In this document: positions 1 through 46,960 of the stretch, piece by piece
How the letters are laid out: every line of letters begins with the position of its first letter
Numbering within the stretch: position 1 is the first letter of the stretch
From: a virus
Reading direction: 5' to 3' (one strand)
DNA length: 46,960 nucleotides
IMG/VR virus record: IMGVR_UViG_3300045975_000024
Coordinates: 1 to 46,960 of that record
The notes under the pieces: generated by a model
What the model saw: only the letters and a program-made list of their open reading frames with translations
Told to the model about the DNA's origin: nothing
Databases searched by the model: none
Made by a program: the position numbers and the translations under genes

Positions 1-104
1 ATGTTCCGGTTGCCACATCCCATGATGAAGCAAAATGATGCCATGTGCTATCTGCGGTATAGGTGCCAGAACTCGTCATCAAAACTCTATCGGTGCCGCC
101 GGTG
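1..104. repeat. Terminal redundancy, left copy
   Basis: Bases 1-104 match 46857-46960 at 103 of 104 positions; the only difference is C at 91 against T at 46947. A gene reads in frame through the joined ends, so this is the overlap of a circular or circularly permuted genome, not two independent repeats. The unique length is then 46856 bp. The mismatch changes Asp to Asn in the encoded lectin-like protein and most likely reflects variation in the sampled population. Confidence 0.93.
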
Positions 105-409
105 TCCCGACACAACACCTGCCATAAATTGCTACTATCTCGGAAGAACGCAATATACCGGGTCACACCGCTTTGTGCGATATTAAGAACGTATTGATCT
201 GCTCCGTTCCCGCCAGTTAGTTTGAACCAAAACGAGATGATACCCTTCTTACCGTCAGCCGATCCGGTTAATTTGGCTCTGCTGAAATACCCGGTAGAGC
301 CATCGAAACGAACCGCCTCCGTAGCACCAGTCGCAGACCTCCTTCTGTAATACGCCAAATCATCCAGAGGGATTGTGAGGTTCTCTAAACCTCCGCGAAA
401 AAGTCCCAT
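1..409 (-). CDS. LamG/concanavalin-like adhesin, N-terminal part (continues across the circular join)
   Basis: An ATG at 409, one base after the stop of the upstream gene, opens a frame that runs to base 1 and continues at 46856 down to the stop at 46465. The joined protein is 266 residues. The middle has features of a LamG/concanavalin A-like lectin domain: a V-R-F-D-G-S-T-G-Y-F start, an I-I-S-F-W-F-K strand, and later W-H-H-F-A-S-S-W and M-Y-I-D-G. In phages such domains sit in tail fibres or adhesins that bind surface sugars. Its place between the portal-side genes and the large beta-helix protein fits a virion adhesin. The domain call is from motifs only; the receptor is unknown. Confidence 0.8.
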   Translation of the reverse strand, partial: MGLFRGGLENLTIPLDDLAYYRRRSATGATEAVRFDGSTGYFSRAKLTGSADGKKGIISFWFKLTGGNGADQYVLNIAQSGVTRYIAFFRDSSNLWQVLCRDTGGTDRVLMTSSGTYTADSTWHHFASSWDVATGT

Positions 410-410
410 G

Positions 411-1172
411 TTACGGCTGCGTCACGCGCTCGATGACAAGATCGTCGGCGCCGGAGGCCGTCATACGGTAGGCGAGCTCGTCGGCGTTGGTATCGGCCGC
501 GGCAAGCACGATTGTATAGAGGCCAGAGCCGATTTCCGTTGCGGGGGAGTTCGCCGCAGTAGCAAGCGCGGCACCATCAAGCGAGCGCTGCACCGTGACA
601 GTCTTTCCCGTAACCGGAGCGTGCGTGGACGAGTCCGTCATCACGAACGTAATGCGGGAAGCAGAGTTCTTCTTGATGTTGGATGTGACGGCCGCCTGAC
701 CGGAGGTGACGGTGAGTTGCCCAGTTCCAGTACCCCTTGTAATAATACCGCCGGAGGCTTCCGCCGCCGCATTGGGAAGCGCTGTGAGGCCAGCGCGCAC
801 CGAGTCGTTCACGTCAACCGAGACAATCTGCGCCTCGATCGGCAGCGGCGCCATGTTGGTGACGCCCTTCAGGTGAATACCGACGTTCTTTGCGCTGGCA
901 GCAAAACACGAACTCGGCGGGCAGAACTGATACCATCCCGGCATATTGGTCTGGTCGATCTCCGCAAACCCTGACGAAGTGAACGTCCCGATCGTCATCG
1001 TGGTCAGGGAGATAGATGTTGCGGTCGTATCAACATCGCGGTGATAAAAGGCGGTAAAGCTTGCCGATGATGCCCGCACGGAGACCAGCCCGGCCCCCAG
1101 GGAGGAACTGGAGTCCTGGATGAAGATCTGCAGGATGTTGGACGTTGACCCGACGGGAATGAGAAGTTTCAT
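411..1172 (-). CDS. Phage structural protein, tail/baseplate-like beta-rich
   Basis: A 253-residue protein starting M-K-L-L-I-P-V-G-S-T-S, an opening I recognise from hypothetical structural proteins of alphaproteobacterial and metagenomic phages (L-Q-I-F-I-Q-D-S-S followed by G-A-G-L and T-A-F-Y). It is rich in Ser, Thr, Ala and Val with no TM segment, as expected of a beta-sandwich virion protein. An A-L-P-N-A-A-A-E-A-S-G-G-I-I-T-R-G-T-G stretch (about 135-155) resembles a linker seen in tail fibre and baseplate proteins. It begins 9 bases after the portal stop and ends one base before the lectin-like gene. The 130-residue protein at 28774 has a similar opening style. Exact role not known. 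Confidence 0.7.
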   Translation of the reverse strand: MKLLIPVGSTSNILQIFIQDSSSSLGAGLVSVRASSASFTAFYHRDVDTTATSISLTTMTIGTFTSSGFAEIDQTNMPGWYQFCPPSSCFAASAKNVGIHLKGVTNMAPLPIEAQIVSVDVNDSVRAGLTALPNAAAEASGGIITRGTGTGQLTVTSGQAAVTSNIKKNSASRITFVMTDSSTHAPVTGKTVTVQRSLDGAALATAANSPATEIGSGLYTIVLAAADTNADELAYRMTASGADDLVIERVTQP

Positions 1173-1181
1173 AATCTAATC

Positions 1182-3401
1182 CTAGTTGAGTGTGGCGCCG
1201 GACATGCGCCCGGATTTGTCTCTGGTGACAGTGACGGAGATCGGTTTCTTCTCGTCTTTCTTCAGGATGGCCTCGGCCAGAGCCTCCATGCCTTCCTTGA
1301 TGCCTTCGGCGAGTTTCTCGGTGCTTTGCTGGAACTCTTCCGCAAGGGTTTTTACAGTATCCGCAAAGTCGTGCTCGATCGCGGCCTCCGGCTCCATCGA
1401 CTGGCGAAGCGCCTGGGCGCGGATCTTGTTTTCTTCCTGCTTGGCGCCGAGCTGGATGCTGGACTTTACTTTCTCGTGCCCGATCTGCATCTCGCCTTTT
1501 AGCTTCTCGTGATCCATCTCGCGCTCGTGCTTCTGGCCCATCATCGCCATTTCGGCGTCGTGTTCTTCCTTCCGCATCTGGAGATCGGCTGCAGCGGTGA
1601 TCTGCTTGACCTTGATGTCGCTCTGGGCCTTCGCCTCGTTGGTCTTGATGTCGGAGTCTGCCTTGGCTGCGGCTGCCTTGAGTTGCACTTCCGCCTTCTG
1701 CTGCTCCGCGATAACCTCCGGCGGGACTTGCGGGGGAGCATTCTCCTCGGCCATTGCCTGGTCGCGGTATTTCTTCTTGGCATCGGAGGGAAGCGCGGAG
1801 GTCTCGATCAGGATGTCGACAAGCGAGGATGCCTTGCCGGGGGTGAGCAAGGGAGCCACCGCGGGGAGAACCTGCTGCAGAGTCTCGTTGGTCTCTTGCA
1901 TCGATGTGATTGAGTCCGGCCCCTCGTCCATGATGATGTCGACATCGAGGGAGCCTACCGCGTTGACGAGCGTGGGCTGTCCCGTATTGGGATCAATCCC
2001 GATGCCGTTGATCTGGATATATTGGGCGAGTTGCTGGTCGTCGGTTACTCTGATCCAGCGCTCGGCTTTCCAGTGCTGCTGGATGGCGTTCCATATTGCG
2101 CGGTAAACTCTGATCTTCCATCCCTTATAGGCGAGCATGTATGGCCCCAGTTCTGCCATTCCAGCCTGCTGTAGTAATGCGATTGCCCGTCCAGAATTGT
2201 TTTCGACCCCTCCCTGTCCCACGAGGGCGTGATTAGGCCCATAGTTCTCGATCTCCTGGATGTTCAGTTCCAGCATCTTGGTCATGCCGGCGAAGTCGAA
2301 CTGCTGGTCGTCTATCTTGAGTCCCTCGTTGACCGGACGATCCACCAGCACAACGCCATCGGCCCGCGCAGCCTCTCTGCGTGTCACCTCAACATCAGTG
2401 ACGGAGCCTCTCGTGATGAAGATGCGCTTGGATGCCAGCATGTGCTGCATCTTGGATTGTTTTGCGTTCAATCCATCCTGCGCGGATTTCATGTTGCGGA
2501 CGAAACCATAACGATCCCCGTCTTGGTCGACGTTGCCGGAGAACATCTGGTACTTGCAGATGTCCTTGCCCTTCTCGTCCTTGAGCCAGGACTTGCCTTC
2601 CATCAGGACGGCAGAGCCGGTGAAGATCGCCCAGCACCAGCCGCCATTGTGCTGATACCAGATGTCGACCAGACGAACTCTCTTGACGCCAGAGGCCGTC
2701 GAGAACCAGCGCTGCTCACGGTCGGAGTTGGAGGTGAGTTCGGTGTCGGTCGACCATGCCGAGTCCGCAGCATCAGGAAACATCTGCTTGGCAATGTCCT
2801 GGTCCACCCATTTCCCGATCCCCTGGAACCTCGCATCCGTGAAGTCATCGCGGAACGAGCGGGCATCGTAGAAATACGACGCAATATCTACGACCTCGAA
2901 GCCAATCTCGGGGTCGCCCTGATCGCCCTGAACGATCTCGAGTTCGATCCCGCCGATGCCGTCTACGGCCCCGTCGTGGGCAACCTGCGGGGACTTGGCC
3001 CGCCATTCCTGCTCATCGAGGACGTATCGGACGGCCGCGGTGGCAAGGTCCGCCCCCTGCAGGTGCATGGGCGTGCGGGCATAGGCTTTGGGGTCTTGCC
3101 TCAGACGCTCGATCGTGCCGACAACGCCATCTATCTTCCTGGCAATGCGGTTGAAGGTCATCACCGGCTGCTTGCGCTTTTTAAGTACGGCTATCTGCTC
3201 CTTGGTCCAGTGCGATCCGTGATAGTATCTGCGCGCGTCGATCTGCTCGTTGATTTCGTCCCGCTTGGAAAACAAATAATCCGTGTAGCACTTGCGGAGC
3301 TTCTCCAGCGGCCAATAGTTTTCCTTTTTGGCAGGCTGAGGCCCCGACCCCGGCTGCGGAGAGCCCGCAGGGGACGAGGTATAGGATTGTTCGAGCGCCA
3401 T
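1182..3401 (-). CDS. Portal protein, P22 type
   Basis: A 739-residue protein, close to the size of P22 gp1 (725). It forms the dodecameric ring through which DNA is packaged and ejected. The N-terminal half has the P22-like portal pattern: a helical start with R-R-Y-Y-H-G-S-H-W (about 55-65), then P-V-M-T-F-N-R-I and V-G-T-I-E-R-L-R-Q-D-P-K-A, and a D-G-I-G-G-I-E-L-E-I segment. From about residue 555 it becomes a long charged coiled coil rich in Lys, Glu, Gln and Ala, comparable to the C-terminal barrel region of P22-like portals. It starts immediately after the large terminase stop. The order terminase small, large, portal is the usual one. Confidence 0.9.
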   Translation of the reverse strand: MALEQSYTSSPAGSPQPGSGPQPAKKENYWPLEKLRKCYTDYLFSKRDEINEQIDARRYYHGSHWTKEQIAVLKKRKQPVMTFNRIARKIDGVVGTIERLRQDPKAYARTPMHLQGADLATAAVRYVLDEQEWRAKSPQVAHDGAVDGIGGIELEIVQGDQGDPEIGFEVVDIASYFYDARSFRDDFTDARFQGIGKWVDQDIAKQMFPDAADSAWSTDTELTSNSDREQRWFSTASGVKRVRLVDIWYQHNGGWCWAIFTGSAVLMEGKSWLKDEKGKDICKYQMFSGNVDQDGDRYGFVRNMKSAQDGLNAKQSKMQHMLASKRIFITRGSVTDVEVTRREAARADGVVLVDRPVNEGLKIDDQQFDFAGMTKMLELNIQEIENYGPNHALVGQGGVENNSGRAIALLQQAGMAELGPYMLAYKGWKIRVYRAIWNAIQQHWKAERWIRVTDDQQLAQYIQINGIGIDPNTGQPTLVNAVGSLDVDIIMDEGPDSITSMQETNETLQQVLPAVAPLLTPGKASSLVDILIETSALPSDAKKKYRDQAMAEENAPPQVPPEVIAEQQKAEVQLKAAAAKADSDIKTNEAKAQSDIKVKQITAAADLQMRKEEHDAEMAMMGQKHEREMDHEKLKGEMQIGHEKVKSSIQLGAKQEENKIRAQALRQSMEPEAAIEHDFADTVKTLAEEFQQSTEKLAEGIKEGMEALAEAILKKDEKKPISVTVTRDKSGRMSGATLN

Positions 3402-4874
3402 CTAGTATGAGATCCAGTCGTTGTCGCGAAATCCCTGAAGATCCAGGAGTTGATAGCCCGTCGAGTTCTTGTTCTTCTTCTCGGGCTCGGGGAGTGGCAC
3501 GCCTTCGACCATGTAATCCAGGAGTTGGCCTATAAGACCTAGTGCGTCGACCATGTCGTCGTGCTTGCCAGCAGGGAAAGAAAGCAGTTCAGAACGAAGG
3601 TCTGGGAGCCACGATGCGTTAGCGGGGACGTAGAGTCCGTCAAGGGCCATTCGACCTCGTATCGATTGTGCCCGCACTGCTTTATCTCCACGGGTTGGAA
3701 ACACCCGACGGTAGACATAGGCATTGCGCTCTCTTTGCATCCGGTCAATAAACGGCCCGACGCCCGATTTGATTTGGCCATGCTCCTCCGCCCATTCGCG
3801 GGGTTTCCACTCCCTCACCATCGAGCAGAATGCTTCGATCCAGACATCCGATGCGGCCTGCTTGCGCCAGAGATCGAGAAGGTACATCCGCTTCTCGGGG
3901 TCGACGCCGATCACACAATGCACTGTGTAGTCGCCGCCGTCTGACGTAACGGCGTAATCAGACCCGCCGTATACCGCTAGGGTTTCTAAAGGTGGGGCCT
4001 TGGTGTAGGGTTTCAGCCAGGCTGCCTTGAAGTAGTCGCCTTCTTCCGGCGCCGGCCTTTGCTGGTAGAGCGCGGTCCAGTTGCGGGGCGGCATGTTGAG
4101 CCGCTTGCGCTCTAGTTGGTCGAGTGGCTCCCATTCTGGCCAGAGGGCTTCTCCTGGAGAGCGTCCAAGAGGGTCCATTCCTTCGGCAATGGCAGGCAGA
4201 GATATAATTTCCCATCTATCTCCGCCAGTTTGCATGCGCTCCAGAAGTCGTCCGGAGAGATCATCCTCATGCCACCGTGTCTGAATTACGATTATCTTCC
4301 CGCCCGGCTTGAGGCGGGTATACAAATCCGCCTGGTACCATTCCCAGGTCTTGTCCCTCACGACCTCGGAGTCTGCATCCTCTCGGCTGCGGACAGGATC
4401 ATCAATGACAACAAGATCAGCACGCCGCCCAGTAATAGACCCACCCACGCCAGCGGCAAAATACTCACCCCCAGTATTCGTCTCCCACCGTCCCGCAGCC
4501 TTTGAGTCCTGCGCCAGCCCGTAGCCAAGCAAGTTCTGATGGACCCCGATGAGATTGCGTACACGGCGTCCCCAGTTCTCGGCCAGTTCTTGTGTGTGAG
4601 ACGCAACGATTAGGCACGCATCCGGGTGATGGACGAAGTACCACGCCGGGAACAGGATGCTCGCATAAGTGCTCTTCGCACTACCCGGCGGCATGAAGAT
4701 CGCCAGCCGGTCAATCTCCCCCCTCGTGACCGCAACCAGCTTGTCCAGGATCAGCTTGTGATGCTTTGCCGGCTCATACCCCGCATGCCGGCACCAGTCG
4801 ACCAATGACCCCCTGATCCTCCTGTTGCGTAGCTGAAGAGCGGCCTCAGCCAGCCCCGCCAGGTTCTCAGACAC
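3402..4874 (-). CDS. terL: Terminase large subunit
   Basis: A 490-residue packaging motor that pumps DNA into the prohead and cuts it. The ATPase shows a Walker A-like P-P-G-S-A-K-S-T (62-69) and a Walker B L-V-V-I-D-D-P (154-160), followed by the coupling segment I-I-V-I-Q-T-R-W-H-E-D-D. The C-terminal RNase H-like nuclease begins at G-G-S-D-Y-A-V (about 305) and ends with G-K-H-D-D-M-V-D-A. The length and motif set match Terminase_6-type large subunits. The start is GTG at 4874, two bases after the stop of a small membrane protein gene. The cutting mode (headful or other) cannot be read from sequence, but the circular map suits headful packaging. Confidence 0.95.
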   Translation of the reverse strand: MSENLAGLAEAALQLRNRRIRGSLVDWCRHAGYEPAKHHKLILDKLVAVTRGEIDRLAIFMPPGSAKSTYASILFPAWYFVHHPDACLIVASHTQELAENWGRRVRNLIGVHQNLLGYGLAQDSKAAGRWETNTGGEYFAAGVGGSITGRRADLVVIDDPVRSREDADSEVVRDKTWEWYQADLYTRLKPGGKIIVIQTRWHEDDLSGRLLERMQTGGDRWEIISLPAIAEGMDPLGRSPGEALWPEWEPLDQLERKRLNMPPRNWTALYQQRPAPEEGDYFKAAWLKPYTKAPPLETLAVYGGSDYAVTSDGGDYTVHCVIGVDPEKRMYLLDLWRKQAASDVWIEAFCSMVREWKPREWAEEHGQIKSGVGPFIDRMQRERNAYVYRRVFPTRGDKAVRAQSIRGRMALDGLYVPANASWLPDLRSELLSFPAGKHDDMVDALGLIGQLLDYMVEGVPLPEPEKKNKNSTGYQLLDLQGFRDNDWISY

Positions 4875-4876
4875 TC

Positions 4877-5020
4877 TCAGTCGTCAGGATGTGGATTGGA
4901 TAACCGGCCGCGCTTGTTGGCCGGAGGAACAGGAACTACCGCATTCCACACCGCAGTCGCGATAATGGCCGGGATGAACACCGCGGCGAGCGCTAACTTT
5001 GTCAGCACCGTATCCTCCAT
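4877..5020 (-). CDS. Small single-TM protein between the terminase genes
   Basis: A 47-residue protein from the ATG at 5020. It has one membrane segment (about residues 8-27, L-A-L-A-A-V-F-I-P-A-I-I-A-T-A-V-W) and a short basic, Pro-rich tail. A start at 5110 would add 30 residues with no hydrophobic character and would run into the repeat region, so the shorter form is preferred. It lies 2 bases before the large terminase GTG and is probably co-transcribed. No family recognised. Confidence 0.5.
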   Translation of the reverse strand: MEDTVLTKLALAAVFIPAIIATAVWNAVVPVPPANKRGRLSNPHPDD

Positions 5021-5128
5021 TGTAATTTTATTGCGAGTGGTCCCGAGCCGATAGAAAGAATATTGCGCGACACGGACGTTAGGGGTGTCTATAGAAAAAG
5101 GGGGGTCCATAAGTACGGGGACTTACTC

Positions 5129-5164
5129 AGATAACCGGTACTTAAGCCTAGATAACCGGTACTT
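5129..5164. repeat. Two 15-bp direct repeats with 21-bp period
   Basis: The sequence agataaccggtactt occurs at 5129-5143 and again at 5150-5164, exactly 21 bp apart, which is two helical turns. A degenerate relative (aagtacggggactta) lies just before them at 5111-5125. They sit in the 238-bp space between the small terminase stop (5259) and the small membrane gene (5020), where nothing else is encoded. Phased repeats of this type suggest binding sites for a regulator or for the packaging machinery. This is inference. Confidence 0.6.
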
Positions 5165-5258
5165 GGTGTGTGGGGCCCCAGTCTAGGCCGGGGGTGGGTT
5201 CGACTTTTGGAGGTACCCGGCGGGGGCCGCCCTCATTAGGCCGGCGCGCGCTCGTTAA

Positions 5259-5690
5259 TCACTGTTTAACGGACACAGACTGTGACAGAGTGTGCAATGG
5301 CTTCTCTAGTGTATCCAATGGGTTAGGCGTGACATCAATGACAGGTGGCACTGGCTGACCTTGGCTAAGTGCTAGCTCGCGTTGGATCATTGTCCTTAGT
5401 TCGCTATCGCTCATGCCGTCGAGCTCGGCGCGGACTGTAGTTTCAACCTCTTTAGGCAATACCGTTGCGGCTACACGCAGGTAAACGCTTGGCTCTTTGC
5501 GTGCGGTTGTTTCGAGTGCTTGCTTACCGTGTTTCTCCCATGAGGCAAGAAAGTCTGTCAGGAAGGCTTCGCTGAATTTATGCCTTGTGCCTTTGGGCCT
5601 TCCCATTGGGTTGCCGCTTTGGCCTTTTTGCCATTTGGGCAAGTGAGCGGCAGGCGAGCGCTTTGGCTTTGTCTCTTGTATGTCGCTCAT
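5259..5690 (-). CDS. terS: Probable terminase small subunit (DUF5681-type)
   Basis: A 143-residue protein with the DUF5681 signature W-Q-K-G-Q-S-G-N-P-x-G-R-P-K-G (about 21-35), a motif common in small proteins next to phage large terminases, especially in alphaproteobacteria. The remainder is helical and charged, consistent with a DNA-recognition and oligomerisation role. It is the first gene of the late operon, 385 bases before the large terminase GTG. The ATG at 5690 is preceded by agagg. Assignment as small terminase rests on the domain and position. Confidence 0.75.
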   Translation of the reverse strand: MSDIQETKPKRSPAAHLPKWQKGQSGNPMGRPKGTRHKFSEAFLTDFLASWEKHGKQALETTARKEPSVYLRVAATVLPKEVETTVRAELDGMSDSELRTMIQRELALSQGQPVPPVIDVTPNPLDTLEKPLHTLSQSVSVKQ

Positions 5691-5710
5691 GCTGGCCTCT
5701 GTAACATATT

Positions 5711-5726
5711 ATCACGCATTCGTGAT
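5711..5726. promoter_or_regulatory. 16-bp palindrome upstream of the late operon
   Basis: atcacg-catt-cgtgat is an inverted repeat with 6-bp arms, 21 to 36 bases upstream of the small terminase ATG. On the minus strand it is followed directly by TAATAT (5711-5706), a possible -10 element, though no good -35 is seen. It may be an operator controlling the start of the late operon. This is inference from position and symmetry. Confidence 0.5.
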
Positions 5727-5769
5727 TGATGTTGCCTGTGTGTTTGTATTTGGTTGCTGTTTCGTTCTT

Positions 5770-5807
5770 TATAGGACAGTTGACCCTATAGGGCGATGTG
5801 TCCTATA
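5770..5807. promoter_or_regulatory. 38-bp nested concentric palindrome
   Basis: Two inverted repeats share one centre (5788.5). The outer pair is TATAGGACA (5770-5778) and TGTCCTATA (5799-5807). The inner element is CCCTATAGGG (5784-5793). Spacers of 5 bp on each side keep the symmetry exact. It lies in the divergent region between the late operon and the small early genes and overlaps the plus-strand promoter candidate. Such a layout would suit binding of two dimers or of a tetramer. Confidence 0.7.
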
Positions 5808-5809
5808 TA
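5780..5809 (+). promoter_or_regulatory. Candidate sigma70-type promoter for the small early genes
   Basis: TTGACC at 5780-5785 and TATATA at 5804-5809 are separated by 18 bp, about 48 bases upstream of the first start codon (5857). Both boxes lie on or beside the nested palindrome, so a regulator bound there would block or position RNA polymerase. Confidence 0.55.
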
Positions 5810-5827
5810 TGTGCCTGAGAGTTAGTT

Positions 5828-6188
5828 CTATCTCATTAACGGAAAGGACCACGAAAATGACGCGCCATGAAATCAGCCAGCAATACAAGCTAGACGATAA
5901 TGGCGAGTTTATTTGCTCGCCTGGTAAATTCGAGGGCGAACCGGTTTATGCCCCGTACTTCTACGATGCACTTCTAAATGGTGGCGCAGATGAAGATGAC
6001 GGCAAGACCGCTATCTTTGACGTGAATGACGATGACCGCCGCGAGTTCCCGACTCTTGCCGATGTGGCGCGGGTTAGCCTCTCAGAGACAAACGATGGTT
6101 TCGTGGTCGTTTGGACGGAACTAACAGCCTAGTGCTTTGATCCCTGCCGCTTACGGGCGGCGGTATTGAAGGCACTATCTCATTAACG
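5828..6188 (+). repeat. Repeated 14-bp leader ctatctcattaacg
   Basis: The same 14 bases stand at 5828-5841 and at 6175-6188, just before two successive small genes (starts 5857 and 6198). The core cattaacg recurs before the gene at 25021, and looser attaac versions precede the starts at 6719 and 20127. The spacing to the start codon differs (15 and 9 bases), so this is not only the ribosome binding site. It may be a shared translational or processing signal, or a trace of gene duplication. Confidence 0.55.
5857..6132 (+). CDS. Small acidic early protein, unknown function
   Basis: 91 residues from the ATG at 5857, chosen because ggaaaggacc lies 8 bases upstream; an earlier in-frame start at 5680 would run through the promoter and palindrome. 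The protein is strongly acidic (N-G-G-A-D-E-D-D-G-K, D-V-N-D-D-D-R-R) without TM segments or a known motif. First gene of a run of six small plus-strand genes. Acidic small early proteins of phages often act as inhibitors or DNA mimics, but nothing here proves that. Confidence 0.7.
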   Translation: MTRHEISQQYKLDDNGEFICSPGKFEGEPVYAPYFYDALLNGGADEDDGKTAIFDVNDDDRREFPTLADVARVSLSETNDGFVVVWTELTA

Positions 6189-6197
6189 AATAGGGGA

Positions 6198-6470
6198 ATG
6201 AAAATGACCAAGTTAGCCGAATACGGAACATTCTCAGCCGATGAATCAGCCAAGGTCACTCAGATTGACGAAGCCTATTCCAACAAAGTCAGGGCAATGG
6301 TTCGGTTTGTCGAATCATCGGCGGGATATGAACCGGCCGGATCAGTCGCACGATGGACGGACGGTTATTATGCCGTGCGGTGGACAGACTATAGCGGGGC
6401 AATCCAAGGCCGTCGCTATAGGGATAGATACGAGGCAGCTAATCACTTCGGCCGCCTAATCCACTCATAA
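6198..6470 (+). CDS. Small early protein, unknown function
   Basis: 90 residues, starting ATG-AAA-ATG after taggggaa. The C-terminal half is aromatic and basic (W-T-D-G-Y-Y-A-V-R-W-T-D-Y, G-R-R-Y-R-D-R-Y-E-A-A), suggesting a compact alpha/beta fold. No catalytic motif recognised. It is separated from the gene before it by 65 bases holding a weak hairpin (gccgc-6-gcggc, about 6145-6161) and the repeated leader. Confidence 0.68.
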   Translation: MKMTKLAEYGTFSADESAKVTQIDEAYSNKVRAMVRFVESSAGYEPAGSVARWTDGYYAVRWTDYSGAIQGRRYRDRYEAANHFGRLIHS

Positions 6471-6493
6471 GCACTTAACTAGGAGATAATGCC

Positions 6494-6691
6494 GTGAAAC
6501 ACGAAATACACATCTGGGGTCTGCCGAAAGGCGAAACAGATAGGCTTTATGAGCAAGTCCTATCAACCCAATGTAAGACGGCTGACGAAATAGAGCGGAT
6601 CAAGTCCCGCGCCTCTCAAGACGGCTGGCACGGTTTCCGCGTCGTGAATTGGGATGGATCGCCGCCCGACTTTACCAAAGTTCTACGCTAA
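6494..6691 (+). CDS. Small early protein, GTG start
   Basis: 65 residues starting at GTG 6494, with aggag at 6481-6485. An ATG at 6489 is out of frame and stops after two codons, which supports GTG. The sequence shows I-H-I-W-G-L-P-K-G-E-T-D-R-L-Y-E at the start and a D-G-W-H-G-F-R-V-V end. This beta-alpha-beta pattern with a late W-H-x-F-R-V is seen in other small phage proteins of unknown role. No function assigned. Confidence 0.65.
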   Translation: MKHEIHIWGLPKGETDRLYEQVLSTQCKTADEIERIKSRASQDGWHGFRVVNWDGSPPDFTKVLR

Positions 6692-6718
6692 CAACCCATT
6701 AACCTACGGGAGACTGAT

Positions 6719-7060
6719 ATGAAAACCGTTCCAAAGTTTTATACCAGCAATCCAGAGCGCGTTAGTGCCTATGACGCCAAAGATATGGATTTCCTTACCG
6801 ATTCGGCCAAGGCCGCCGAGCAAATTTGGCTCAATGAGTGGATTAAGCAGGGGTCATCCGACCATGGCACTTGCTGCGGCGGCAAAGGCATCGAAATTTG
6901 GTTTGTCGGGCCTCGTCAGCGCGTTGCCAAGACCCGCAACCTTGTCCATTGCTCTTGGGTTCAGGGCAACCTAAGCGCCTCAAGGTCAGTGCAGCCCGCT
7001 ATTGATTTCCTCAAATCGCGCGGGATTGAGTGTCGCTATAACGATGGTTGGATGGACTAA
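6719..7060 (+). CDS. Early protein, unknown function
   Basis: 113 residues with a good ribosome site (cgggagactgat) before the ATG. It contains C-C-G-G-K-G-I-E-I-W-F-V-G-P and three Cys residues, a W-x-x-E-W motif near residue 40 and an A-I-D-F-L-K-S-R-G-I C-terminal helix. No TM or signal peptide. The Cys pair could bind metal, but there is no second clear pair. Function not recognised. Confidence 0.65.
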   Translation: MKTVPKFYTSNPERVSAYDAKDMDFLTDSAKAAEQIWLNEWIKQGSSDHGTCCGGKGIEIWFVGPRQRVAKTRNLVHCSWVQGNLSASRSVQPAIDFLKSRGIECRYNDGWMD

Positions 7061-7098
7061 AAGTCACCAAAGGCAGTTAACAGCTTATCAGAGGCCAC

Positions 7099-7380
7099 AT
7101 GAACGATATTGACGAAATGCTAAAGCGCCAAATGGCCGCTTACCATACCGCAGTCGCCAAGACCGCAGCTCGCAGTGCGAAACTTGAGGCTAAGTTAGCC
7201 GCAATACGGGAGGACCAAAAAGACGAGCAATTCATCATAGACTATCGGGCAATGTGGAAACCGCATTTGGATGAAATGGACGCACGCGGCTACCCGACTA
7301 AGAGAATACGCGCATCCCTAGATAGTCTAACCGTACGAAAGCTACGCAATAGCCGCGCAAAGGCTGCAACCGGCGATTAA
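7099..7380 (+). CDS. Early coiled-coil protein
   Basis: 93 residues, almost entirely helical and highly charged, with heptad-like runs of Ala, Lys, Leu and Glu in residues 15-45 (A-K-T-A-A-R-S-A-K-L-E-A-K-L-A-A-I-R-E-D). The tail is basic. Cytoplasmic, likely oligomeric, possibly nucleic-acid binding. It precedes an HTH gene by nine bases and may be translated with it. Confidence 0.6.
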   Translation: MNDIDEMLKRQMAAYHTAVAKTAARSAKLEAKLAAIREDQKDEQFIIDYRAMWKPHLDEMDARGYPTKRIRASLDSLTVRKLRNSRAKAATGD

Positions 7381-7389
7381 CACCCTATT

Positions 7390-7605
7390 ATGACCGCAGA
7401 GCAATATAAAGACGCTATCAGATCCTTGGGGTGGAACCAGGTAGAGGCCGCAAGGCGCCTTGGTATCCACCCGCGAACCTCAAGGCGCTATGCCAAGCGC
7501 GGGGTGCACGGGATGATAGGCGAGACAATAGCCAATAGACTAGCCAAGGCCGGCGCTGCTGGGGTTGTCTCTACGCTCGCTCCAGACCGTGCAATTGGCA
7601 CATAG
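7390..7605 (+). CDS. Small HTH DNA-binding protein
   Basis: 71 residues with a helix-turn-helix of the YdaS/Cro-like or Hin-like type: A-I-R-S-L-G-W-N-Q-V-E-A-A-R-R-L-G-I-H (about 8-26) followed by R-T-S-R-R-Y-A-K-R-G. A transcriptional regulator is likely, perhaps of its own operon. Its last 66 bases overlap, tail to tail, the end of the radical SAM gene on the other strand. Confidence 0.7.
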   Translation: MTAEQYKDAIRSLGWNQVEAARRLGIHPRTSRRYAKRGVHGMIGETIANRLAKAGAAGVVSTLAPDRAIGT

Positions 7606-8475
7606 GTCGATGTCTTTACGCCCGTGATCCAGATGGACTATGCGCCGGCTGTTTTGTGTGTGGGATTGCCACAGCTCTGCTATTGAGCTGTCTTTGACAT
7701 TACCGAGCGGGTATTTCTTGTTGTAGTCCACATTGCACATTGGCACAGAGCCATCCGCAAAAATACACATTAGCGACCATAACGCTATGCATGGCCGCTC
7801 GGTGTCGCCTTGGCTCTTGAAGCCTTTTAATTGCCCGCCCCAGTTATGCAGATGATGGAGTTCAATTGTATCATGCTTTGATACATACTTGCCCCACTCG
7901 CGCTGATAGTCGGGCCATTGATGCAGGTTTAGTTCCTGACCTACCATTCTCACGCGGATTTGACACTTTGAGCCCATCATATCGCGCAGGTAAAAGAATT
8001 TGCGCGCGTTGTGAACTACCTTCTCAAAATCGAGGCCAACCCTGATTTTATCATGCACCTCTTCCGTTGTGCCATCAATGGAAAGGATAATCTCATCGAG
8101 GCCGGCCAGCATTATAGCGGTGGCCTTTTCCTCGCCTAGCAATTCTACGTTGGTTGATATGCCAACCTTCTTAACTCCCGCGTCCTTCATGCGCTTAATG
8201 CGTTGCGGTAGTTTCTTGTCTAAGAGTGGTTCGCCATCGCGATAGAGATGAACCCTTGTTACCTCGCCCACATGCTCCTGGATCTCTGCGGCTATCTTTT
8301 CAAATAGCGCGTCCTTCATTACTCCATCTTTGCGGTTCCAGTCCGCAATGGTGCACATGGGACACTTGGCGTTGCATGCATTCACAGTCTCAATCTCGAA
8401 GTACCGGGGGAACTCAATTAGTCTGTTTAGCTTGCCGCCTATGCGTCTTTCGAGATAATCGGTATCAGTCTCCAC
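7540..8475 (-). CDS. Radical SAM/SPASM enzyme, last gene of the sugar cluster
   Basis: 311 residues. The 4Fe-4S site is C-N-A-K-C-P-M-C (34-41, CxxxCxxC), and G-E-P-L follows at the expected SAM-binding position (R-D-G-E-P-L-L-D). The C-terminal third is SPASM-like, with Cys residues around C-I-A-L, A-D-G-S-V-P-M-C-N-V-D and C-A-N-C, which would hold auxiliary clusters. Members act in sugar, lipid or peptide modification. Position after two methyltransferases and an acyltransferase suggests modification of the same glycan. GTG start at 8475 inside the end of the upstream gene. Substrate unknown. Confidence 0.85.
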   Translation of the reverse strand: METDTDYLERRIGGKLNRLIEFPRYFEIETVNACNAKCPMCTIADWNRKDGVMKDALFEKIAAEIQEHVGEVTRVHLYRDGEPLLDKKLPQRIKRMKDAGVKKVGISTNVELLGEEKATAIMLAGLDEIILSIDGTTEEVHDKIRVGLDFEKVVHNARKFFYLRDMMGSKCQIRVRMVGQELNLHQWPDYQREWGKYVSKHDTIELHHLHNWGGQLKGFKSQGDTERPCIALWSLMCIFADGSVPMCNVDYNKKYPLGNVKDSSIAELWQSHTQNSRRIVHLDHGRKDIDLCANCTVWSERRDNPSSAGLG

Positions 8476-8935
8476 GCAAGCTCCTAAGCGCCTCCAATGG
8501 TCCTGCCTCTGGACTTATTGCCGTGATCTTATTGTGCGGGTAGTTCCACCACTCGCTCTCGATCAATTCCTTTATGATCGTCGGCTTGAAGCGATAGCGT
8601 CTCACGCGCGCAGGATTGCCGTAGGCTATGGCATAAGGTGGCACGTCGCGCGTAACTACAGAGCCGGCCCCGATGCAGGAGCCGGTTCCGATTGTTAGCC
8701 CAGACATCACGACCGTATTGGCGCCGATCCATACGTCATGGCCTATTGTTGTGGGCTTGGTATCGAACTCATGGAATGGGTGGGTAGTAAGACGTGCCAT
8801 CGCATGCTGTGGCGCGCCTATTGTGCAGAGATTAGCTATCGAGCAGTATTTACCGATCGTGACCCATTTACCGATATGCGTTTCATCGCCAATATAGGTG
8901 TATTCCCCTATAGAGGCGGCCAGGTTCTTGGCCAT
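8465..8935 (-). CDS. Hexapeptide-repeat acyltransferase
   Basis: 156 residues with left-handed beta-helix hexapeptide repeats from the first lines (I-G-E-Y-T-Y-I-G-D-E-T-H-I-G-K) to G-A-G-S-V-V-T-R-D-V-P-P-Y-A-I-A. The central insertion with H-P-F-H-E-F and I-G-H-D-V-W-I-G-A-N is typical of the CatB/WbbJ-type O-acetyltransferases, where a loop His acts as the base. It ends with G-N-P-A-R-V-R-R-Y-R-F, the usual closing. Probably acetylates a sugar hydroxyl or amino group using acetyl-CoA. It begins next to the stop of the upstream methyltransferase gene. Confidence 0.85.
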   Translation of the reverse strand: MAKNLAASIGEYTYIGDETHIGKWVTIGKYCSIANLCTIGAPQHAMARLTTHPFHEFDTKPTTIGHDVWIGANTVVMSGLTIGTGSCIGAGSVVTRDVPPYAIAYGNPARVRRYRFKPTIIKELIESEWWNYPHNKITAISPEAGPLEALRSLRGD

Positions 8936-9520
8936 TCATGCGGAGAATGAGAACTTGATGCTTCGCGCGCCGTCGTGGATATAGGTCACGCCATAGGTAG
9001 GCATCTTGATAATCCCGATACCGAAACTATCGTGATGCATGTTAAATTCAATCGAGGGGTATTTGTTTTTGAGTTCGTTCCATAATGCGAATGTCCCCAT
9101 AGCGGGAACATCCTGCTTTATGTCGTGGAAGCCTACCCATTTCCCCATATGGCCGTAATTGCGCCAGTCTGAATTGACCCCCTGCGGGCTGTGATCGCCG
9201 TCTATGAACACAAAATCATAGGGGCCATTCTTCGCGGCCCAGAATATCGCCTCCGGCGCCTTAGAGTCGGAGATATAAGCCTCTGCGTCGTACCCATCGT
9301 CCTTTAAGTGCGCGATGGTGGTCAGTATGCCGTGCTGGTCGGTGTTGTCTATTGCCCTGACCTTGGAGCCGGTCTTGTTGCTATACGCCATCAGGGCCAG
9401 CATGCCGCCGTTATGCGACCCAATCTCAAGGATTGAATTACCGAAATTATAGTCCCGCATGAGGCGCAGGAGCCATTCGGCCTCCTGTTTGACCTGCGCG
9501 GCCACGCAAGAAATTGGCAT
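8936..9520 (-). CDS. SAM-dependent methyltransferase, CmcI/Methyltransf_24-like
   Basis: 194 residues. Motif I is I-L-E-I-G-S-H-N-G-G-M (about 34-44), and D-F-V-F-I-D-G-D-H-S (about 105-114) is the acidic metal-side motif characteristic of CmcI-like and related O-methyltransferases. W-V-G-F-H-D-I follows. Such enzymes occur often in O-antigen and rhamnan clusters, methylating sugar hydroxyls. It starts at ATG 9520, five bases after the stop of another methyltransferase. Likely acts on the same glycan as its neighbours; substrate not known. Confidence 0.78.
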   Translation of the reverse strand: MPISCVAAQVKQEAEWLLRLMRDYNFGNSILEIGSHNGGMLALMAYSNKTGSKVRAIDNTDQHGILTTIAHLKDDGYDAEAYISDSKAPEAIFWAAKNGPYDFVFIDGDHSPQGVNSDWRNYGHMGKWVGFHDIKQDVPAMGTFALWNELKNKYPSIEFNMHHDSFGIGIIKMPTYGVTYIHDGARSIKFSFSA

Positions 9521-9525
9521 TTAAG

Positions 9526-10113
9526 TTAGTGTTTCTCAAGCACCCAGAATGTGAGATTGTCTAAGCCGGTGGTTCGCTTCCAGGCAAACATGCAAGCATG
9601 ACAGCGAAGGTCACTAAAATTATCCAGCCAAATGCTTCCATAGTCCCTCCGCCACATCGCATTGGAGTGGCCGCGATAGGGGATCATCTCTTCGCTCGGT
9701 GCAAAATACTCTGCGCTGATAATCCAACGCCGCGAACAGCGATGGATCTCTTGCATGGATTTAAGCAGCTTGTCGGGCGCGATATGGATCAATACGCCCG
9801 ATGTAATCACACAGTCAGCAATGCCGTTAGGCCATGAGAGATTATCGGCAAAGTCAGCGCTCACATGCGAGGGAGAGATGAACCCTGAGTTAATCAGATC
9901 CTCGCGCGCGTTGTCATTGGGCTCTGTCGCGTAGAGCTCGGAATCGTTTATGCGGCCGATTGCTTCGAGGTTTGCCCCCGTATTCGCGCCCACCTCAAGC
10001 ACGGAATGCACGCTCTTGGGCAGCACCATGCGCCAAATCGGCAACCTAACATCTACTGAGGTTTGCTGCCTTTGCGTATACTCGTTACCAAATTCCCCCG
10101 TCCATAAACTCAT
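9526..10113 (-). CDS. Pseudaminic acid biosynthesis-associated methylase
   Basis: 195 residues from the ATG at 10113, which overlaps the upstream stop as ATGA. The order of motifs matches the family known as pseudaminic acid biosynthesis-associated methylase (TIGR03587): W-x-G-E-F-G-N-E-Y-T near the start, V-L-E-V-G-A-N-T-G-A-N-L (motif I, about 40), G-V-L-I-H-I-A-P-D-K-L-L, S-A-E-Y-F-A-P and Y-R-G-H-x-x-x-x-x-R-R-D-Y. This is one of the more specific markers in the cluster and points to a nonulosonate of the pseudaminic type. The reaction of the family is not established. Confidence 0.85.
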   Translation of the reverse strand: MSLWTGEFGNEYTQRQQTSVDVRLPIWRMVLPKSVHSVLEVGANTGANLEAIGRINDSELYATEPNDNAREDLINSGFISPSHVSADFADNLSWPNGIADCVITSGVLIHIAPDKLLKSMQEIHRCSRRWIISAEYFAPSEEMIPYRGHSNAMWRRDYGSIWLDNFSDLRCHACMFAWKRTTGLDNLTFWVLEKH

Positions 10114-10907
10114 AATGACCTGGCCTTGCATGTTGCAGTGATCTTGCCGTCACCCAATCCCTCCCAGACCGCCTTGGTAGCCTTCACCATCGCCTCGAAC
10201 TCTTTGGGATTAAGCGACCATGCTGCGTCTATGCAGTTATCATCGAGCTTGATGTGTTTCTCGATCATCGCAACACCCAGGCAAGTAGCAGCCACAGCGA
10301 GATCGTGACCGGGAGTATGGTCACTAAGGCCCACAAGCTCGATGTCTGGTATGTCTCGCAGGGTGAGGATCGCCCTAAGATTGCCGTCCTCGACCTTCGC
10401 CGGATATTGCGCGACGCAATGGAGAAAGACGGCGGGTGCAAGCTTGACGTTGAGGTTTTCCACCTGCGCCAGTGAAGATAGCGCACCCGTTGAGATGATA
10501 ACGGGTTTCCCTGTTGCTGCGACGGCATTGACGATCTCCCCGCGTAATGCCTCGGGGCTTGCGATCTTGTAGCAAGGCACCTTCAGCGTTTCGAGAAAGT
10601 GAACCGCATCCACGCTGAACGGGCTGGAGAACGCAGCGATATGTGCCCATGCACAATGCTCGAATAGTTCTGCGTGCCACTCGCGCGGCGTCATGGCCCT
10701 CTCGTAGAGAGCCCAGAGTTCCTTGTTCTCCGGCTTGGTCAGGTCTGCCGGCACATACGTCTGAAACTTCACCGCATCGGCGCCAGCCTGCATGGCCGCA
10801 TCAATGAGGCTCTTGGCCTGCTTGATGTCGCCGTTATGATTGCAACTGATCTCGGCTACGATATAGGGCGGAAGCCTGTAGCTGATCTCACGCCCGCGGA
10901 TTTTCAC
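10110..10907 (-). CDS. NeuB/PseI-type nonulosonic acid synthase, lacking the SAF domain
   Basis: 265 residues. This family condenses a 6-carbon amino sugar with phosphoenolpyruvate to give a 9-carbon nonulosonate. TIM-barrel motifs are complete: A-E-I-S-C-N-H-N-G-D (18-27), A-D-A-V-K-F-Q-T-Y (43-51), Y-K-I-A-S-P-E, V-I-I-S-T-G, G-L-S-D-H-T-P-G and I-E-K-H-I. Family members run to about 340-350 residues with a C-terminal antifreeze-like SAF domain that closes the partner's active site. Here the protein stops right after A-R-S-L, where the SAF domain would begin. GTG start at 10907 overlaps the upstream stop as GTGA. Could make Pse, Leg or Neu-type sugars; context favours Pse-like. Confidence 0.88.
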   Translation of the reverse strand: MKIRGREISYRLPPYIVAEISCNHNGDIKQAKSLIDAAMQAGADAVKFQTYVPADLTKPENKELWALYERAMTPREWHAELFEHCAWAHIAAFSSPFSVDAVHFLETLKVPCYKIASPEALRGEIVNAVAATGKPVIISTGALSSLAQVENLNVKLAPAVFLHCVAQYPAKVEDGNLRAILTLRDIPDIELVGLSDHTPGHDLAVAATCLGVAMIEKHIKLDDNCIDAAWSLNPKEFEAMVKATKAVWEGLGDGKITATCKARSL

Positions 10908-11494
10908 TTGAACAATGGCGCCTGAGATAAGTCTGGATAATCGTCATTCGGCAGATCGTCATTATGCTTTGGCAGATAACTCATCCGCCAGAGGCCCTGC
11001 GCTGCAATCGGCGGGCTGAGATAAAAGTGCCAGCCAGGAGTTGAAAACGTATCCTCCTTAGGATGGGTGCCTTCAGTACGTCCGTCGAAGCGGGCTTTTC
11101 TGAACCACTTATCAGCTTCTTCATCCTCGTGAAGAATCGCCCCACCCTGGTCTAGCCCCAGTATCTTGGCGATGTGAAAAGACACACATTCATAACCGCC
11201 GCGATACATGCCAGAAGTGAATCGCCTAGCAGAGTCATAAATCGGGTAAGGATCAAGCCCGTAAGAGCCACGCCATTCTCTATCATCGAATTTTACTCTC
11301 CCGCCCGCGTTGACGATCGCCATAGGCACACCGACATAGGTGCGCTTGGGTATGCAGACTTCATTCACATTCAGATATTTGCAGCAGAGGAACAGCGCAT
11401 TGGTGCAGCTATTAACCGTTACTGCGTATCGTGCCCCGGTGTAGTTTGCGATCGCCCTCTCGAAGTCTCTAACAACCTCGAAGGCTCCGCTCAT
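10904..11494 (-). CDS. DegT/DnrJ/EryC1 sugar aminotransferase, short form
   Basis: 196 residues from an ATG that overlaps the upstream stop (ATGA). It holds the PLP-enzyme core of the DegT family: F-E-R-A-I-A-N-Y-T-G-A-R-Y-A-V at the start, Y-V-G-V-P-M-A-I-V-N-A-G-G, I-Y-D-S-A-R with the cofactor Asp at 87, and S-F-H-I-A-K with the likely Schiff-base Lys at 110. Normal members (PseC, LegC) are about 370-390 residues; this one lacks the C-terminal domain but ends in an ordered Y-P-D-L-S segment. Short relatives with this ending appear in other phage genomes, so it may be a genuine compact type. Expected to aminate the 4-keto sugar made by the dehydratase. Confidence 0.78.
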   Translation of the reverse strand: MSGAFEVVRDFERAIANYTGARYAVTVNSCTNALFLCCKYLNVNEVCIPKRTYVGVPMAIVNAGGRVKFDDREWRGSYGLDPYPIYDSARRFTSGMYRGGYECVSFHIAKILGLDQGGAILHEDEEADKWFRKARFDGRTEGTHPKEDTFSTPGWHFYLSPPIAAQGLWRMSYLPKHNDDLPNDDYPDLSQAPLFK

Positions 11495-11934
11495 ACATCC
11501 AGCCTGTAAGTGTATTGGCACAACTCGAAACCGAGAGAGCCAAAGAGTTTTATTGATTTGTCGTTAGCCGGGTTGATGTTGGCGAGATAGCGGCCAGGTC
11601 CATGCTTTTTGATGATTGCCGAGATTGCTTTCTTGCCGTAGCCAAATCCCTGATGCGCCTTGAATACAAACACCCCGATCTCATTCTGCTTACTGAGATA
11701 GCAGGCGCCCTTGATCCCGCCAGCCTCTATGAAATACCAAGCCCTATACGGGTTTGAGTTTACGAACTTCAGATGTTCGTCCCAGTCGGGTAATTCCCGA
11801 TGGGAGATGTTTACCGTTGGCTCCCTTTCCTTCATCAGCTCGTAGAGGATCTGGAGCCGATCGGGACGGGAGTAGACGTTCAGCAGGCTTACTGAAATAG
11901 GCGCAGATGGTTTTGTAGTCGTCCTCGGTGTCAA
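11491..11934 (-). CDS. GNAT N-acetyltransferase, PseH-like position
   Basis: Up to 147 residues. The GNAT fold is seen in N-I-S-H-R-E-L-P-D-W-D-E-H, W-Y-F-I-E-A-G-G, N-E-I-G-V-F-V-F and the acetyl-CoA loop H-Q-G-F-G-Y-G-K-K-A, ending N-P-A-N-D-K-S-I-K-L-F-G-S-L-G-F. In nonulosonate clusters this enzyme acetylates the new 4-amino group. The start is unsettled: TTG at 11934 keeps the family's N-terminal strand but overlaps the CMP-transferase gene by 191 bases; ATG at 11835 would remove the first strand. Ends with an ATGA overlap into the aminotransferase. Confidence 0.8.
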   Translation of the reverse strand: MTPRTTTKPSAPISVSLLNVYSRPDRLQILYELMKEREPTVNISHRELPDWDEHLKFVNSNPYRAWYFIEAGGIKGACYLSKQNEIGVFVFKAHQGFGYGKKAISAIIKKHGPGRYLANINPANDKSIKLFGSLGFELCQYTYRLDV

Positions 11935-12487
11935 GTGTTAGCCTTCCCTCCATCGTCCACGGTGACGCAACATTGACCCGCTTCACCCCCGGCTCTCTGA
12001 GCATCCATGTGGTGACATGCTCGCGGTCGTCCTCGTCGGCCTCTTTCTCGGCCCGGTTGAGTAGATCGCGGGTGAATACCTCGCAGTCATACCCTTGCGG
12101 GAATGTGCGTGGATGCACATTACTCGCATAGTCTGCGTAATCGTAGATTAGCCGCCCGAGAACAGCGCCGCACAACTCCGGAGAAATGAGGGGACAATCT
12201 GCGGTGATGCGTAGTATATTATCGGCACTGTAAACATAAGCTGCACTGTAATAGCGATGCAGTACGTCAGCCTCCGGCCCAGAGGTGACCGCACAGAGTT
12301 TGGCCGCTTCCTTCGCGACTTCGATGTCATGGGTCGGGACCGTGCAGACGACCTGGTTGACCCCCGGGATTTTCCAGCAGCGCGTGATGACTTCCGCGAG
12401 AACGGTGTGGCCGTTCAGTGGCAGTAGAACCTTCCCCGGTAGTCTTGTAGAGTTCTGTCGCGCCTGGATAATGCAGACGTTATTCAT
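11744..12487 (-). CDS. pseF: CMP-sugar cytidylyltransferase, SpsF/PseF type
   Basis: 247 residues from the ATG at 12487 (ATGA overlap with the dehydratase stop). The signature I-I-Q-A-R-Q-N-S-T-R-L-P-G-K-V-L (5-20) is the CTP-binding loop of SpsF/PseF enzymes, followed by I-T-A-D-C-P-L-I-S-P and L-T-L-D-T-E-D-D at the end of the fold. It would activate the nonulosonate as CMP-sugar for transfer. The fold normally ends shortly after the last motif; here about 45 more residues, basic and low in order, run out of frame through the start of the acetyltransferase gene. Confidence 0.85.
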   Translation of the reverse strand: MNNVCIIQARQNSTRLPGKVLLPLNGHTVLAEVITRCWKIPGVNQVVCTVPTHDIEVAKEAAKLCAVTSGPEADVLHRYYSAAYVYSADNILRITADCPLISPELCGAVLGRLIYDYADYASNVHPRTFPQGYDCEVFTRDLLNRAEKEADEDDREHVTTWMLREPGVKRVNVASPWTMEGRLTLDTEDDYKTICAYFSKPAERLLPSRSAPDPLRADEGKGANGKHLPSGITRLGRTSEVRKLKPV

Positions 12488-13305
12488 ACGCAGAGCAGAC
12501 CGTGCTGGAGTTCGAGACTGGTCATGCGCTTGGCGCGATCGGATGAGTTGCCCGGCCCCATCGACTCGTGCTTCTTCTCCCACTCGGGGAGGCCACGCAC
12601 ATCCATCTTCACCTTCATCACTTCCGCCAGGTCGCCAAGTCGATAAGCTGGCAATGTGGGGATGAGGATGTCGTCTCGGTCTGAATCAATGGCGTCGAGC
12701 ACGAGGTCAACGGCCTCGTCCTGGTACATCCAAAATCTGGTGCAGTCAGGGTCGGATACCGGGACGGACTTGGAGCCTGCTGCAATGAGCTGGCGCCATT
12801 TCGGAATAACTGAGCCGCGCGATCCAGCGATGTTTCCATAGCGTACAACTCGGAACACTGGTCCATCAGGTCCGGTCGTATGATTTGCATTGAGGAACAG
12901 TGCTTCCGCCAATGCCTTACTGTGTCCGTATGGAGAAACGGGCTCAAAAGCCTTATCACTTGAGAGAGCAACCACTCGCTTGACGCCTGCATCCATCGCC
13001 GCCTCGATGACATTCATCGCTCCGACTACATTGGTCTTGACCATCTCATTGGGATTGTAGTGACCAACCTCGATACGCTTGAGAGCGGCGGCATGAACCA
13101 CAACATCGACGCCCTCAAATGCGCGTCTCAGCCTGTCACGATCCCGAACGTCGCCGATGAAGAAGCGCATTCCGTCATCACAAAATTCCTCGGCCATCTC
13201 CGCCTGGGCATGCTCGCCCCGCGAGAAGATACAGATGCGCTGGAATTTGTGACGGGTTGCGTTGGTAAAGGCGCGGCCGAAGGTGCCGGTCCCGCCCGTA
13301 ATCAA
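12484..13305 (-). CDS. pseB: PseB-type UDP-N-acetylhexosamine 4,6-dehydratase (SDR)
   Basis: 273 residues of the extended SDR family. The NAD(P) loop T-G-G-T-G-T-F-G (3-10), the S-S-D-K segment (115-118) and the Y126-x-x-x-K130 pair are in place; T-G-G-T-G-S/T-F-G and H-A-A-A-L-K are typical of the inverting PseB/FlaA1 branch, not of LegB. This is the first step of the pathway, giving a 4-keto-6-deoxy sugar nucleotide. It is shorter than usual (about 330). No ATG fits: the start is a TTG at 13305 overlapping the upstream TGA as TTGA, with the first beta strand cut by a few residues. Confidence 0.85.
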   Translation of the reverse strand: MITGGTGTFGRAFTNATRHKFQRICIFSRGEHAQAEMAEEFCDDGMRFFIGDVRDRDRLRRAFEGVDVVVHAAALKRIEVGHYNPNEMVKTNVVGAMNVIEAAMDAGVKRVVALSSDKAFEPVSPYGHSKALAEALFLNANHTTGPDGPVFRVVRYGNIAGSRGSVIPKWRQLIAAGSKSVPVSDPDCTRFWMYQDEAVDLVLDAIDSDRDDILIPTLPAYRLGDLAEVMKVKMDVRGLPEWEKKHESMGPGNSSDRAKRMTSLELQHGLLCV

Positions 13306-14036
13306 ACACGAGCTGGAATGCCGTGATCGTTGAGATAGCGTGACGCACCTTTAGGTGTGAGTTCTCGGAACTGGAACATTGCTCCCGCCGCGACTGCATG
13401 GGCGCCGGCCTTCATCGCAAGGGTCATATCGTTGTATGAGCCGCAACCGCCGCAGGCTATGACGGGAATCGTGAGAGCGTTAGAGACGGCCGAGATAAGA
13501 TCTAGGTCATACCCCGTCATCGTGCCGTCACGCTCAATAGATGTCAGGAGGATTTCTCCTGCGCCCCTCGCCTCGCATTCTTTTGCCCATTCAACAGGAT
13601 CTCGCAGGGTGTCAATCCGTCCACAGTGCGTATTGACCGTTTTCTTGACATCAATGGAGATGACGACAGCCTGAGCCCCAAACCTCTGCGATGCTTCCTC
13701 GATAAGTTTAGGCGTTGCCGCAGTGCCCAACGCAACCTTGTCAGCCCCCACAGACAATAGGCGCCTGATGTCGCCAAGAGATCGAACACCGCCCCCGACA
13801 GTGATCGGGCAGAATACGTTGGAGAGCAGTTCCTTGATTTCATCAAATCTTGGAGGGCGGTTATTCGGTGTAGCACTGATGTCGAGGATTATGAGTTCAT
13901 CAATGTCGCGTCGCTCAAGCAGCCGAAGCCTGTCAGCCATCGAGCCTATGCGACGGCCCGGGTTGAACCCTTGTCCCTTGACGCATCCGTGCTCGTCCCA
14001 GAGAAGGACCGGTACGACTCTGGACTTGATGCCCAA
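13302..14036 (-). CDS. wbuZ: HisF-like amidation protein, WbuZ family
   Basis: 244 residues, a TIM-barrel related to imidazole glycerol phosphate synthase HisF. The opening R-V-V-P-V-L-L-W replaces the HisF P-C-L-D, so the first catalytic Asp is lost, as in the WbuZ group tied to sugar amidation. V-I-S-I-D-V retains the second Asp, and [14 protein letters not shown] and A-C-G-G-C-G phosphate loops are clear. In known systems WbuZ works with WbuX and a HisH-like glutaminase; no HisH-like gene is seen here. Start appears to be TTG at 14036, overlapping the upstream gene by 91 bases. Confidence 0.83.
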
Positions 14037-15091
14037 CTGGTTGTCTCTTTGTTTTCAAATCGGTCGCAGATTGCCCGATACTCTTGAACCGTGACGCCAA
14101 TCACTTCCAGAATTTCGTGAAGTGGCTTGCCGAGATAGGTGTAAGGCCACCTGCCGTCGCATTGCAGCGCGAGGATCATTCCCTCGTTGCGGGTCAGGTA
14201 GCCGCGGCGGATGTGATTGGATGCAACGTCAACGGTGCGGCCGTAGCCGAACTTGAGCCAGCGCAGATGGTCGTGGACGCCGGTCTGGTGGTTGTCTAGG
14301 TTTTCCCATTGGACGAAGTTGCCTTCGACCGGGGTTTGTTTCCAGGTGAAGCCGTGCTTTGCAGCGGCGGTCGCATTAGCACGACCATCCCAAGGGAAGT
14401 AGGCGCCCATGAAAAGCGCCTTAACTCCCTCGGAACCAGCATATCGATAACATCCCATTTCCGCCGGGTCGATTCCGAGGATTTCTGAGATGTCCGAGAC
14501 TCGTAATCCGAGCAGCCCGCCGAACTCATCAATCCAATCTTTCGTTAAATTGGTATTTGCCTCACTGCCTTGCGGCCCCGCCCCGTATTCGTTCTGCGGA
14601 CACTCTCCGTAGAGGACAACCGGGATATTGCGATTGACTGCTTCTCTTGCCGGCACCGACCATATCAGATGATGCTCGCACCAGGAAATATCCCCCACTT
14701 CCTCTAGTGCAAATTTCGAGATTCGTTTTCTGATTTCTCGGTTTGGAGTGATAACAACATGGTCGCAAAGGCGGCCAACATTGTCGAGATTTCTTCTTCC
14801 GAGATCTGAAAGATCGTCTGTGGTGGCCGTGACAGCGAGGGGTCTAAGGCCAAGCTCCAGGCATTTAATAATCTGCCAAGTCGAATCCTTGCCCCCCGAA
14901 CAAGCGACGATGACATCATGGCTCTTGCCTTTGTTCTCGCCTATGATCCGGAGAAATTCTTCTTCCTTGGCTTTCCAGTTGATTGTCGATCGCTTGTCGA
15001 ACGCCTGACAGGCCGAACAGATACCCTCGTCGTTGAAATGCAGGTCTGGTTTTGTATTGGGGTATAGGCAACGCCTGCAGCGAAACAGCAT
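13946..15091 (-). CDS. wbuX: N-acetyl sugar amidotransferase, WbuX/PseA family
   Basis: 381 residues from the ATG at 15091, chosen for the ribosome site aaaggtg and the family start with C5-x-x-C8 and C25-x-x-C28, a Cys4 zinc site. The PP-loop S-G-G-K-D-S (65-70) marks an ATP-pyrophosphatase that activates an acetamido group for conversion to acetamidino. PseA of Campylobacter, from the same family, converts pseudaminic acid to the acetamidino form. Length is normal (about 375-380). The last 30 residues are Ser-rich and overlap the WbuZ frame, unlike the usual ending. First gene of the cluster, downstream of a terminator. Confidence 0.87.
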   Translation of the reverse strand: MLFRCRRCLYPNTKPDLHFNDEGICSACQAFDKRSTINWKAKEEEFLRIIGENKGKSHDVIVACSGGKDSTWQIIKCLELGLRPLAVTATTDDLSDLGRRNLDNVGRLCDHVVITPNREIRKRISKFALEEVGDISWCEHHLIWSVPAREAVNRNIPVVLYGECPQNEYGAGPQGSEANTNLTKDWIDEFGGLLGLRVSDISEILGIDPAEMGCYRYAGSEGVKALFMGAYFPWDGRANATAAAKHGFTWKQTPVEGNFVQWENLDNHQTGVHDHLRWLKFGYGRTVDVASNHIRRGYLTRNEGMILALQCDGRWPYTYLGKPLHEILEVIGVTVQEYRAICDRFENKETTSWASSPESYRSFSGTSTDASRDKGSTRAVA

Positions 15092-15170
15092 GGGCACCTT
15101 TATGGGGTGGCGCGCAGCACTAGGGAGGGGGGTGGTTAGCACCGCGCGCCGTTTTCCAGGTTGCGACCCT

Positions 15171-15199
15171 AGAAAAGAAAAACCCGCCACTTGGGCGGG
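15171..15199 (-). terminator. Rho-independent terminator before the sugar cluster
   Basis: Read on the minus strand: stem CCCGCC (15199-15194), loop CAAGT, stem GGCGGG (15188-15183), then a T-rich tract TTTTTCTTTTCT (15182-15171). It lies between the last replication/regulatory gene (stop at 15242) and the first sugar gene (start 15091). It would end the Cro-replication transcript unless antitermination occurs, or insulate the cluster under its own promoter. Confidence 0.85.
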
Positions 15200-15241
15200 C
15201 AACGGCTATTGTGCCGAATCTAGGTGATTTGCCTCACGCGG

Positions 15242-15769
15242 TCAAGCGGCTCTTTTCGGCATGGCAAACCCGTAGTGTATAGCTAGGGTCTCGAGCCCGC
15301 CGCGGAAGCTGATCCCCACCTTGAGGATCTGCCGCTGGCGGGTCAAACCTCTTGATAGTGCGGCCTGGGCGATGGTCATCCGGGTGGCCAGTATGTCGAA
15401 AATCAGCCTGCCCAACTCCGGCCCCAGAACCGCAAAGGAATCGGCCAATTCGCGGAAGGCCCTTACCTGATAATCGGTCAGGAACTCCCGCATCCGGCCC
15501 CCGTCGACGGCTTCCTTGCCGGGGTCGATGGCGCCCATTGCCCCGATCGTGGATTTCTCATGCAGGGATTGCCACCTTCTCCCCGCCTGAAACTGCGCCT
15601 CGTTGATCTGCCTCCGCGACAGCATGCCGGCCAGCGGGTCGTCTCTTATAGAGCGCAAAACCTGAATATGCTCGCCACTCTGCGAGTAGGGGTCTGTCAC
15701 TATCGCGATCGCGACTTCCGATCCTAATGTCAAATCCCGTGACATCCGGTCGTGGATTTTTTCCTTCAT
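15242..15769 (-). CDS. DUF6456-like protein
   Basis: 175 residues. The pattern R-R-Q-I-N-E-A-Q-F-Q-A-G-R-R-W, then L-G-P-E-L-G-R-L-I-F-D-I-L, and a final L-E-T-L-A-I-H-Y-G-F, resembles DUF6456 proteins of alphaproteobacteria and their phages. The C-terminal A-Q-A-A-L-S-R-G-L-T-R-Q-R-Q part may be a DNA-binding helix pair. Strong ribosome site gggaggcgac before the ATG. It is the last gene before the terminator, a place where antiterminators sit in lambdoid phages, but that role is only a suggestion. Confidence 0.65.
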   Translation of the reverse strand: MKEKIHDRMSRDLTLGSEVAIAIVTDPYSQSGEHIQVLRSIRDDPLAGMLSRRQINEAQFQAGRRWQSLHEKSTIGAMGAIDPGKEAVDGGRMREFLTDYQVRAFRELADSFAVLGPELGRLIFDILATRMTIAQAALSRGLTRQRQILKVGISFRGGLETLAIHYGFAMPKRAA

Positions 15770-16139
15770 GTCGCCTCCCTAGAGCGGAGCGCCAGGGCGG
15801 AGGATCGCCGAAGGCGGCTGCCGTGATTGATGGTTCATACGCATCAAGACGCGCACGCTCTGCGATCACATGTGAGGGAATGTCTGGTTTGTGGTAGTCG
15901 ACGAGGCCTGCCTTTGCCTTGGTCGAGGGGCCGTATTTCTCGGAAAAGGTTTTCTCGTAGTACTTCTTGACCATCCAGTTCTGGCGGTCGCGGTAGCCGG
16001 GGCGCAACTCGCACTGGAGAACGTAATTCGTGGTGCCGACCTGCCTCGCCGTTTCCTTCCATGGCAAGCCCCTGGCGATTAAGACCTTTGCCTGCTCTAT
16101 TTGCTCTGCCGTCAAAAACTGTGTGCGATTTTTACGCAT
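15558..16139 (-). CDS. HTH protein of the replication region, with long overlapping tail
   Basis: 193 residues from the ATG at 16139. The N-terminal part is a Hin/resolvase-like helix-turn-helix: Q-F-L-T-A-E-Q-I-E-Q-A-K-V-L-I-A-R-G-L-P (about 7-26), then W-K-E-T-A-R-Q-V-G-T. The middle ends with A-A-F-G-D-P-P-P-W-R-S-A-L, which is where related proteins stop. After it the frame continues some 70 residues, basic and Arg-rich, over the first 212 bases of the next gene. The tail may be translated or may reflect a lost stop. Confidence 0.65.
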   Translation of the reverse strand: MRKNRTQFLTAEQIEQAKVLIARGLPWKETARQVGTTNYVLQCELRPGYRDRQNWMVKKYYEKTFSEKYGPSTKAKAGLVDYHKPDIPSHVIAERARLDAYEPSITAAAFGDPPPWRSALGRRHEGKNPRPDVTGFDIRIGSRDRDSDRPLLAEWRAYSGFALYKRRPAGRHAVAEADQRGAVSGGEKVAIPA

Positions 16140-16143
16140 TCCC

Positions 16144-16560
16144 TCACCCACTCTGCTGTGGAGGCCATTGCGTCTGAAACTGCCAAGCCCGCCCCTCCAA
16201 TTCGCGAACTTTCAGCATCGAAACCATGTGTTTCTGACCACTGCTGTCGTAGTAGGATTTCCAGGCATTGAACTCTGCGCTGCCGGGATACGCCGGGAAA
16301 AACACAGGTTTTTCCGGAGCCTGATCGAAATCAAGAAAGCGCCGCTGGTTCAGCCATGTCTGCGCCATCGGCACGAACTCTGTCCCCACCTTCTTGTTCC
16401 TCGTCTCATCATCTGCCCACTGTTGCGCCGCCGAAATTATTTTCTCCGGGTCGCAACCATTCGTGACGCACCGAATAAATTTAACGCGAGCCAGATACTT
16501 CGGATTTGAACCTCGACGGTTTGGCTTGACCTTCCAGAACCTCTCGAACTGTTCTTCCAT
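16144..16560 (-). CDS. Phage replication protein, primosome/organizer-like
   Basis: 138 residues from the ATG at 16560 (or 142 from 16572). The layout F-E-R-F-W-K-V-K-P-N-R-R-G (start), a central helix D-P-E-K-I-I-S-A-A-Q-Q-W and F-V-P-M-A-Q-T-W-L-N-Q-R-R-F is that of DnaT/replisome-organizer-type domains, in which P-x-x-x-W-L-N is the usual ending. These proteins help load the host helicase at the phage origin. The place directly after the Cro-like gene fits the lambda O/P position. The frame is open further upstream but with non-typical residues. Confidence 0.72.
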   Translation of the reverse strand: MEEQFERFWKVKPNRRGSNPKYLARVKFIRCVTNGCDPEKIISAAQQWADDETRNKKVGTEFVPMAQTWLNQRRFLDFDQAPEKPVFFPAYPGSAEFNAWKSYYDSSGQKHMVSMLKVRELEGRAWQFQTQWPPQQSG

Positions 16561-16859
16561 CTCTACCCCCATGCTGACTGGTGAGTGTTTGAGCACAGGC
16601 ACAAGGACGACTACCCCGGCTATGAGCCAAGGCATCCCTGTGCCTATGCGATCATGCTGACCGGAGCCGTGCCGTCGCATCAGGCCCACACCGAGCGAGG
16701 ATGCCGATGTGGTTAGTCCCAACTTACGGAAGTGATCCCCCTTCCGTTCGTCACCCTCGGACCTTGGACCGGGCTGCACTGGACGAAACCCCCCAGTAGT
16801 GCATCGTCCTCACCGCGCTGGCGTCTTTGCCGTCCACAATGAGGAACGCGACACAACAC
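16561..16859 (-). other. 299-bp leader between the Cro-like and replication genes
   Basis: No convincing gene is seen. The replication frame is open back to 16779 and includes a short hydrophobic run (P-W-L-I-A-G-V-V-V-L-V-P-V-L) just before the chosen start, which could be an N-terminal extension or a small leader peptide but has no good ribosome site. The replication origin may lie here or inside the replication gene. No iterons were noticed. Confidence 0.35.
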
Positions 16860-17072
16860 TCACTTGAGTTCGTACTGACGCCACAGCGAGCGCGGCGCCT
16901 CGATCTTTTCTTCTGAGAGAAGTTTGTTGAGAGCCCAGAAACTTTCGGCAGGAAGCCCGCGTTGTTTCCAGTTGTGAACCACGTTCTGGCTAGTCCCGAG
17001 TTTCCCTGCAACGGCATCAACGCCGCCGAGGGCTGCAATTACGTCTCTGGCCGTCTTGACTTGCGCGAACAT
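16860..17072 (-). CDS. Cro-like repressor
   Basis: 70 residues from the ATG at 17072. The fold is Cro/YdaS-like: V-I-A-A-L-G-G-V-D-A-V-A-G-K-L-G-T-S (about 10-27) followed by V-V-H-N-W-K-Q-R-G-L-P as recognition helix and turn. It is divergent from a second HTH gene 99 bases away and heads the leftward replication operon, the position of lambda cro. A GTG start at 17090 would overlap the -10 region of the promoter and is less likely. Confidence 0.78.
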   Translation of the reverse strand: MFAQVKTARDVIAALGGVDAVAGKLGTSQNVVHNWKQRGLPAESFWALNKLLSEEKIEAPRSLWRQYELK

Positions 17073-17080
17073 TCGTGCGC

Positions 17081-17109
17081 AATTTCTCACGCCACGTGGG
17101 GTATGTCAA
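17081..17109 (-). promoter_or_regulatory. Candidate leftward promoter for the Cro-like gene
   Basis: On the minus strand TTGACA (17109-17104) is a perfect -35, and 17 bp later GAAATT (17086-17081) is a weak -10. The predicted transcript start is about 17074, two bases before the ATG at 17072, so the message may be almost leaderless. The spacer contains the partly symmetric cacgtg, a possible operator. Confidence 0.5.
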
Positions 17110-17170
17110 CCCCCGAGTTCCTGTGTACGGTAGCGTTATGTCATTTGATGTGTCAGTGTTCCCGGCCATA

Positions 17171-17482
17171 ATGGCGCGTAAACCGGACCCGAGTTCCCTC
17201 GCAGAGATGGCCTACCGCCTGATGCTTCTCAGGCGCGGTCTGGACAAGAGTCAGTCGGAAATGGGCCGATTGGCGGGGGTTTCCGGCAACGCCTGGTACA
17301 ATTATGAAAGCGGCATCCGGCGCATCGACTTGGACGCCGCAATGAGGCTGGAAGATAGCCTCTCAGTGCCCCAAGAATGGATATACAGAGGGGTATCCCT
17401 CCGAATGCCATCGGAACTCGGATTCCGCATAGAAAGCGCTAGGCGGGCCATAGAACGCGAGCTGAAGGCCAATAAAGGCTAG
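17171..17482 (+). CDS. Short XRE-family repressor (CI-like)
   Basis: 103 residues from the ATG at 17171 (114 from an ATG at 17138). HTH_3 domain: L-R-R-G-L-D-K-S-Q-S-E-M-G-R-L-A-G-V-S (about 18-36), then W-Y-N-Y-E-S-G-I-R-R, and D-A-A-M-R-L-E-D. No LexA-like peptidase follows, so induction by RecA-driven self-cleavage is unlikely. Divergent from the Cro-like gene and pointing to the recombination and integration genes, it is the best candidate for the lysogeny repressor. Confidence 0.78.
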   Translation: MARKPDPSSLAEMAYRLMLLRRGLDKSQSEMGRLAGVSGNAWYNYESGIRRIDLDAAMRLEDSLSVPQEWIYRGVSLRMPSELGFRIESARRAIERELKANKG

Positions 17483-17673
17483 GGAGTCTTTACAACCCGA
17501 AGCGGTCCTGGCTTCGGTCTTGGCTGGTATATCGGTACTGGCCGGGGATCTAGTATGCAATCCCTGCAGAAATCCAGTATCCGAATCGAATCCTCCAGAT
17601 CGAGCGGCAGTTGGTCGAACACGCGAGCTGCGTACTTTCTCAGCTCCCAGTCTTTTTCTTCCACAGAGTGCAA
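17479..17673 (-). CDS. Possible small protein, TTG start
   Basis: 64 residues, charged and helical in the first two thirds (E-E-K-D-W-E-L-R-K-Y-A-A-R-V-F-D-Q-L-P) and Pro-rich at the end. A gggggt ribosome site stands 7 bases before the TTG. It is convergent with the repressor and overlaps its last four bases. Composition looks protein-like, but the unusual start and lack of recognised family leave doubt. Confidence 0.4.
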   Translation of the reverse strand: MHSVEEKDWELRKYAARVFDQLPLDLEDSIRILDFCRDCILDPRPVPIYQPRPKPGPLRVVKTP

Positions 17674-17787
17674 TTTTACCCCCTATTTCCAGACATTTAC
17701 CGCCCCCCCCCCAAGTGGGGCACCAGAGGATGGTACTACATCTAGAGTGTCGGATTCCAGACATACGTTGGTTTACCATAAAATAAT

Positions 17788-17802
17788 TTCACGCCCTGTG
17801 AA
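17788..17802. promoter_or_regulatory. Operator-like palindrome upstream of the rightward early genes
   Basis: TTCAC-gccct-GTGAA, an inverted repeat with 5-bp arms ending 8 bases before the -35 box at 17811. The related tcacgc recurs inside the promoter (17819-17824) and near the Cro-like promoter (17087-17092), so these may be sites for one of the two HTH proteins. Confidence 0.4.
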
Positions 17803-17810
17803 TAACCCAC

Positions 17811-17838
17811 TTGATTTGTCACGCTGTGTGTGTATTAT
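17811..17838 (+). promoter_or_regulatory. Candidate rightward early promoter
   Basis: TTGATT (17811-17816), 16-bp spacer, TATTAT (17833-17838). Both boxes are close to consensus, and the first start codon is at 17865. It would drive the recombination and integration genes. The 190 bp before it (17674-17864) hold no gene but include a run of ten C residues at 17703-17712. Confidence 0.6.
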
Positions 17839-17864
17839 GGGGCAAATCAGATTTGGGGTTCAAA

Positions 17865-18227
17865 ATGTCGATCATCGAGACACTGGAAGCGATCCGCGAC
17901 GAATACGCCCACGAGCGCAACACATGGCTCTACCCGCCGTTTGGCGAAGCCGAGAAATACGCACGCTGGCGTGACATCGCCCAGAAGAAAGTCGACGTTC
18001 TCAATTTCGTAATTCGGCGCTGGGAGTCGGAAGCCCCCGCCGATAGTCGGACGGGAGACATGCACTGTCGCGGTGTCCCCAGCTCCCGTCCGGCTCCAAT
18101 TTCGTTGGTCGAGTTGTGTAACCGTGAGTTCAATCGTCGGTACTTTGAAGAACATCTAGCCGGAGATCCGCTGCAGCGGGGCGCACTGCCGGCAGAGCCA
18201 AGCCAAGACGTGAGGTTTGGCACATGA
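17865..18227 (+). CDS. Early protein, unknown function
   Basis: 120 residues from the ATG at 17865, the first start after the promoter. Acidic helices at the N-terminus (I-E-T-L-E-A-I-R-D-E-Y-A-H-E-R), Y-P-P-F-G-E-A-E-K-Y-A-R-W near residue 25, and a second helical part (L-C-N-R-E-F-N-R-R-Y-F-E-E-H-L). No catalytic motif seen. It overlaps the nuclease gene by four bases (ATGA), so the two are probably translated together and may work together. Confidence 0.68.
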   Translation: MSIIETLEAIRDEYAHERNTWLYPPFGEAEKYARWRDIAQKKVDVLNFVIRRWESEAPADSRTGDMHCRGVPSSRPAPISLVELCNREFNRRYFEEHLAGDPLQRGALPAEPSQDVRFGT

Positions 18228-18952
18228 CCATCCTCAGCCTGCTCAAGCATCACAGCCCGTCCTCGCTCAACTTCTGGCAGGATAGTCCCGGCCTCTGGTC
18301 GCTGCGCTATCTCGGCGGTGTGAGAGAGGACACAAGCGCAGCAGCGGCGCGCGGCATCGCAGTCGAGCAGGCCATGCTGCAAATGCTTCACGGCAAGAAG
18401 CTGGATGATGCGGTCAAGATCGCCCATGACAATTTCACGCAGAACATGCAGGGAGAACTTTCAGACGACATCGACGCCGAGATGGCCCTGATCCGACCGA
18501 TGGTCACGCGGCTCTACGAGTGGAATCAATCGCCCACGCTCGTCGGCACACAGTTCAAGGTCGAGTGCTGGCTGGACGGGGTTTCGCTGCCGCTGGTCGG
18601 GTATGTGGATTTTGTTTTCGAGGATCAGCCATTGCTCGATCTCAAGACCACCAAGCGCATTCCCTCGGAGCCGAAACCCGATCACGTCCGACAAGTATCG
18701 CTCTACATGAAGGCGCGGCGAGAACCAGGATCATTGCTCTACGTGAGCGAGAAGCGGGTGCAGCCCTATCAGATCAGCGAGCTGCAGCGCGACGAAGCGA
18801 TCTCAGGATTGCAGGCCGCCGCGATTTCCCTTGAGCGCTTCCTGTCCCGCTTCACTGACGCGGAGGACGCCATCAGGTGTCTCCCCATGAACACGGACAG
18901 TTTCAGGTTTTCACGAGAGGCCAAGCAGAAAATCGCAGACATGCACCTTTAG
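18224..18952 (+). CDS. PD-(D/E)XK nuclease, RecB/Cas4-like
   Basis: 242 residues. The core of the PD-(D/E)XK superfamily is visible: G-Y-V-D-F-V-F-E-D, then L-L-D-L-K-T-T-K-R (about 143-151, D-x-K active site), followed by Q-V-S-L-Y-M-K, the Q-x-x-x-Y motif of the RecB branch. A-A-A-R-G-I-A-V-E-Q near residue 45 is the usual first helix. In phage early regions such enzymes act as the 5'-3' exonuclease of a recombination pair. The following gene would be the DNA-binding partner. Confidence 0.8.
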   Translation: MTILSLLKHHSPSSLNFWQDSPGLWSLRYLGGVREDTSAAAARGIAVEQAMLQMLHGKKLDDAVKIAHDNFTQNMQGELSDDIDAEMALIRPMVTRLYEWNQSPTLVGTQFKVECWLDGVSLPLVGYVDFVFEDQPLLDLKTTKRIPSEPKPDHVRQVSLYMKARREPGSLLYVSEKRVQPYQISELQRDEAISGLQAAAISLERFLSRFTDAEDAIRCLPMNTDSFRFSREAKQKIADMHL

Positions 18953-18961
18953 GAGAGAACG

Positions 18962-19378
18962 ATGCTAACCAAAGAAATCACAGTCAAATACTACAATCCG
19001 CCAAAGGGTAAGGGCCCGGCTTCAGTGAAGGATGAGAACGGAGATTACTGGAAGTTCTGGCCGAGCGAAAACATCAACCTCGACAAATCGCACGAGGGCG
19101 CAACCCTGAAGATTGGGTATGAGCCGGATGGTGTGTGGAATGGCAAGCAGCAACATAAAATTACTAGCGTGCAAAACATCACCGGAAAGCAGTTACAGAC
19201 CCCATCACAGCCGGCCCCGACAGGCGGCAACGGCCACAGCGACAGCCGCGACAAGAACATTTTCATCTGCGGGGTAGTCAATCAGGGCATCGCGGCCGGC
19301 AAGATTGATCCATTCTCTGCAATCGACCTAATCAACGTGCGTAAGGCCGCAACCGAAGCATTCGAGAAAGTTCCGTGA
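18962..19378 (+). CDS. Probable ssDNA-binding or recombination accessory protein
   Basis: 138 residues. The first half looks like a beta-rich OB-type domain (I-T-V-K-Y-Y-N-P-P, D-G-V-W-N-G-K-Q-Q-H-K-I-T-S-V), then a Gln/Pro/Gly linker (T-P-S-Q-P-A-P-T-G-G-N-G) and a conserved C-terminal helix with F-I-C-G-V-V-N-Q-G-I-A-A-G-K-I-D-P. That C-terminal part is familiar from phage early proteins next to RecB-like exonucleases. A role in binding ssDNA for the nuclease is inferred. Ribosome site aggaga. Confidence 0.6.
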   Translation: MLTKEITVKYYNPPKGKGPASVKDENGDYWKFWPSENINLDKSHEGATLKIGYEPDGVWNGKQQHKITSVQNITGKQLQTPSQPAPTGGNGHSDSRDKNIFICGVVNQGIAAGKIDPFSAIDLINVRKAATEAFEKVP

Positions 19379-19704
19379 TCGTCAGGGACGAGGACGTTGA
19401 GGTTGCATTGGCCTATCTCAACGAGAGGCCGCATCCTCTATCTCGCGCTCTGCTCGCTGCCACCACGGCTGAGAACAGATGCAAGCGTGCTTTTGCTCTC
19501 GCCTTTATGGCTGCTACCGGCTCTGTGGAGCAGCGTAAGGCGACTGCTGAACTGGATGCGGACTATGTGGCGGCAAAGGTTATGGAGGCCGATGCAATAG
19601 AGCAGTTGCAGGATTTGAAGGAGCGCAAGAACGGAGCCGAGTTCATCATCGAGTGCTGGCGTACCGAGCAAAGCAATATCCGAGCAGCAGAGAGGATTAG
19701 ATGA
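19375..19704 (+). CDS. Early helical phage protein
   Basis: 109 residues, all helical: A-L-A-Y-L-N-E-R-P, A-T-T-A-E-N-R-C-K-R-A-F, then E-F-I-I-E-C-W-R-T-E-Q-S-N-I-R-A-A-E-R. The ending I-E-x-W-R-x-x-x-x-N-x-R-A is typical of a widespread phage early family found beside recombinases. GTG start at 19375 overlaps the upstream stop as GTGA. Likely part of the recombination module; biochemical role unknown. Confidence 0.68.
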   Translation: MIVRDEDVEVALAYLNERPHPLSRALLAATTAENRCKRAFALAFMAATGSVEQRKATAELDADYVAAKVMEADAIEQLQDLKERKNGAEFIIECWRTEQSNIRAAERIR

Positions 19705-20126
19705 AAGGAATAACAGTCGCCATCGCGCTGACTACGCTTTTCATACTCACGCTCAATGCGAGGAGTGAGCCATTTGATGCCAATGGCAACCAGACACAGA
19801 TCATTGCGAAAGGAGCCCCTTCGGGGTGTCCCTTTCGCCGTTTCTGCGGATGTGCCTTGGCTCAATTCCTATCGCTGGACAACCGGGACGGGCGGTACAA
19901 CTTGGCCTGGAATTGGCAAAGACTGCATCCCCGAACGACTGCTCGTCCCGGCGCCGCCGCGGTGCGACATGGACACGTCATGCTGCTGGTCGCACCGACA
20001 CAAAAGGACGGTTGGTTCGTCGTGCGAGACTATAACAGCGGAGGCGGAAAGAGCCGCATCCATGTTCGCTCAGTTCGTGGTTTTGTTTTTGTCGACCCAT
20101 CACAGAGATTAACGAAGGAGGGGTAA
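19701..20126 (+). CDS. Secreted CHAP/NlpC-like small protein
   Basis: 141 residues with a signal peptide (basic start M-K-G, hydrophobic 4-19, possible cleavage near residue 22). The mature part resembles a papain-like CHAP fold seen in Rhizobiales proteins: C-P-F-R-R-F-C-G-C-A-L-A-Q-F (43-56) with a candidate nucleophile Cys, W-N-W-Q-R-L, R-P-G-A-A-A-V-R-H-G-H-V (candidate His 90 or 92), and W-F-V-V-R-D-Y-N-S-G-G-G. An exported peptidoglycan or peptide hydrolase in an early operon is unusual; a role at the envelope during infection or lysogeny is possible. ATGA overlap with the gene before. Confidence 0.62.
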   Translation: MKGITVAIALTTLFILTLNARSEPFDANGNQTQIIAKGAPSGCPFRRFCGCALAQFLSLDNRDGRYNLAWNWQRLHPRTTARPGAAAVRHGHVMLLVAPTQKDGWFVVRDYNSGGGKSRIHVRSVRGFVFVDPSQRLTKEG

Positions 20127-20357
20127 ATGTCTGTCGTCTACGAGCATATTAAAATTGAACGCAATATTCCACCGCCGGAATCGAAGCGAATGACCAAATA
20201 CCCTTGGGGCGAAATGAAGGTTGGTGATTCATTTCTTTTCCCTGAAGGAAAAGCCGCTCCGAGCGAGTCTGCGCGGTCTGCAAGTCAGCGGTACAAGCCC
20301 AAACGATTTGTCGCCCGCAGAACGGAAGATGGCTACCGCTGTTGGCGTGTGGAATGA
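20127..20357 (+). CDS. Small phage protein (DUF7303-like)
   Basis: 76 residues with the layout Y-P-W-G-E-M-K-V-G-D-S-F-L-F-P (25-39), a run of Ser/Ala/Arg, and a final G-Y-R-C-W-R-V. Proteins of this kind are common in phage early regions and of unknown role. Preceded by gaaggagggg, a strong ribosome site. Its TGA overlaps the next ATG. Confidence 0.68.
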   Translation: MSVVYEHIKIERNIPPPESKRMTKYPWGEMKVGDSFLFPEGKAAPSESARSASQRYKPKRFVARRTEDGYRCWRVE

Positions 20358-20686
20358 GACATGAATTTCCACGCAAGATTAAAGCGCAGGCCGCCCTTCG
20401 GGCTCAAGGCAAATGCGAACGCTGCGGCACACGCCTGCGAACGGGCTATATCGAGTACGATCACGAAATTCCAGACTACATGGGTGGAGCGGCTACTCTG
20501 GAGAATTGCGTCTGCGTGTGCCGGTCATGCCATGCTCATAAGACTGCGAAGGTGGATGCGCCCCGCATCGCCAAGACCAGGCGCAATTTCCGAAAGGCTC
20601 ACGGCATTAAGAAGAAATCACGCTTTCCGGGCGCACGTAATTCAAGGTGGAAAAAGAAGCTCAATGGTGAAGTGGTAGAGCGCTAA
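20354..20686 (+). CDS. HNH endonuclease
   Basis: 110 residues from the ATG at 20354 (ATGA overlap). Zinc-binding C-E-R-C and C-R-S-C pairs surround an HNH core: Y-D-H-E-I-P-D (catalytic His), L-E-N-C-V and C-H-A-H-K. The ends are highly basic (K-K-K-S-R-F-P-G, S-R-W-K-K-K). It may be a homing-type nuclease or an enzyme of phage DNA metabolism; there is no terminase next to it. Confidence 0.8.
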   Translation: MRHEFPRKIKAQAALRAQGKCERCGTRLRTGYIEYDHEIPDYMGGAATLENCVCVCRSCHAHKTAKVDAPRIAKTRRNFRKAHGIKKKSRFPGARNSRWKKKLNGEVVER

Positions 20687-20702
20687 TAACGGAACAACGG
20701 CA

Positions 20703-21002
20703 ATGAGCAACTTTCGAGTCGGTCAGAAGGTGGTTTGCGTAAAGCTTCATGATGGCAACCCGAAATGGGCTGTCGATCTAAGGATTGGGGGGGTTTACAC
20801 GGTTTCGTTTGTCTCGACCGGGTTCAATTCTGGGATTGATCTGGAGGAATACCCAGTTACAAGCCAGCCGCTCTTTACACTCGGTCGCTGGTCCCCGTGT
20901 TATTGGACCGGATTATTCCGGCCAGCCGTCGAACGCAAAACCGACATCAGCATCTTCACCGCCATGCTCAATCCAAGCAAGCAGCCGGTAATGACAGAAT
21001 AA
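20703..21002 (+). CDS. Conserved phage early protein
   Basis: 99 residues. Begins F-R-V-G-Q-K-V-V-C-V, an SH3-like barrel start, with I-G-G-V-Y-T-V-S-F-V in the middle, and ends R-P-A-V-E-R-K-T-D-I-S-I-F-T-A-M-L-N-P. That ending recurs in many hypothetical proteins of alphaproteobacterial phages. No function known. Its TAA shares one base with the ATG of the methyltransferase. Confidence 0.7.
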   Translation: MSNFRVGQKVVCVKLHDGNPKWAVDLRIGGVYTVSFVSTGFNSGIDLEEYPVTSQPLFTLGRWSPCYWTGLFRPAVERKTDISIFTAMLNPSKQPVMTE

Positions 21003-21700
21003 TGCGCTTTCTCGACTTATTCAGCGGCATCGGAGGCTTTGCACTTGGACTCGAATGGGCAGGACACCAAACAGTCGCTTTCTGCGAGATTGACGGCTAT
21101 TGCCGGCAAGTCCTCGCGAAGAGATGGCCGCACGTCCCCCGCTACGGAGACATCCGCGAACTCGATGCCGCCCGTCTTAGGGCAGACGGAATTGAGATTG
21201 ACGCCATCTGCGGAGGTTTCCCCTGCCAGGACATCTCCATTGCTGGACAGGGCGAAGGCATTGGGGGCAGCCGCAGCGGCCTATGGTCGGAATACCGGAG
21301 ACTTATTGGCGAACTACGACCCCGCTACGTCATCGTGGAGAACGTCTCAGCTTTGCTTAGTCGAGGGCTGGACAAGGTTCTCGGGGACTTGGCCTCGCTC
21401 GGGTTTGATGCGGAATGGCATTGCATACCAGCTTCCGCCATTGGTGCCCCTCACAGACGAGACCGCGTTTGGATCGTGGCCCACCCCGCAGAGCAGGGAT
21501 TGGAAGGGTGCGCCAGGGAAAGGATCGCAAGCTCGTGGGGGTCATCAATCCAGCCTGCCGGCGGAGATTGGTGGGGTGCCGAACCCGATATGGGTCGAGT
21601 GGATGATAGGACTGCCTTTAGGGTGGACCGACTGCGGAGCCTCGGTAATGCGGTCGTCCCCCAAATTCCAGAAATCATCGGGCTAACTATTAACGACTGA
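21002..21700 (+). CDS. DNA cytosine-5 methyltransferase, compact
   Basis: 232 residues. The motifs of m5C enzymes are in order: D-L-F-S-G-I-G-G-F (5-13, SAM), G-G-F-P-C-Q-D-I-S (71-79, catalytic Cys 75), E-N-V (113-115), then G-A-P-H-R-R-D-R-V-W-I-V-A and, near the end, L-G-N-A-V-V-P-Q. The target-recognition region between the last two is very short, so the enzyme is smaller than the usual 300 or more. It probably protects phage DNA against restriction. An open frame with its own family resemblance overlaps almost the entire gene (see 21039-21686). Confidence 0.85.
   Translation: MRFLDLFSGIGGFALGLEWAGHQTVAFCEIDGYCRQVLAKRWPHVPRYGDIRELDAARLRADGIEIDAICGGFPCQDISIAGQGEGIGGSRSGLWSEYRRLIGELRPRYVIVENVSALLSRGLDKVLGDLASLGFDAEWHCIPASAIGAPHRRDRVWIVAHPAEQGLEGCARERIASSWGSSIQPAGGDWWGAEPDMGRVDDRTAFRVDRLRSLGNAVVPQIPEIIGLTIND
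21039..21686 (+). CDS. Overlapping frame, homologous in style to phage methylase-associated proteins
   Basis: A 215-codon open frame, +1 relative to the methyltransferase gene. It shows S-P-A-R-T-S-P-L-L-D-R-A-K-A, Y-D-P-A-T-S-S-W-R-T-S-Q, T-W-P-R-S-G-L-M-R-N-G, S-W-P-T-P and W-V-E-W-M-I-G-L-P-L-G-W-T-D. This order is known from proteins annotated beside cytosine methylases in other phages. Since the two frames share the same DNA, likeness in one frame can follow from conservation of the other, so dual coding is not proven. The only start is TTG at 21039 or later internal codons. Confidence 0.4.
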   Translation: MHLDSNGQDTKQSLSARLTAIAGKSSRRDGRTSPATETSANSMPPVLGQTELRLTPSAEVSPARTSPLLDRAKALGAAAAAYGRNTGDLLANYDPATSSWRTSQLCLVEGWTRFSGTWPRSGLMRNGIAYQLPPLVPLTDETAFGSWPTPQSRDWKGAPGKGSQARGGHQSSLPAEIGGVPNPIWVEWMIGLPLGWTDCGASVMRSSPKFQKSSG

Positions 21701-21720
21701 ACAACGAGTGGGAGAGAGAT

Positions 21721-22152
21721 ATGGGGCGAGCTTTTGATAGGCTGAAAAAAGCTATGGGCGAGATACACAACGCTCAACAGCCCAAAAGAGTGGATGGCGA
21801 GCCGCTATTCTATCTCTTTTGCCAGAACAACAGCGGCGGTTGGTTTGAGAAGGATGATGAGCGCGGCCTTGGACCGCGAGTCTGGATAGAGGCTAGAGAC
21901 GTAAACGAAGCCAATTACCGCGCCAAGCTGGCTGGTATCTATTTCAATGGCTGCGATGACGGGACTGACTGCAACTGCTGTGGGGATCGTTGGTACGAAG
22001 CCTGGGAGGACGGGAAAGAAAAGCCAGAGATCGACCCGGAATATGACTTCTCCTGGTATCCAAAGGTTTTCGTTCACCACCTAAGCGGAAAGATTGAAAC
22101 CATCGACGCCCCCGAGGATGCGAGAATCCTCGTTAAGCGCGTTAAGGACTAG
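21721..22152 (+). CDS. Conserved phage protein (DUF7296-like)
   Basis: 143 residues. F-Y-L-F-C-Q-N-N-S-G-G-W-F (about 30-42), V-W-I-E-A-R-D-V-N-E-A-N-Y-R-A and C-N-C-C-G-D-R-W-Y-E-A-W are features of a protein family found across phages of many hosts. The Cys cluster D-C-N-C-C-G-D-R-W could bind metal. No biochemical role is known. Ribosome site gagagagat before the ATG. Confidence 0.75.
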   Translation: MGRAFDRLKKAMGEIHNAQQPKRVDGEPLFYLFCQNNSGGWFEKDDERGLGPRVWIEARDVNEANYRAKLAGIYFNGCDDGTDCNCCGDRWYEAWEDGKEKPEIDPEYDFSWYPKVFVHHLSGKIETIDAPEDARILVKRVKD

Positions 22153-22155
22153 CAA

Positions 22156-22290
22156 ATGGAGAAGGCTTGGAAAAAATTCAGGGAATGGGTGATTGCTACG
22201 GTCCTACTCATTGGGGTCGGCATCACCATCGGCAGTTCCTTTGGGGCCATCGCCCTTGGTTACAACCTAATTGCTGGTCTTGGCCGTTAA
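22156..22290 (+). CDS. Small membrane protein
   Basis: 44 residues, too short for most gene finders. Basic amphipathic start (E-K-A-W-K-K-F-R-E-W), then one long membrane segment (V-I-A-T-V-L-L-I-G-V-G-I-T-I-G-S-S-F-G). The ATG follows the previous stop by three bases. One of several tiny membrane proteins in this genome; no function assigned. Confidence 0.5.
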   Translation: MEKAWKKFREWVIATVLLIGVGITIGSSFGAIALGYNLIAGLGR

Positions 22291-22296
22291 CGCCCG

Positions 22297-22500
22297 ATGA
22301 ATGAAGCAGACACCCTTTTCGTGACGGATGCGGAGATGATCCGCCGCTTTGGCGTGCCGGAGAAGATCGCCCGTCATACCGTTAGGCAAATGGACGCCAA
22401 GCGAGTGGCGGGTTGGCCGCAGAAGCAAGCTCTGTGGGGAAATAGACGGTACTGGCCAGCGGTTGTGGCTTACCTTGACAGGAATGGGGGGCTAAAGTGA
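22297..22500 (+). CDS. Excisionase-like winged-helix protein
   Basis: 67 residues: F-V-T-D-A-E-M-I-R-R-F-G-V-P (8-21) forms the helix-turn-helix, followed by a wing and a W-G-N-R-R-Y-W-P-A-V-V-A-Y-L ending. This is the usual small DNA-binding gene located directly upstream of tyrosine integrases in Rhizobiales prophages and is likely the recombination directionality factor. Its TGA overlaps a GTG that leads into the integrase frame. Confidence 0.68.
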   Translation: MNEADTLFVTDAEMIRRFGVPEKIARHTVRQMDAKRVAGWPQKQALWGNRRYWPAVVAYLDRNGGLK

Positions 22501-22520
22501 TCGCCTCACAGGAGGTTGTC

Positions 22521-23741
22521 ATGCCGAAGATCGAGAACACTCCGGGGATCGCTTGGAGGAAGAACCAATATGGCCACGAGGCTCGCTGGCGCGCGAGGGC
22601 TGATCTTATAAGGCGTGGATTTGAACCGCTCAGCGTAAAACTGTGGGCTGCGACACATGAGCAGCCAGAGCCGGATGAGTTTGACGTGGCATTTATGCAA
22701 GACCGATGTAACGCCCTACAGAGCGAGATGCTTGCGTTTGCTCACGGCGGGCTGCCCGCAGCCGAGTTTGATGGCACGCTCGCCTCGCTCATTCGCTGCT
22801 ATCAGACCGACCCAGACTCCGCATATCGAGAGATTAGATATAAATCGCGCGGTCACTACGACACGCTCTTGCGGATGATCGGCCGCGATTGGCCAGGCGC
22901 GACTCTTGAGAAGATTGATCTGCGTTCCGTGAAGCGGTGGTATGAGAGCTATCGCGGCCAGGGCAAGATAGCGATGGGGCACTCGCTCGTTCGGATGCTT
23001 CGCACGGTAATCTCATTCGGAGCAAGGCTGCTTGAGTTGGAGCAGTGCTTGCGGCTTCAAAATGTCCTGAAGGATAAATTCAAGATGCCGAAGCCTAGAT
23101 CGTTACGGCTGACGGCAGACATGGCGGAAGCAATTATCGCAGAGGCGCACAAGCAGGGGCTGCCTATGGTTGCCTTTGCTCAAGCACTTCAATTTGAAAT
23201 GATGATCCGACAGAAGGACGTGATTGGGGAGTGGATACCGATCAGCGAGCCTGGGCTGTCGGCAGTCACTAATGGGAACGAAAAGTGGCTTAGGGGACTG
23301 GACTGGAAGGAAGTCGATGCCAACTTCGTCGTCACGCACGTCACGAGCAAAAGGCAAAAGCCGATCACGGTCGATCTCAGGCTGGCCCCGATGGTCATTC
23401 GAGAACTTCAGGGCATTGCGCGAAATCAATATCCGGCAACAGGGCCTATGGTTGTCGATAAGCGCAGCGGCCTACCGTACACCGACGCCTACTTCCGAAG
23501 AACTTGGCGAAAGATTGCAGACGTGGTTGGCGTCCCTAGAGAAGTCAAGAACATGGATACGCGGGCTGGAGCCATTTCTGAGGCTACCGACGCAGGGGCG
23601 CCGCTCGAACAAGTCCGCAAGGCGGCAACGCACTCGGACATCAGCATGACGCAGCGATACTCTCGCGGCGATACTGAGTCCATTGCAGTTGTGCAGCGAC
23701 TCCGCGTGGCGCACAGAACGAAAACCGATGATACACAATGA
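22521..23741 (+). CDS. int: Tyrosine-type phage integrase
   Basis: 406 residues from the ATG at 22521, which has an excellent ribosome site (aggaggttgtc). N-terminal SAM-like arm and core-binding parts, then the catalytic domain: F-E-M-M-I-R-Q-K-D-V-I-G (Arg I), T-S-K-R-Q-K-P-I (beta-hairpin Lys), M-D-T-R-A-G-A-I-S-E-A (Arg II box with Asp in place of the usual His), T-H-S-D-I-S-M-T-Q-R-Y (second His and nucleophile Tyr). Integrases with R-Q-K-D-V-I-G and D-T-R-A-G are typical of Rhizobiales prophages. It shows the phage to be temperate. Confidence 0.92.
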   Translation: MPKIENTPGIAWRKNQYGHEARWRARADLIRRGFEPLSVKLWAATHEQPEPDEFDVAFMQDRCNALQSEMLAFAHGGLPAAEFDGTLASLIRCYQTDPDSAYREIRYKSRGHYDTLLRMIGRDWPGATLEKIDLRSVKRWYESYRGQGKIAMGHSLVRMLRTVISFGARLLELEQCLRLQNVLKDKFKMPKPRSLRLTADMAEAIIAEAHKQGLPMVAFAQALQFEMMIRQKDVIGEWIPISEPGLSAVTNGNEKWLRGLDWKEVDANFVVTHVTSKRQKPITVDLRLAPMVIRELQGIARNQYPATGPMVVDKRSGLPYTDAYFRRTWRKIADVVGVPREVKNMDTRAGAISEATDAGAPLEQVRKAATHSDISMTQRYSRGDTESIAVVQRLRVAHRTKTDDTQ

Positions 23742-23835
23742 TACACACAACCATTGATTCACTTAATCTATTTGCGCGGAATACTTATCCGCTCGAAAAC
23801 CTTAAGTGCTTGATCCGTAATGGTCTTGTGTATCA
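23728..23835. other. Candidate attP region
   Basis: The decamer atgatacaca is repeated in tandem at 23728-23737 and 23738-23747, and ttgtgtatca (inverse of tgatacacaa) stands at 23826-23835. Between them is GCGGA-atactta-TCCGC (23776-23792), 5-bp inverted arms around a 7-bp centre, as in tyrosine-recombinase core sites. Repeats with arm-type layout beside a core, directly after the integrase, suggest attP. No long tRNA 3' end was recognised to name the host site. Confidence 0.45.
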
Positions 23836-23856
23836 ACCAACCGGCGGGGGGCGACT

Positions 23857-23931
23857 ATGGACAGCCTAGCGGTTCTAGTTGTGATTGTGGTCGCCTTCAT
23901 CGCTTGGCGAGCGTTGACGTTCCCAAACTAA
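23857..23931 (+). CDS. 24-residue membrane peptide
   Basis: From the ATG at 23857: five polar/neutral residues, then a single TM segment (L-A-V-L-V-V-I-V-V-A-F-I-A-W-R) and a short tail. A ggcggggggc stretch precedes the start. It belongs to a group of tiny hydrophobic genes around the integrase (22156, 24602). Too short to be sure it is translated. Confidence 0.35.
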   Translation: MDSLAVLVVIVVAFIAWRALTFPN

Positions 23932-24016
23932 CCCGCTGGGAGGTTAGACCAGCAGAGGCCGGAAGCTTACGGTCCCAGAGGGTGAAAAGCCCTCACAGGT
24001 TAGAGAGGAGAGGTTA

Positions 24017-24238
24017 ATGATCTACCCGAGGTTTCTGGCAAAGTTTCTGGCGTGGCTTCTCGGATACTTTTGGGCGCCATGCCCCAACTGCGGGGAGCCG
24101 TTCGCTGGCTTTGAGTCGGGTATGGAGGGAATTGGTGGCTGGGTATGTTGCCCTAAAAACCAATGCCAAGAAGCGGGAAGGCTCGACCGACAGAGCGGCG
24201 GCATCTATTTGGTCGGTGAGACGATAAGGGGTGGTTAG
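24017..24238 (+). CDS. Zinc-ribbon small protein with hydrophobic start
   Basis: 73 residues. Hydrophobic N-terminus (F-L-A-K-F-L-A-W-L-L-G-Y-F-W) then C-P-N-C-G-E and C-C-P-K-N-Q-C, two Cys pairs able to bind one zinc. The ribosome site agaggagaggtta is strong. The 85 bases before it contain a hairpin (gaggg-7-ccctc, about 23978-23994), perhaps a small terminator or leader. No family named. Confidence 0.6.
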   Translation: MIYPRFLAKFLAWLLGYFWAPCPNCGEPFAGFESGMEGIGGWVCCPKNQCQEAGRLDRQSGGIYLVGETIRGG

Positions 24239-24240
24239 TG

Positions 24241-24372
24241 ATGGGCGGGCACATTCGAGTTGACCATCTCATCCCGAACGGTGAGATGCTGGCTGTCGTG
24301 AGGCAGTTGGTCAAATGTGCCCACCCCTCGCTAATGCGCCCACTTGCGACAACCGGAGGTTTTGAAAAATGA
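24241..24372 (+). CDS. 43-residue hypothetical protein
   Basis: Starts at ATG 24241, two bases after the previous stop, and ends with an ATGA overlap into the next gene. Content is mixed (H-I-R-V-D-H-L-I-P-N-G-E-M-L-A-V-V-R-Q-L-V) without motif. Tight coupling on both sides supports it being real. Confidence 0.45.
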   Translation: MGGHIRVDHLIPNGEMLAVVRQLVKCAHPSLMRPLATTGGFEK

Positions 24373-24581
24373 CGAAATGTTCTGTATGCGAACAGAGCCA
24401 AGAGATCAGTATGGCATTCGACAAGTGGTGGAAAGAAAACCCCCACAACTCAGACAAAATGCCGAGTCTGCCGTACTACGCTTTTGAGGCTGGTTATCGG
24501 GCTGGCAAGTCAGCTTTGATTGATGAGGCATCCTACGCTGATCTTCGTGCCTCCGGCGGAATATCTGGCGATCCAACTTAA
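24369..24581 (+). CDS. Small hypothetical protein
   Basis: 70 residues. M-A-F-D-K-W-W-K-E-N and Y-Y-A-F-E-A-G-Y-R-A-G-K-S-A form a pattern often met in tiny phage early proteins (F-x-x-W-x-x-x-N, then A-x-x-A-x-x-A-G). One C-x-x-C at the start. Ribosome site ggaggttttga. Function unknown. Confidence 0.6.
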   Translation: MTKCSVCEQSQEISMAFDKWWKENPHNSDKMPSLPYYAFEAGYRAGKSALIDEASYADLRASGGISGDPT

Positions 24582-24601
24582 CCGCCGCTTAAGGAGGGCC
24601 G

Positions 24602-24694
24602 ATGGGTTTGGGCGATGCTTTTATGATCGGGGTCGGTGGCGGGATAGTAATCTCAGCCATCTTCGCTTTGTGGCTCGCGCACGTTGATGGCTAG
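24602..24694 (+). CDS. 30-residue membrane peptide
   Basis: ATG at 24602 after aaggagggccg, a very strong ribosome site, which is the best argument that this tiny gene is translated. One TM segment (M-I-G-V-G-G-G-I-V-I-S-A-I-F-A-L-W-L-A). Overlaps the next gene by eight bases. Confidence 0.5.
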   Translation: MGLGDAFMIGVGGGIVISAIFALWLAHVDG

Positions 24695-24872
24695 GGCAAT
24701 GGACGAACCGATCTTTTTAGGGTGCTGGTATCACACGCCGCTATGGATGCGGCTACTTGGATACGGAAGATACCGTAGGCGAGTGACCATTGCGACCGAA
24801 CCGGTTAATCCGAGTCCTGGTGGAATAACGCGATGCAGGATGGAGTGGGAATATACGGAGAGGATTCCCTAA
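24687..24872 (+). CDS. Small hypothetical protein
   Basis: 61 residues from ATG 24687 (57 from 24699). Aromatic and basic (F-L-G-C-W-Y-H-T-P-L-W-M-R-L-L-G-Y-G-R-Y-R-R-R), perhaps membrane-associated. No family recognised. The start is uncertain since the gene overlaps the one before. Confidence 0.45.
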   Translation: MARAMDEPIFLGCWYHTPLWMRLLGYGRYRRRVTIATEPVNPSPGGITRCRMEWEYTERIP

Positions 24873-24882
24873 CGTGTCGTCT

Positions 24883-24981
24883 ATGATCCGCAGGCTGATT
24901 TGCCAGATTTGTGGCCATGACTGGCGGCACTATAAATGGGGTGCCCAGTGCCGCAGATGTAATCAGTTGGACGGGTGTTAA
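24883..24981 (+). CDS. Tiny zinc-ribbon protein (DUF1660-like)
   Basis: 32 residues from ATG 24883, or 35 from GTG 24874. C-Q-I-C-G-H-D-W-R and C-R-R-C make a one-zinc ribbon with the G-H-x-W of DUF1660 proteins common in phages. Function unknown. Confidence 0.5.
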   Translation: MIRRLICQICGHDWRHYKWGAQCRRCNQLDGC

Positions 24982-25020
24982 TCGGAAGTCAACGCGATAA
25001 CATCACATTAACGAGCAATC

Positions 25021-25236
25021 ATGGGATACGACCGAAACGACTGCTGGATGACCTGCGGAGAGCATGAGGATAGGTGCGCCGAAATGGGTCTTATGGATGG
25101 GCCGTTCCCGAAAGACCCGTTTGCCGAGATCGAGCGGCTGCGGGCGGCGTTGGAGAAATATGGTGGTCACTTGGAGGGGTGCCCGTTCAAGGGAGAATGC
25201 ACTTGCGGGCTAAAAGAACTGATTGGGCGTATGTGA
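25021..25236 (+). CDS. Small Cys-rich hypothetical protein
   Basis: 71 residues, acidic in the middle, with three Cys-containing stretches (C-W-M-T-C-G, C-P-F-K-G-E-C-T-C). A leucine-rich helix (E-I-E-R-L-R-A-A-L-E-K-Y) separates them. The cattaacg leader found before other small genes is repeated here. Last gene of the rightward early run; only four bases separate it from the convergent end of the late operon. Confidence 0.6.
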   Translation: MGYDRNDCWMTCGEHEDRCAEMGLMDGPFPKDPFAEIERLRAALEKYGGHLEGCPFKGECTCGLKELIGRM

Positions 25237-25240
25237 GCAG

Positions 25241-25969
25241 TTAGCAGGACAGCGTTGAATACCTGCGCCCAGACCCCGCCGGCAGACCAGCCTCGATCGT
25301 GGTGCTCTCAACAATAAGGGACGGATGGACAGTCCGGCGGGCGATGTCGAGATAGGATTCGTCCCTGCGGCCGGTGAGCTGGAAGATCCCGGTCTTGCCC
25401 ATCAATGAGTAAATCGTCTCGCAGACCTTGCCGATGTCGACGGGGGCTATGTGGAGGTCGCTGAAGGCAAGGATGGGTTTGCCGGAGCGCCATTCCTTCA
25501 GGATGGGGAGCTCGCCGCAGACCACCTTGCCTAGCCGCAGGATTCCGACCGGGAGTCCCCGCTCCATCCGCAGCATCAGGAGACGTTCGGCCAGGGCTTT
25601 CTGCCGGCCATACTCGCTGACGGGGCTGTGGGGGGAGTTGACGGGAACGTGCGGGATCGAACCATCGAACACATGATTGCTCGAGATGAACAGGGTGGGG
25701 ATGCCTCGCCAGAGCAGCTTGTCGGCCAGAGCTACAGTGCCCCAGACATTGACCTGTGAGGTGCCGTGCGGGTCATCCGCGCAGGCTTTGAGGGAGGTGA
25801 TTGCGGCGAAGATACAGGCTGCGGTTATTCCGGGGGGTGGTTTCCAGTCGCCTATATCGGAGAGGTCGAGGAATGGAGGTCTGCGGCGGGAGGTGGCAAT
25901 GGCGGGGACGGTGCAGCAACTGTACGCCGCTGAACCGATCTGGGAGTCGCCGCCCACGAACAGCCACAT
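25241..25969 (-). CDS. RmlD-like sugar-nucleotide reductase (SDR)
   Basis: 242 residues of the RmlD substrate-binding type: Rossmann start F-V-G-G-D-S-Q-I-G (4-12), I-S-S-N-H-V-F-D-G, then S-E-Y-G-R-Q-K-A-L-A-E with the Y-x-x-x-K pair, and a C-terminal V-D-I-G-K-V-C-E-T-I. RmlD reduces dTDP-4-keto-rhamnose; this may act on another 4-keto sugar. Last gene of the late operon, over 9 kb from the sugar cluster, yet likely linked to it. TGATG overlap with the upstream membrane gene. Shorter than RmlD (about 295). Confidence 0.75.
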   Translation of the reverse strand: MWLFVGGDSQIGSAAYSCCTVPAIATSRRRPPFLDLSDIGDWKPPPGITAACIFAAITSLKACADDPHGTSQVNVWGTVALADKLLWRGIPTLFISSNHVFDGSIPHVPVNSPHSPVSEYGRQKALAERLLMLRMERGLPVGILRLGKVVCGELPILKEWRSGKPILAFSDLHIAPVDIGKVCETIYSLMGKTGIFQLTGRRDESYLDIARRTVHPSLIVESTTIEAGLPAGSGRRYSTLSC

Positions 25970-26094
25970 CAGTGCATCGCGAACAGGACGGATTGGGCTA
26001 TGTATGGAAGATACATTACCAGACCCATAGCAGAAATAATGGCGAATGCAATCAGGGCAAGGCCGATCGCAAACTTGAGTGGGTCATGGAGCAT
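25969..26094 (-). CDS. Small membrane protein
   Basis: 41 residues from the ATG at 26094, overlapping the upstream stop (TGATG). One or two membrane spans (F-A-I-G-L-A-L-I-A-F-A-I-I-S-A-M-G-L-V-M-Y). No family. The operon-like spacing on both sides supports translation. Confidence 0.5.
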   Translation of the reverse strand: MLHDPLKFAIGLALIAFAIISAMGLVMYLPYIAQSVLFAMH

Positions 26095-26402
26095 CAGGAG
26101 CCTGTCTGGATGTAGGCACAATATGCGTGCCCGTAGCTTCCAATGCACACGTGAAAATGCCTGTCCTGTGACGGCCTGACGCGATCGCCGCAAAAAGTCG
26201 CGCCGGTTGGAAGATGTCTCCAACAGCCTCGCGGCAGTTCAACCATTTCCTCTGCAGGAACGGGACGGCAATCGCGATCCGAACAGCAATCAGGATCGTA
26301 CCACGAGTGCGCTAACGCACCTGATACTCCGTCACAATATAGGTAAGCCCCAAGGCAAAGCCCCAGTAGATAGAGGCGGGCCAGTTTCCGGCTACGGCCC
26401 AT
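26094..26402 (-). CDS. Secreted Cys-rich protein
   Basis: 102 residues. Signal-peptide-like start (L-A-R-L-Y-L-L-G-L-C-L-G-A-Y) ending near S-G-A-L-A, then mature H-S-W-Y-D-P-D-C-C-S-D-R-D-C-R-P-V, a recognisable start of small exported proteins in Rhizobiales and their phages, with eight Cys in the mature part that could form disulfides. Function unknown; periplasmic location likely. Its first 91 bases overlap a two-TM gene in another frame. Confidence 0.62.
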   Translation of the reverse strand: MGRSRKLARLYLLGLCLGAYLYCDGVSGALAHSWYDPDCCSDRDCRPVPAEEMVELPRGCWRHLPTGATFCGDRVRPSQDRHFHVCIGSYGHAYCAYIQTGS

Positions 26403-26470
26403 CGAATGATCGCCAGAACGTAGAGCCCCATGATGAGCCAGTTAAACACTCGTGGATCAAAGATAATCAT
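26312..26470 (-). CDS. Small two-TM protein
   Basis: 52 residues from ATG 26470 (ATGA overlap with the gene before). Two membrane segments: W-L-I-M-G-L-Y-V-L-A-I-I-R-W-A-V-A and A-S-I-Y-W-G-F-A-L-G-L-T-Y-I-V. Similar tiny two-TM proteins occur near the lysis genes of Rhizobiales phages. Overlaps the secreted protein gene by 91 bases. Confidence 0.55.
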   Translation of the reverse strand: MIIFDPRVFNWLIMGLYVLAIIRWAVAGNWPASIYWGFALGLTYIVTEYQVR

Positions 26471-26661
26471 CCTTCTACCTTGTGTTCTTTCACTTCGTAG
26501 TTCTCGATCGAGCGATCGAGGCCGCGGTGCAGGGAGATTTGCTGCGCTGGCCCGACTTCAATAATGACGTGCTTGTCGTCGAGCGTTTTGGCGTGAACCT
26601 CGCCGCTTTTGGCCCCATCTATAAAATGTGCGACGGCGGCGCGATACCTTATCGTCTCCAT
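26467..26661 (-). CDS. Small hypothetical protein
   Basis: 64 residues from ATG 26661. Residues alternate as in a small beta domain (I-R-Y-R-A-A-V-A-H-F, H-V-I-I-E-V-G-P-A-Q-Q-I-S-L). The gap between it and the exonuclease gene (26662-26731) also contains the start of another open frame (see rejected list). No function recognised. Confidence 0.5.
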   Translation of the reverse strand: METIRYRAAVAHFIDGAKSGEVHAKTLDDKHVIIEVGPAQQISLHRGLDRSIENYEVKEHKVEG

Positions 26662-26731
26662 CGTCGATCTTGTCGTTCTGCTCGTCGTCGAACTCGCACT
26701 CGACGACATCGCCCGCGAGGTTTTCCATTTG

Positions 26732-27442
26732 TCATGCTGCTTTTGCTGTGAACCAGTGCCCACACTCGCTGCAATGAAATTGAAACTTGGTCGTCTGCCT
26801 CACGCGGCCTCTACGATGAACAGTCCCGGCACAGACGGGACATCCGGTGTTGAATACGGCCGGATGGTTTTTCTTCCAAGGCGCTATGACGTTCCAGTTC
26901 TTCTCGGCCTTGAGAACGTCGATGCGGTTGTATTCCTTGAGCATGCGCCATGCCGACGGGCGCCCATTGATGGCCCCCTCGTGCATGTCCCATCCGGTCG
27001 TAACCATCTTGCCATCACCGCCGTTGAATCGGTCGATGTAGTCAAGATTGTTGCGCTCTAGATGGGTGATCTTGCGGTACTCGACCAGCGAGTCGAGAAG
27101 GACGCAGGGCGAGGGAGGCTTTAAGCCCCACTTGATGAAGCGGGTGTTGGCCTTCCTGACATCGAAGCGCTTGATGTTGTGGCCAACGAGAATGTCGTGC
27201 TCGTTAAACAGATTCCAGAGGTCCGTTACGAGTTCCCGGTCGTTTGTCTTGTCGCGCTTGTAGTTCGGGTAATCCGGGAGGGCCTTGCAGTAGATCCTGT
27301 CCGAGTCAGGATGCTTCCATGCGAATGAAAGCATGAACCACGGCCGCACTACTGAAACAACGTTATTTTCTTTGTAGAAGTCATAAACATAAACCAGACT
27401 CGGCGCATTCTCCACATCGAAGAAGGCGATGCGTTCTGTCAT
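26732..27442 (-). CDS. RNase H-fold 3'-5' exonuclease with zinc ribbon
   Basis: 236 residues. Exo motifs of the DnaQ/PolB-like (RNase_H_2) kind: F-F-D-V-E-N (D9, E11), I-L-V-G-H-N-I-K-R-F-D (about 85-95) and E-Y-N-R-I-D-V-L-K-A-E. A C-terminal zinc ribbon, C-P-V-C and C-S-E-C-G, adds nucleic-acid binding. It resembles predicted 3'-5' exonucleases of phages that are not fused to a polymerase. Its place after the lysis genes is odd for a DNA enzyme. ATGA overlap with a membrane gene. Confidence 0.78.
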   Translation of the reverse strand: MTERIAFFDVENAPSLVYVYDFYKENNVVSVVRPWFMLSFAWKHPDSDRIYCKALPDYPNYKRDKTNDRELVTDLWNLFNEHDILVGHNIKRFDVRKANTRFIKWGLKPPSPCVLLDSLVEYRKITHLERNNLDYIDRFNGGDGKMVTTGWDMHEGAINGRPSAWRMLKEYNRIDVLKAEKNWNVIAPWKKNHPAVFNTGCPVCAGTVHRRGRVRQTTKFQFHCSECGHWFTAKAA

Positions 27443-27549
27443 CTAATGACGGTTCTCCAAATTGTTAAAAGGTCACTCAAAACAACAATGGCACCAAGAA
27501 TAATGAGCGCGGCCACCAGAACCGCGGCAGCCCCGATCAACTTATCCAT
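27439..27549 (-). CDS. Small membrane peptide in the lysis region
   Basis: 36 residues, almost all membrane-spanning: L-I-G-A-A-A-V-L-V-A-A-L-I-I-L-G-A-I-V-V, with Arg at the C-terminus. Directly after a coiled-coil protein gene and before the exonuclease gene (ATGA overlap). Possibly an antiholin or pinholin, by position only. Confidence 0.5.
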   Translation of the reverse strand: MDKLIGAAAVLVAALIILGAIVVLSDLLTIWRTVIR

Positions 27550-27729
27550 TTAATGAGATCCGGTAAGCTTCGCTGTGATGAAAGCAACAATGATCGAGAA
27601 TATGCCGCTGTGGGCGTAGGTCTTTTTGGTGAGGCCCTTGATGTCGCCGCGGAGTTCCTGAATGTCCTCACGGACACCCTTGACCTCACCTTCCAATCTT
27701 CCGAGTGATCGCTGTACGGTATCAGTCAT
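27550..27729 (-). CDS. Coiled-coil protein with TM tail
   Basis: 59 residues from ATG 27729 (ATGA overlap with the holin stop). Residues 3-35 are a heptad coiled coil (L-G-R-L-E-G-E-V-K-G-V-R-E-D-I-Q-E-L-R), then a TM helix (G-I-F-S-I-I-V-A-F-I-T-A). This matches small XhlA/hemolysin-type lysis accessory proteins. A role with the holin is inferred. Confidence 0.65.
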   Translation of the reverse strand: MTDTVQRSLGRLEGEVKGVREDIQELRGDIKGLTKKTYAHSGIFSIIVAFITAKLTGSH

Positions 27730-28088
27730 CTGACACCCTTGACCTTTTCTATGGTCCGCATGCTGCCGAGGCCGAGTAGACCGAACAGGAGCGTAATTAG
27801 GACTTCTGTGTTGCCTGGCGGCAGATGAAGCACAGGGGCGACAACTGACGTATAGCCGAGCGCCCCAACACACAGCCAACCGCAGGCAGGGCGCCAGCCG
27901 GAGACGAACCAGTTGGCGTTAGCCGCCTCAACCTTGTTGATTTCGGTTTGCTGCTCAGCGACCTTGGCGATCAAGTCCTGAATTGCGGTGGCAGCCTTGG
28001 CTCGCTGCTCTGCATTCGGGAACATCTCAAGGATTTTGCTTAGCAGCTCCGCTACCGACCCGATGCCGGTAAGATCGAAGAGAGCCAT
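27726..28088 (-). CDS. Holin, GTA three-TM type
   Basis: 120 residues. N-terminal helix, then an E-A-A-N-A-N-W-F-V-S-G-W-R-P-A-C-G-W stretch (about 53-70) that is diagnostic of GTA_holin_3TM proteins, followed by two or three membrane helices (V-G-A-L-G-Y-T-S-V-V, V-L-I-T-L-L-F-G-L-L-G-L-G). It opens the inner membrane to release the muramidase. TGATG overlap with the upstream gene. Confidence 0.82.
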   Translation of the reverse strand: MALFDLTGIGSVAELLSKILEMFPNAEQRAKAATAIQDLIAKVAEQQTEINKVEAANANWFVSGWRPACGWLCVGALGYTSVVAPVLHLPPGNTEVLITLLFGLLGLGSMRTIEKVKGVR

Positions 28089-28240
28089 CAGCCGCGGACT
28101 TTATGCTTGGCCCACTGGTAGGCTGCCGTAAGGCCGTGCTTGACCGGCTGCCAGATGTAGTCGCCAAGGAAGTGTCCGAGGGCTGCGGCAAGACCGAGTT
28201 CGACCCAGAAGTTGCCGAGGATTGCCAATACTGTCGACAT
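28088..28240 (-). CDS. Small lysis-region protein
   Basis: 50 residues from ATG 28240. Hydrophobic first half (V-L-A-I-L-G-N-F-W-V-E-L-G-L-A-A-A-L-G-H-F-L-G), basic end. It lies between muramidase and holin and overlaps the holin ATG. Possibly membrane-attached. No family recognised. Confidence 0.6.
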   Translation of the reverse strand: MSTVLAILGNFWVELGLAAALGHFLGDYIWQPVKHGLTAAYQWAKHKVRG

Positions 28241-28252
28241 TGTAGTTTCCTT

Positions 28253-28774
28253 TCAGGTTGCCATTTTGAGGGCGTCGTTCTCAACGCGGGCTACGCGATT
28301 GAGCCAGCCGCGCCCGTACTTCCAGAACATCTTGAGTGAGTGGTAGTAGGAATTGCGAGCATCCGAGATTTCAGAGATCAGCGATCTCGCGTCTGCCGCA
28401 TCGAGAGCGGCCTGTGTCTTTGGTCCCCAGATGCCGTCGGCGGTGACGCCAAGCCCGCGCTGCAGGAGTTTGGTCGCAGCGCCCTTGCCGTTGTTCACGC
28501 ACATGTCGAAGTAGATGTAGTCGACCCCCGAGGGCAGGTCGTCACAGCGGTCGCCCCAGTAGTCCAGCAGATAGATGGCCTTCGCCTGATCAAGCGTCAG
28601 GTTCTTGATGTCGAGAGCCGGGTAGACGTGCGAGGCGATGCCGTATTTGGTGCCCTTGAGCTGTCCGACGCCGACCTGCCCGGAGGTCCAGTTACCCCTG
28701 TCATCACGGTCATCATCAAATGCTCCCTCCGACCCCACAACGAGGTCGAAGCATTTGTCGAAGTTCTTCCGCAT
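28253..28774 (-). CDS. Endolysin, GH108 N-acetylmuramidase
   Basis: 173 residues. Start F-D-L-V-V-G-S-E-G-A-F (9-19) carries the catalytic Glu (E16) of GH108; T-K-Y-G-I-A-S-H-V-Y-P, then Y-F-D-M-C-V-N-N-G-K-G, and the C-terminal peptidoglycan-binding part with L-L-Q-R-G-L-G-V-T-A-D-G-I-W-G-P-K-T complete the family layout. It cuts glycan strands of the cell wall. No signal peptide, so release depends on the holin. Confidence 0.92.
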   Translation of the reverse strand: MRKNFDKCFDLVVGSEGAFDDDRDDRGNWTSGQVGVGQLKGTKYGIASHVYPALDIKNLTLDQAKAIYLLDYWGDRCDDLPSGVDYIYFDMCVNNGKGAATKLLQRGLGVTADGIWGPKTQAALDAADARSLISEISDARNSYYHSLKMFWKYGRGWLNRVARVENDALKMAT

Positions 28775-29166
28775 CAGAATGAGGCTGGAGCGCCCACAAT
28801 GGTGACGCGGCCGTGACCCCTGTGGGTCTTGACCCCGCCGGAAGTCTCCGACGCGATGTCAACGATGTAGCTGCCGGGGGTGAGCGCAGACATGGTTGAG
28901 GCGTCTGCATCCACGGCAAGCGTGGTTGTGGCTCCGACCGTGATGGTTAGCTCGTCATCTGTTGAGAGCGTAAGGTCCGCAGCAGTGTCGTCCTGATCGT
29001 CACGAAACTGGATCACCCAGTCGTCAGATCCCACCCCTGTAACCTGCTCGCCATCCTGGTCGACAATGATGAGGGTCTGTACCCAGTCGGCGCCGTTCGG
29101 CAGCGAGCCGGAGATTTTCATTTGAGCGGGCGCCCTGCGGATGTCGGGGGCGAGCAGGATGGTCAT
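28774..29166 (-). CDS. Beta-rich structural protein
   Basis: 130 residues, acidic, Thr- and Asp-rich. An Ig-like layout, with I-S-G-S-L-P-N-G-A-D-W at the start and S-Y-I-V-D-I-A-S-E-T near the end, like small proteins beside tail fibres (baseplate upper protein style). It shares four bases with the gene before (GTG/ATGA style) and touches the endolysin start. Probably a virion component. Confidence 0.6.
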   Translation of the reverse strand: MTILLAPDIRRAPAQMKISGSLPNGADWVQTLIIVDQDGEQVTGVGSDDWVIQFRDDQDDTAADLTLSTDDELTITVGATTTLAVDADASTMSALTPGSYIVDIASETSGGVKTHRGHGRVTIVGAPASF

Positions 29167-29705
29167 TGCAGTTCCTTTGGCCAGATATGGCGCAGTTCTT
29201 CAAGCGAGGACGCAGACAGGATTTTTGCCCTGTACGGCTCAGGATCGAAATTGCGGAATGTCAGTTCTGACTCGCGATCAGTCTTTGCATCGCGCAAGCG
29301 CTGCCACTGGATCGGGCGGGATTTCTCAAGGTCAACCCAGATTGGTCCGCCGTTGCGTGATCGTCGCCACGCACCCCGGAACCAGCGATCGGCAGGAACA
29401 TCCGAAGCGTCCCAGAGTTCATGGGCGATACCGGTAAAGCAGTCCCCGTCGCGGATGATCTCAAGCGCCTCGGCCGTTGTGCAACCGCCGAAATGCAAGG
29501 CCCTGCAGTAGCGGAGCGCAGCGTCCTCCGGCATGCCGCGGGAGATTTTGCGCTCGATCTGCACATTCATGTAGCCGGGCGGTAAATCGTCCCACAGCCC
29601 GCCGCATGACATGACGGAGATGGCCCAGTCAGTGGGAGTGCAGACGGAGACACCGCCGTCATGGCGGGTAAAGACAATCCTACTGGTCACCAAAAAACAC
29701 CACAT
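29163..29705 (-). CDS. Conserved phage protein, unknown role
   Basis: 180 residues from ATG 29705, or 175 from GTG 29690. It holds S-R-I-V-F-T-R-H-D-G-G-V-S-V, L-R-Y-C-R-A-L-H-F-G-G, D-V-P-A-D-R-W-F-R-G-A-W-R-R-S and G-G-P-I-W-V-D-L-E-K-S-R-P-I-Q. This arrangement occurs in proteins near fibre and lysis genes of alphaproteobacterial phages. No enzyme motif. The start is ambiguous since it overlaps the fibre gene's end. Confidence 0.62.
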   Translation of the reverse strand: MWCFLVTSRIVFTRHDGGVSVCTPTDWAISVMSCGGLWDDLPPGYMNVQIERKISRGMPEDAALRYCRALHFGGCTTAEALEIIRDGDCFTGIAHELWDASDVPADRWFRGAWRRSRNGGPIWVDLEKSRPIQWQRLRDAKTDRESELTFRNFDPEPYRAKILSASSLEELRHIWPKELQ

Positions 29706-30630
29706 CATATGCAGTTGTGTCAGTGGCGGCGGCACTGCTGGCATTGATGCCCAACAGACGGCCGGTGCCAGCCGCAACTCCCGTTGACGGGCTGAAATTC
29801 ACCATGATATTGCCGGTGTTTCTGGAGCTGGCTACTGCGGTATAAGTGCCACCCGAGAAGTCGGTTGCTATGGTTATGTCCACAATTCCGGTGTTCGTGT
29901 CAGTGATGCTCGTAATATTGTAACTGGGGGTAGACAAATTCCCGGCGGCATCGCAGGTAAGCCACGCCTTCGCTGCGCTTTGATGGCGATGCTGCACTCC
30001 GGGAGACACGAATACCGTAGTCGATGTTCCCGTCTCCTGCTCCGCAGCAGTGGCAGCCTGCGTTGCCAGCATGACGTTGCGCCAGTCGGAGTCATAGAAC
30101 TCGAAGCGCGATGTCGTGGTGTTCCTGCGGATGTCCCCCTCTACGGGGACGGCCGGCCGCTGTGCTGTCGTGCCGGTCGCGATATGTGTTTTTTCGGTTG
30201 AGGATGCGGCACCGGCAAGGGCTGCAACGTCAGCCGCAACGTCTGCCAACTCTGCAGCGGTTGCCCCGCCAAGGTTTGAAAGGGCAAGGGTGGCGCTTGT
30301 TGCCCCCGTCCCGCCATTGGCAACAGGAAGGGCGCCCGTTCCTACAGGGACACCGGGGTCGATATTATCCCGTGTATAGATGGTCGAGCCGCCTGAGTTC
30401 TTGACCAGAACCTTGTATGATTGGGTCGAGAAGTAGGTGATGGCATGGCGGCCATAGGCATCGAGCGTAATGGGGTTGGTTGTCTCATGCCCGCCGGCAA
30501 GGTCGTCATCGTTATAAAGCTGGATTGGCGTCGTGGTGCCGGCCTGATAGACTGTGACTGACCCGCCATTGAGGGGGTCGCCAGCGTCATCGGAAACCTG
30601 CTGGAAGGAAGTATAGACTGCTATGGCCAT
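29680..30630 (-). CDS. Tail fibre protein
   Basis: 316 residues. Begins with the small N-terminal domain common in phage fibres (F-Q-Q-V-S-D-D-A-G-D-P-L-N-G-G-S-V-T-V-Y), passes the typical A-N-G-G-T-G-A-T-S-A repeat of fibre shafts (about 102-111), a helical stretch with A-E-L-A-D-V-A-A-D-V-A-A-L-A, and the E-T-G-T-S-T-T-V-F-V-S-P-G-V-Q-H-R-H signature before the tip. The rest is beta-rich. It probably determines binding to the host surface. Confidence 0.83.
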   Translation of the reverse strand: MAIAVYTSFQQVSDDAGDPLNGGSVTVYQAGTTTPIQLYNDDDLAGGHETTNPITLDAYGRHAITYFSTQSYKVLVKNSGGSTIYTRDNIDPGVPVGTGALPVANGGTGATSATLALSNLGGATAAELADVAADVAALAGAASSTEKTHIATGTTAQRPAVPVEGDIRRNTTTSRFEFYDSDWRNVMLATQAATAAEQETGTSTTVFVSPGVQHRHQSAAKAWLTCDAAGNLSTPSYNITSITDTNTGIVDITIATDFSGGTYTAVASSRNTGNIMVNFSPSTGVAAGTGRLLGINASSAAATDTTAYDVVFFGDQ

Positions 30631-30796
30631 GAGATGCCTGTGGTTGGGCTATTTCGTTTTAGTGATTTTACTGGGATGGATTCCCTGGAACTGGCTGCTC
30701 GTCGCCATCGGCGGCACTCTTTACTGGGCCTTCCAGCAACTTGATAAGATCGCCGGACGTAATCTTGATGCCGTCGCGCGAAAGTCCGTTCGATAG
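30629..30796 (+). CDS. Possible antisense membrane protein
   Basis: A 55-residue plus-strand frame inside the minus-strand late operon. It begins at an ATG that shares bases with the start of the fibre gene and crosses the 37-base gap between genes, then lies antisense to the end of the ejection protein gene. Strong hydrophobic profile (L-W-L-G-Y-F-V-L-V-I-L-L-G-W-I-P-W-N-W) but no close ribosome site. May be a chance frame. Confidence 0.2.
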   Translation: MRCLWLGYFVLVILLGWIPWNWLLVAIGGTLYWAFQQLDKIAGRNLDAVARKSVR

Positions 30797-32635
30797 CTGA
30801 CGAGATGCGGCGATAAAGTATGCGATCTTTGCGGGGCTTGGATTTGCAACCGCATCGGCTTGCGCCCTGTGCCATCTGTCGATTGAGGCAGATACGGCTT
30901 TCTGATATTCTGGGGAGCGCTTGGCGACCTTCTCCATGAGTTGGTCGATCTGACGGCCAGTAAGGACGGTCGCCGCTTTGTTTGCGAGCGCACCAACCGC
31001 CGCAGTGACGCCACCCGTTCCAATGCCAGCAGTTACGGGAACAACTCCGCCGGACATAATTCCCTTGGTCGGAGAAAACTGCCCAACGAGCCTTAGGGAG
31101 TTGGTGAGCCTGTTGCCCTGATCGATCTCACGCATTGCGGCAACCTCGTCGGGCTTGAGTGTCGTAAAGCCGCCCTTCTCGATCTTGTCGACGATCTTGC
31201 CGATCTCTTGCCGCATGTTGTTGACGGCATTTCCGCCATATCCGGTGCGACCAGTGCGAAGGTCTGCAAGGCTTCTCGCCCTCTGTAACTGCTGGAAGTC
31301 TTTAGCGGTCGAGAAAATATTGTCGCCTTTTTGTAGAGCCGCAGCCGCTTCTGGGGCCGCCTCTGAGATGATCTTGGAAATTTCCCTCGATGCGATGGCT
31401 GCTGCCGCACGCTCACGATTGTCCATAGACTTGAAAGACCCGCCGAGCCTCTCCTTGAGGTCGCGCAGCTTGTCGACGGTGACAAAATCACCCTCTTTCT
31501 GGAGGGCGCTTACCGTGTCCTGGATGTATTTCGGGCCAGGGAAGGTTGTCGGCTGCTTTCCGCTTTCCAGGGCCGCCGCAATACGCTCAACGGTGTCCTT
31601 TGTTCCGGCTTGAGCAGACTGAGGCGCAAGAGCATCGAACTCACGGTATGGCGCCTTCGCGGTCTTGAAAATATCCGAGGCGCGGACCTGTGATTTTGCC
31701 GGTGAGGTCGCCACAGCTCGGGCACCTGGAGCACCAGCCGCAAGGCCTGGAGCAAGAACGCGGGCGGCACCCGTAGCGCCACTTTCATTAGTGTCGTCTG
31801 ACCGCTGGAAAATCTTGACCGTGTTGTCTGCTGGGTCTCGGATGGCGACTTGTGTCTTGCTGTCTGTGGTCTTGACCTGCCCGTCGGCGGGATCGCGATA
31901 CAGAATTTCCCCGGAATCGCTTTGGAATGTCTCCTTGGAAATCAGTTTGCCGCCATAGTCGGATACGTTCGGGCTTGTGCCCTGCGTGGCTGCGGCAAGA
32001 TAGTTAGTCTGGGCTATGTCCAAGTTCTGGCCGGGAGACGTAGCGGGGCCGCGCATCATCTCTGCGGCACGCTCATTCAGCGCCGGAGCCATCTCCGCGC
32101 GCTGGCCTGCTGGTGCGGCGCCAAAGCGGTTCAGGAATGTGTCTGCTTGCTTGACTTCCGGTTGAGCGAACGGATCGCCATCGACTGGGATTAGCTGCGT
32201 TTTTCCCTGTTGAGCGCCGACACTCTTTGAGAACTTCTGTCCGTACTGGGCAACTGTGGTGCCGAGCTGATCCCTTGCGTTGGGATTGTTCATCCCGCCC
32301 TCGCCAGCAAACCACGCGCGAGCGGCGCCCTCCGGGCCATACTTCTTTTCGTACTCACCGAACTTGTGCTTGAATACGGCCTCCTGTGCGTCATTGGAGC
32401 CGAGGAATTGCATCGGAGTCAGGCGCTGGCCAAGCGCAGCCTCGGTCCACGGGCCGACATTCGACTCCATCACCTGATACTTGCCGAGCGCCCTCTGGCC
32501 AGCCATTGGGCCGCTGTTAATCTTGGGACCAACAGCACGATAGTTCCCGCCACTTTCGATCGAAGCAATGGCATTGGAGTTTGCCGATTGATCTGACCCG
32601 AATGGGTCAAAATCAACTGCAACGAGATTGGGCAT
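30668..32635 (-). CDS. Ejection (internal virion) protein with lytic transglycosylase-like start
   Basis: 655 residues. The N-terminal part resembles a soluble lytic transglycosylase: I-A-S-I-E-S-G-G-N-Y (24-32, catalytic Glu 27), G-K-Y-Q-V-M and A-A-R-A-W-F-A-G-E-G-G. The rest is Ala-, Gln- and Lys-rich with a hydrophobic Gly/Ala stretch near residues 520-555. This is the plan of ejected pilot proteins of short-tailed phages, which bore through peptidoglycan and the inner membrane. It ends an ordered set of three. Confidence 0.75.
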   Translation of the reverse strand: MPNLVAVDFDPFGSDQSANSNAIASIESGGNYRAVGPKINSGPMAGQRALGKYQVMESNVGPWTEAALGQRLTPMQFLGSNDAQEAVFKHKFGEYEKKYGPEGAARAWFAGEGGMNNPNARDQLGTTVAQYGQKFSKSVGAQQGKTQLIPVDGDPFAQPEVKQADTFLNRFGAAPAGQRAEMAPALNERAAEMMRGPATSPGQNLDIAQTNYLAAATQGTSPNVSDYGGKLISKETFQSDSGEILYRDPADGQVKTTDSKTQVAIRDPADNTVKIFQRSDDTNESGATGAARVLAPGLAAGAPGARAVATSPAKSQVRASDIFKTAKAPYREFDALAPQSAQAGTKDTVERIAAALESGKQPTTFPGPKYIQDTVSALQKEGDFVTVDKLRDLKERLGGSFKSMDNRERAAAAIASREISKIISEAAPEAAAALQKGDNIFSTAKDFQQLQRARSLADLRTGRTGYGGNAVNNMRQEIGKIVDKIEKGGFTTLKPDEVAAMREIDQGNRLTNSLRLVGQFSPTKGIMSGGVVPVTAGIGTGGVTAAVGALANKAATVLTGRQIDQLMEKVAKRSPEYQKAVSASIDRWHRAQADAVANPSPAKIAYFIAASRQLSNGLSRDGIKITSGDLIKLLEGPVKSAADGDEQPVPGNPSQ

Positions 32636-33747
32636 TATTGCTGAACCCGATAGTATTTGCCGGTTTGCTGGTTCTGGATGTACCAGTTTCCATCAGGGGC
32701 CTGACGTGCGCCCTGGATTGGCGGTTGCCCGGCTCCGGGCTGCATGTTGCTCGCCGGGCGCTGCAGCCCCGCATAGTCAGTCTCATAAGCCTGCCGCAGA
32801 CGATCCTTGATGCCGTCGACCTGACCGATGAGTTTAGTGAGCGCCATCTTGATCTGTTTTTCTGTCTGGGCGTTCTGCAGTTCGACCATGCTGTTCTGCA
32901 ACAACCTGTTCTCAAAGTCAGACACCTGACCGAGAGCGCCGCCAGTCTTTGACATATCCCGCATTGTCTGCAATGCGGAGAAGCCGACCTTGGCGCGCAG
33001 TGTTTCGAGTTTGGCTTGTGCATCTGCACCGGGGAATCCGGGGACATTCGGCAACATGCCAACCATCCCAGTGATGCGACCAAGACCGGGGTGATGCAGG
33101 ACTTCGTTGGCCTGAAGTTGCAGGTTGTCGAGTTGGGTCACGGAATTGTCGAGGGTGGCTTTGGCCTTGCCCATTGCGGCAGCCTTCTCGCCGGTCTCGC
33201 GGCCAACAACCTTGTCTGCCTCGGTGTTTTTATAGTCCTTCGGAAAGACATTCTGTGTCTGTCCAGGCACACCTTGTCCGGCTTGCGGGGCGCCGCCTGC
33301 GGGCTGACCAGTTCTCTTATTGATTAGGTAATCGGCCTGTGGCGTACTGACATTCATCAGTCCGGAATTTGGTTGAAACCCACCGGTCTGAAGCACCCTG
33401 AAGCGACCCATCTTGTCAAATACGCCGACACCCTCCTTGCCGGTCTCGCTGTCTGTCCCCCATATCGGATTTCCATAGACATGCTGCCCCTCCATTTTTG
33501 CTCTCTGGAGAGCTGCCGCAGCATTGAGTGCTGGCACACCAGCGCCACGACTCATTCCAAATAATCGACCTAGCGCAGAGTCAGAAATCCCGCCTTGCGC
33601 CACTTCTGCGCCAACCTGCTTGAGAATTGCGTCATTCTCATTCTGCCGCATCTGATCTGATGCGCGGTCATACCCCTGCTGTCCAGCCAGCAAGGCTTCG
33701 TAGACGTTGGGCGGCTGGATATAGAACGGGTTGTCTCGTGCGGCCAT
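32635..33747 (-). CDS. Internal virion protein
   Basis: 370 residues from the ATG at 33747 (the frame is open to 33786). Polar, Gln-rich and helical, with a long coiled-coil region about 195-330. It begins one base after the stop of the preceding ejection protein and ends sharing a base with the next. Position and composition fit the second ejection protein (P22 gp20-like in place, not in clear sequence). Confidence 0.68.
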   Translation of the reverse strand: MAARDNPFYIQPPNVYEALLAGQQGYDRASDQMRQNENDAILKQVGAEVAQGGISDSALGRLFGMSRGAGVPALNAAAALQRAKMEGQHVYGNPIWGTDSETGKEGVGVFDKMGRFRVLQTGGFQPNSGLMNVSTPQADYLINKRTGQPAGGAPQAGQGVPGQTQNVFPKDYKNTEADKVVGRETGEKAAAMGKAKATLDNSVTQLDNLQLQANEVLHHPGLGRITGMVGMLPNVPGFPGADAQAKLETLRAKVGFSALQTMRDMSKTGGALGQVSDFENRLLQNSMVELQNAQTEKQIKMALTKLIGQVDGIKDRLRQAYETDYAGLQRPASNMQPGAGQPPIQGARQAPDGNWYIQNQQTGKYYRVQQ

Positions 33748-33748
33748 G

Positions 33749-34552
33749 TCAGAACCACGCATTTCCCTTGGTGGAGGAAGATCCAAAGATTGGGTAGCTC
33801 ACTCCGCCATAGCTTCCGGTCGATGATGGGAAGAATGATCCAAGATTGGCCCCAAGCGAGCCACCGAGAGACCCGCCAATCGAACCCATTAAAGAGCCAC
33901 CGATGGGGCCCCCGAGAACGGCGCCACCGATACTTGCGGCCAGCTTTGCGATATTGTTGACGCCATCGTTCTTTGCCTGCTGGCTCGCTACAATACCCTG
34001 CCCGATCGTTGGGGCAGCGCCGTAGAGCATGTCGGAGGCTCGCATGATGCCGCTGGTCTGGGCGCCGAGCCCTTGCGACTGCAGACCCGTGGCCGCGTTG
34101 GTGGCGTTCAATCCCTGTCCGGTCAGCCCGCCAAGTCTGGTGAGATAATCACCGGCACGCTGGTCCTCGTAGTTGGAGCCGTAGCGATAGAGAGCCTTCA
34201 GCGCACCGCCGGAGCGCAGCCCACCCCCCGCGTTAAGCCCGCGCATCGCCGCCTGCTGCCCCGTCTCAAGACCGGATTGATAGCCTGGCAGGTTGCGATA
34301 GGCGTTGGTGAACGCCGCCTGATTATCACTCCCTGACAAGCCGAGACCTGACATCAACTGGCTAAGTGCGGAAGTCCCCGCAGACTTATAGGGGTCATAG
34401 GATGAGGCAACGCTGTTGTAGAGCCCCGGCAGGGTCTGGGCGTAATTGGAAAGATTGTCCGCGGCCTGATGCTGCTTGGCATAGGTGTCTGCCGCAGCCT
34501 GACTTGCGGCCTTTGCGGAGTCGTTGCCGAACAACGTTGAGAAGAAGCCCAT
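33749..34552 (-). CDS. DNA ejection protein, gp7-like position
   Basis: 267 residues. Helical first half with many Ala, Gln and Ser, then Gly-rich repeats (G-G-S-L-M-G-S-I-G-G-S-L-G-G-S-L-G) that look membrane-active, and M-G-F-F-S-T-L-F-G at the start. Small hydrophobic Gly-rich proteins in this place are the first ejection protein of P22-like phages. Follows the second spike gene by eight bases. Confidence 0.7.
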   Translation of the reverse strand: MGFFSTLFGNDSAKAASQAAADTYAKQHQAADNLSNYAQTLPGLYNSVASSYDPYKSAGTSALSQLMSGLGLSGSDNQAAFTNAYRNLPGYQSGLETGQQAAMRGLNAGGGLRSGGALKALYRYGSNYEDQRAGDYLTRLGGLTGQGLNATNAATGLQSQGLGAQTSGIMRASDMLYGAAPTIGQGIVASQQAKNDGVNNIAKLAASIGGAVLGGPIGGSLMGSIGGSLGGSLGANLGSFFPSSTGSYGGVSYPIFGSSSTKGNAWF

Positions 34553-34560
34553 TTGTTTTC

Positions 34561-35511
34561 CTAGGAGATGTTGAAGTTTGCGGCCATTGCAGTATTGGCC
34601 CCGGCCGGAGTCTGTGCAGAGAACGAGTAACAGCCGACGATGTTGGTTACGCTGTCATTGCTGACCGTGATGTCGTCGCCGAACTCGCAGACCGAGAACA
34701 TGGTCGCCTTGGCGTTCGTCAGAATAACGGGGCTGCTGAACACGCAATGCGAGAACCCCGTGATGGCGTGCGACTTGTCACCGTCATCTATGGCAAGGCT
34801 TGCAGAGACGAACGACCCGGAGAAGTCGCACAAATCGAAATGGTTCTCCACGGTGCCAGTAGCACCGTCCATGCCTACTCCAAAGTTGACAGCCGAGCCT
34901 GAGTCATCGAACTTGCAGCGGATGTACCAGTTGGCTGCCGCGCCCGTGGAATAGAGGTGCCCGCCCGCCGTAGCCCACCCGGAGATGAAACAGTTATCCA
35001 GACAGCCATCCACGCCGCGCATCCGCACGGCATAAAGTCCACCCCAGATGTAGCAGTCCCGGAAAAATATCTTGGCGTTGACGGCCGTATCGACCGCATA
35101 GGTTGTCGCAGAGGCATTGGTGTACCCAGCGACGAACAGGTCGCGCATCCCGCCGTCGGCCTCAAAATCAAACACCGTAAAGTCTGCGCTCTGCCCGCTT
35201 ACGAGCGTGACATGCACGCCGGCCCCAACGAGCGTGATCCCGTTGGGAACTGTTATTGTTGACGTGACCGTGTAGTTGCCGGCCGGGAAGAACACCAGCC
35301 CATCCGCATCGTCGATGGCGGCCTGGATGGCAGTCGTGCTGTCACCCGCCGCACTCGGGTCTGCGCCGTAGTCCGTCACAATCTTGTAAACGTCAGAGCC
35401 GCTTTCCTCGGACTCGCCAGTCAGATTGGCAACGTCAGAGGCGATGTCCTCAAGAAACGACCTCACCTCCGAACTCATGTCCGGATCTCTCGGGACGCGA
35501 GGTTTTGCCAT
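34561..35511 (-). CDS. Beta-helix tailspike, pectate-lyase-like
   Basis: 316 residues. After a short helical head-binding part, V-T-D-Y-G-A-D-P-S-A-A-G-D-S-T-T-A-I-Q-A-A-I (about 45-67) is the classic entry of Pectate_lyase_3 beta-helices, followed by F-F-P-A-G-N-Y-T-V and a ladder of short strands with Asn, Gly and Ser. Such spikes bind and often cut surface polysaccharides. Active-site residues cannot be chosen by eye. Shares one base with the gp10-like gene stop. Confidence 0.83.
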   Translation of the reverse strand: MAKPRVPRDPDMSSEVRSFLEDIASDVANLTGESEESGSDVYKIVTDYGADPSAAGDSTTAIQAAIDDADGLVFFPAGNYTVTSTITVPNGITLVGAGVHVTLVSGQSADFTVFDFEADGGMRDLFVAGYTNASATTYAVDTAVNAKIFFRDCYIWGGLYAVRMRGVDGCLDNCFISGWATAGGHLYSTGAAANWYIRCKFDDSGSAVNFGVGMDGATGTVENHFDLCDFSGSFVSASLAIDDGDKSHAITGFSHCVFSSPVILTNAKATMFSVCEFGDDITVSNDSVTNIVGCYSFSAQTPAGANTAMAANFNIS

Positions 35512-36917
35512 TATTTCTTCAGTCTGCGGATCTGAACGTCACAGCCGACAATGGCGCGGGCCACCGGGTCGGAAATCCTCAGCCTTATAACAAGACCCTT
35601 GGGGCCGAACTTGCCGAGGTTGCGTGCGGTGACGCGCGTTGCGTACTTGCCCTGGATGCCGAGGGAGAGCTCGCGGTACTGCTGGAAGGTGTTGCCGCCA
35701 TCCTTGGAGAGTTCGAGCATGACCAACGGGTCTGAGCCCTGCCCTGAGAGCGTGCCATAGCCGGTGGCAAGGTCGAGATGAATGGCATCAATGATCCCGC
35801 CATCAGGGAATACATGCAGCGGGGGGGAGTCGACGCCCCACACCATGATGTCGTCAAACTCTGTGAAGGTGTCCTTGTCGAAGTAACCGAGCTTGCCGGA
35901 GAGGGCGTCACCGATCATCACGCGGTTCCAGGCATGCGCCGTGAAGCGCCCACGCCAACGGTCCTGCGCGTAGGTCTGCCGCTCGTGCCATACCTTGGTT
36001 ACGGAGTCATAGGTGCGCGACCAGTCCGTCCCGGTCATGGTGGAGAAGGCGTGGCCATCGTGCGTCCACGCAAAGCCGATGGCGTCAGACGAACTCGTAT
36101 CCGCAGATATAATTCTTTCGACGGCGTGGGTCGAGATGCGCTCCGGGTCGTAGTTGTTGAGGCGATAGACGACCCCATCATCCCCGATCCAGTGCAGCGT
36201 TCCAGCCGACTTGTGGACCGAGTTTGGAGCAAGGACGCCACGAGACCGGAACGAGATGGGCGAGAATGGGAAGTCGGCGTTTCCCGTGTCGCGCCAGAAC
36301 TCCATCCATGACGAGCAGAAGCCGACGATCTCGCCCGCGTTCTCTGCTATGCGGAGTAGCTTTCCGGCCTTCTGCTGGAAGGTCGAGAAGTCCAGCGCAT
36401 CCCATAACAGCGAAGTGTTGATGCCGGAGAGCGTGAAGGTGCGGTCCTCCTGCCCGACGATCGTATACCCCGAAGCATAGTCCGCCGTGATTATGTCAGT
36501 CGGCAAGTCTGCATCGGTGATGGAGTTCACCGCATCAGACGACACGACGTAACAGGCCGCATCGGTCTTTACAAAAATTTCCGGGTCGGCCTTCTGGTTG
36601 CGCGACATCTGCACCATGTCGATGCCGGGAATGGTCCCGACCCTGGTGGTGGTGAATGTCGTGCCGTCGAAAGTCGTTTTCCAGATGCTTGAGGAATGGA
36701 CGGTATAGAGTTTGTCCAGATCCTCCATGTAGATCATGCCACGGCACGGCCCCGTCGCGTCGTCTGACGCCTCTATGATCCCATCGGAGGGGACAACCGA
36801 AAGGGGGGCTTTCGCGTCCTTCCCGCGCTTCTCGGCATAGGCGTTAATCAGCCGGGGAATGCCCTCGAATGCAAACTCGCCCTCATTTGACTGGAACGCT
36901 ACTAACGCGCGGCTCAA
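35511..36917 (-). CDS. Tail hub / packaged DNA stabilisation protein, P22 gp10-like
   Basis: 468 residues, the size of P22 gp10 (472). N-L-x-Y-A-E-K-type start (R-L-I-N-A-Y-A-E-K), followed by repeated Trp-containing strands (W-D-A-L-D-F-S, W-M-E-F-W, L-H-W-I-G-D-D, W-H-E-R-Q-T-Y), as in the beta-propeller gp10 that closes the portal vestibule and carries the spikes. It supports a P22-type tail. The homing endonuclease gene overlaps its start by four bases. Confidence 0.85.
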   Translation of the reverse strand: MSRALVAFQSNEGEFAFEGIPRLINAYAEKRGKDAKAPLSVVPSDGIIEASDDATGPCRGMIYMEDLDKLYTVHSSSIWKTTFDGTTFTTTRVGTIPGIDMVQMSRNQKADPEIFVKTDAACYVVSSDAVNSITDADLPTDIITADYASGYTIVGQEDRTFTLSGINTSLLWDALDFSTFQQKAGKLLRIAENAGEIVGFCSSWMEFWRDTGNADFPFSPISFRSRGVLAPNSVHKSAGTLHWIGDDGVVYRLNNYDPERISTHAVERIISADTSSSDAIGFAWTHDGHAFSTMTGTDWSRTYDSVTKVWHERQTYAQDRWRGRFTAHAWNRVMIGDALSGKLGYFDKDTFTEFDDIMVWGVDSPPLHVFPDGGIIDAIHLDLATGYGTLSGQGSDPLVMLELSKDGGNTFQQYRELSLGIQGKYATRVTARNLGKFGPKGLVIRLRISDPVARAIVGCDVQIRRLKK

Positions 36918-37405
36918 GTGAGCCTCACGAACTCGCCAAAGTATTTTTTGGCTGCTTGGTCATAGACAAATTTTGCGTCCTCTTTCGATTCAAAGACGCC
37001 AAGTTCTGTGTGATTTCCGTTGACTAGAATCTGGGCGCGCCATCCCTTGGGTTTGTTGCACCAGCTAACGCCACGGTATCCAGATTTATTGTCTTTTCTC
37101 AGTTTTTGATTTGCGTTCTGCTCTGTTTGCGTGGCTTCACGCAGATTGCACCAGCGATTATCTGAGGGGTCTGCATTGATATGATCAATATAGGGCTTTG
37201 TCGGCCACCCCCCAGTCATGTAAAACCATGCAAGGCGATGCGCCATATAAGACTTGAAGTCTATGCTTATCTGGACATATCCCGGCTTGGTCGTGTGCCC
37301 CATTATTTCCCCGACCGCAGCGCCCTTTGTGGCCTCTTTGCGCGTGAACTCTCCGGTCGCCGGATCATATTTGGCAACCTCTTTAAGCCTCTCAATAGTA
37401 AGCAT
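36914..37405 (-). CDS. HNH-AP2 homing endonuclease
   Basis: 163 residues. HNH core: Y-I-D-H-I-N-A-D-P-S-D-N-R-W-C-N-L-R (catalytic His and Asn), followed by a linker and an AP2-like DNA-binding domain, S-G-Y-R-G-V-S-W and W-R-A-Q-I. This is the layout of free-standing mobile endonucleases in phages. It sits in the middle of the structural operon without a visible intron, sharing bases with both neighbours, and is probably a selfish insertion. Confidence 0.88.
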   Translation of the reverse strand: MLTIERLKEVAKYDPATGEFTRKEATKGAAVGEIMGHTTKPGYVQISIDFKSYMAHRLAWFYMTGGWPTKPYIDHINADPSDNRWCNLREATQTEQNANQKLRKDNKSGYRGVSWCNKPKGWRAQILVNGNHTELGVFESKEDAKFVYDQAAKKYFGEFVRLT

Positions 37406-37752
37406 CAGAAATACTGACCGGCGGCAACGTCATAACTGGGCATGGCAGCACAGATCGCTCTTAGCGTTCCTTCCTGCGCCATGACATCGGCATCGCTCGG
37501 GCGAGGGCCGCCAGCAGTCGGGATCAGGAACATCGCCATGTAATCTGCAAGCGGGTCGAACAATTCCTGCGGCACGGTATCCGGAGTCCATCCCCACATA
37601 TTCAGGCCACGCACCTGCAGGGATGACAGCCGCGATGTGTATGTCTTGGTCGCGAGGTCTAATTGCTCGCTTGATGGCGTCTCGTCATCGCCAAGCAGCC
37701 CGGCCCTGCGAAGAGCATGGGTAACGGTCTGCGTCTCGGTATAGGTCGTCAT
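37405..37752 (-). CDS. Head-tail adaptor, P22 gp4-like
   Basis: 115 residues, helical: T-V-T-H-A-L-R-R-A-G-L-L-G-D-D-E-T-P-S (9-27), a common opening of gp4-like tail accessory proteins, with L-Q-V-R-G-L-N-M-W and a late helix. It connects the portal to gp10. Overlaps the gene before by four bases (ATGA). Order gp4, gp10, spike and ejection proteins follows the P22 plan apart from the endonuclease insert. Confidence 0.78.
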   Translation of the reverse strand: MTTYTETQTVTHALRRAGLLGDDETPSSEQLDLATKTYTSRLSSLQVRGLNMWGWTPDTVPQELFDPLADYMAMFLIPTAGGPRPSDADVMAQEGTLRAICAAMPSYDVAAGQYF

Positions 37753-38573
37753 CGTCCGTCGGCTTCCATCATGTAGCGTTCATAGTTGCCGGAGTTCATC
37801 GCCTCTGCGACAAGCGACTGCATAAGACCCTCGCCATAGATCGTGACCTGAAGCGGGTCTTTGCCCCTTGACCACTCCACCATCTGCTCCACGAACTCGC
37901 AGGCTTGCGACATCATCGGGCGCGTCGTCTTGAAATCCTGCCCGTTGGCATGGCCCCAGACCCAATGACCAGGGAGTTCGCCACCGTGGACGTGAGTCTT
38001 GTGAGTAAATGAGGAGTCGCCACCAAATACATGCACGTCACGGAATCCGAGGACGTAAGCAAGATTGGGGGCTCGGGAGAGCATGGTGGATCCCCCGTGA
38101 ACGGGGACGGCACCGAATGGCTGTTTAATCTGCCCATCGGCCATGAACCAAAGTCTGACATTGCGCTCCTTGAGATGGTCGAACACGCAAGGGTGGGTTT
38201 GAGAGGCTAGGTAGTAGGTCACATCCTCCGGAATATTGGGCAGGCACTCCTTGAGGAACCATTCCGGGTCGCCTCCGACGAAGGCCGTGGGCTTGATCTC
38301 ACGGTGCCGCATCCACTCGAAGGCTCTGTTAATTCCCCAAATCTCTCCGTCCCACTCCTTGAGCATGTCGACGTAATCGGTGACGGACGGCCCAGACGCT
38401 ACGATCGCTACCTTGCCCTTGCGTTTCTTCCGCCAATGGACCCTTGGGAGATTACGGGCGGCAGCACTGTCAATATGTTTTTGACGGTCATCCTGGTTCG
38501 CTACGCAGTCAATCTCGAAGATCTGGTCGATCGTGCCTTCCGGCTTGACCTGCTTAAGCTGCAGTTCTTGCAT
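37749..38573 (-). CDS. DUF115 (Maf-like) glycosyltransferase, copy 2
   Basis: 274 residues from the ATG at 38573; the open frame upstream is Arg/Ser-rich and unlikely. Core motifs of DUF115: V-A-I-V-A-S-G-P-S-V (56-64), I-W-G-I-N-R-A, F-V-G-G-D-P (98-103), and H-G-G-S-T-M-L-S-R-A-P and F-G-G-D-S-S-F further on. Maf proteins with this domain transfer pseudaminic or legionaminic acid to flagellin in Campylobacter, Helicobacter and others. The copy at 39542 is a paralogue. Located in a virion operon, so a virion target is likely by inference. Confidence 0.8.
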   Translation of the reverse strand: MQELQLKQVKPEGTIDQIFEIDCVANQDDRQKHIDSAAARNLPRVHWRKKRKGKVAIVASGPSVTDYVDMLKEWDGEIWGINRAFEWMRHREIKPTAFVGGDPEWFLKECLPNIPEDVTYYLASQTHPCVFDHLKERNVRLWFMADGQIKQPFGAVPVHGGSTMLSRAPNLAYVLGFRDVHVFGGDSSFTHKTHVHGGELPGHWVWGHANGQDFKTTRPMMSQACEFVEQMVEWSRGKDPLQVTIYGEGLMQSLVAEAMNSGNYERYMMEADGR

Positions 38574-39504
38574 TGAGCTCGAAGGCTTTCTTGATGGTTG
38601 AGCAGATTTCCTCGGGGGTGTTGTCGACCACCTCGATCTGCGTACAGACGTTATACATCTTAGGCCAGTCCATCCCGTCCCACATGTGGCAGGTACGCCA
38701 GTCCTCGAGGACTTGCCCCTTGTATTTGACGCGCTTGATGCGGCAGACCCGGAAGAACGGCGTCGGCTTCGAGTTCGCCATGTAGGGGAACCAGTTGATC
38801 CCGACACCGGGGACGTTCAGTGCGGAGGCGCAAGTTGTGATTCCGGTAGCCTGCCCAGCATAAAGCTTGCAGTTGGCGAGGATGTATAGGTCCGCGAGAT
38901 CGGGATTTTGCAGGCTCCCGCGGATTGTAGCGTAGTCCACTAGATTGGGGTGCGAATACGCACCGTCGGCGTCTGCGCCAAGGCGCACTGCTTTCAACCC
39001 GACTTTACGCAGCCATTCGATGGTCTCGAAGTAGTCATCGAACTTCATGTTGCGCTTTAACTGGTACGGGGAGAGTTGATCCTCATGCCCCCACCAGATG
39101 CCGCGCTCCCTGAACATGGGTCCGTGACGCAGTTTAGAGTATTTCATGTCGCGGGCGTGGAGACAGACGTACTTGCCTTTCTCCAGACCTAGCTTCTTGA
39201 GGATTGCCTCGCCCTCAGCCTCTTCTTCCTCGTTGAACTTCGTCTCGACGGGAAGCGTCCAGACGTGAGGGTCGTCATAGATGTAGATGCGCGAGAGACA
39301 CGCATCGAGCCATTCCTGGTACTTTATGAAATACCGCCTGACGAATGCGGGGACTCTGAGGAATGTCGCCCGCCTGCGGTGGATTTTATAAAGCGCCTTG
39401 TTGGGGACCACGCTGCCGATGATGTAGAGCAGTTTCCCCTTGTTCATCCGCATGTCGTACTCGACATCTCCGGCCTGATGCCCGAAGTGATCAGGGTAGA
39501 GCAT
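38554..39504 (-). CDS. TIGR04372-like glycosyltransferase
   Basis: 316 residues from ATG 39504; the frame is open to 39600, and a TTG at 39558 is possible. Y-V-C-L-H-A-R-D-M-K-Y (about 145-155 from the chosen start), a D-Y-F-E-T-I-E-W-L-R-K-V-G-L-K-A-V-R-L-G segment and D-L-Y-I-L-A-N-C-K-L-Y-A-G-Q-A-T-G fit the GT-B-like TIGR04372 family, placed in surface glycan clusters. It lies between the two DUF115 genes and overlaps the second by 20 bases. Sugar and acceptor unknown. Confidence 0.7.
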   Translation of the reverse strand: MLYPDHFGHQAGDVEYDMRMNKGKLLYIIGSVVPNKALYKIHRRRATFLRVPAFVRRYFIKYQEWLDACLSRIYIYDDPHVWTLPVETKFNEEEEAEGEAILKKLGLEKGKYVCLHARDMKYSKLRHGPMFRERGIWWGHEDQLSPYQLKRNMKFDDYFETIEWLRKVGLKAVRLGADADGAYSHPNLVDYATIRGSLQNPDLADLYILANCKLYAGQATGITTCASALNVPGVGINWFPYMANSKPTPFFRVCRIKRVKYKGQVLEDWRTCHMWDGMDWPKMYNVCTQIEVVDNTPEEICSTIKKAFELNARTAA

Positions 39505-39541
39505 CACCGAGTAGCCGAGGCGATGGGCAATCCAGAGGAAA

Positions 39542-40369
39542 CTATTGAGAGGCCACAATCTCGCCGTTCTCAAGTTCGAGCGGCGCTTTGAGATATGCAT
39601 CCATTAGTCCATGACATCTGATGTTGAACTTTACGCCCCATGTCTGGTGCGTATGCATGACGCCCAGTTGGCTTACTTGTTGCAGCAGGGGGGTTTCCGT
39701 GAAGAACGGCCCCTTCCCGTCTGTAGTCACAACCCGTTTAATCTCCGCCTTTGAGTCCTCCGGATATGTGTTGTCCTCGTAGCAGTAGCGCCCCAACATG
39801 ACAGGCCAGCCGTCATCCAAGAACCTCACGTCGTAGGATGAATCCGCTCCGTACAGTGTTACGTCCTTGAACCCGAGTGTGCGTGCGAGAAATGGCGCGC
39901 GCGATATTGCGGTCGTACCTCCAGGAATGAGGTCTGTCCCCTTGAGCAGATCATCCGGGAACCGAACCGAATCCTGCTGCGGGAACCAGACCTGCACGTT
40001 CCGGTCCTTGAGCGTTTCGTAGACTGCTTCGTCACACAGCCCGGAGATGTAGCAGGTCGTCTCCTTCGCGATCCTCGTAACGTAGGCCGCAAGGCCGGGC
40101 AGGGGATCGGTCCCGAAGAACCCGCTCGGTGTGATGCCCCGATCAAGCAAAAAATTATACGCCCCGTTGATGGCCCAGATATGCTCGTAGGTCTTGATCT
40201 CGTCGATGAAGTCCTTCACGGACGGGCCAGCGGCTACAACGGCTAACCGCTCTCCCGCCCGCTCGGGACTTTCCTTGCAGTAAGACAGGTTGCGAGCGAG
40301 AACCTTACGCAGATTCCGCTCGCAACCCTCGTCATCAACAACACACTTACTGTCGATCGTGACAAGCAT
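39542..40369 (-). CDS. DUF115 (Maf-like) glycosyltransferase, copy 1
   Basis: 275 residues. L-A-V-V-A-A-G-P-S-V (42-51), I-W-A-I-N-G-A, F-F-G-T-D-P (84-89), P-G-G-T-T-A-I-S-R-A-P and Y-G-A-D-S-S-Y align with the copy at 37749 block by block. The G-P-S loop is thought to contact the nucleotide in the family. It starts at the last base of the preceding probable decoration protein's stop, so it is made together with capsid proteins. Acts likely in the cytoplasm on newly made proteins. Confidence 0.8.
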   Translation of the reverse strand: MLVTIDSKCVVDDEGCERNLRKVLARNLSYCKESPERAGERLAVVAAGPSVKDFIDEIKTYEHIWAINGAYNFLLDRGITPSGFFGTDPLPGLAAYVTRIAKETTCYISGLCDEAVYETLKDRNVQVWFPQQDSVRFPDDLLKGTDLIPGGTTAISRAPFLARTLGFKDVTLYGADSSYDVRFLDDGWPVMLGRYCYEDNTYPEDSKAEIKRVVTTDGKGPFFTETPLLQQVSQLGVMHTHQTWGVKFNIRCHGLMDAYLKAPLELENGEIVASQ

Positions 40370-40899
40370 TAAGAGTGTTGTGCCTGGTAGTAGTCGATGT
40401 AGAGGTTGAACGTGCCGGTGGTGAGCCGGAACGTCGAAGCGCCTACGGTGACGTAAGCGTTCGTCTCATCGGTCGTCAGCAACGGGCCTTCCGAGAACAG
40501 AAGCGATCCGAGTGGGATGTTTCGCTTGCTGCCAAGGGAAATGCCGCTCTGCAGCGCCAGCACGTCCGAGCCGAGCACCCAGTTGGATGCCAGCGCGTTG
40601 GACGTGGACGATGCGGATACGGTCGTGCCCGCCGGTGTGACAACGGCTTTGTCGAGACCGATGTTGATCGAGAGTAGGCCGGAGCCCACGCTCGTATCCT
40701 CAAGAGCATCGCCGGTGACGCGCCCGCCGAGAATCAGTGCCCCTTTCGGGAGTTTGCACATGATGATCGTGTCGGCCGCGGCCGGAACGCCTGTTGCACC
40801 CCATTCAAAGGTGCCCCAGGCCGTCTTGATGTCTTGAGCCCAACCGGACGCAGCAGAAGGTCGACCCGCGGCTGCGCGAGTAGTCGTATAAACAGCCAT
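40369..40899 (-). CDS. Probable capsid decoration protein
   Basis: 176 residues, Ser/Thr/Ala-rich, beta-strand pattern without Cys clusters (one Cys). Preceded by aaggaggcg, one of the best ribosome sites in the genome, which fits a protein made in large amounts. It follows the major capsid gene by 12 bases. Many Ser/Thr (T-V-S-A-S-S-T-S-N-A) could serve as sugar acceptor sites. Decoration or head-completion role from position only. Confidence 0.65.
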   Translation of the reverse strand: MAVYTTTRAAAGRPSAASGWAQDIKTAWGTFEWGATGVPAAADTIIMCKLPKGALILGGRVTGDALEDTSVGSGLLSINIGLDKAVVTPAGTTVSASSTSNALASNWVLGSDVLALQSGISLGSKRNIPLGSLLFSEGPLLTTDETNAYVTVGASTFRLTTGTFNLYIDYYQAQHS

Positions 40900-40911
40900 G
40901 TGTGCGCCTCC

Positions 40912-42162
40912 TTATGAGTCTTTAGCTGCGTAGAAGAAGCCGGTGACGACGCCCCATTGTGTGAGCGAACTCGCCCCGCCGCCGGTGTTATTGCCGGATG
41001 CGGATGAGTTGAGCACACTAGGCGCGACGTACATCGAACCCTTCTTGAACATCTTGCCGACGCCGTAGGCCATCTCGATGCCCGTGCCGGTGATGAACCC
41101 GTAGTCGTCCTCTTTGCGGAACGTTGGCTTGGCCATCTGCCCGTAGGCAACGACGGCGGCCTGTTGACCGCAGAGGAATACAGGTTCGGTACGGCCCGAA
41201 CTCGATGAAGCCGACTGGGTGCTGGACCCGCCCCATGTGCCGGCGGCCGTGGCCATTCCGGTCCATGTGTTGTCGACAAAGGTCGAGATCTCCGGGACTT
41301 TCCGGATAATCACGCCGTCGTAAACAAGGTCGCCATCCTGGAAGATCGGGTTTGAGTCAACGTCCCGAGGCCGCGCATCACGGTTGGCCTGGTAGATGAC
41401 CGCATCGTTCTTCGCATCGCGGAACGCATATGTTCCCGCGAACAGGACGTAATACTCATATCCATCCCGCGTCTTGTACGGGCGGATTTTTGGCGAGCAC
41501 AATTCCGCGCGCCGCTTGAGCATTTGCACCGTTGTCGAGGTAAGTTTGACAGATGCAACAACCGAGATGGCCGAGCCGAACGAGGCCAGCGTGGTGCCGC
41601 TCTGGTGATTGGAAACAGCGTTTCCAAACAGAACGCGGTCCTGGTTGTCGGCCAGCCACGCAGTACGCTGCGCGGAGGTCGCCAACTCCCACTGGACGCC
41701 GTTGACCCGCTGCCCTTCTTCCGTTCCCAGGTTCGCCGGGGCGGATTCGGAAGGGATCGCCATGAAACCCGCGATGAGTTCATCGCGCTGAAGTTCCTTG
41801 CCGCGATCCGAGAGAAGCGACTTGGCCTCTCCGAAGATGTCGGCGGAATCCTTCTGGTTCTCGGCTTTGGTCGTGACTACCGCATGGCGGAACCAGTCGA
41901 TCCAGACCCGCATGCCGTAGTTGTCGATGCGCTCCTCGGCGCCCGCCAACGTTCCCGTTGACTTGCCGATACCGGAGAGCTTGGTGACGAGCGGAATATT
42001 CATCTGCTCGCCGCCGGATTTCAACTCCTGACGCACGCGGATGATGGCATCGAGCCCTTCACCCATGTACGGGGAGAACAAGTTCTGACGCACGAACTCG
42101 CGGTTGATGTCCCGCGTGAACTGGATCAGCTTGTTGTTTGATTGGACTGTAGTGACCGCCAT
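40912..42162 (-). CDS. Major capsid protein, N4-gp56/DUF4043 family
   Basis: 416 residues. N-arm, then I-P-L-V-T-K-L-S-G-I-G-K (about 55-67), an A-G-A-E-E-R-I-D-N-Y stretch and W-I-D-W-F-R-H-A-V, diagnostic for this HK97-fold capsid family. The C-terminal region contains an exposed-looking Ser-rich insert (S-S-T-Q-S-A-S-S-S-S-G-R, about 320-332). Strong ribosome site agaaaggag. Preceded by the scaffold, as usual. The Ser-rich loop is a candidate site for glycosylation. Confidence 0.88.
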   Translation of the reverse strand: MAVTTVQSNNKLIQFTRDINREFVRQNLFSPYMGEGLDAIIRVRQELKSGGEQMNIPLVTKLSGIGKSTGTLAGAEERIDNYGMRVWIDWFRHAVVTTKAENQKDSADIFGEAKSLLSDRGKELQRDELIAGFMAIPSESAPANLGTEEGQRVNGVQWELATSAQRTAWLADNQDRVLFGNAVSNHQSGTTLASFGSAISVVASVKLTSTTVQMLKRRAELCSPKIRPYKTRDGYEYYVLFAGTYAFRDAKNDAVIYQANRDARPRDVDSNPIFQDGDLVYDGVIIRKVPEISTFVDNTWTGMATAAGTWGGSSTQSASSSSGRTEPVFLCGQQAAVVAYGQMAKPTFRKEDDYGFITGTGIEMAYGVGKMFKKGSMYVAPSVLNSSASGNNTGGGASSLTQWGVVTGFFYAAKDS

Positions 42163-42186
42163 AGCGGCCGCTCCTTTCTAAGACGC

Positions 42187-43077
42187 TTACCGCGTCATAG
42201 CTTGTCTGAAGAGTGCCCTGTCGCTCATGTCGCCATCATCGGGCGCGGCGTTGTTGCCGGCCGAGGGGGCCTTGTTGAGAGACGGAGGCAGGTTGACAAC
42301 CGGAGCGTTAGTCTTGGTCTGATTGGAAGCGAGCTGTCCTTGTTTTGCTTTCAGGACTTCCGCAATGAAGGTTTCGTCTTTGAGCAACTTCTCGCGAAGT
42401 GACTTCTCGACGTTTGCCGGCGTGTTTTGATACCACGCCATTGCAATACCTACAGGGTCTTTGGACGTTTGCATCTGCATTCGCAGACCGGGAATATCGC
42501 GATGATTTTCGCGCATGGCGGCATCAATCGCTTGTTCCATATCCGCAACCGCTTTTGCACCGTACTGCGCGATGGCAGTAGCCCGCGAACTCTGCAGCGT
42601 CATCTCCCGCATGAACTCGTGTAGTCTTTGTTCAATCGGGGTGATGTGCTGCGCGATCGCTTGTTCGGGGTTGGCAAAGAAATCAACGGGTTCCTGCTTG
42701 GGCTGGTTGAGCTTCGCAATCTGGTCCCGCATGGCCTGTATGTCGGCCTGCAGTTGCCATGACTGGCGAAGCGCTTCGTCCCTTGCTTTTTCGGCCGAGG
42801 CTCGCGCCTCCGTCACCTCTCGTAGCCGCCATGACGGGACATGGGCGTCCTCTTTAGGCGGCTCTGTCGGGGGTGGTTGGACTTCCTGCTGTTGCGCCGG
42901 TTGCTCTGCCTTCTCAGGCTCGGCTTTCGCCTCCGGTGGCGTCTCTTTTTCCGCAGCAACAAATCTGCCTTTTTCGTCCCGTGCTCGTTCCTCCTGCTTT
43001 GGCTCTTCAGCCATCGCAGCCTGGAACATCTCTTTGTCGTCTACCTGTAGGTTAACTTCTACTTCCTGTTCAGCCAT
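42187..43077 (-). CDS. Scaffolding protein
   Basis: 296 residues, highly charged, with an N-terminal Glu/Pro/Gln-rich part (E-V-Q-P-P-P-T-E-P-P-K-E) followed by coiled coil 95-140, a helical middle and a C-terminal part with A-P-D-D-G-D. No hydrophobic core of a globular enzyme. Directly before the major capsid gene with an aaaggagc ribosome site. All this is typical of capsid assembly scaffolds. The 93 bases upstream (43078-43170) hold nothing firm. Confidence 0.8.
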   Translation of the reverse strand: MAEQEVEVNLQVDDKEMFQAAMAEEPKQEERARDEKGRFVAAEKETPPEAKAEPEKAEQPAQQQEVQPPPTEPPKEDAHVPSWRLREVTEARASAEKARDEALRQSWQLQADIQAMRDQIAKLNQPKQEPVDFFANPEQAIAQHITPIEQRLHEFMREMTLQSSRATAIAQYGAKAVADMEQAIDAAMRENHRDIPGLRMQMQTSKDPVGIAMAWYQNTPANVEKSLREKLLKDETFIAEVLKAKQGQLASNQTKTNAPVVNLPPSLNKAPSAGNNAAPDDGDMSDRALFRQAMTR

Positions 43078-43170
43078 AGGCTAAACTGCTCCTTTCAGCG
43101 TTTCGTGCTTGATGACGTTTGCCTGATGTCGCTCAGTGCGTGCGTGCCCCATATCGCCGGGGCGGCGTAA

Positions 43171-43872
43171 TCAGTGTCGGATCGCCATGAGTATCGCGAT
43201 CAGGGCGGCCTCATCGTCCTCGGCCAGCGCCTTTTCTATCTCTGCGTTCAGCGACGGAAGTCTGACCTCGATCGGCTTGTCGAGGCCGAGTGTCTCGATG
43301 AGCGGAGAGGTAGCCCGGAGCTGCGGCCCCTGCTTTTCCTCTGGCGCAACATCTTTGGTGGCTTCCGGCTCGGGTGGCTTGAGCTCCGGATAGAGATCGT
43401 AGAACTCGCGGGCCTTGCCCTCGGTGTAATACTGGCCTTCGTGGCGCTTCTTGACCGGAGCGCCCGCCCCACCCGTATCGGTCGGCTCCGGCCGCGGGAT
43501 ATGCGGCGGCTGATCCAGGGTGGGGGTGATTGCCCCGCGCGGCTGGAAGCCGAACCGGAGTAAGTTTGGCGGAATACCGGACTGGAATTTCTGGACAAGT
43601 CCGTCGCCCGGCCCCTGCGGTGGACTGCTTCTCGGCTTGACACCGAAGCGTATTGAGTCCGGCGGGAGACCGGACTGATACTGCGGCTGGACTGGACCAA
43701 GACTGACGCCGGCTCCAGCCTGCCCAAGTGGGCGAAACCCAAACCGGATGCCACCCGGCGGAAGCCCGCCCTGCGTTTTCTGCTCGTTGATTGCCGACGA
43801 GCTGATCGGCGATAGCGGCGAGCCTAAAGGCGAAAAGCCGAATCTAATCGACTCTATGAGGCCGTCGATCAT
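43171..43872 (-). CDS. Protein with four I-R-F-G-F repeats
   Basis: 233 residues. Four copies of a nine-residue unit: I-R-F-G-F-S-P-L-G (9-17), I-R-F-G-F-R-P-L-G (42-50), I-R-F-G-V-K-P-R-S (74-82), L-R-F-G-F-Q-P-R-G (105-113), spaced 31-33 residues apart and mostly preceded by G-L-P-P. Linkers are Pro/Gly/Gln-rich and likely unfolded. The C-terminal 90 residues are acidic and helical. The repeats could be short docking peptides, for example to capsid or portal subunits. I know of no named family. Next gene shares the start. Confidence 0.7.
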   Translation of the reverse strand: MIDGLIESIRFGFSPLGSPLSPISSSAINEQKTQGGLPPGGIRFGFRPLGQAGAGVSLGPVQPQYQSGLPPDSIRFGVKPRSSPPQGPGDGLVQKFQSGIPPNLLRFGFQPRGAITPTLDQPPHIPRPEPTDTGGAGAPVKKRHEGQYYTEGKAREFYDLYPELKPPEPEATKDVAPEEKQGPQLRATSPLIETLGLDKPIEVRLPSLNAEIEKALAEDDEAALIAILMAIRH

Positions 43873-44058
43873 TGGTGCTTAGGCGAATATCGACTTAAAC
43901 CAGTCCACCAAAGTTTGCATCAACCCCTTCTTCTTGCCCTTTCCGGGCGATGGTCTTGGTGTCGGTTCGGGCGTCGGTTCGGGGGGCGGGGGCGCTGGTG
44001 TCGGCTTTGTAGGCGACCCCAGAGCCGAAAAGCCGAATCTAATCGACTCTATGAGGCC
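43831..44058. repeat. 33-bp exact direct repeat at the starts of two genes
   Basis: The same 33 bases stand at 43831-43863 and 44026-44058. They encode the first residues (D-G-L-I-E-S-I-R-F-G-F-S) of two neighbouring genes. Exact identity at the DNA level over this length suggests recent duplication or gene conversion. Confidence 0.85.
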
Positions 44059-44064
44059 ATCCAT
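43879..44064 (-). CDS. Small protein sharing the I-R-F-G-F motif
   Basis: 61 residues from ATG 44064 (TGATG overlap with the spike stop). M-D-G-L-I-E-S-I-R-F-G-F-S-A-L-G-S-P starts almost like its neighbour, then a Pro-rich linker (P-A-P-P-P-P-E-P-T-P-E-P-T-P-R-P), a Lys-rich patch and an amphipathic end (L-M-Q-T-L-V-D-W-F-K-S-I-F-A). The end could insert in or lie on a membrane or bind another protein. Function unknown. Confidence 0.6.
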   Translation of the reverse strand: MDGLIESIRFGFSALGSPTKPTPAPPPPEPTPEPTPRPSPGKGKKKGLMQTLVDWFKSIFA

Positions 44065-46361
44065 CAGATATGCTTGTGCGGGAAGCCGCGGTGCTTTCCA
44101 TGTTTGATGCTTGAATTGCTGATCGGCGGGCTGGTACCACCGCCGCCGTACTGCGTCTGATACTCGCTGCCAATCATGTTCTTGCCAAAACCCTCCCTGA
44201 TGTAATCGTTCAGCGAGGCCGCGGTATAAAGATCGTCCCAGCTCTGCCTGCGCTTGGCGCGGCATGCATCAATAAAATCTTGGGTGGTTGACCCGCTCGT
44301 ATTTGCAATCAGGTCAAGATATTTTCCTGCCGTGCGTGACGGGTCGGGATATGATGCCGATTGGCCATTTATATAGCTGCCACTCGGGTCTACAACATTG
44401 CCATATGCATCGGCACCAGTCGGCGCAGTGGTCGCTAATTTAACTGACGATGGCGTAATGCTGCTGACCGCCCCAACCGTAAAGTTCCATGCACCGGGAG
44501 AACCGCCGTTCGGAAGAACATTCTGCCCTGTAGTCTGACTGGTAGTTAGTGTGTCGCCGGCAGCATAATTCAATCCAGGCTCACCGAATGCGGGCCCGTA
44601 AATATCATCCTCACTTTCGGCAAGATGGACGTGGACAACTGAACCACCGGCCACAATCACATCGGCACGGCAACCGGACCCGCTTCCACTCGTCGTTCCA
44701 AAAGCCCGCTTCAGGTGCGGGAAATAAACCGTCCCCCCAGTACCAGTTCCAGCAGTTGTCGGAACGGCACCCGCCAATAAAATTGTATTGTTGTCGTAAT
44801 CTGGATGTGCCTTGTATGTATTGCCGTTCAGGTTCAACCAGCCGCCACCGAAGCCATCAACATAAACCCTACCAGATCCGTTAATGTGGTCCGCAGCATA
44901 GTTAGGGTCGCTATTGTCTGGGTTGCCCCAATGAATATCGGACATATCATCAACGGTGATGACGGCAATCGCCGTACCGTTATAGTCGAATGTGTTTCTG
45001 GCTGTCACAGACTCGCTTAAATCCGTATAACCAGATCCGCCAGTTATGGAGTCGACCGTACAGACAGCCCCCGGCGTCGAAATCATCATGTTGGAAATAT
45101 CAGTCGGATTATTCTGACTCCATTTATAAAGAATGTTATTCGACCACGTTAGATTGCCGACGGCCCCGCTCATGAACATGGGAGATGCGCTATCTACGGC
45201 ACTATTTTCATGCGCGATGATATTATTATCCCACATCATGGGACCGTTGCCGAACCACACGCCATGATAGGAGTTTCCAATTCCTAAAGTTTGAATACAT
45301 TGGGCGCTGTTGTCATCATTAACAAAGCCATCAAGAAATACGTTGTTCGTTACCTCAGTAGAAAAATCAGTTGGGCTGCCAAGAACAAGACACGCAGCGT
45401 TGTGTAGAAATGAACTGTTTGTTATTATCCCACCGCCACGGACTTGGGTGTTGGACTCATCATTACTCATGATGCATCCGCTCATATAAATTATGCCGTT
45501 GTCCTTGGTTCCGGCTGTAAAATGTACATCGTCCGCCGAGTTATAAAGATTGTGCTGGAAAAGAGTGTTGTGGTTGTTGTCAACAACGCAATCCACATAA
45601 ACGGCGGCATAAGCCACACCGTCGTAAAGCGTCGGTGGTATATAAGTCAGAGAGTGGCCGCCGGTCAAAGTCCCGGAGGACGGGTTGTCTGCGATTACGC
45701 ACCTGTGAAGGTGCAGCCCATTGCCGCCCTTCGTATGAACACCCATTGATCCGTGAAGATAGCAGTCCTCCCACCGCATGAATGTGGTGGGATTAAGAAT
45801 GCTAAAAATAGCCGAGCCTTCTGTCGTTGAGACATCCAGACCTACAAAGGCCATGCGGTTGCCACCCTGGAAAAGACTGAGCGATCCAGTATTGCTATCC
45901 GAGGCGCCCTGCGCCCTGAAGAAGAAACCATTCGACGAAAAGACGGGGCGCGCCAACACGCTGGCGGCTGGATTTGGGACACAATAAGCGAGGCCGGCAT
46001 TCCAACTGGGATCTGTAGCGGTAATAGACGGATCATAACTCGCAATCAGGATCGGCTCGTCTGCGCTGGACCCCCACGTGGGTTGAGAACCTCCGCTAAT
46101 GGAGTCGTCCGTCCACTCGTCCCCCATCTTGCAGAGAATCCAGTTGGGAGAGTTGGTGCCGGGGGCATCCGCTGAAAGCGCAGCCCAGGCCCCGGTTGCG
46201 CCACCTATAGTCGCCCACGGAAGATCTGGGTCATTAACTGTGGCGGTAGCGTTATTCCCGCTGTCGGAAACATAGAAAATCTTGGTGGTCTTGCCGCTTG
46301 CCTGAGACCCGTTACTAGGCGTATAGGTATAGAATCCGTCAGTATCCAAGACCCACGGCAT
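44064..46361 (-). CDS. Large right-handed beta-helix tailspike/adhesin
   Basis: 765 residues. After a short start, a long ladder of strands with N-N-V-F-L, N-N-I-I, N-N-I-L and S-N-S-S/T-N-S-S turns (about residues 100-420) marks a right-handed parallel beta-helix. The second half is Gly/Ser/Thr-rich with further small domains. N-terminal K-I-F-Y-V-S-D-S-G-N-N-A-T resembles the entry segment found in many such spikes. Rich in N-x-S/T and Ser/Thr. Likely a receptor-binding or depolymerase protein of the virion. Confidence 0.78.
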   Translation of the reverse strand: MPWVLDTDGFYTYTPSNGSQASGKTTKIFYVSDSGNNATATVNDPDLPWATIGGATGAWAALSADAPGTNSPNWILCKMGDEWTDDSISGGSQPTWGSSADEPILIASYDPSITATDPSWNAGLAYCVPNPAASVLARPVFSSNGFFFRAQGASDSNTGSLSLFQGGNRMAFVGLDVSTTEGSAIFSILNPTTFMRWEDCYLHGSMGVHTKGGNGLHLHRCVIADNPSSGTLTGGHSLTYIPPTLYDGVAYAAVYVDCVVDNNHNTLFQHNLYNSADDVHFTAGTKDNGIIYMSGCIMSNDESNTQVRGGGIITNSSFLHNAACLVLGSPTDFSTEVTNNVFLDGFVNDDNSAQCIQTLGIGNSYHGVWFGNGPMMWDNNIIAHENSAVDSASPMFMSGAVGNLTWSNNILYKWSQNNPTDISNMMISTPGAVCTVDSITGGSGYTDLSESVTARNTFDYNGTAIAVITVDDMSDIHWGNPDNSDPNYAADHINGSGRVYVDGFGGGWLNLNGNTYKAHPDYDNNTILLAGAVPTTAGTGTGGTVYFPHLKRAFGTTSGSGSGCRADVIVAGGSVVHVHLAESEDDIYGPAFGEPGLNYAAGDTLTTSQTTGQNVLPNGGSPGAWNFTVGAVSSITPSSVKLATTAPTGADAYGNVVDPSGSYINGQSASYPDPSRTAGKYLDLIANTSGSTTQDFIDACRAKRRQSWDDLYTAASLNDYIREGFGKNMIGSEYQTQYGGGGTSPPISNSSIKHGKHRGFPHKHI

Positions 46362-46377
46362 AATAGGTTATGTCCCC

Positions 46378-46461
46378 ATGATAACAGCACTCGCCATATT
46401 CGGCGCTGTCTCGATCTTCGCTACCGCTTACATTGCGGTGATGGCTTACTGCCTGAAATGA
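46378..46461 (+). CDS. Possible 27-residue membrane peptide in a late-operon gap
   Basis: In the 103-base gap between the spike and lectin-like genes, the plus strand carries ATG 46378 to TGA 46461: L-A-I-F-G-A-V-S-I-F-A-T-A-Y-I-A-V-M-A-Y, a clean TM helix. No ribosome site is evident, and it points against the operon. Could be a small accessory (moron-like) gene or chance. Confidence 0.25.
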   Translation: MITALAIFGAVSIFATAYIAVMAYCLK

Positions 46462-46464
46462 TGT

Positions 46465-46960
46465 TCAGGGCGGGTCGGTAGGCGCCTGCGTTATGGTCCC
46501 GTTTGCGGTAAAGTTTCCGCCGGAACCGTTATTTGTCGGCCACGCGCCAACCAAACCGTGCAGATAAAGAATAGGCTGCGACCCGGTTGGGGTTGACCCG
46601 TCCGAGCCAAGACTGGCTGGGGCGCCACCAGCAGTCCTGAATTTCTGAAGGTTCGTCGCGTTACTAAGGTCTATTGCTTCAGCTTCATTAAAATATAAAA
46701 ACGCCAAATCGCCATTAAAAAATGATGCGGCCGCGAAGGTATTGTTTGCGCCGACGCCCGTAGTGTCAACATTGGTGTCATAGGCAAGATTTATATCGCC
46801 AGCACTGTCGCCACCAGCCTTTACGGAAGATCCGTCAATATACATAAAATTTGCGGATGTTCCGGTTGCCACATCCCATGATGAAGCAAAATGATGCCAT
46901 GTGCTATCTGCGGTATAGGTGCCAGAACTCGTCATCAAAACTCTATTGGTGCCGCCGGTG
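46465..46960 (-). CDS. LamG/concanavalin-like adhesin, C-terminal part
   Basis: Continuation of the gene that starts at 409 across the circular join. This part holds the rest of the lectin-like fold (W-H-H-F-A-S-S-W-D, F-M-Y-I-D-G-S, D-L-A-F-L-Y-F-N-E) and a Gly/Ser/Asn-rich end (N-N-G-S-G-G-N-F-T). In this linear window it has no start; within the 104-base overlap the residue encoded at 46947 is Asn where the left copy has Asp. Confidence 0.8.
   Translation of the reverse strand, partial: TGGTNRVLMTSSGTYTADSTWHHFASSWDVATGTSANFMYIDGSSVKAGGDSAGDINLAYDTNVDTTGVGANNTFAAASFFNGDLAFLYFNEAEAIDLSNATNLQKFRTAGGAPASLGSDGSTPTGSQPILYLHGLVGAWPTNNGSGGNFTANGTITQAPTDPP
46857..46960. repeat. Terminal redundancy, right copy
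   Basis: Same 104 bases as 1-104 with T at 46947 for C at 91. Marks the overlap of a circular map. Confidence 0.93.

Follow-up and report, generated by a model that had tools for sequence, protein, structure and literature searches.

A pair of Maf-like DUF115 proteins in the head operon of a P22-like phage as candidate virion glycosyltransferases

Why would a phage carry two DUF115 genes and a glycosyltransferase gene amid the genes for its head, and a sugar cassette elsewhere in the same genome? We sought an answer in a virus record of 46,960 nucleotides, the whole of which is hereafter called the window. The record carries P22-like genes (TerL, portal, coat, gp10-like, spike and ejection-type proteins) and the phage is a P22-like podovirus; since it encodes an integrase, it is probably temperate. 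The genes outside the region of interest that serve as landmarks are:

1182-3401, portal
3402-4874, TerL
22497-23741, integrase
34561-35511, short pectate-lyase-type spike
35511-36917, gp10-like head-closure protein
36914-37405, HNH/AP2 endonuclease, a possible homing enzyme, inserted between gp10 and the adaptor-like gene

The window ends (1-409 and 46465-46960) form a candidate junction, which the gene order of a relative (G002) suggests to be a cut inside the late operon between the portal and scaffold genes (circular permutation). A 6607 bp contig from another metagenome (L088) shares the radical SAM and hexapeptide genes with the window and encodes an identical TerL (100%), so this phage is present in more than one sample. 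Searching with TerL for a host returned distant prophages only (identity at most 42%), and the genome contigs searched with DUF115 gave no bacterial relatives.

The head operon runs in the order coat, cement, DUFa, GT, DUFb, adaptor-like gene, HNH/AP2 endonuclease and gp10, with overlaps of 1-59 bases between successive genes from cement through gp10. Its genes around the DUF115 pair are:

40912-42162 (-), major head (coat) protein, P22-like, possible acceptor (phrog_334 1.9e-52; Pam1 coat 7eel_A 5e-44)
40369-40899 (-), cement (decoration) protein, alternative putative acceptor (Pam1 cement 7eel_H: Foldseek 1.4e-7 with a modest cement model, pLDDT 68; profile 8.5e-7)
39542-40369 (-), DUFa, Maf-like DUF115 protein, 275 aa (PF01973 3.5e-14)
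38554-39600 (-), GT, TIGR04372-type glycosyltransferase, 348 aa (TIGR04372 1.9e-26)
37749-38573 (-), DUFb, Maf-like DUF115 protein, 274 aa (PF01973 3.8e-12)
37405-37752 (-), head-tail adaptor-like protein bounding the insertion (position as in Pam1; homologues in relatives)

The PF01973 scores of DUFa and DUFb and the TIGR04372 score of GT all exceed the curated cut-offs. The DUFb ORF covers 37749-38807, with the ATG at 38573 as the likely start of the shorter 274 aa protein. All three genes of the original prediction, a DUF115 pair flanking a glycosyltransferase after the capsid and decoration genes, were thus confirmed, and the decoration protein proved to be a homologue of Pam1 cement. Cyanophage Pam1 shares the gene order TerL-portal-scaffold-coat-cement-adaptor-needle-head and has coat and cement proteins homologous to those of the window, but its cement runs directly into the adaptor with zero genes separating them; we therefore take DUFa-GT-DUFb to have been inserted into a head operon that is otherwise conserved. 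What virion glycosylation would lead one to look for, phage-encoded transferase genes in the head operon, was found here as overlapping genes from cement to adaptor. The core role first given to GT was overstated, as it is absent from every relative with the DUF115 pair and was found in none of the relatives among all loci fetched; on this distribution, GT appears to be an accessory extra specific to the window phage.

Finding such genes in other phages depended on the query. DUFa or GT alone against viral contigs, and DUFa, DUFb or GT alone against phage records, gave zero matches; an alignment restricted to the two paralogues did no better, and one of seven sequences succeeded. The 42 viral loci examined were fetched solely by DUF115 similarity (a few are near-duplicates), and in 34 of them a coat gene ends 208-1744 bp upstream of the DUF115 match. 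Three PHROG families are represented among these coats, 334 (that of the window), 9953 and 283, so the proposed search for other phages with DUF115 beside capsid genes was successful. In the reverse search, starting from the coats, DUF115 occupied that place in phrog_9953 phages at 30 of 67 loci and in phrog_283 phages at 6 of 57. The DUF115 tree sorts by coat family, and among phrog_334 phages DUFa and DUFb form two groups (support 1.0 and 0.999) whose joining node is weak (0.525). A tree that follows the coat is expected for an enzyme fitted to the coat; the same pattern would arise if the whole head operon had descended as a unit.

The capsid-side place might instead be a tolerated cargo slot, with the pair and the cassette acting, in the lysogen or during infection, to modify the host surface (flagellin, LPS or capsule) and so causing serotype conversion or phage exclusion. 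Free cargo need not sit beside the coat in three families or have a tree that follows it, and since the DUF115 genes overlap head genes they should be made late. Nor was a flippase or polymerase recognised among the window ORFs scanned. Although the phage has an integrase, phage-borne Acinetobacter enzymes that alter host-capsule nonulosonates are known (PMC12053666, PMC6586298), and relatives without DUF115 have a cement-adaptor slot that is empty or filled with small genes or other sugar or methyl transferases (L012, L028, L029), we consider this explanation unlikely. DUF115 is missing from the head operon of many close relatives and so is no general requirement for assembly. The glycosyltransferase-like or methyltransferase genes in the slots of such relatives lie at L012:11713-13886, L027:7661-8978, L028:6956-8823 and L029:11590-12300, and since the slot can hold sugar or methyl transferase genes, it seems to be a hot spot for such modifying enzymes. 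In our preferred reading, glycosylation of head proteins, the target of the DUF115 pair lies in the virion head, which we regard as fairly likely.

The candidate source of the sugar is a nonulosonate cassette that spans 7540-15202:

13946-15202 (-), N-acetyl sugar amidotransferase WbuX, acetamidino group (TIGR03573 1.9e-69)
13302-14036 (-), HisF-like partner WbuZ (TIGR03572 3.8e-72)
12484-13305 (-), PseB-like UDP-GlcNAc 4,6-dehydratase (TIGR03589 1.1e-88, below equivalog cut-off)
11744-12487 (-), cytidylyltransferase, CMP activation (PF02348 1.3e-18; probable start within ORF 11744-12583)
11491-11934 (-), GNAT acetyltransferase, putative PseH-like role (PF00583 2e-6)
10904-11521 (-), compact DegT aminotransferase, 205 aa, putative PseC-like role (PF01041 1.5e-18)
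10110-10907 (-), NeuB/PseI nonulosonate synthase (PF03102 3.5e-60; TIGR03586 1.2e-74, below equivalog cut-off)
9526-10131 (-), pseudaminic-acid-associated methylase (TIGR03587 7.7e-38, above cut-off)
8936-9520 (-), second methyltransferase (PF13578 5.9e-8)
8465-8935 (-), hexapeptide-repeat acetyltransferase (PF00132 1.6e-19)
7540-8475 (-), radical SAM/SPASM protein, end of cassette (PF04055 6.7e-16, PF13186 9.2e-12)

Homologues of PseB, PseC, PseH, PseI and PseF are all present, with PseB and PseI below their equivalog cut-offs and PseH a generic GNAT protein. The earlier description of the locus as a full make-and-attach set goes too far: the PseC-type aminotransferase is compact, NeuB is short, without the C-terminal part of full-length PseI, and PseG (TIGR03590) gave no match at E up to 1 in seven records (the window and six related ones). 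The pathway is therefore not complete by itself, and a host enzyme could fill the PseG step. Judging by the family names, the product is likely a CMP-activated acid of the pseudaminic type that bears acetamidino and methyl groups. Compact DegT aminotransferases (about 205-265 aa, with much of the C-terminal part missing) recur in nonulosonate cassettes of different phages; besides 10904-11521 of the window, they were located at L043:8468-9262, L090:3640-4425 and L182:13704-14342, and are found in G002 and G059 as well. The radical SAM/SPASM gene is missing from G002. An RmlD/epimerase-like protein of the window (25241-25969) lies beyond the tail genes, distant from the sugar cassette.

NeuB elsewhere in the same phage as DUF115, the other object of the proposed search, was encountered more often than expected. 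Among phage records of at least 20 kb with DUF115, 6 of 31 carry NeuB (the window, G002, G045, G046, G059 and G130) versus 0 of 79 records without DUF115, where for the 41 later records of the 79 the absence of DUF115 was judged only over roughly 2.2 kb on the downstream side of the coat. The association has a Fisher p of 3.4e-4, or 4e-3 leaving out the window and G002, both values being optimistic because the records are related. In G002 (43 kb, other metagenome), eight cassette genes lie upstream of TerL and the order cement-DUFa-DUFb is the same, without GT; L004 has PseB and a methylase directly before TerL, and DUFa and DUFb after cement. G045 and G046, which belong to another coat family, have DUF115 beside the coat and NeuB, WbuZ and WbuX-like genes on the same contig (their NeuA and NeuC names were read by eye from sequence), and the cassette of G059 resembles that of the window.

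NeuB is nevertheless missing from 25 of the 31 DUF115 records, and G035 (43 kb) has the DUF115 pair without the cassette; the host must therefore often supply the donor. How this could work is shown by a Clostridium Maf that accepts Neu5Ac and Kdo (PMC11339370). The same observations would suit DUF115 proteins that glycosylate virion proteins with some other donor, such as host CMP-Kdo, the cassette being a separate acquisition with another purpose. That NeuB occurs in our sample only alongside DUF115, and that the window yielded no further recognisable nonulosonate transferase, make such a separation quite unlikely. Returning to glycosylation of head proteins by the phage's own pathway, we regard it as likely that the sugar is a nonulosonate in the case of the window phage.

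We then turned to the fold of the DUF115 proteins, of which DUFa and DUFb are 31% identical to one another. A DUFb model from 33 phage sequences (pLDDT 91) had as its best solved match the Magnetospirillum Maf flagellin glycosyltransferase 5mu5 (Foldseek E 9.1e-10, TMq 0.61, 280 alignment columns), followed by M. jannaschii HPPK (MptE; 2.4e-5, TMq 0.41) and next, with weak scores, by human sialyltransferases. Sequence profiles ranked the candidates alike (Maf 5mu5 3.8e-11, MptE 2.7e-6, Cst-II 0.6), Cst-II being the sialyltransferase that the central domain of Maf resembles (PMC11339370). The Maf match spans the whole length of the DUF115 protein, and the model consists of the central domain and a short tail; the N-terminal Rossmann-like and C-terminal helical domains of Maf are absent, and the whole-Maf equivalog FlagModPseD gives phage DUF115 21.5 of 670 bits. 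The central PF01973 domain has a Maf-type fold and HPPK is not the closer match. Since the phage DUF115 proteins are the central Maf domain alone, we term them Maf-like, an assignment that we consider very probable and that agrees with what had been predicted: in this check, set beforehand, Maf came ahead of HPPK in both fold and profile. An MptE-like diphosphokinase or other non-sugar-transfer activity, for example in head assembly, is very unlikely even though Pfam names PF01973 MptE-like and HPPK is the second structural match, because Maf outscores HPPK over the full length, no pterin genes were recognised nearby and a nonulosonate cassette co-occurs; fold and profile led us to reject an MptE-like pterin enzyme. 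Two other DUFb proteins (L003:12616-13467 and L002:4560-5456) carry at the C-terminus a short basic motif, NRKQRR or NRKDRR, that is absent from the window copy.

Maf enzymes put nonulosonates on surface Ser/Thr with no sequon needed (PMC11339370). Two inserts in the coat of the window phage are of interest as acceptors:

40978-41031 (-), Ser/Thr-rich coat loop YVAPSVLNSSASGNNTGG, residues 378-395, candidate glycosylation site (putative role)
41206-41247 (-), second Ser-rich coat insert AAGTWGGSSTQSAS, window phage only

A C-terminal-proximal coat insert of 19-24 residues, 29-47% of them Ser/Thr, was present in 6 of 6 pair-bearing coats, which may be one clade, versus 0 of 15 coats of relatives without DUF115. 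On this association, the Ser/Thr-rich loop is the best candidate glycosylation site. Overall Ser/Thr of the coat was slightly higher with DUF115 in the two other coat families (p 0.017 and 0.025, relatedness not controlled), and in phrog_9953 a C-terminal loop was seen by eye in 14 of 25 DUF115 coats versus 1 of 9 others (p 0.023, relatedness not controlled). These tests appear to point the same way as phrog_334, and we regard them as supportive but weak. Cement is longer in DUF115 phages (p 1e-4); its Ser/Thr content is not higher there (p 0.46) and no Ser/Thr-rich insert was found in the cement proteins of DUF115 phages, which sets it back as the obvious acceptor, and we keep it as an alternative.

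Fold, overlapping operon, capsid linkage over coat families, NeuB co-occurrence and loop association were each computed, and from them we infer an enzyme activity, donor, acceptor, timing and purpose. DUFa and DUFb would each be a CMP-nonulosonate transferase of the Maf type with a single domain, its gene sharing the late operon with those of the head proteins. The phage cassette, probably together with a host PseG-type hydrolase, would make a CMP-activated pseudaminic-type acid, probably with an acetamidino and a methyl group. The DUF115 proteins would then act in the cytoplasm, attaching this sugar to Ser/Thr residues of head proteins during the synthesis of the latter, most likely to those of the Ser/Thr-rich C-terminal coat loop or alternatively to those of cement. 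The presence of two paralogues may suggest two acceptors or two sites, and the TIGR04372 enzyme would serve to lengthen or diversify the glycan, in the window phage only. O-glycosylation of head proteins by the DUF115 pair, with a pseudaminic-type acid as the sugar, is a joint claim whose component steps are not independent; as a whole, we find it moderately probable. We see an even chance for the broader proposal that DUF115 proteins encoded next to capsid genes form a family, widespread in phages, of nonulosonate transferases that are specific for the coat and adapted to it as Maf, which is inactive on non-cognate flagellins (PMC11339370), is to flagellin, and that some phages use their own pathway to decorate virions with sialic-acid-like sugars.

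Glycosylation of phage heads is so far known in few phages. If our reading is true, a Maf-like transferase tied to the coat in three families would mean that this trait is common among environmental podoviruses and can be predicted, and DUF115 beside a coat gene would be a simple marker for glycosylated phages. Negatively charged, sialic-acid-like sugars on the head could affect adsorption, stability, host defence and antibody recognition. The phage DUF115 proteins would also offer small single-domain Maf relatives for study. In the open literature searched, we met no account of phage DUF115 proteins acting as transferases linked to the capsid, or of capsid glycosylation with nonulosonates by phages, which is not proof of absence.

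The closest known system is that of mycobacteriophages Che8 and Rita, whose major capsid proteins are reported to be glycosylated by phage-encoded transferases (PMC11256854), as we propose for the window phage. As far as could be read, Maf-like enzymes or a phage-encoded nonulosonate pathway are not evident there. The Acinetobacter prophage enzymes are likewise phage gene products acting on pseudaminic or legionaminic acid, but they alter host capsule sugars and do not make a new virion nonulosonate (PMC12053666, PMC6586298). The Maf flagellin glycosyltransferases of Campylobacter, Aeromonas, Clostridium and Magnetospirillum share the PF01973 core, give the best profile and fold match and have pseudaminic-type acid genes in the same genome as the transferase. 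Unlike the Maf proteins of at least 600 aa, the phage proteins have about 275 aa and the central domain only, and they adjoin capsid genes rather than flagellin, with a virion protein as the putative acceptor.
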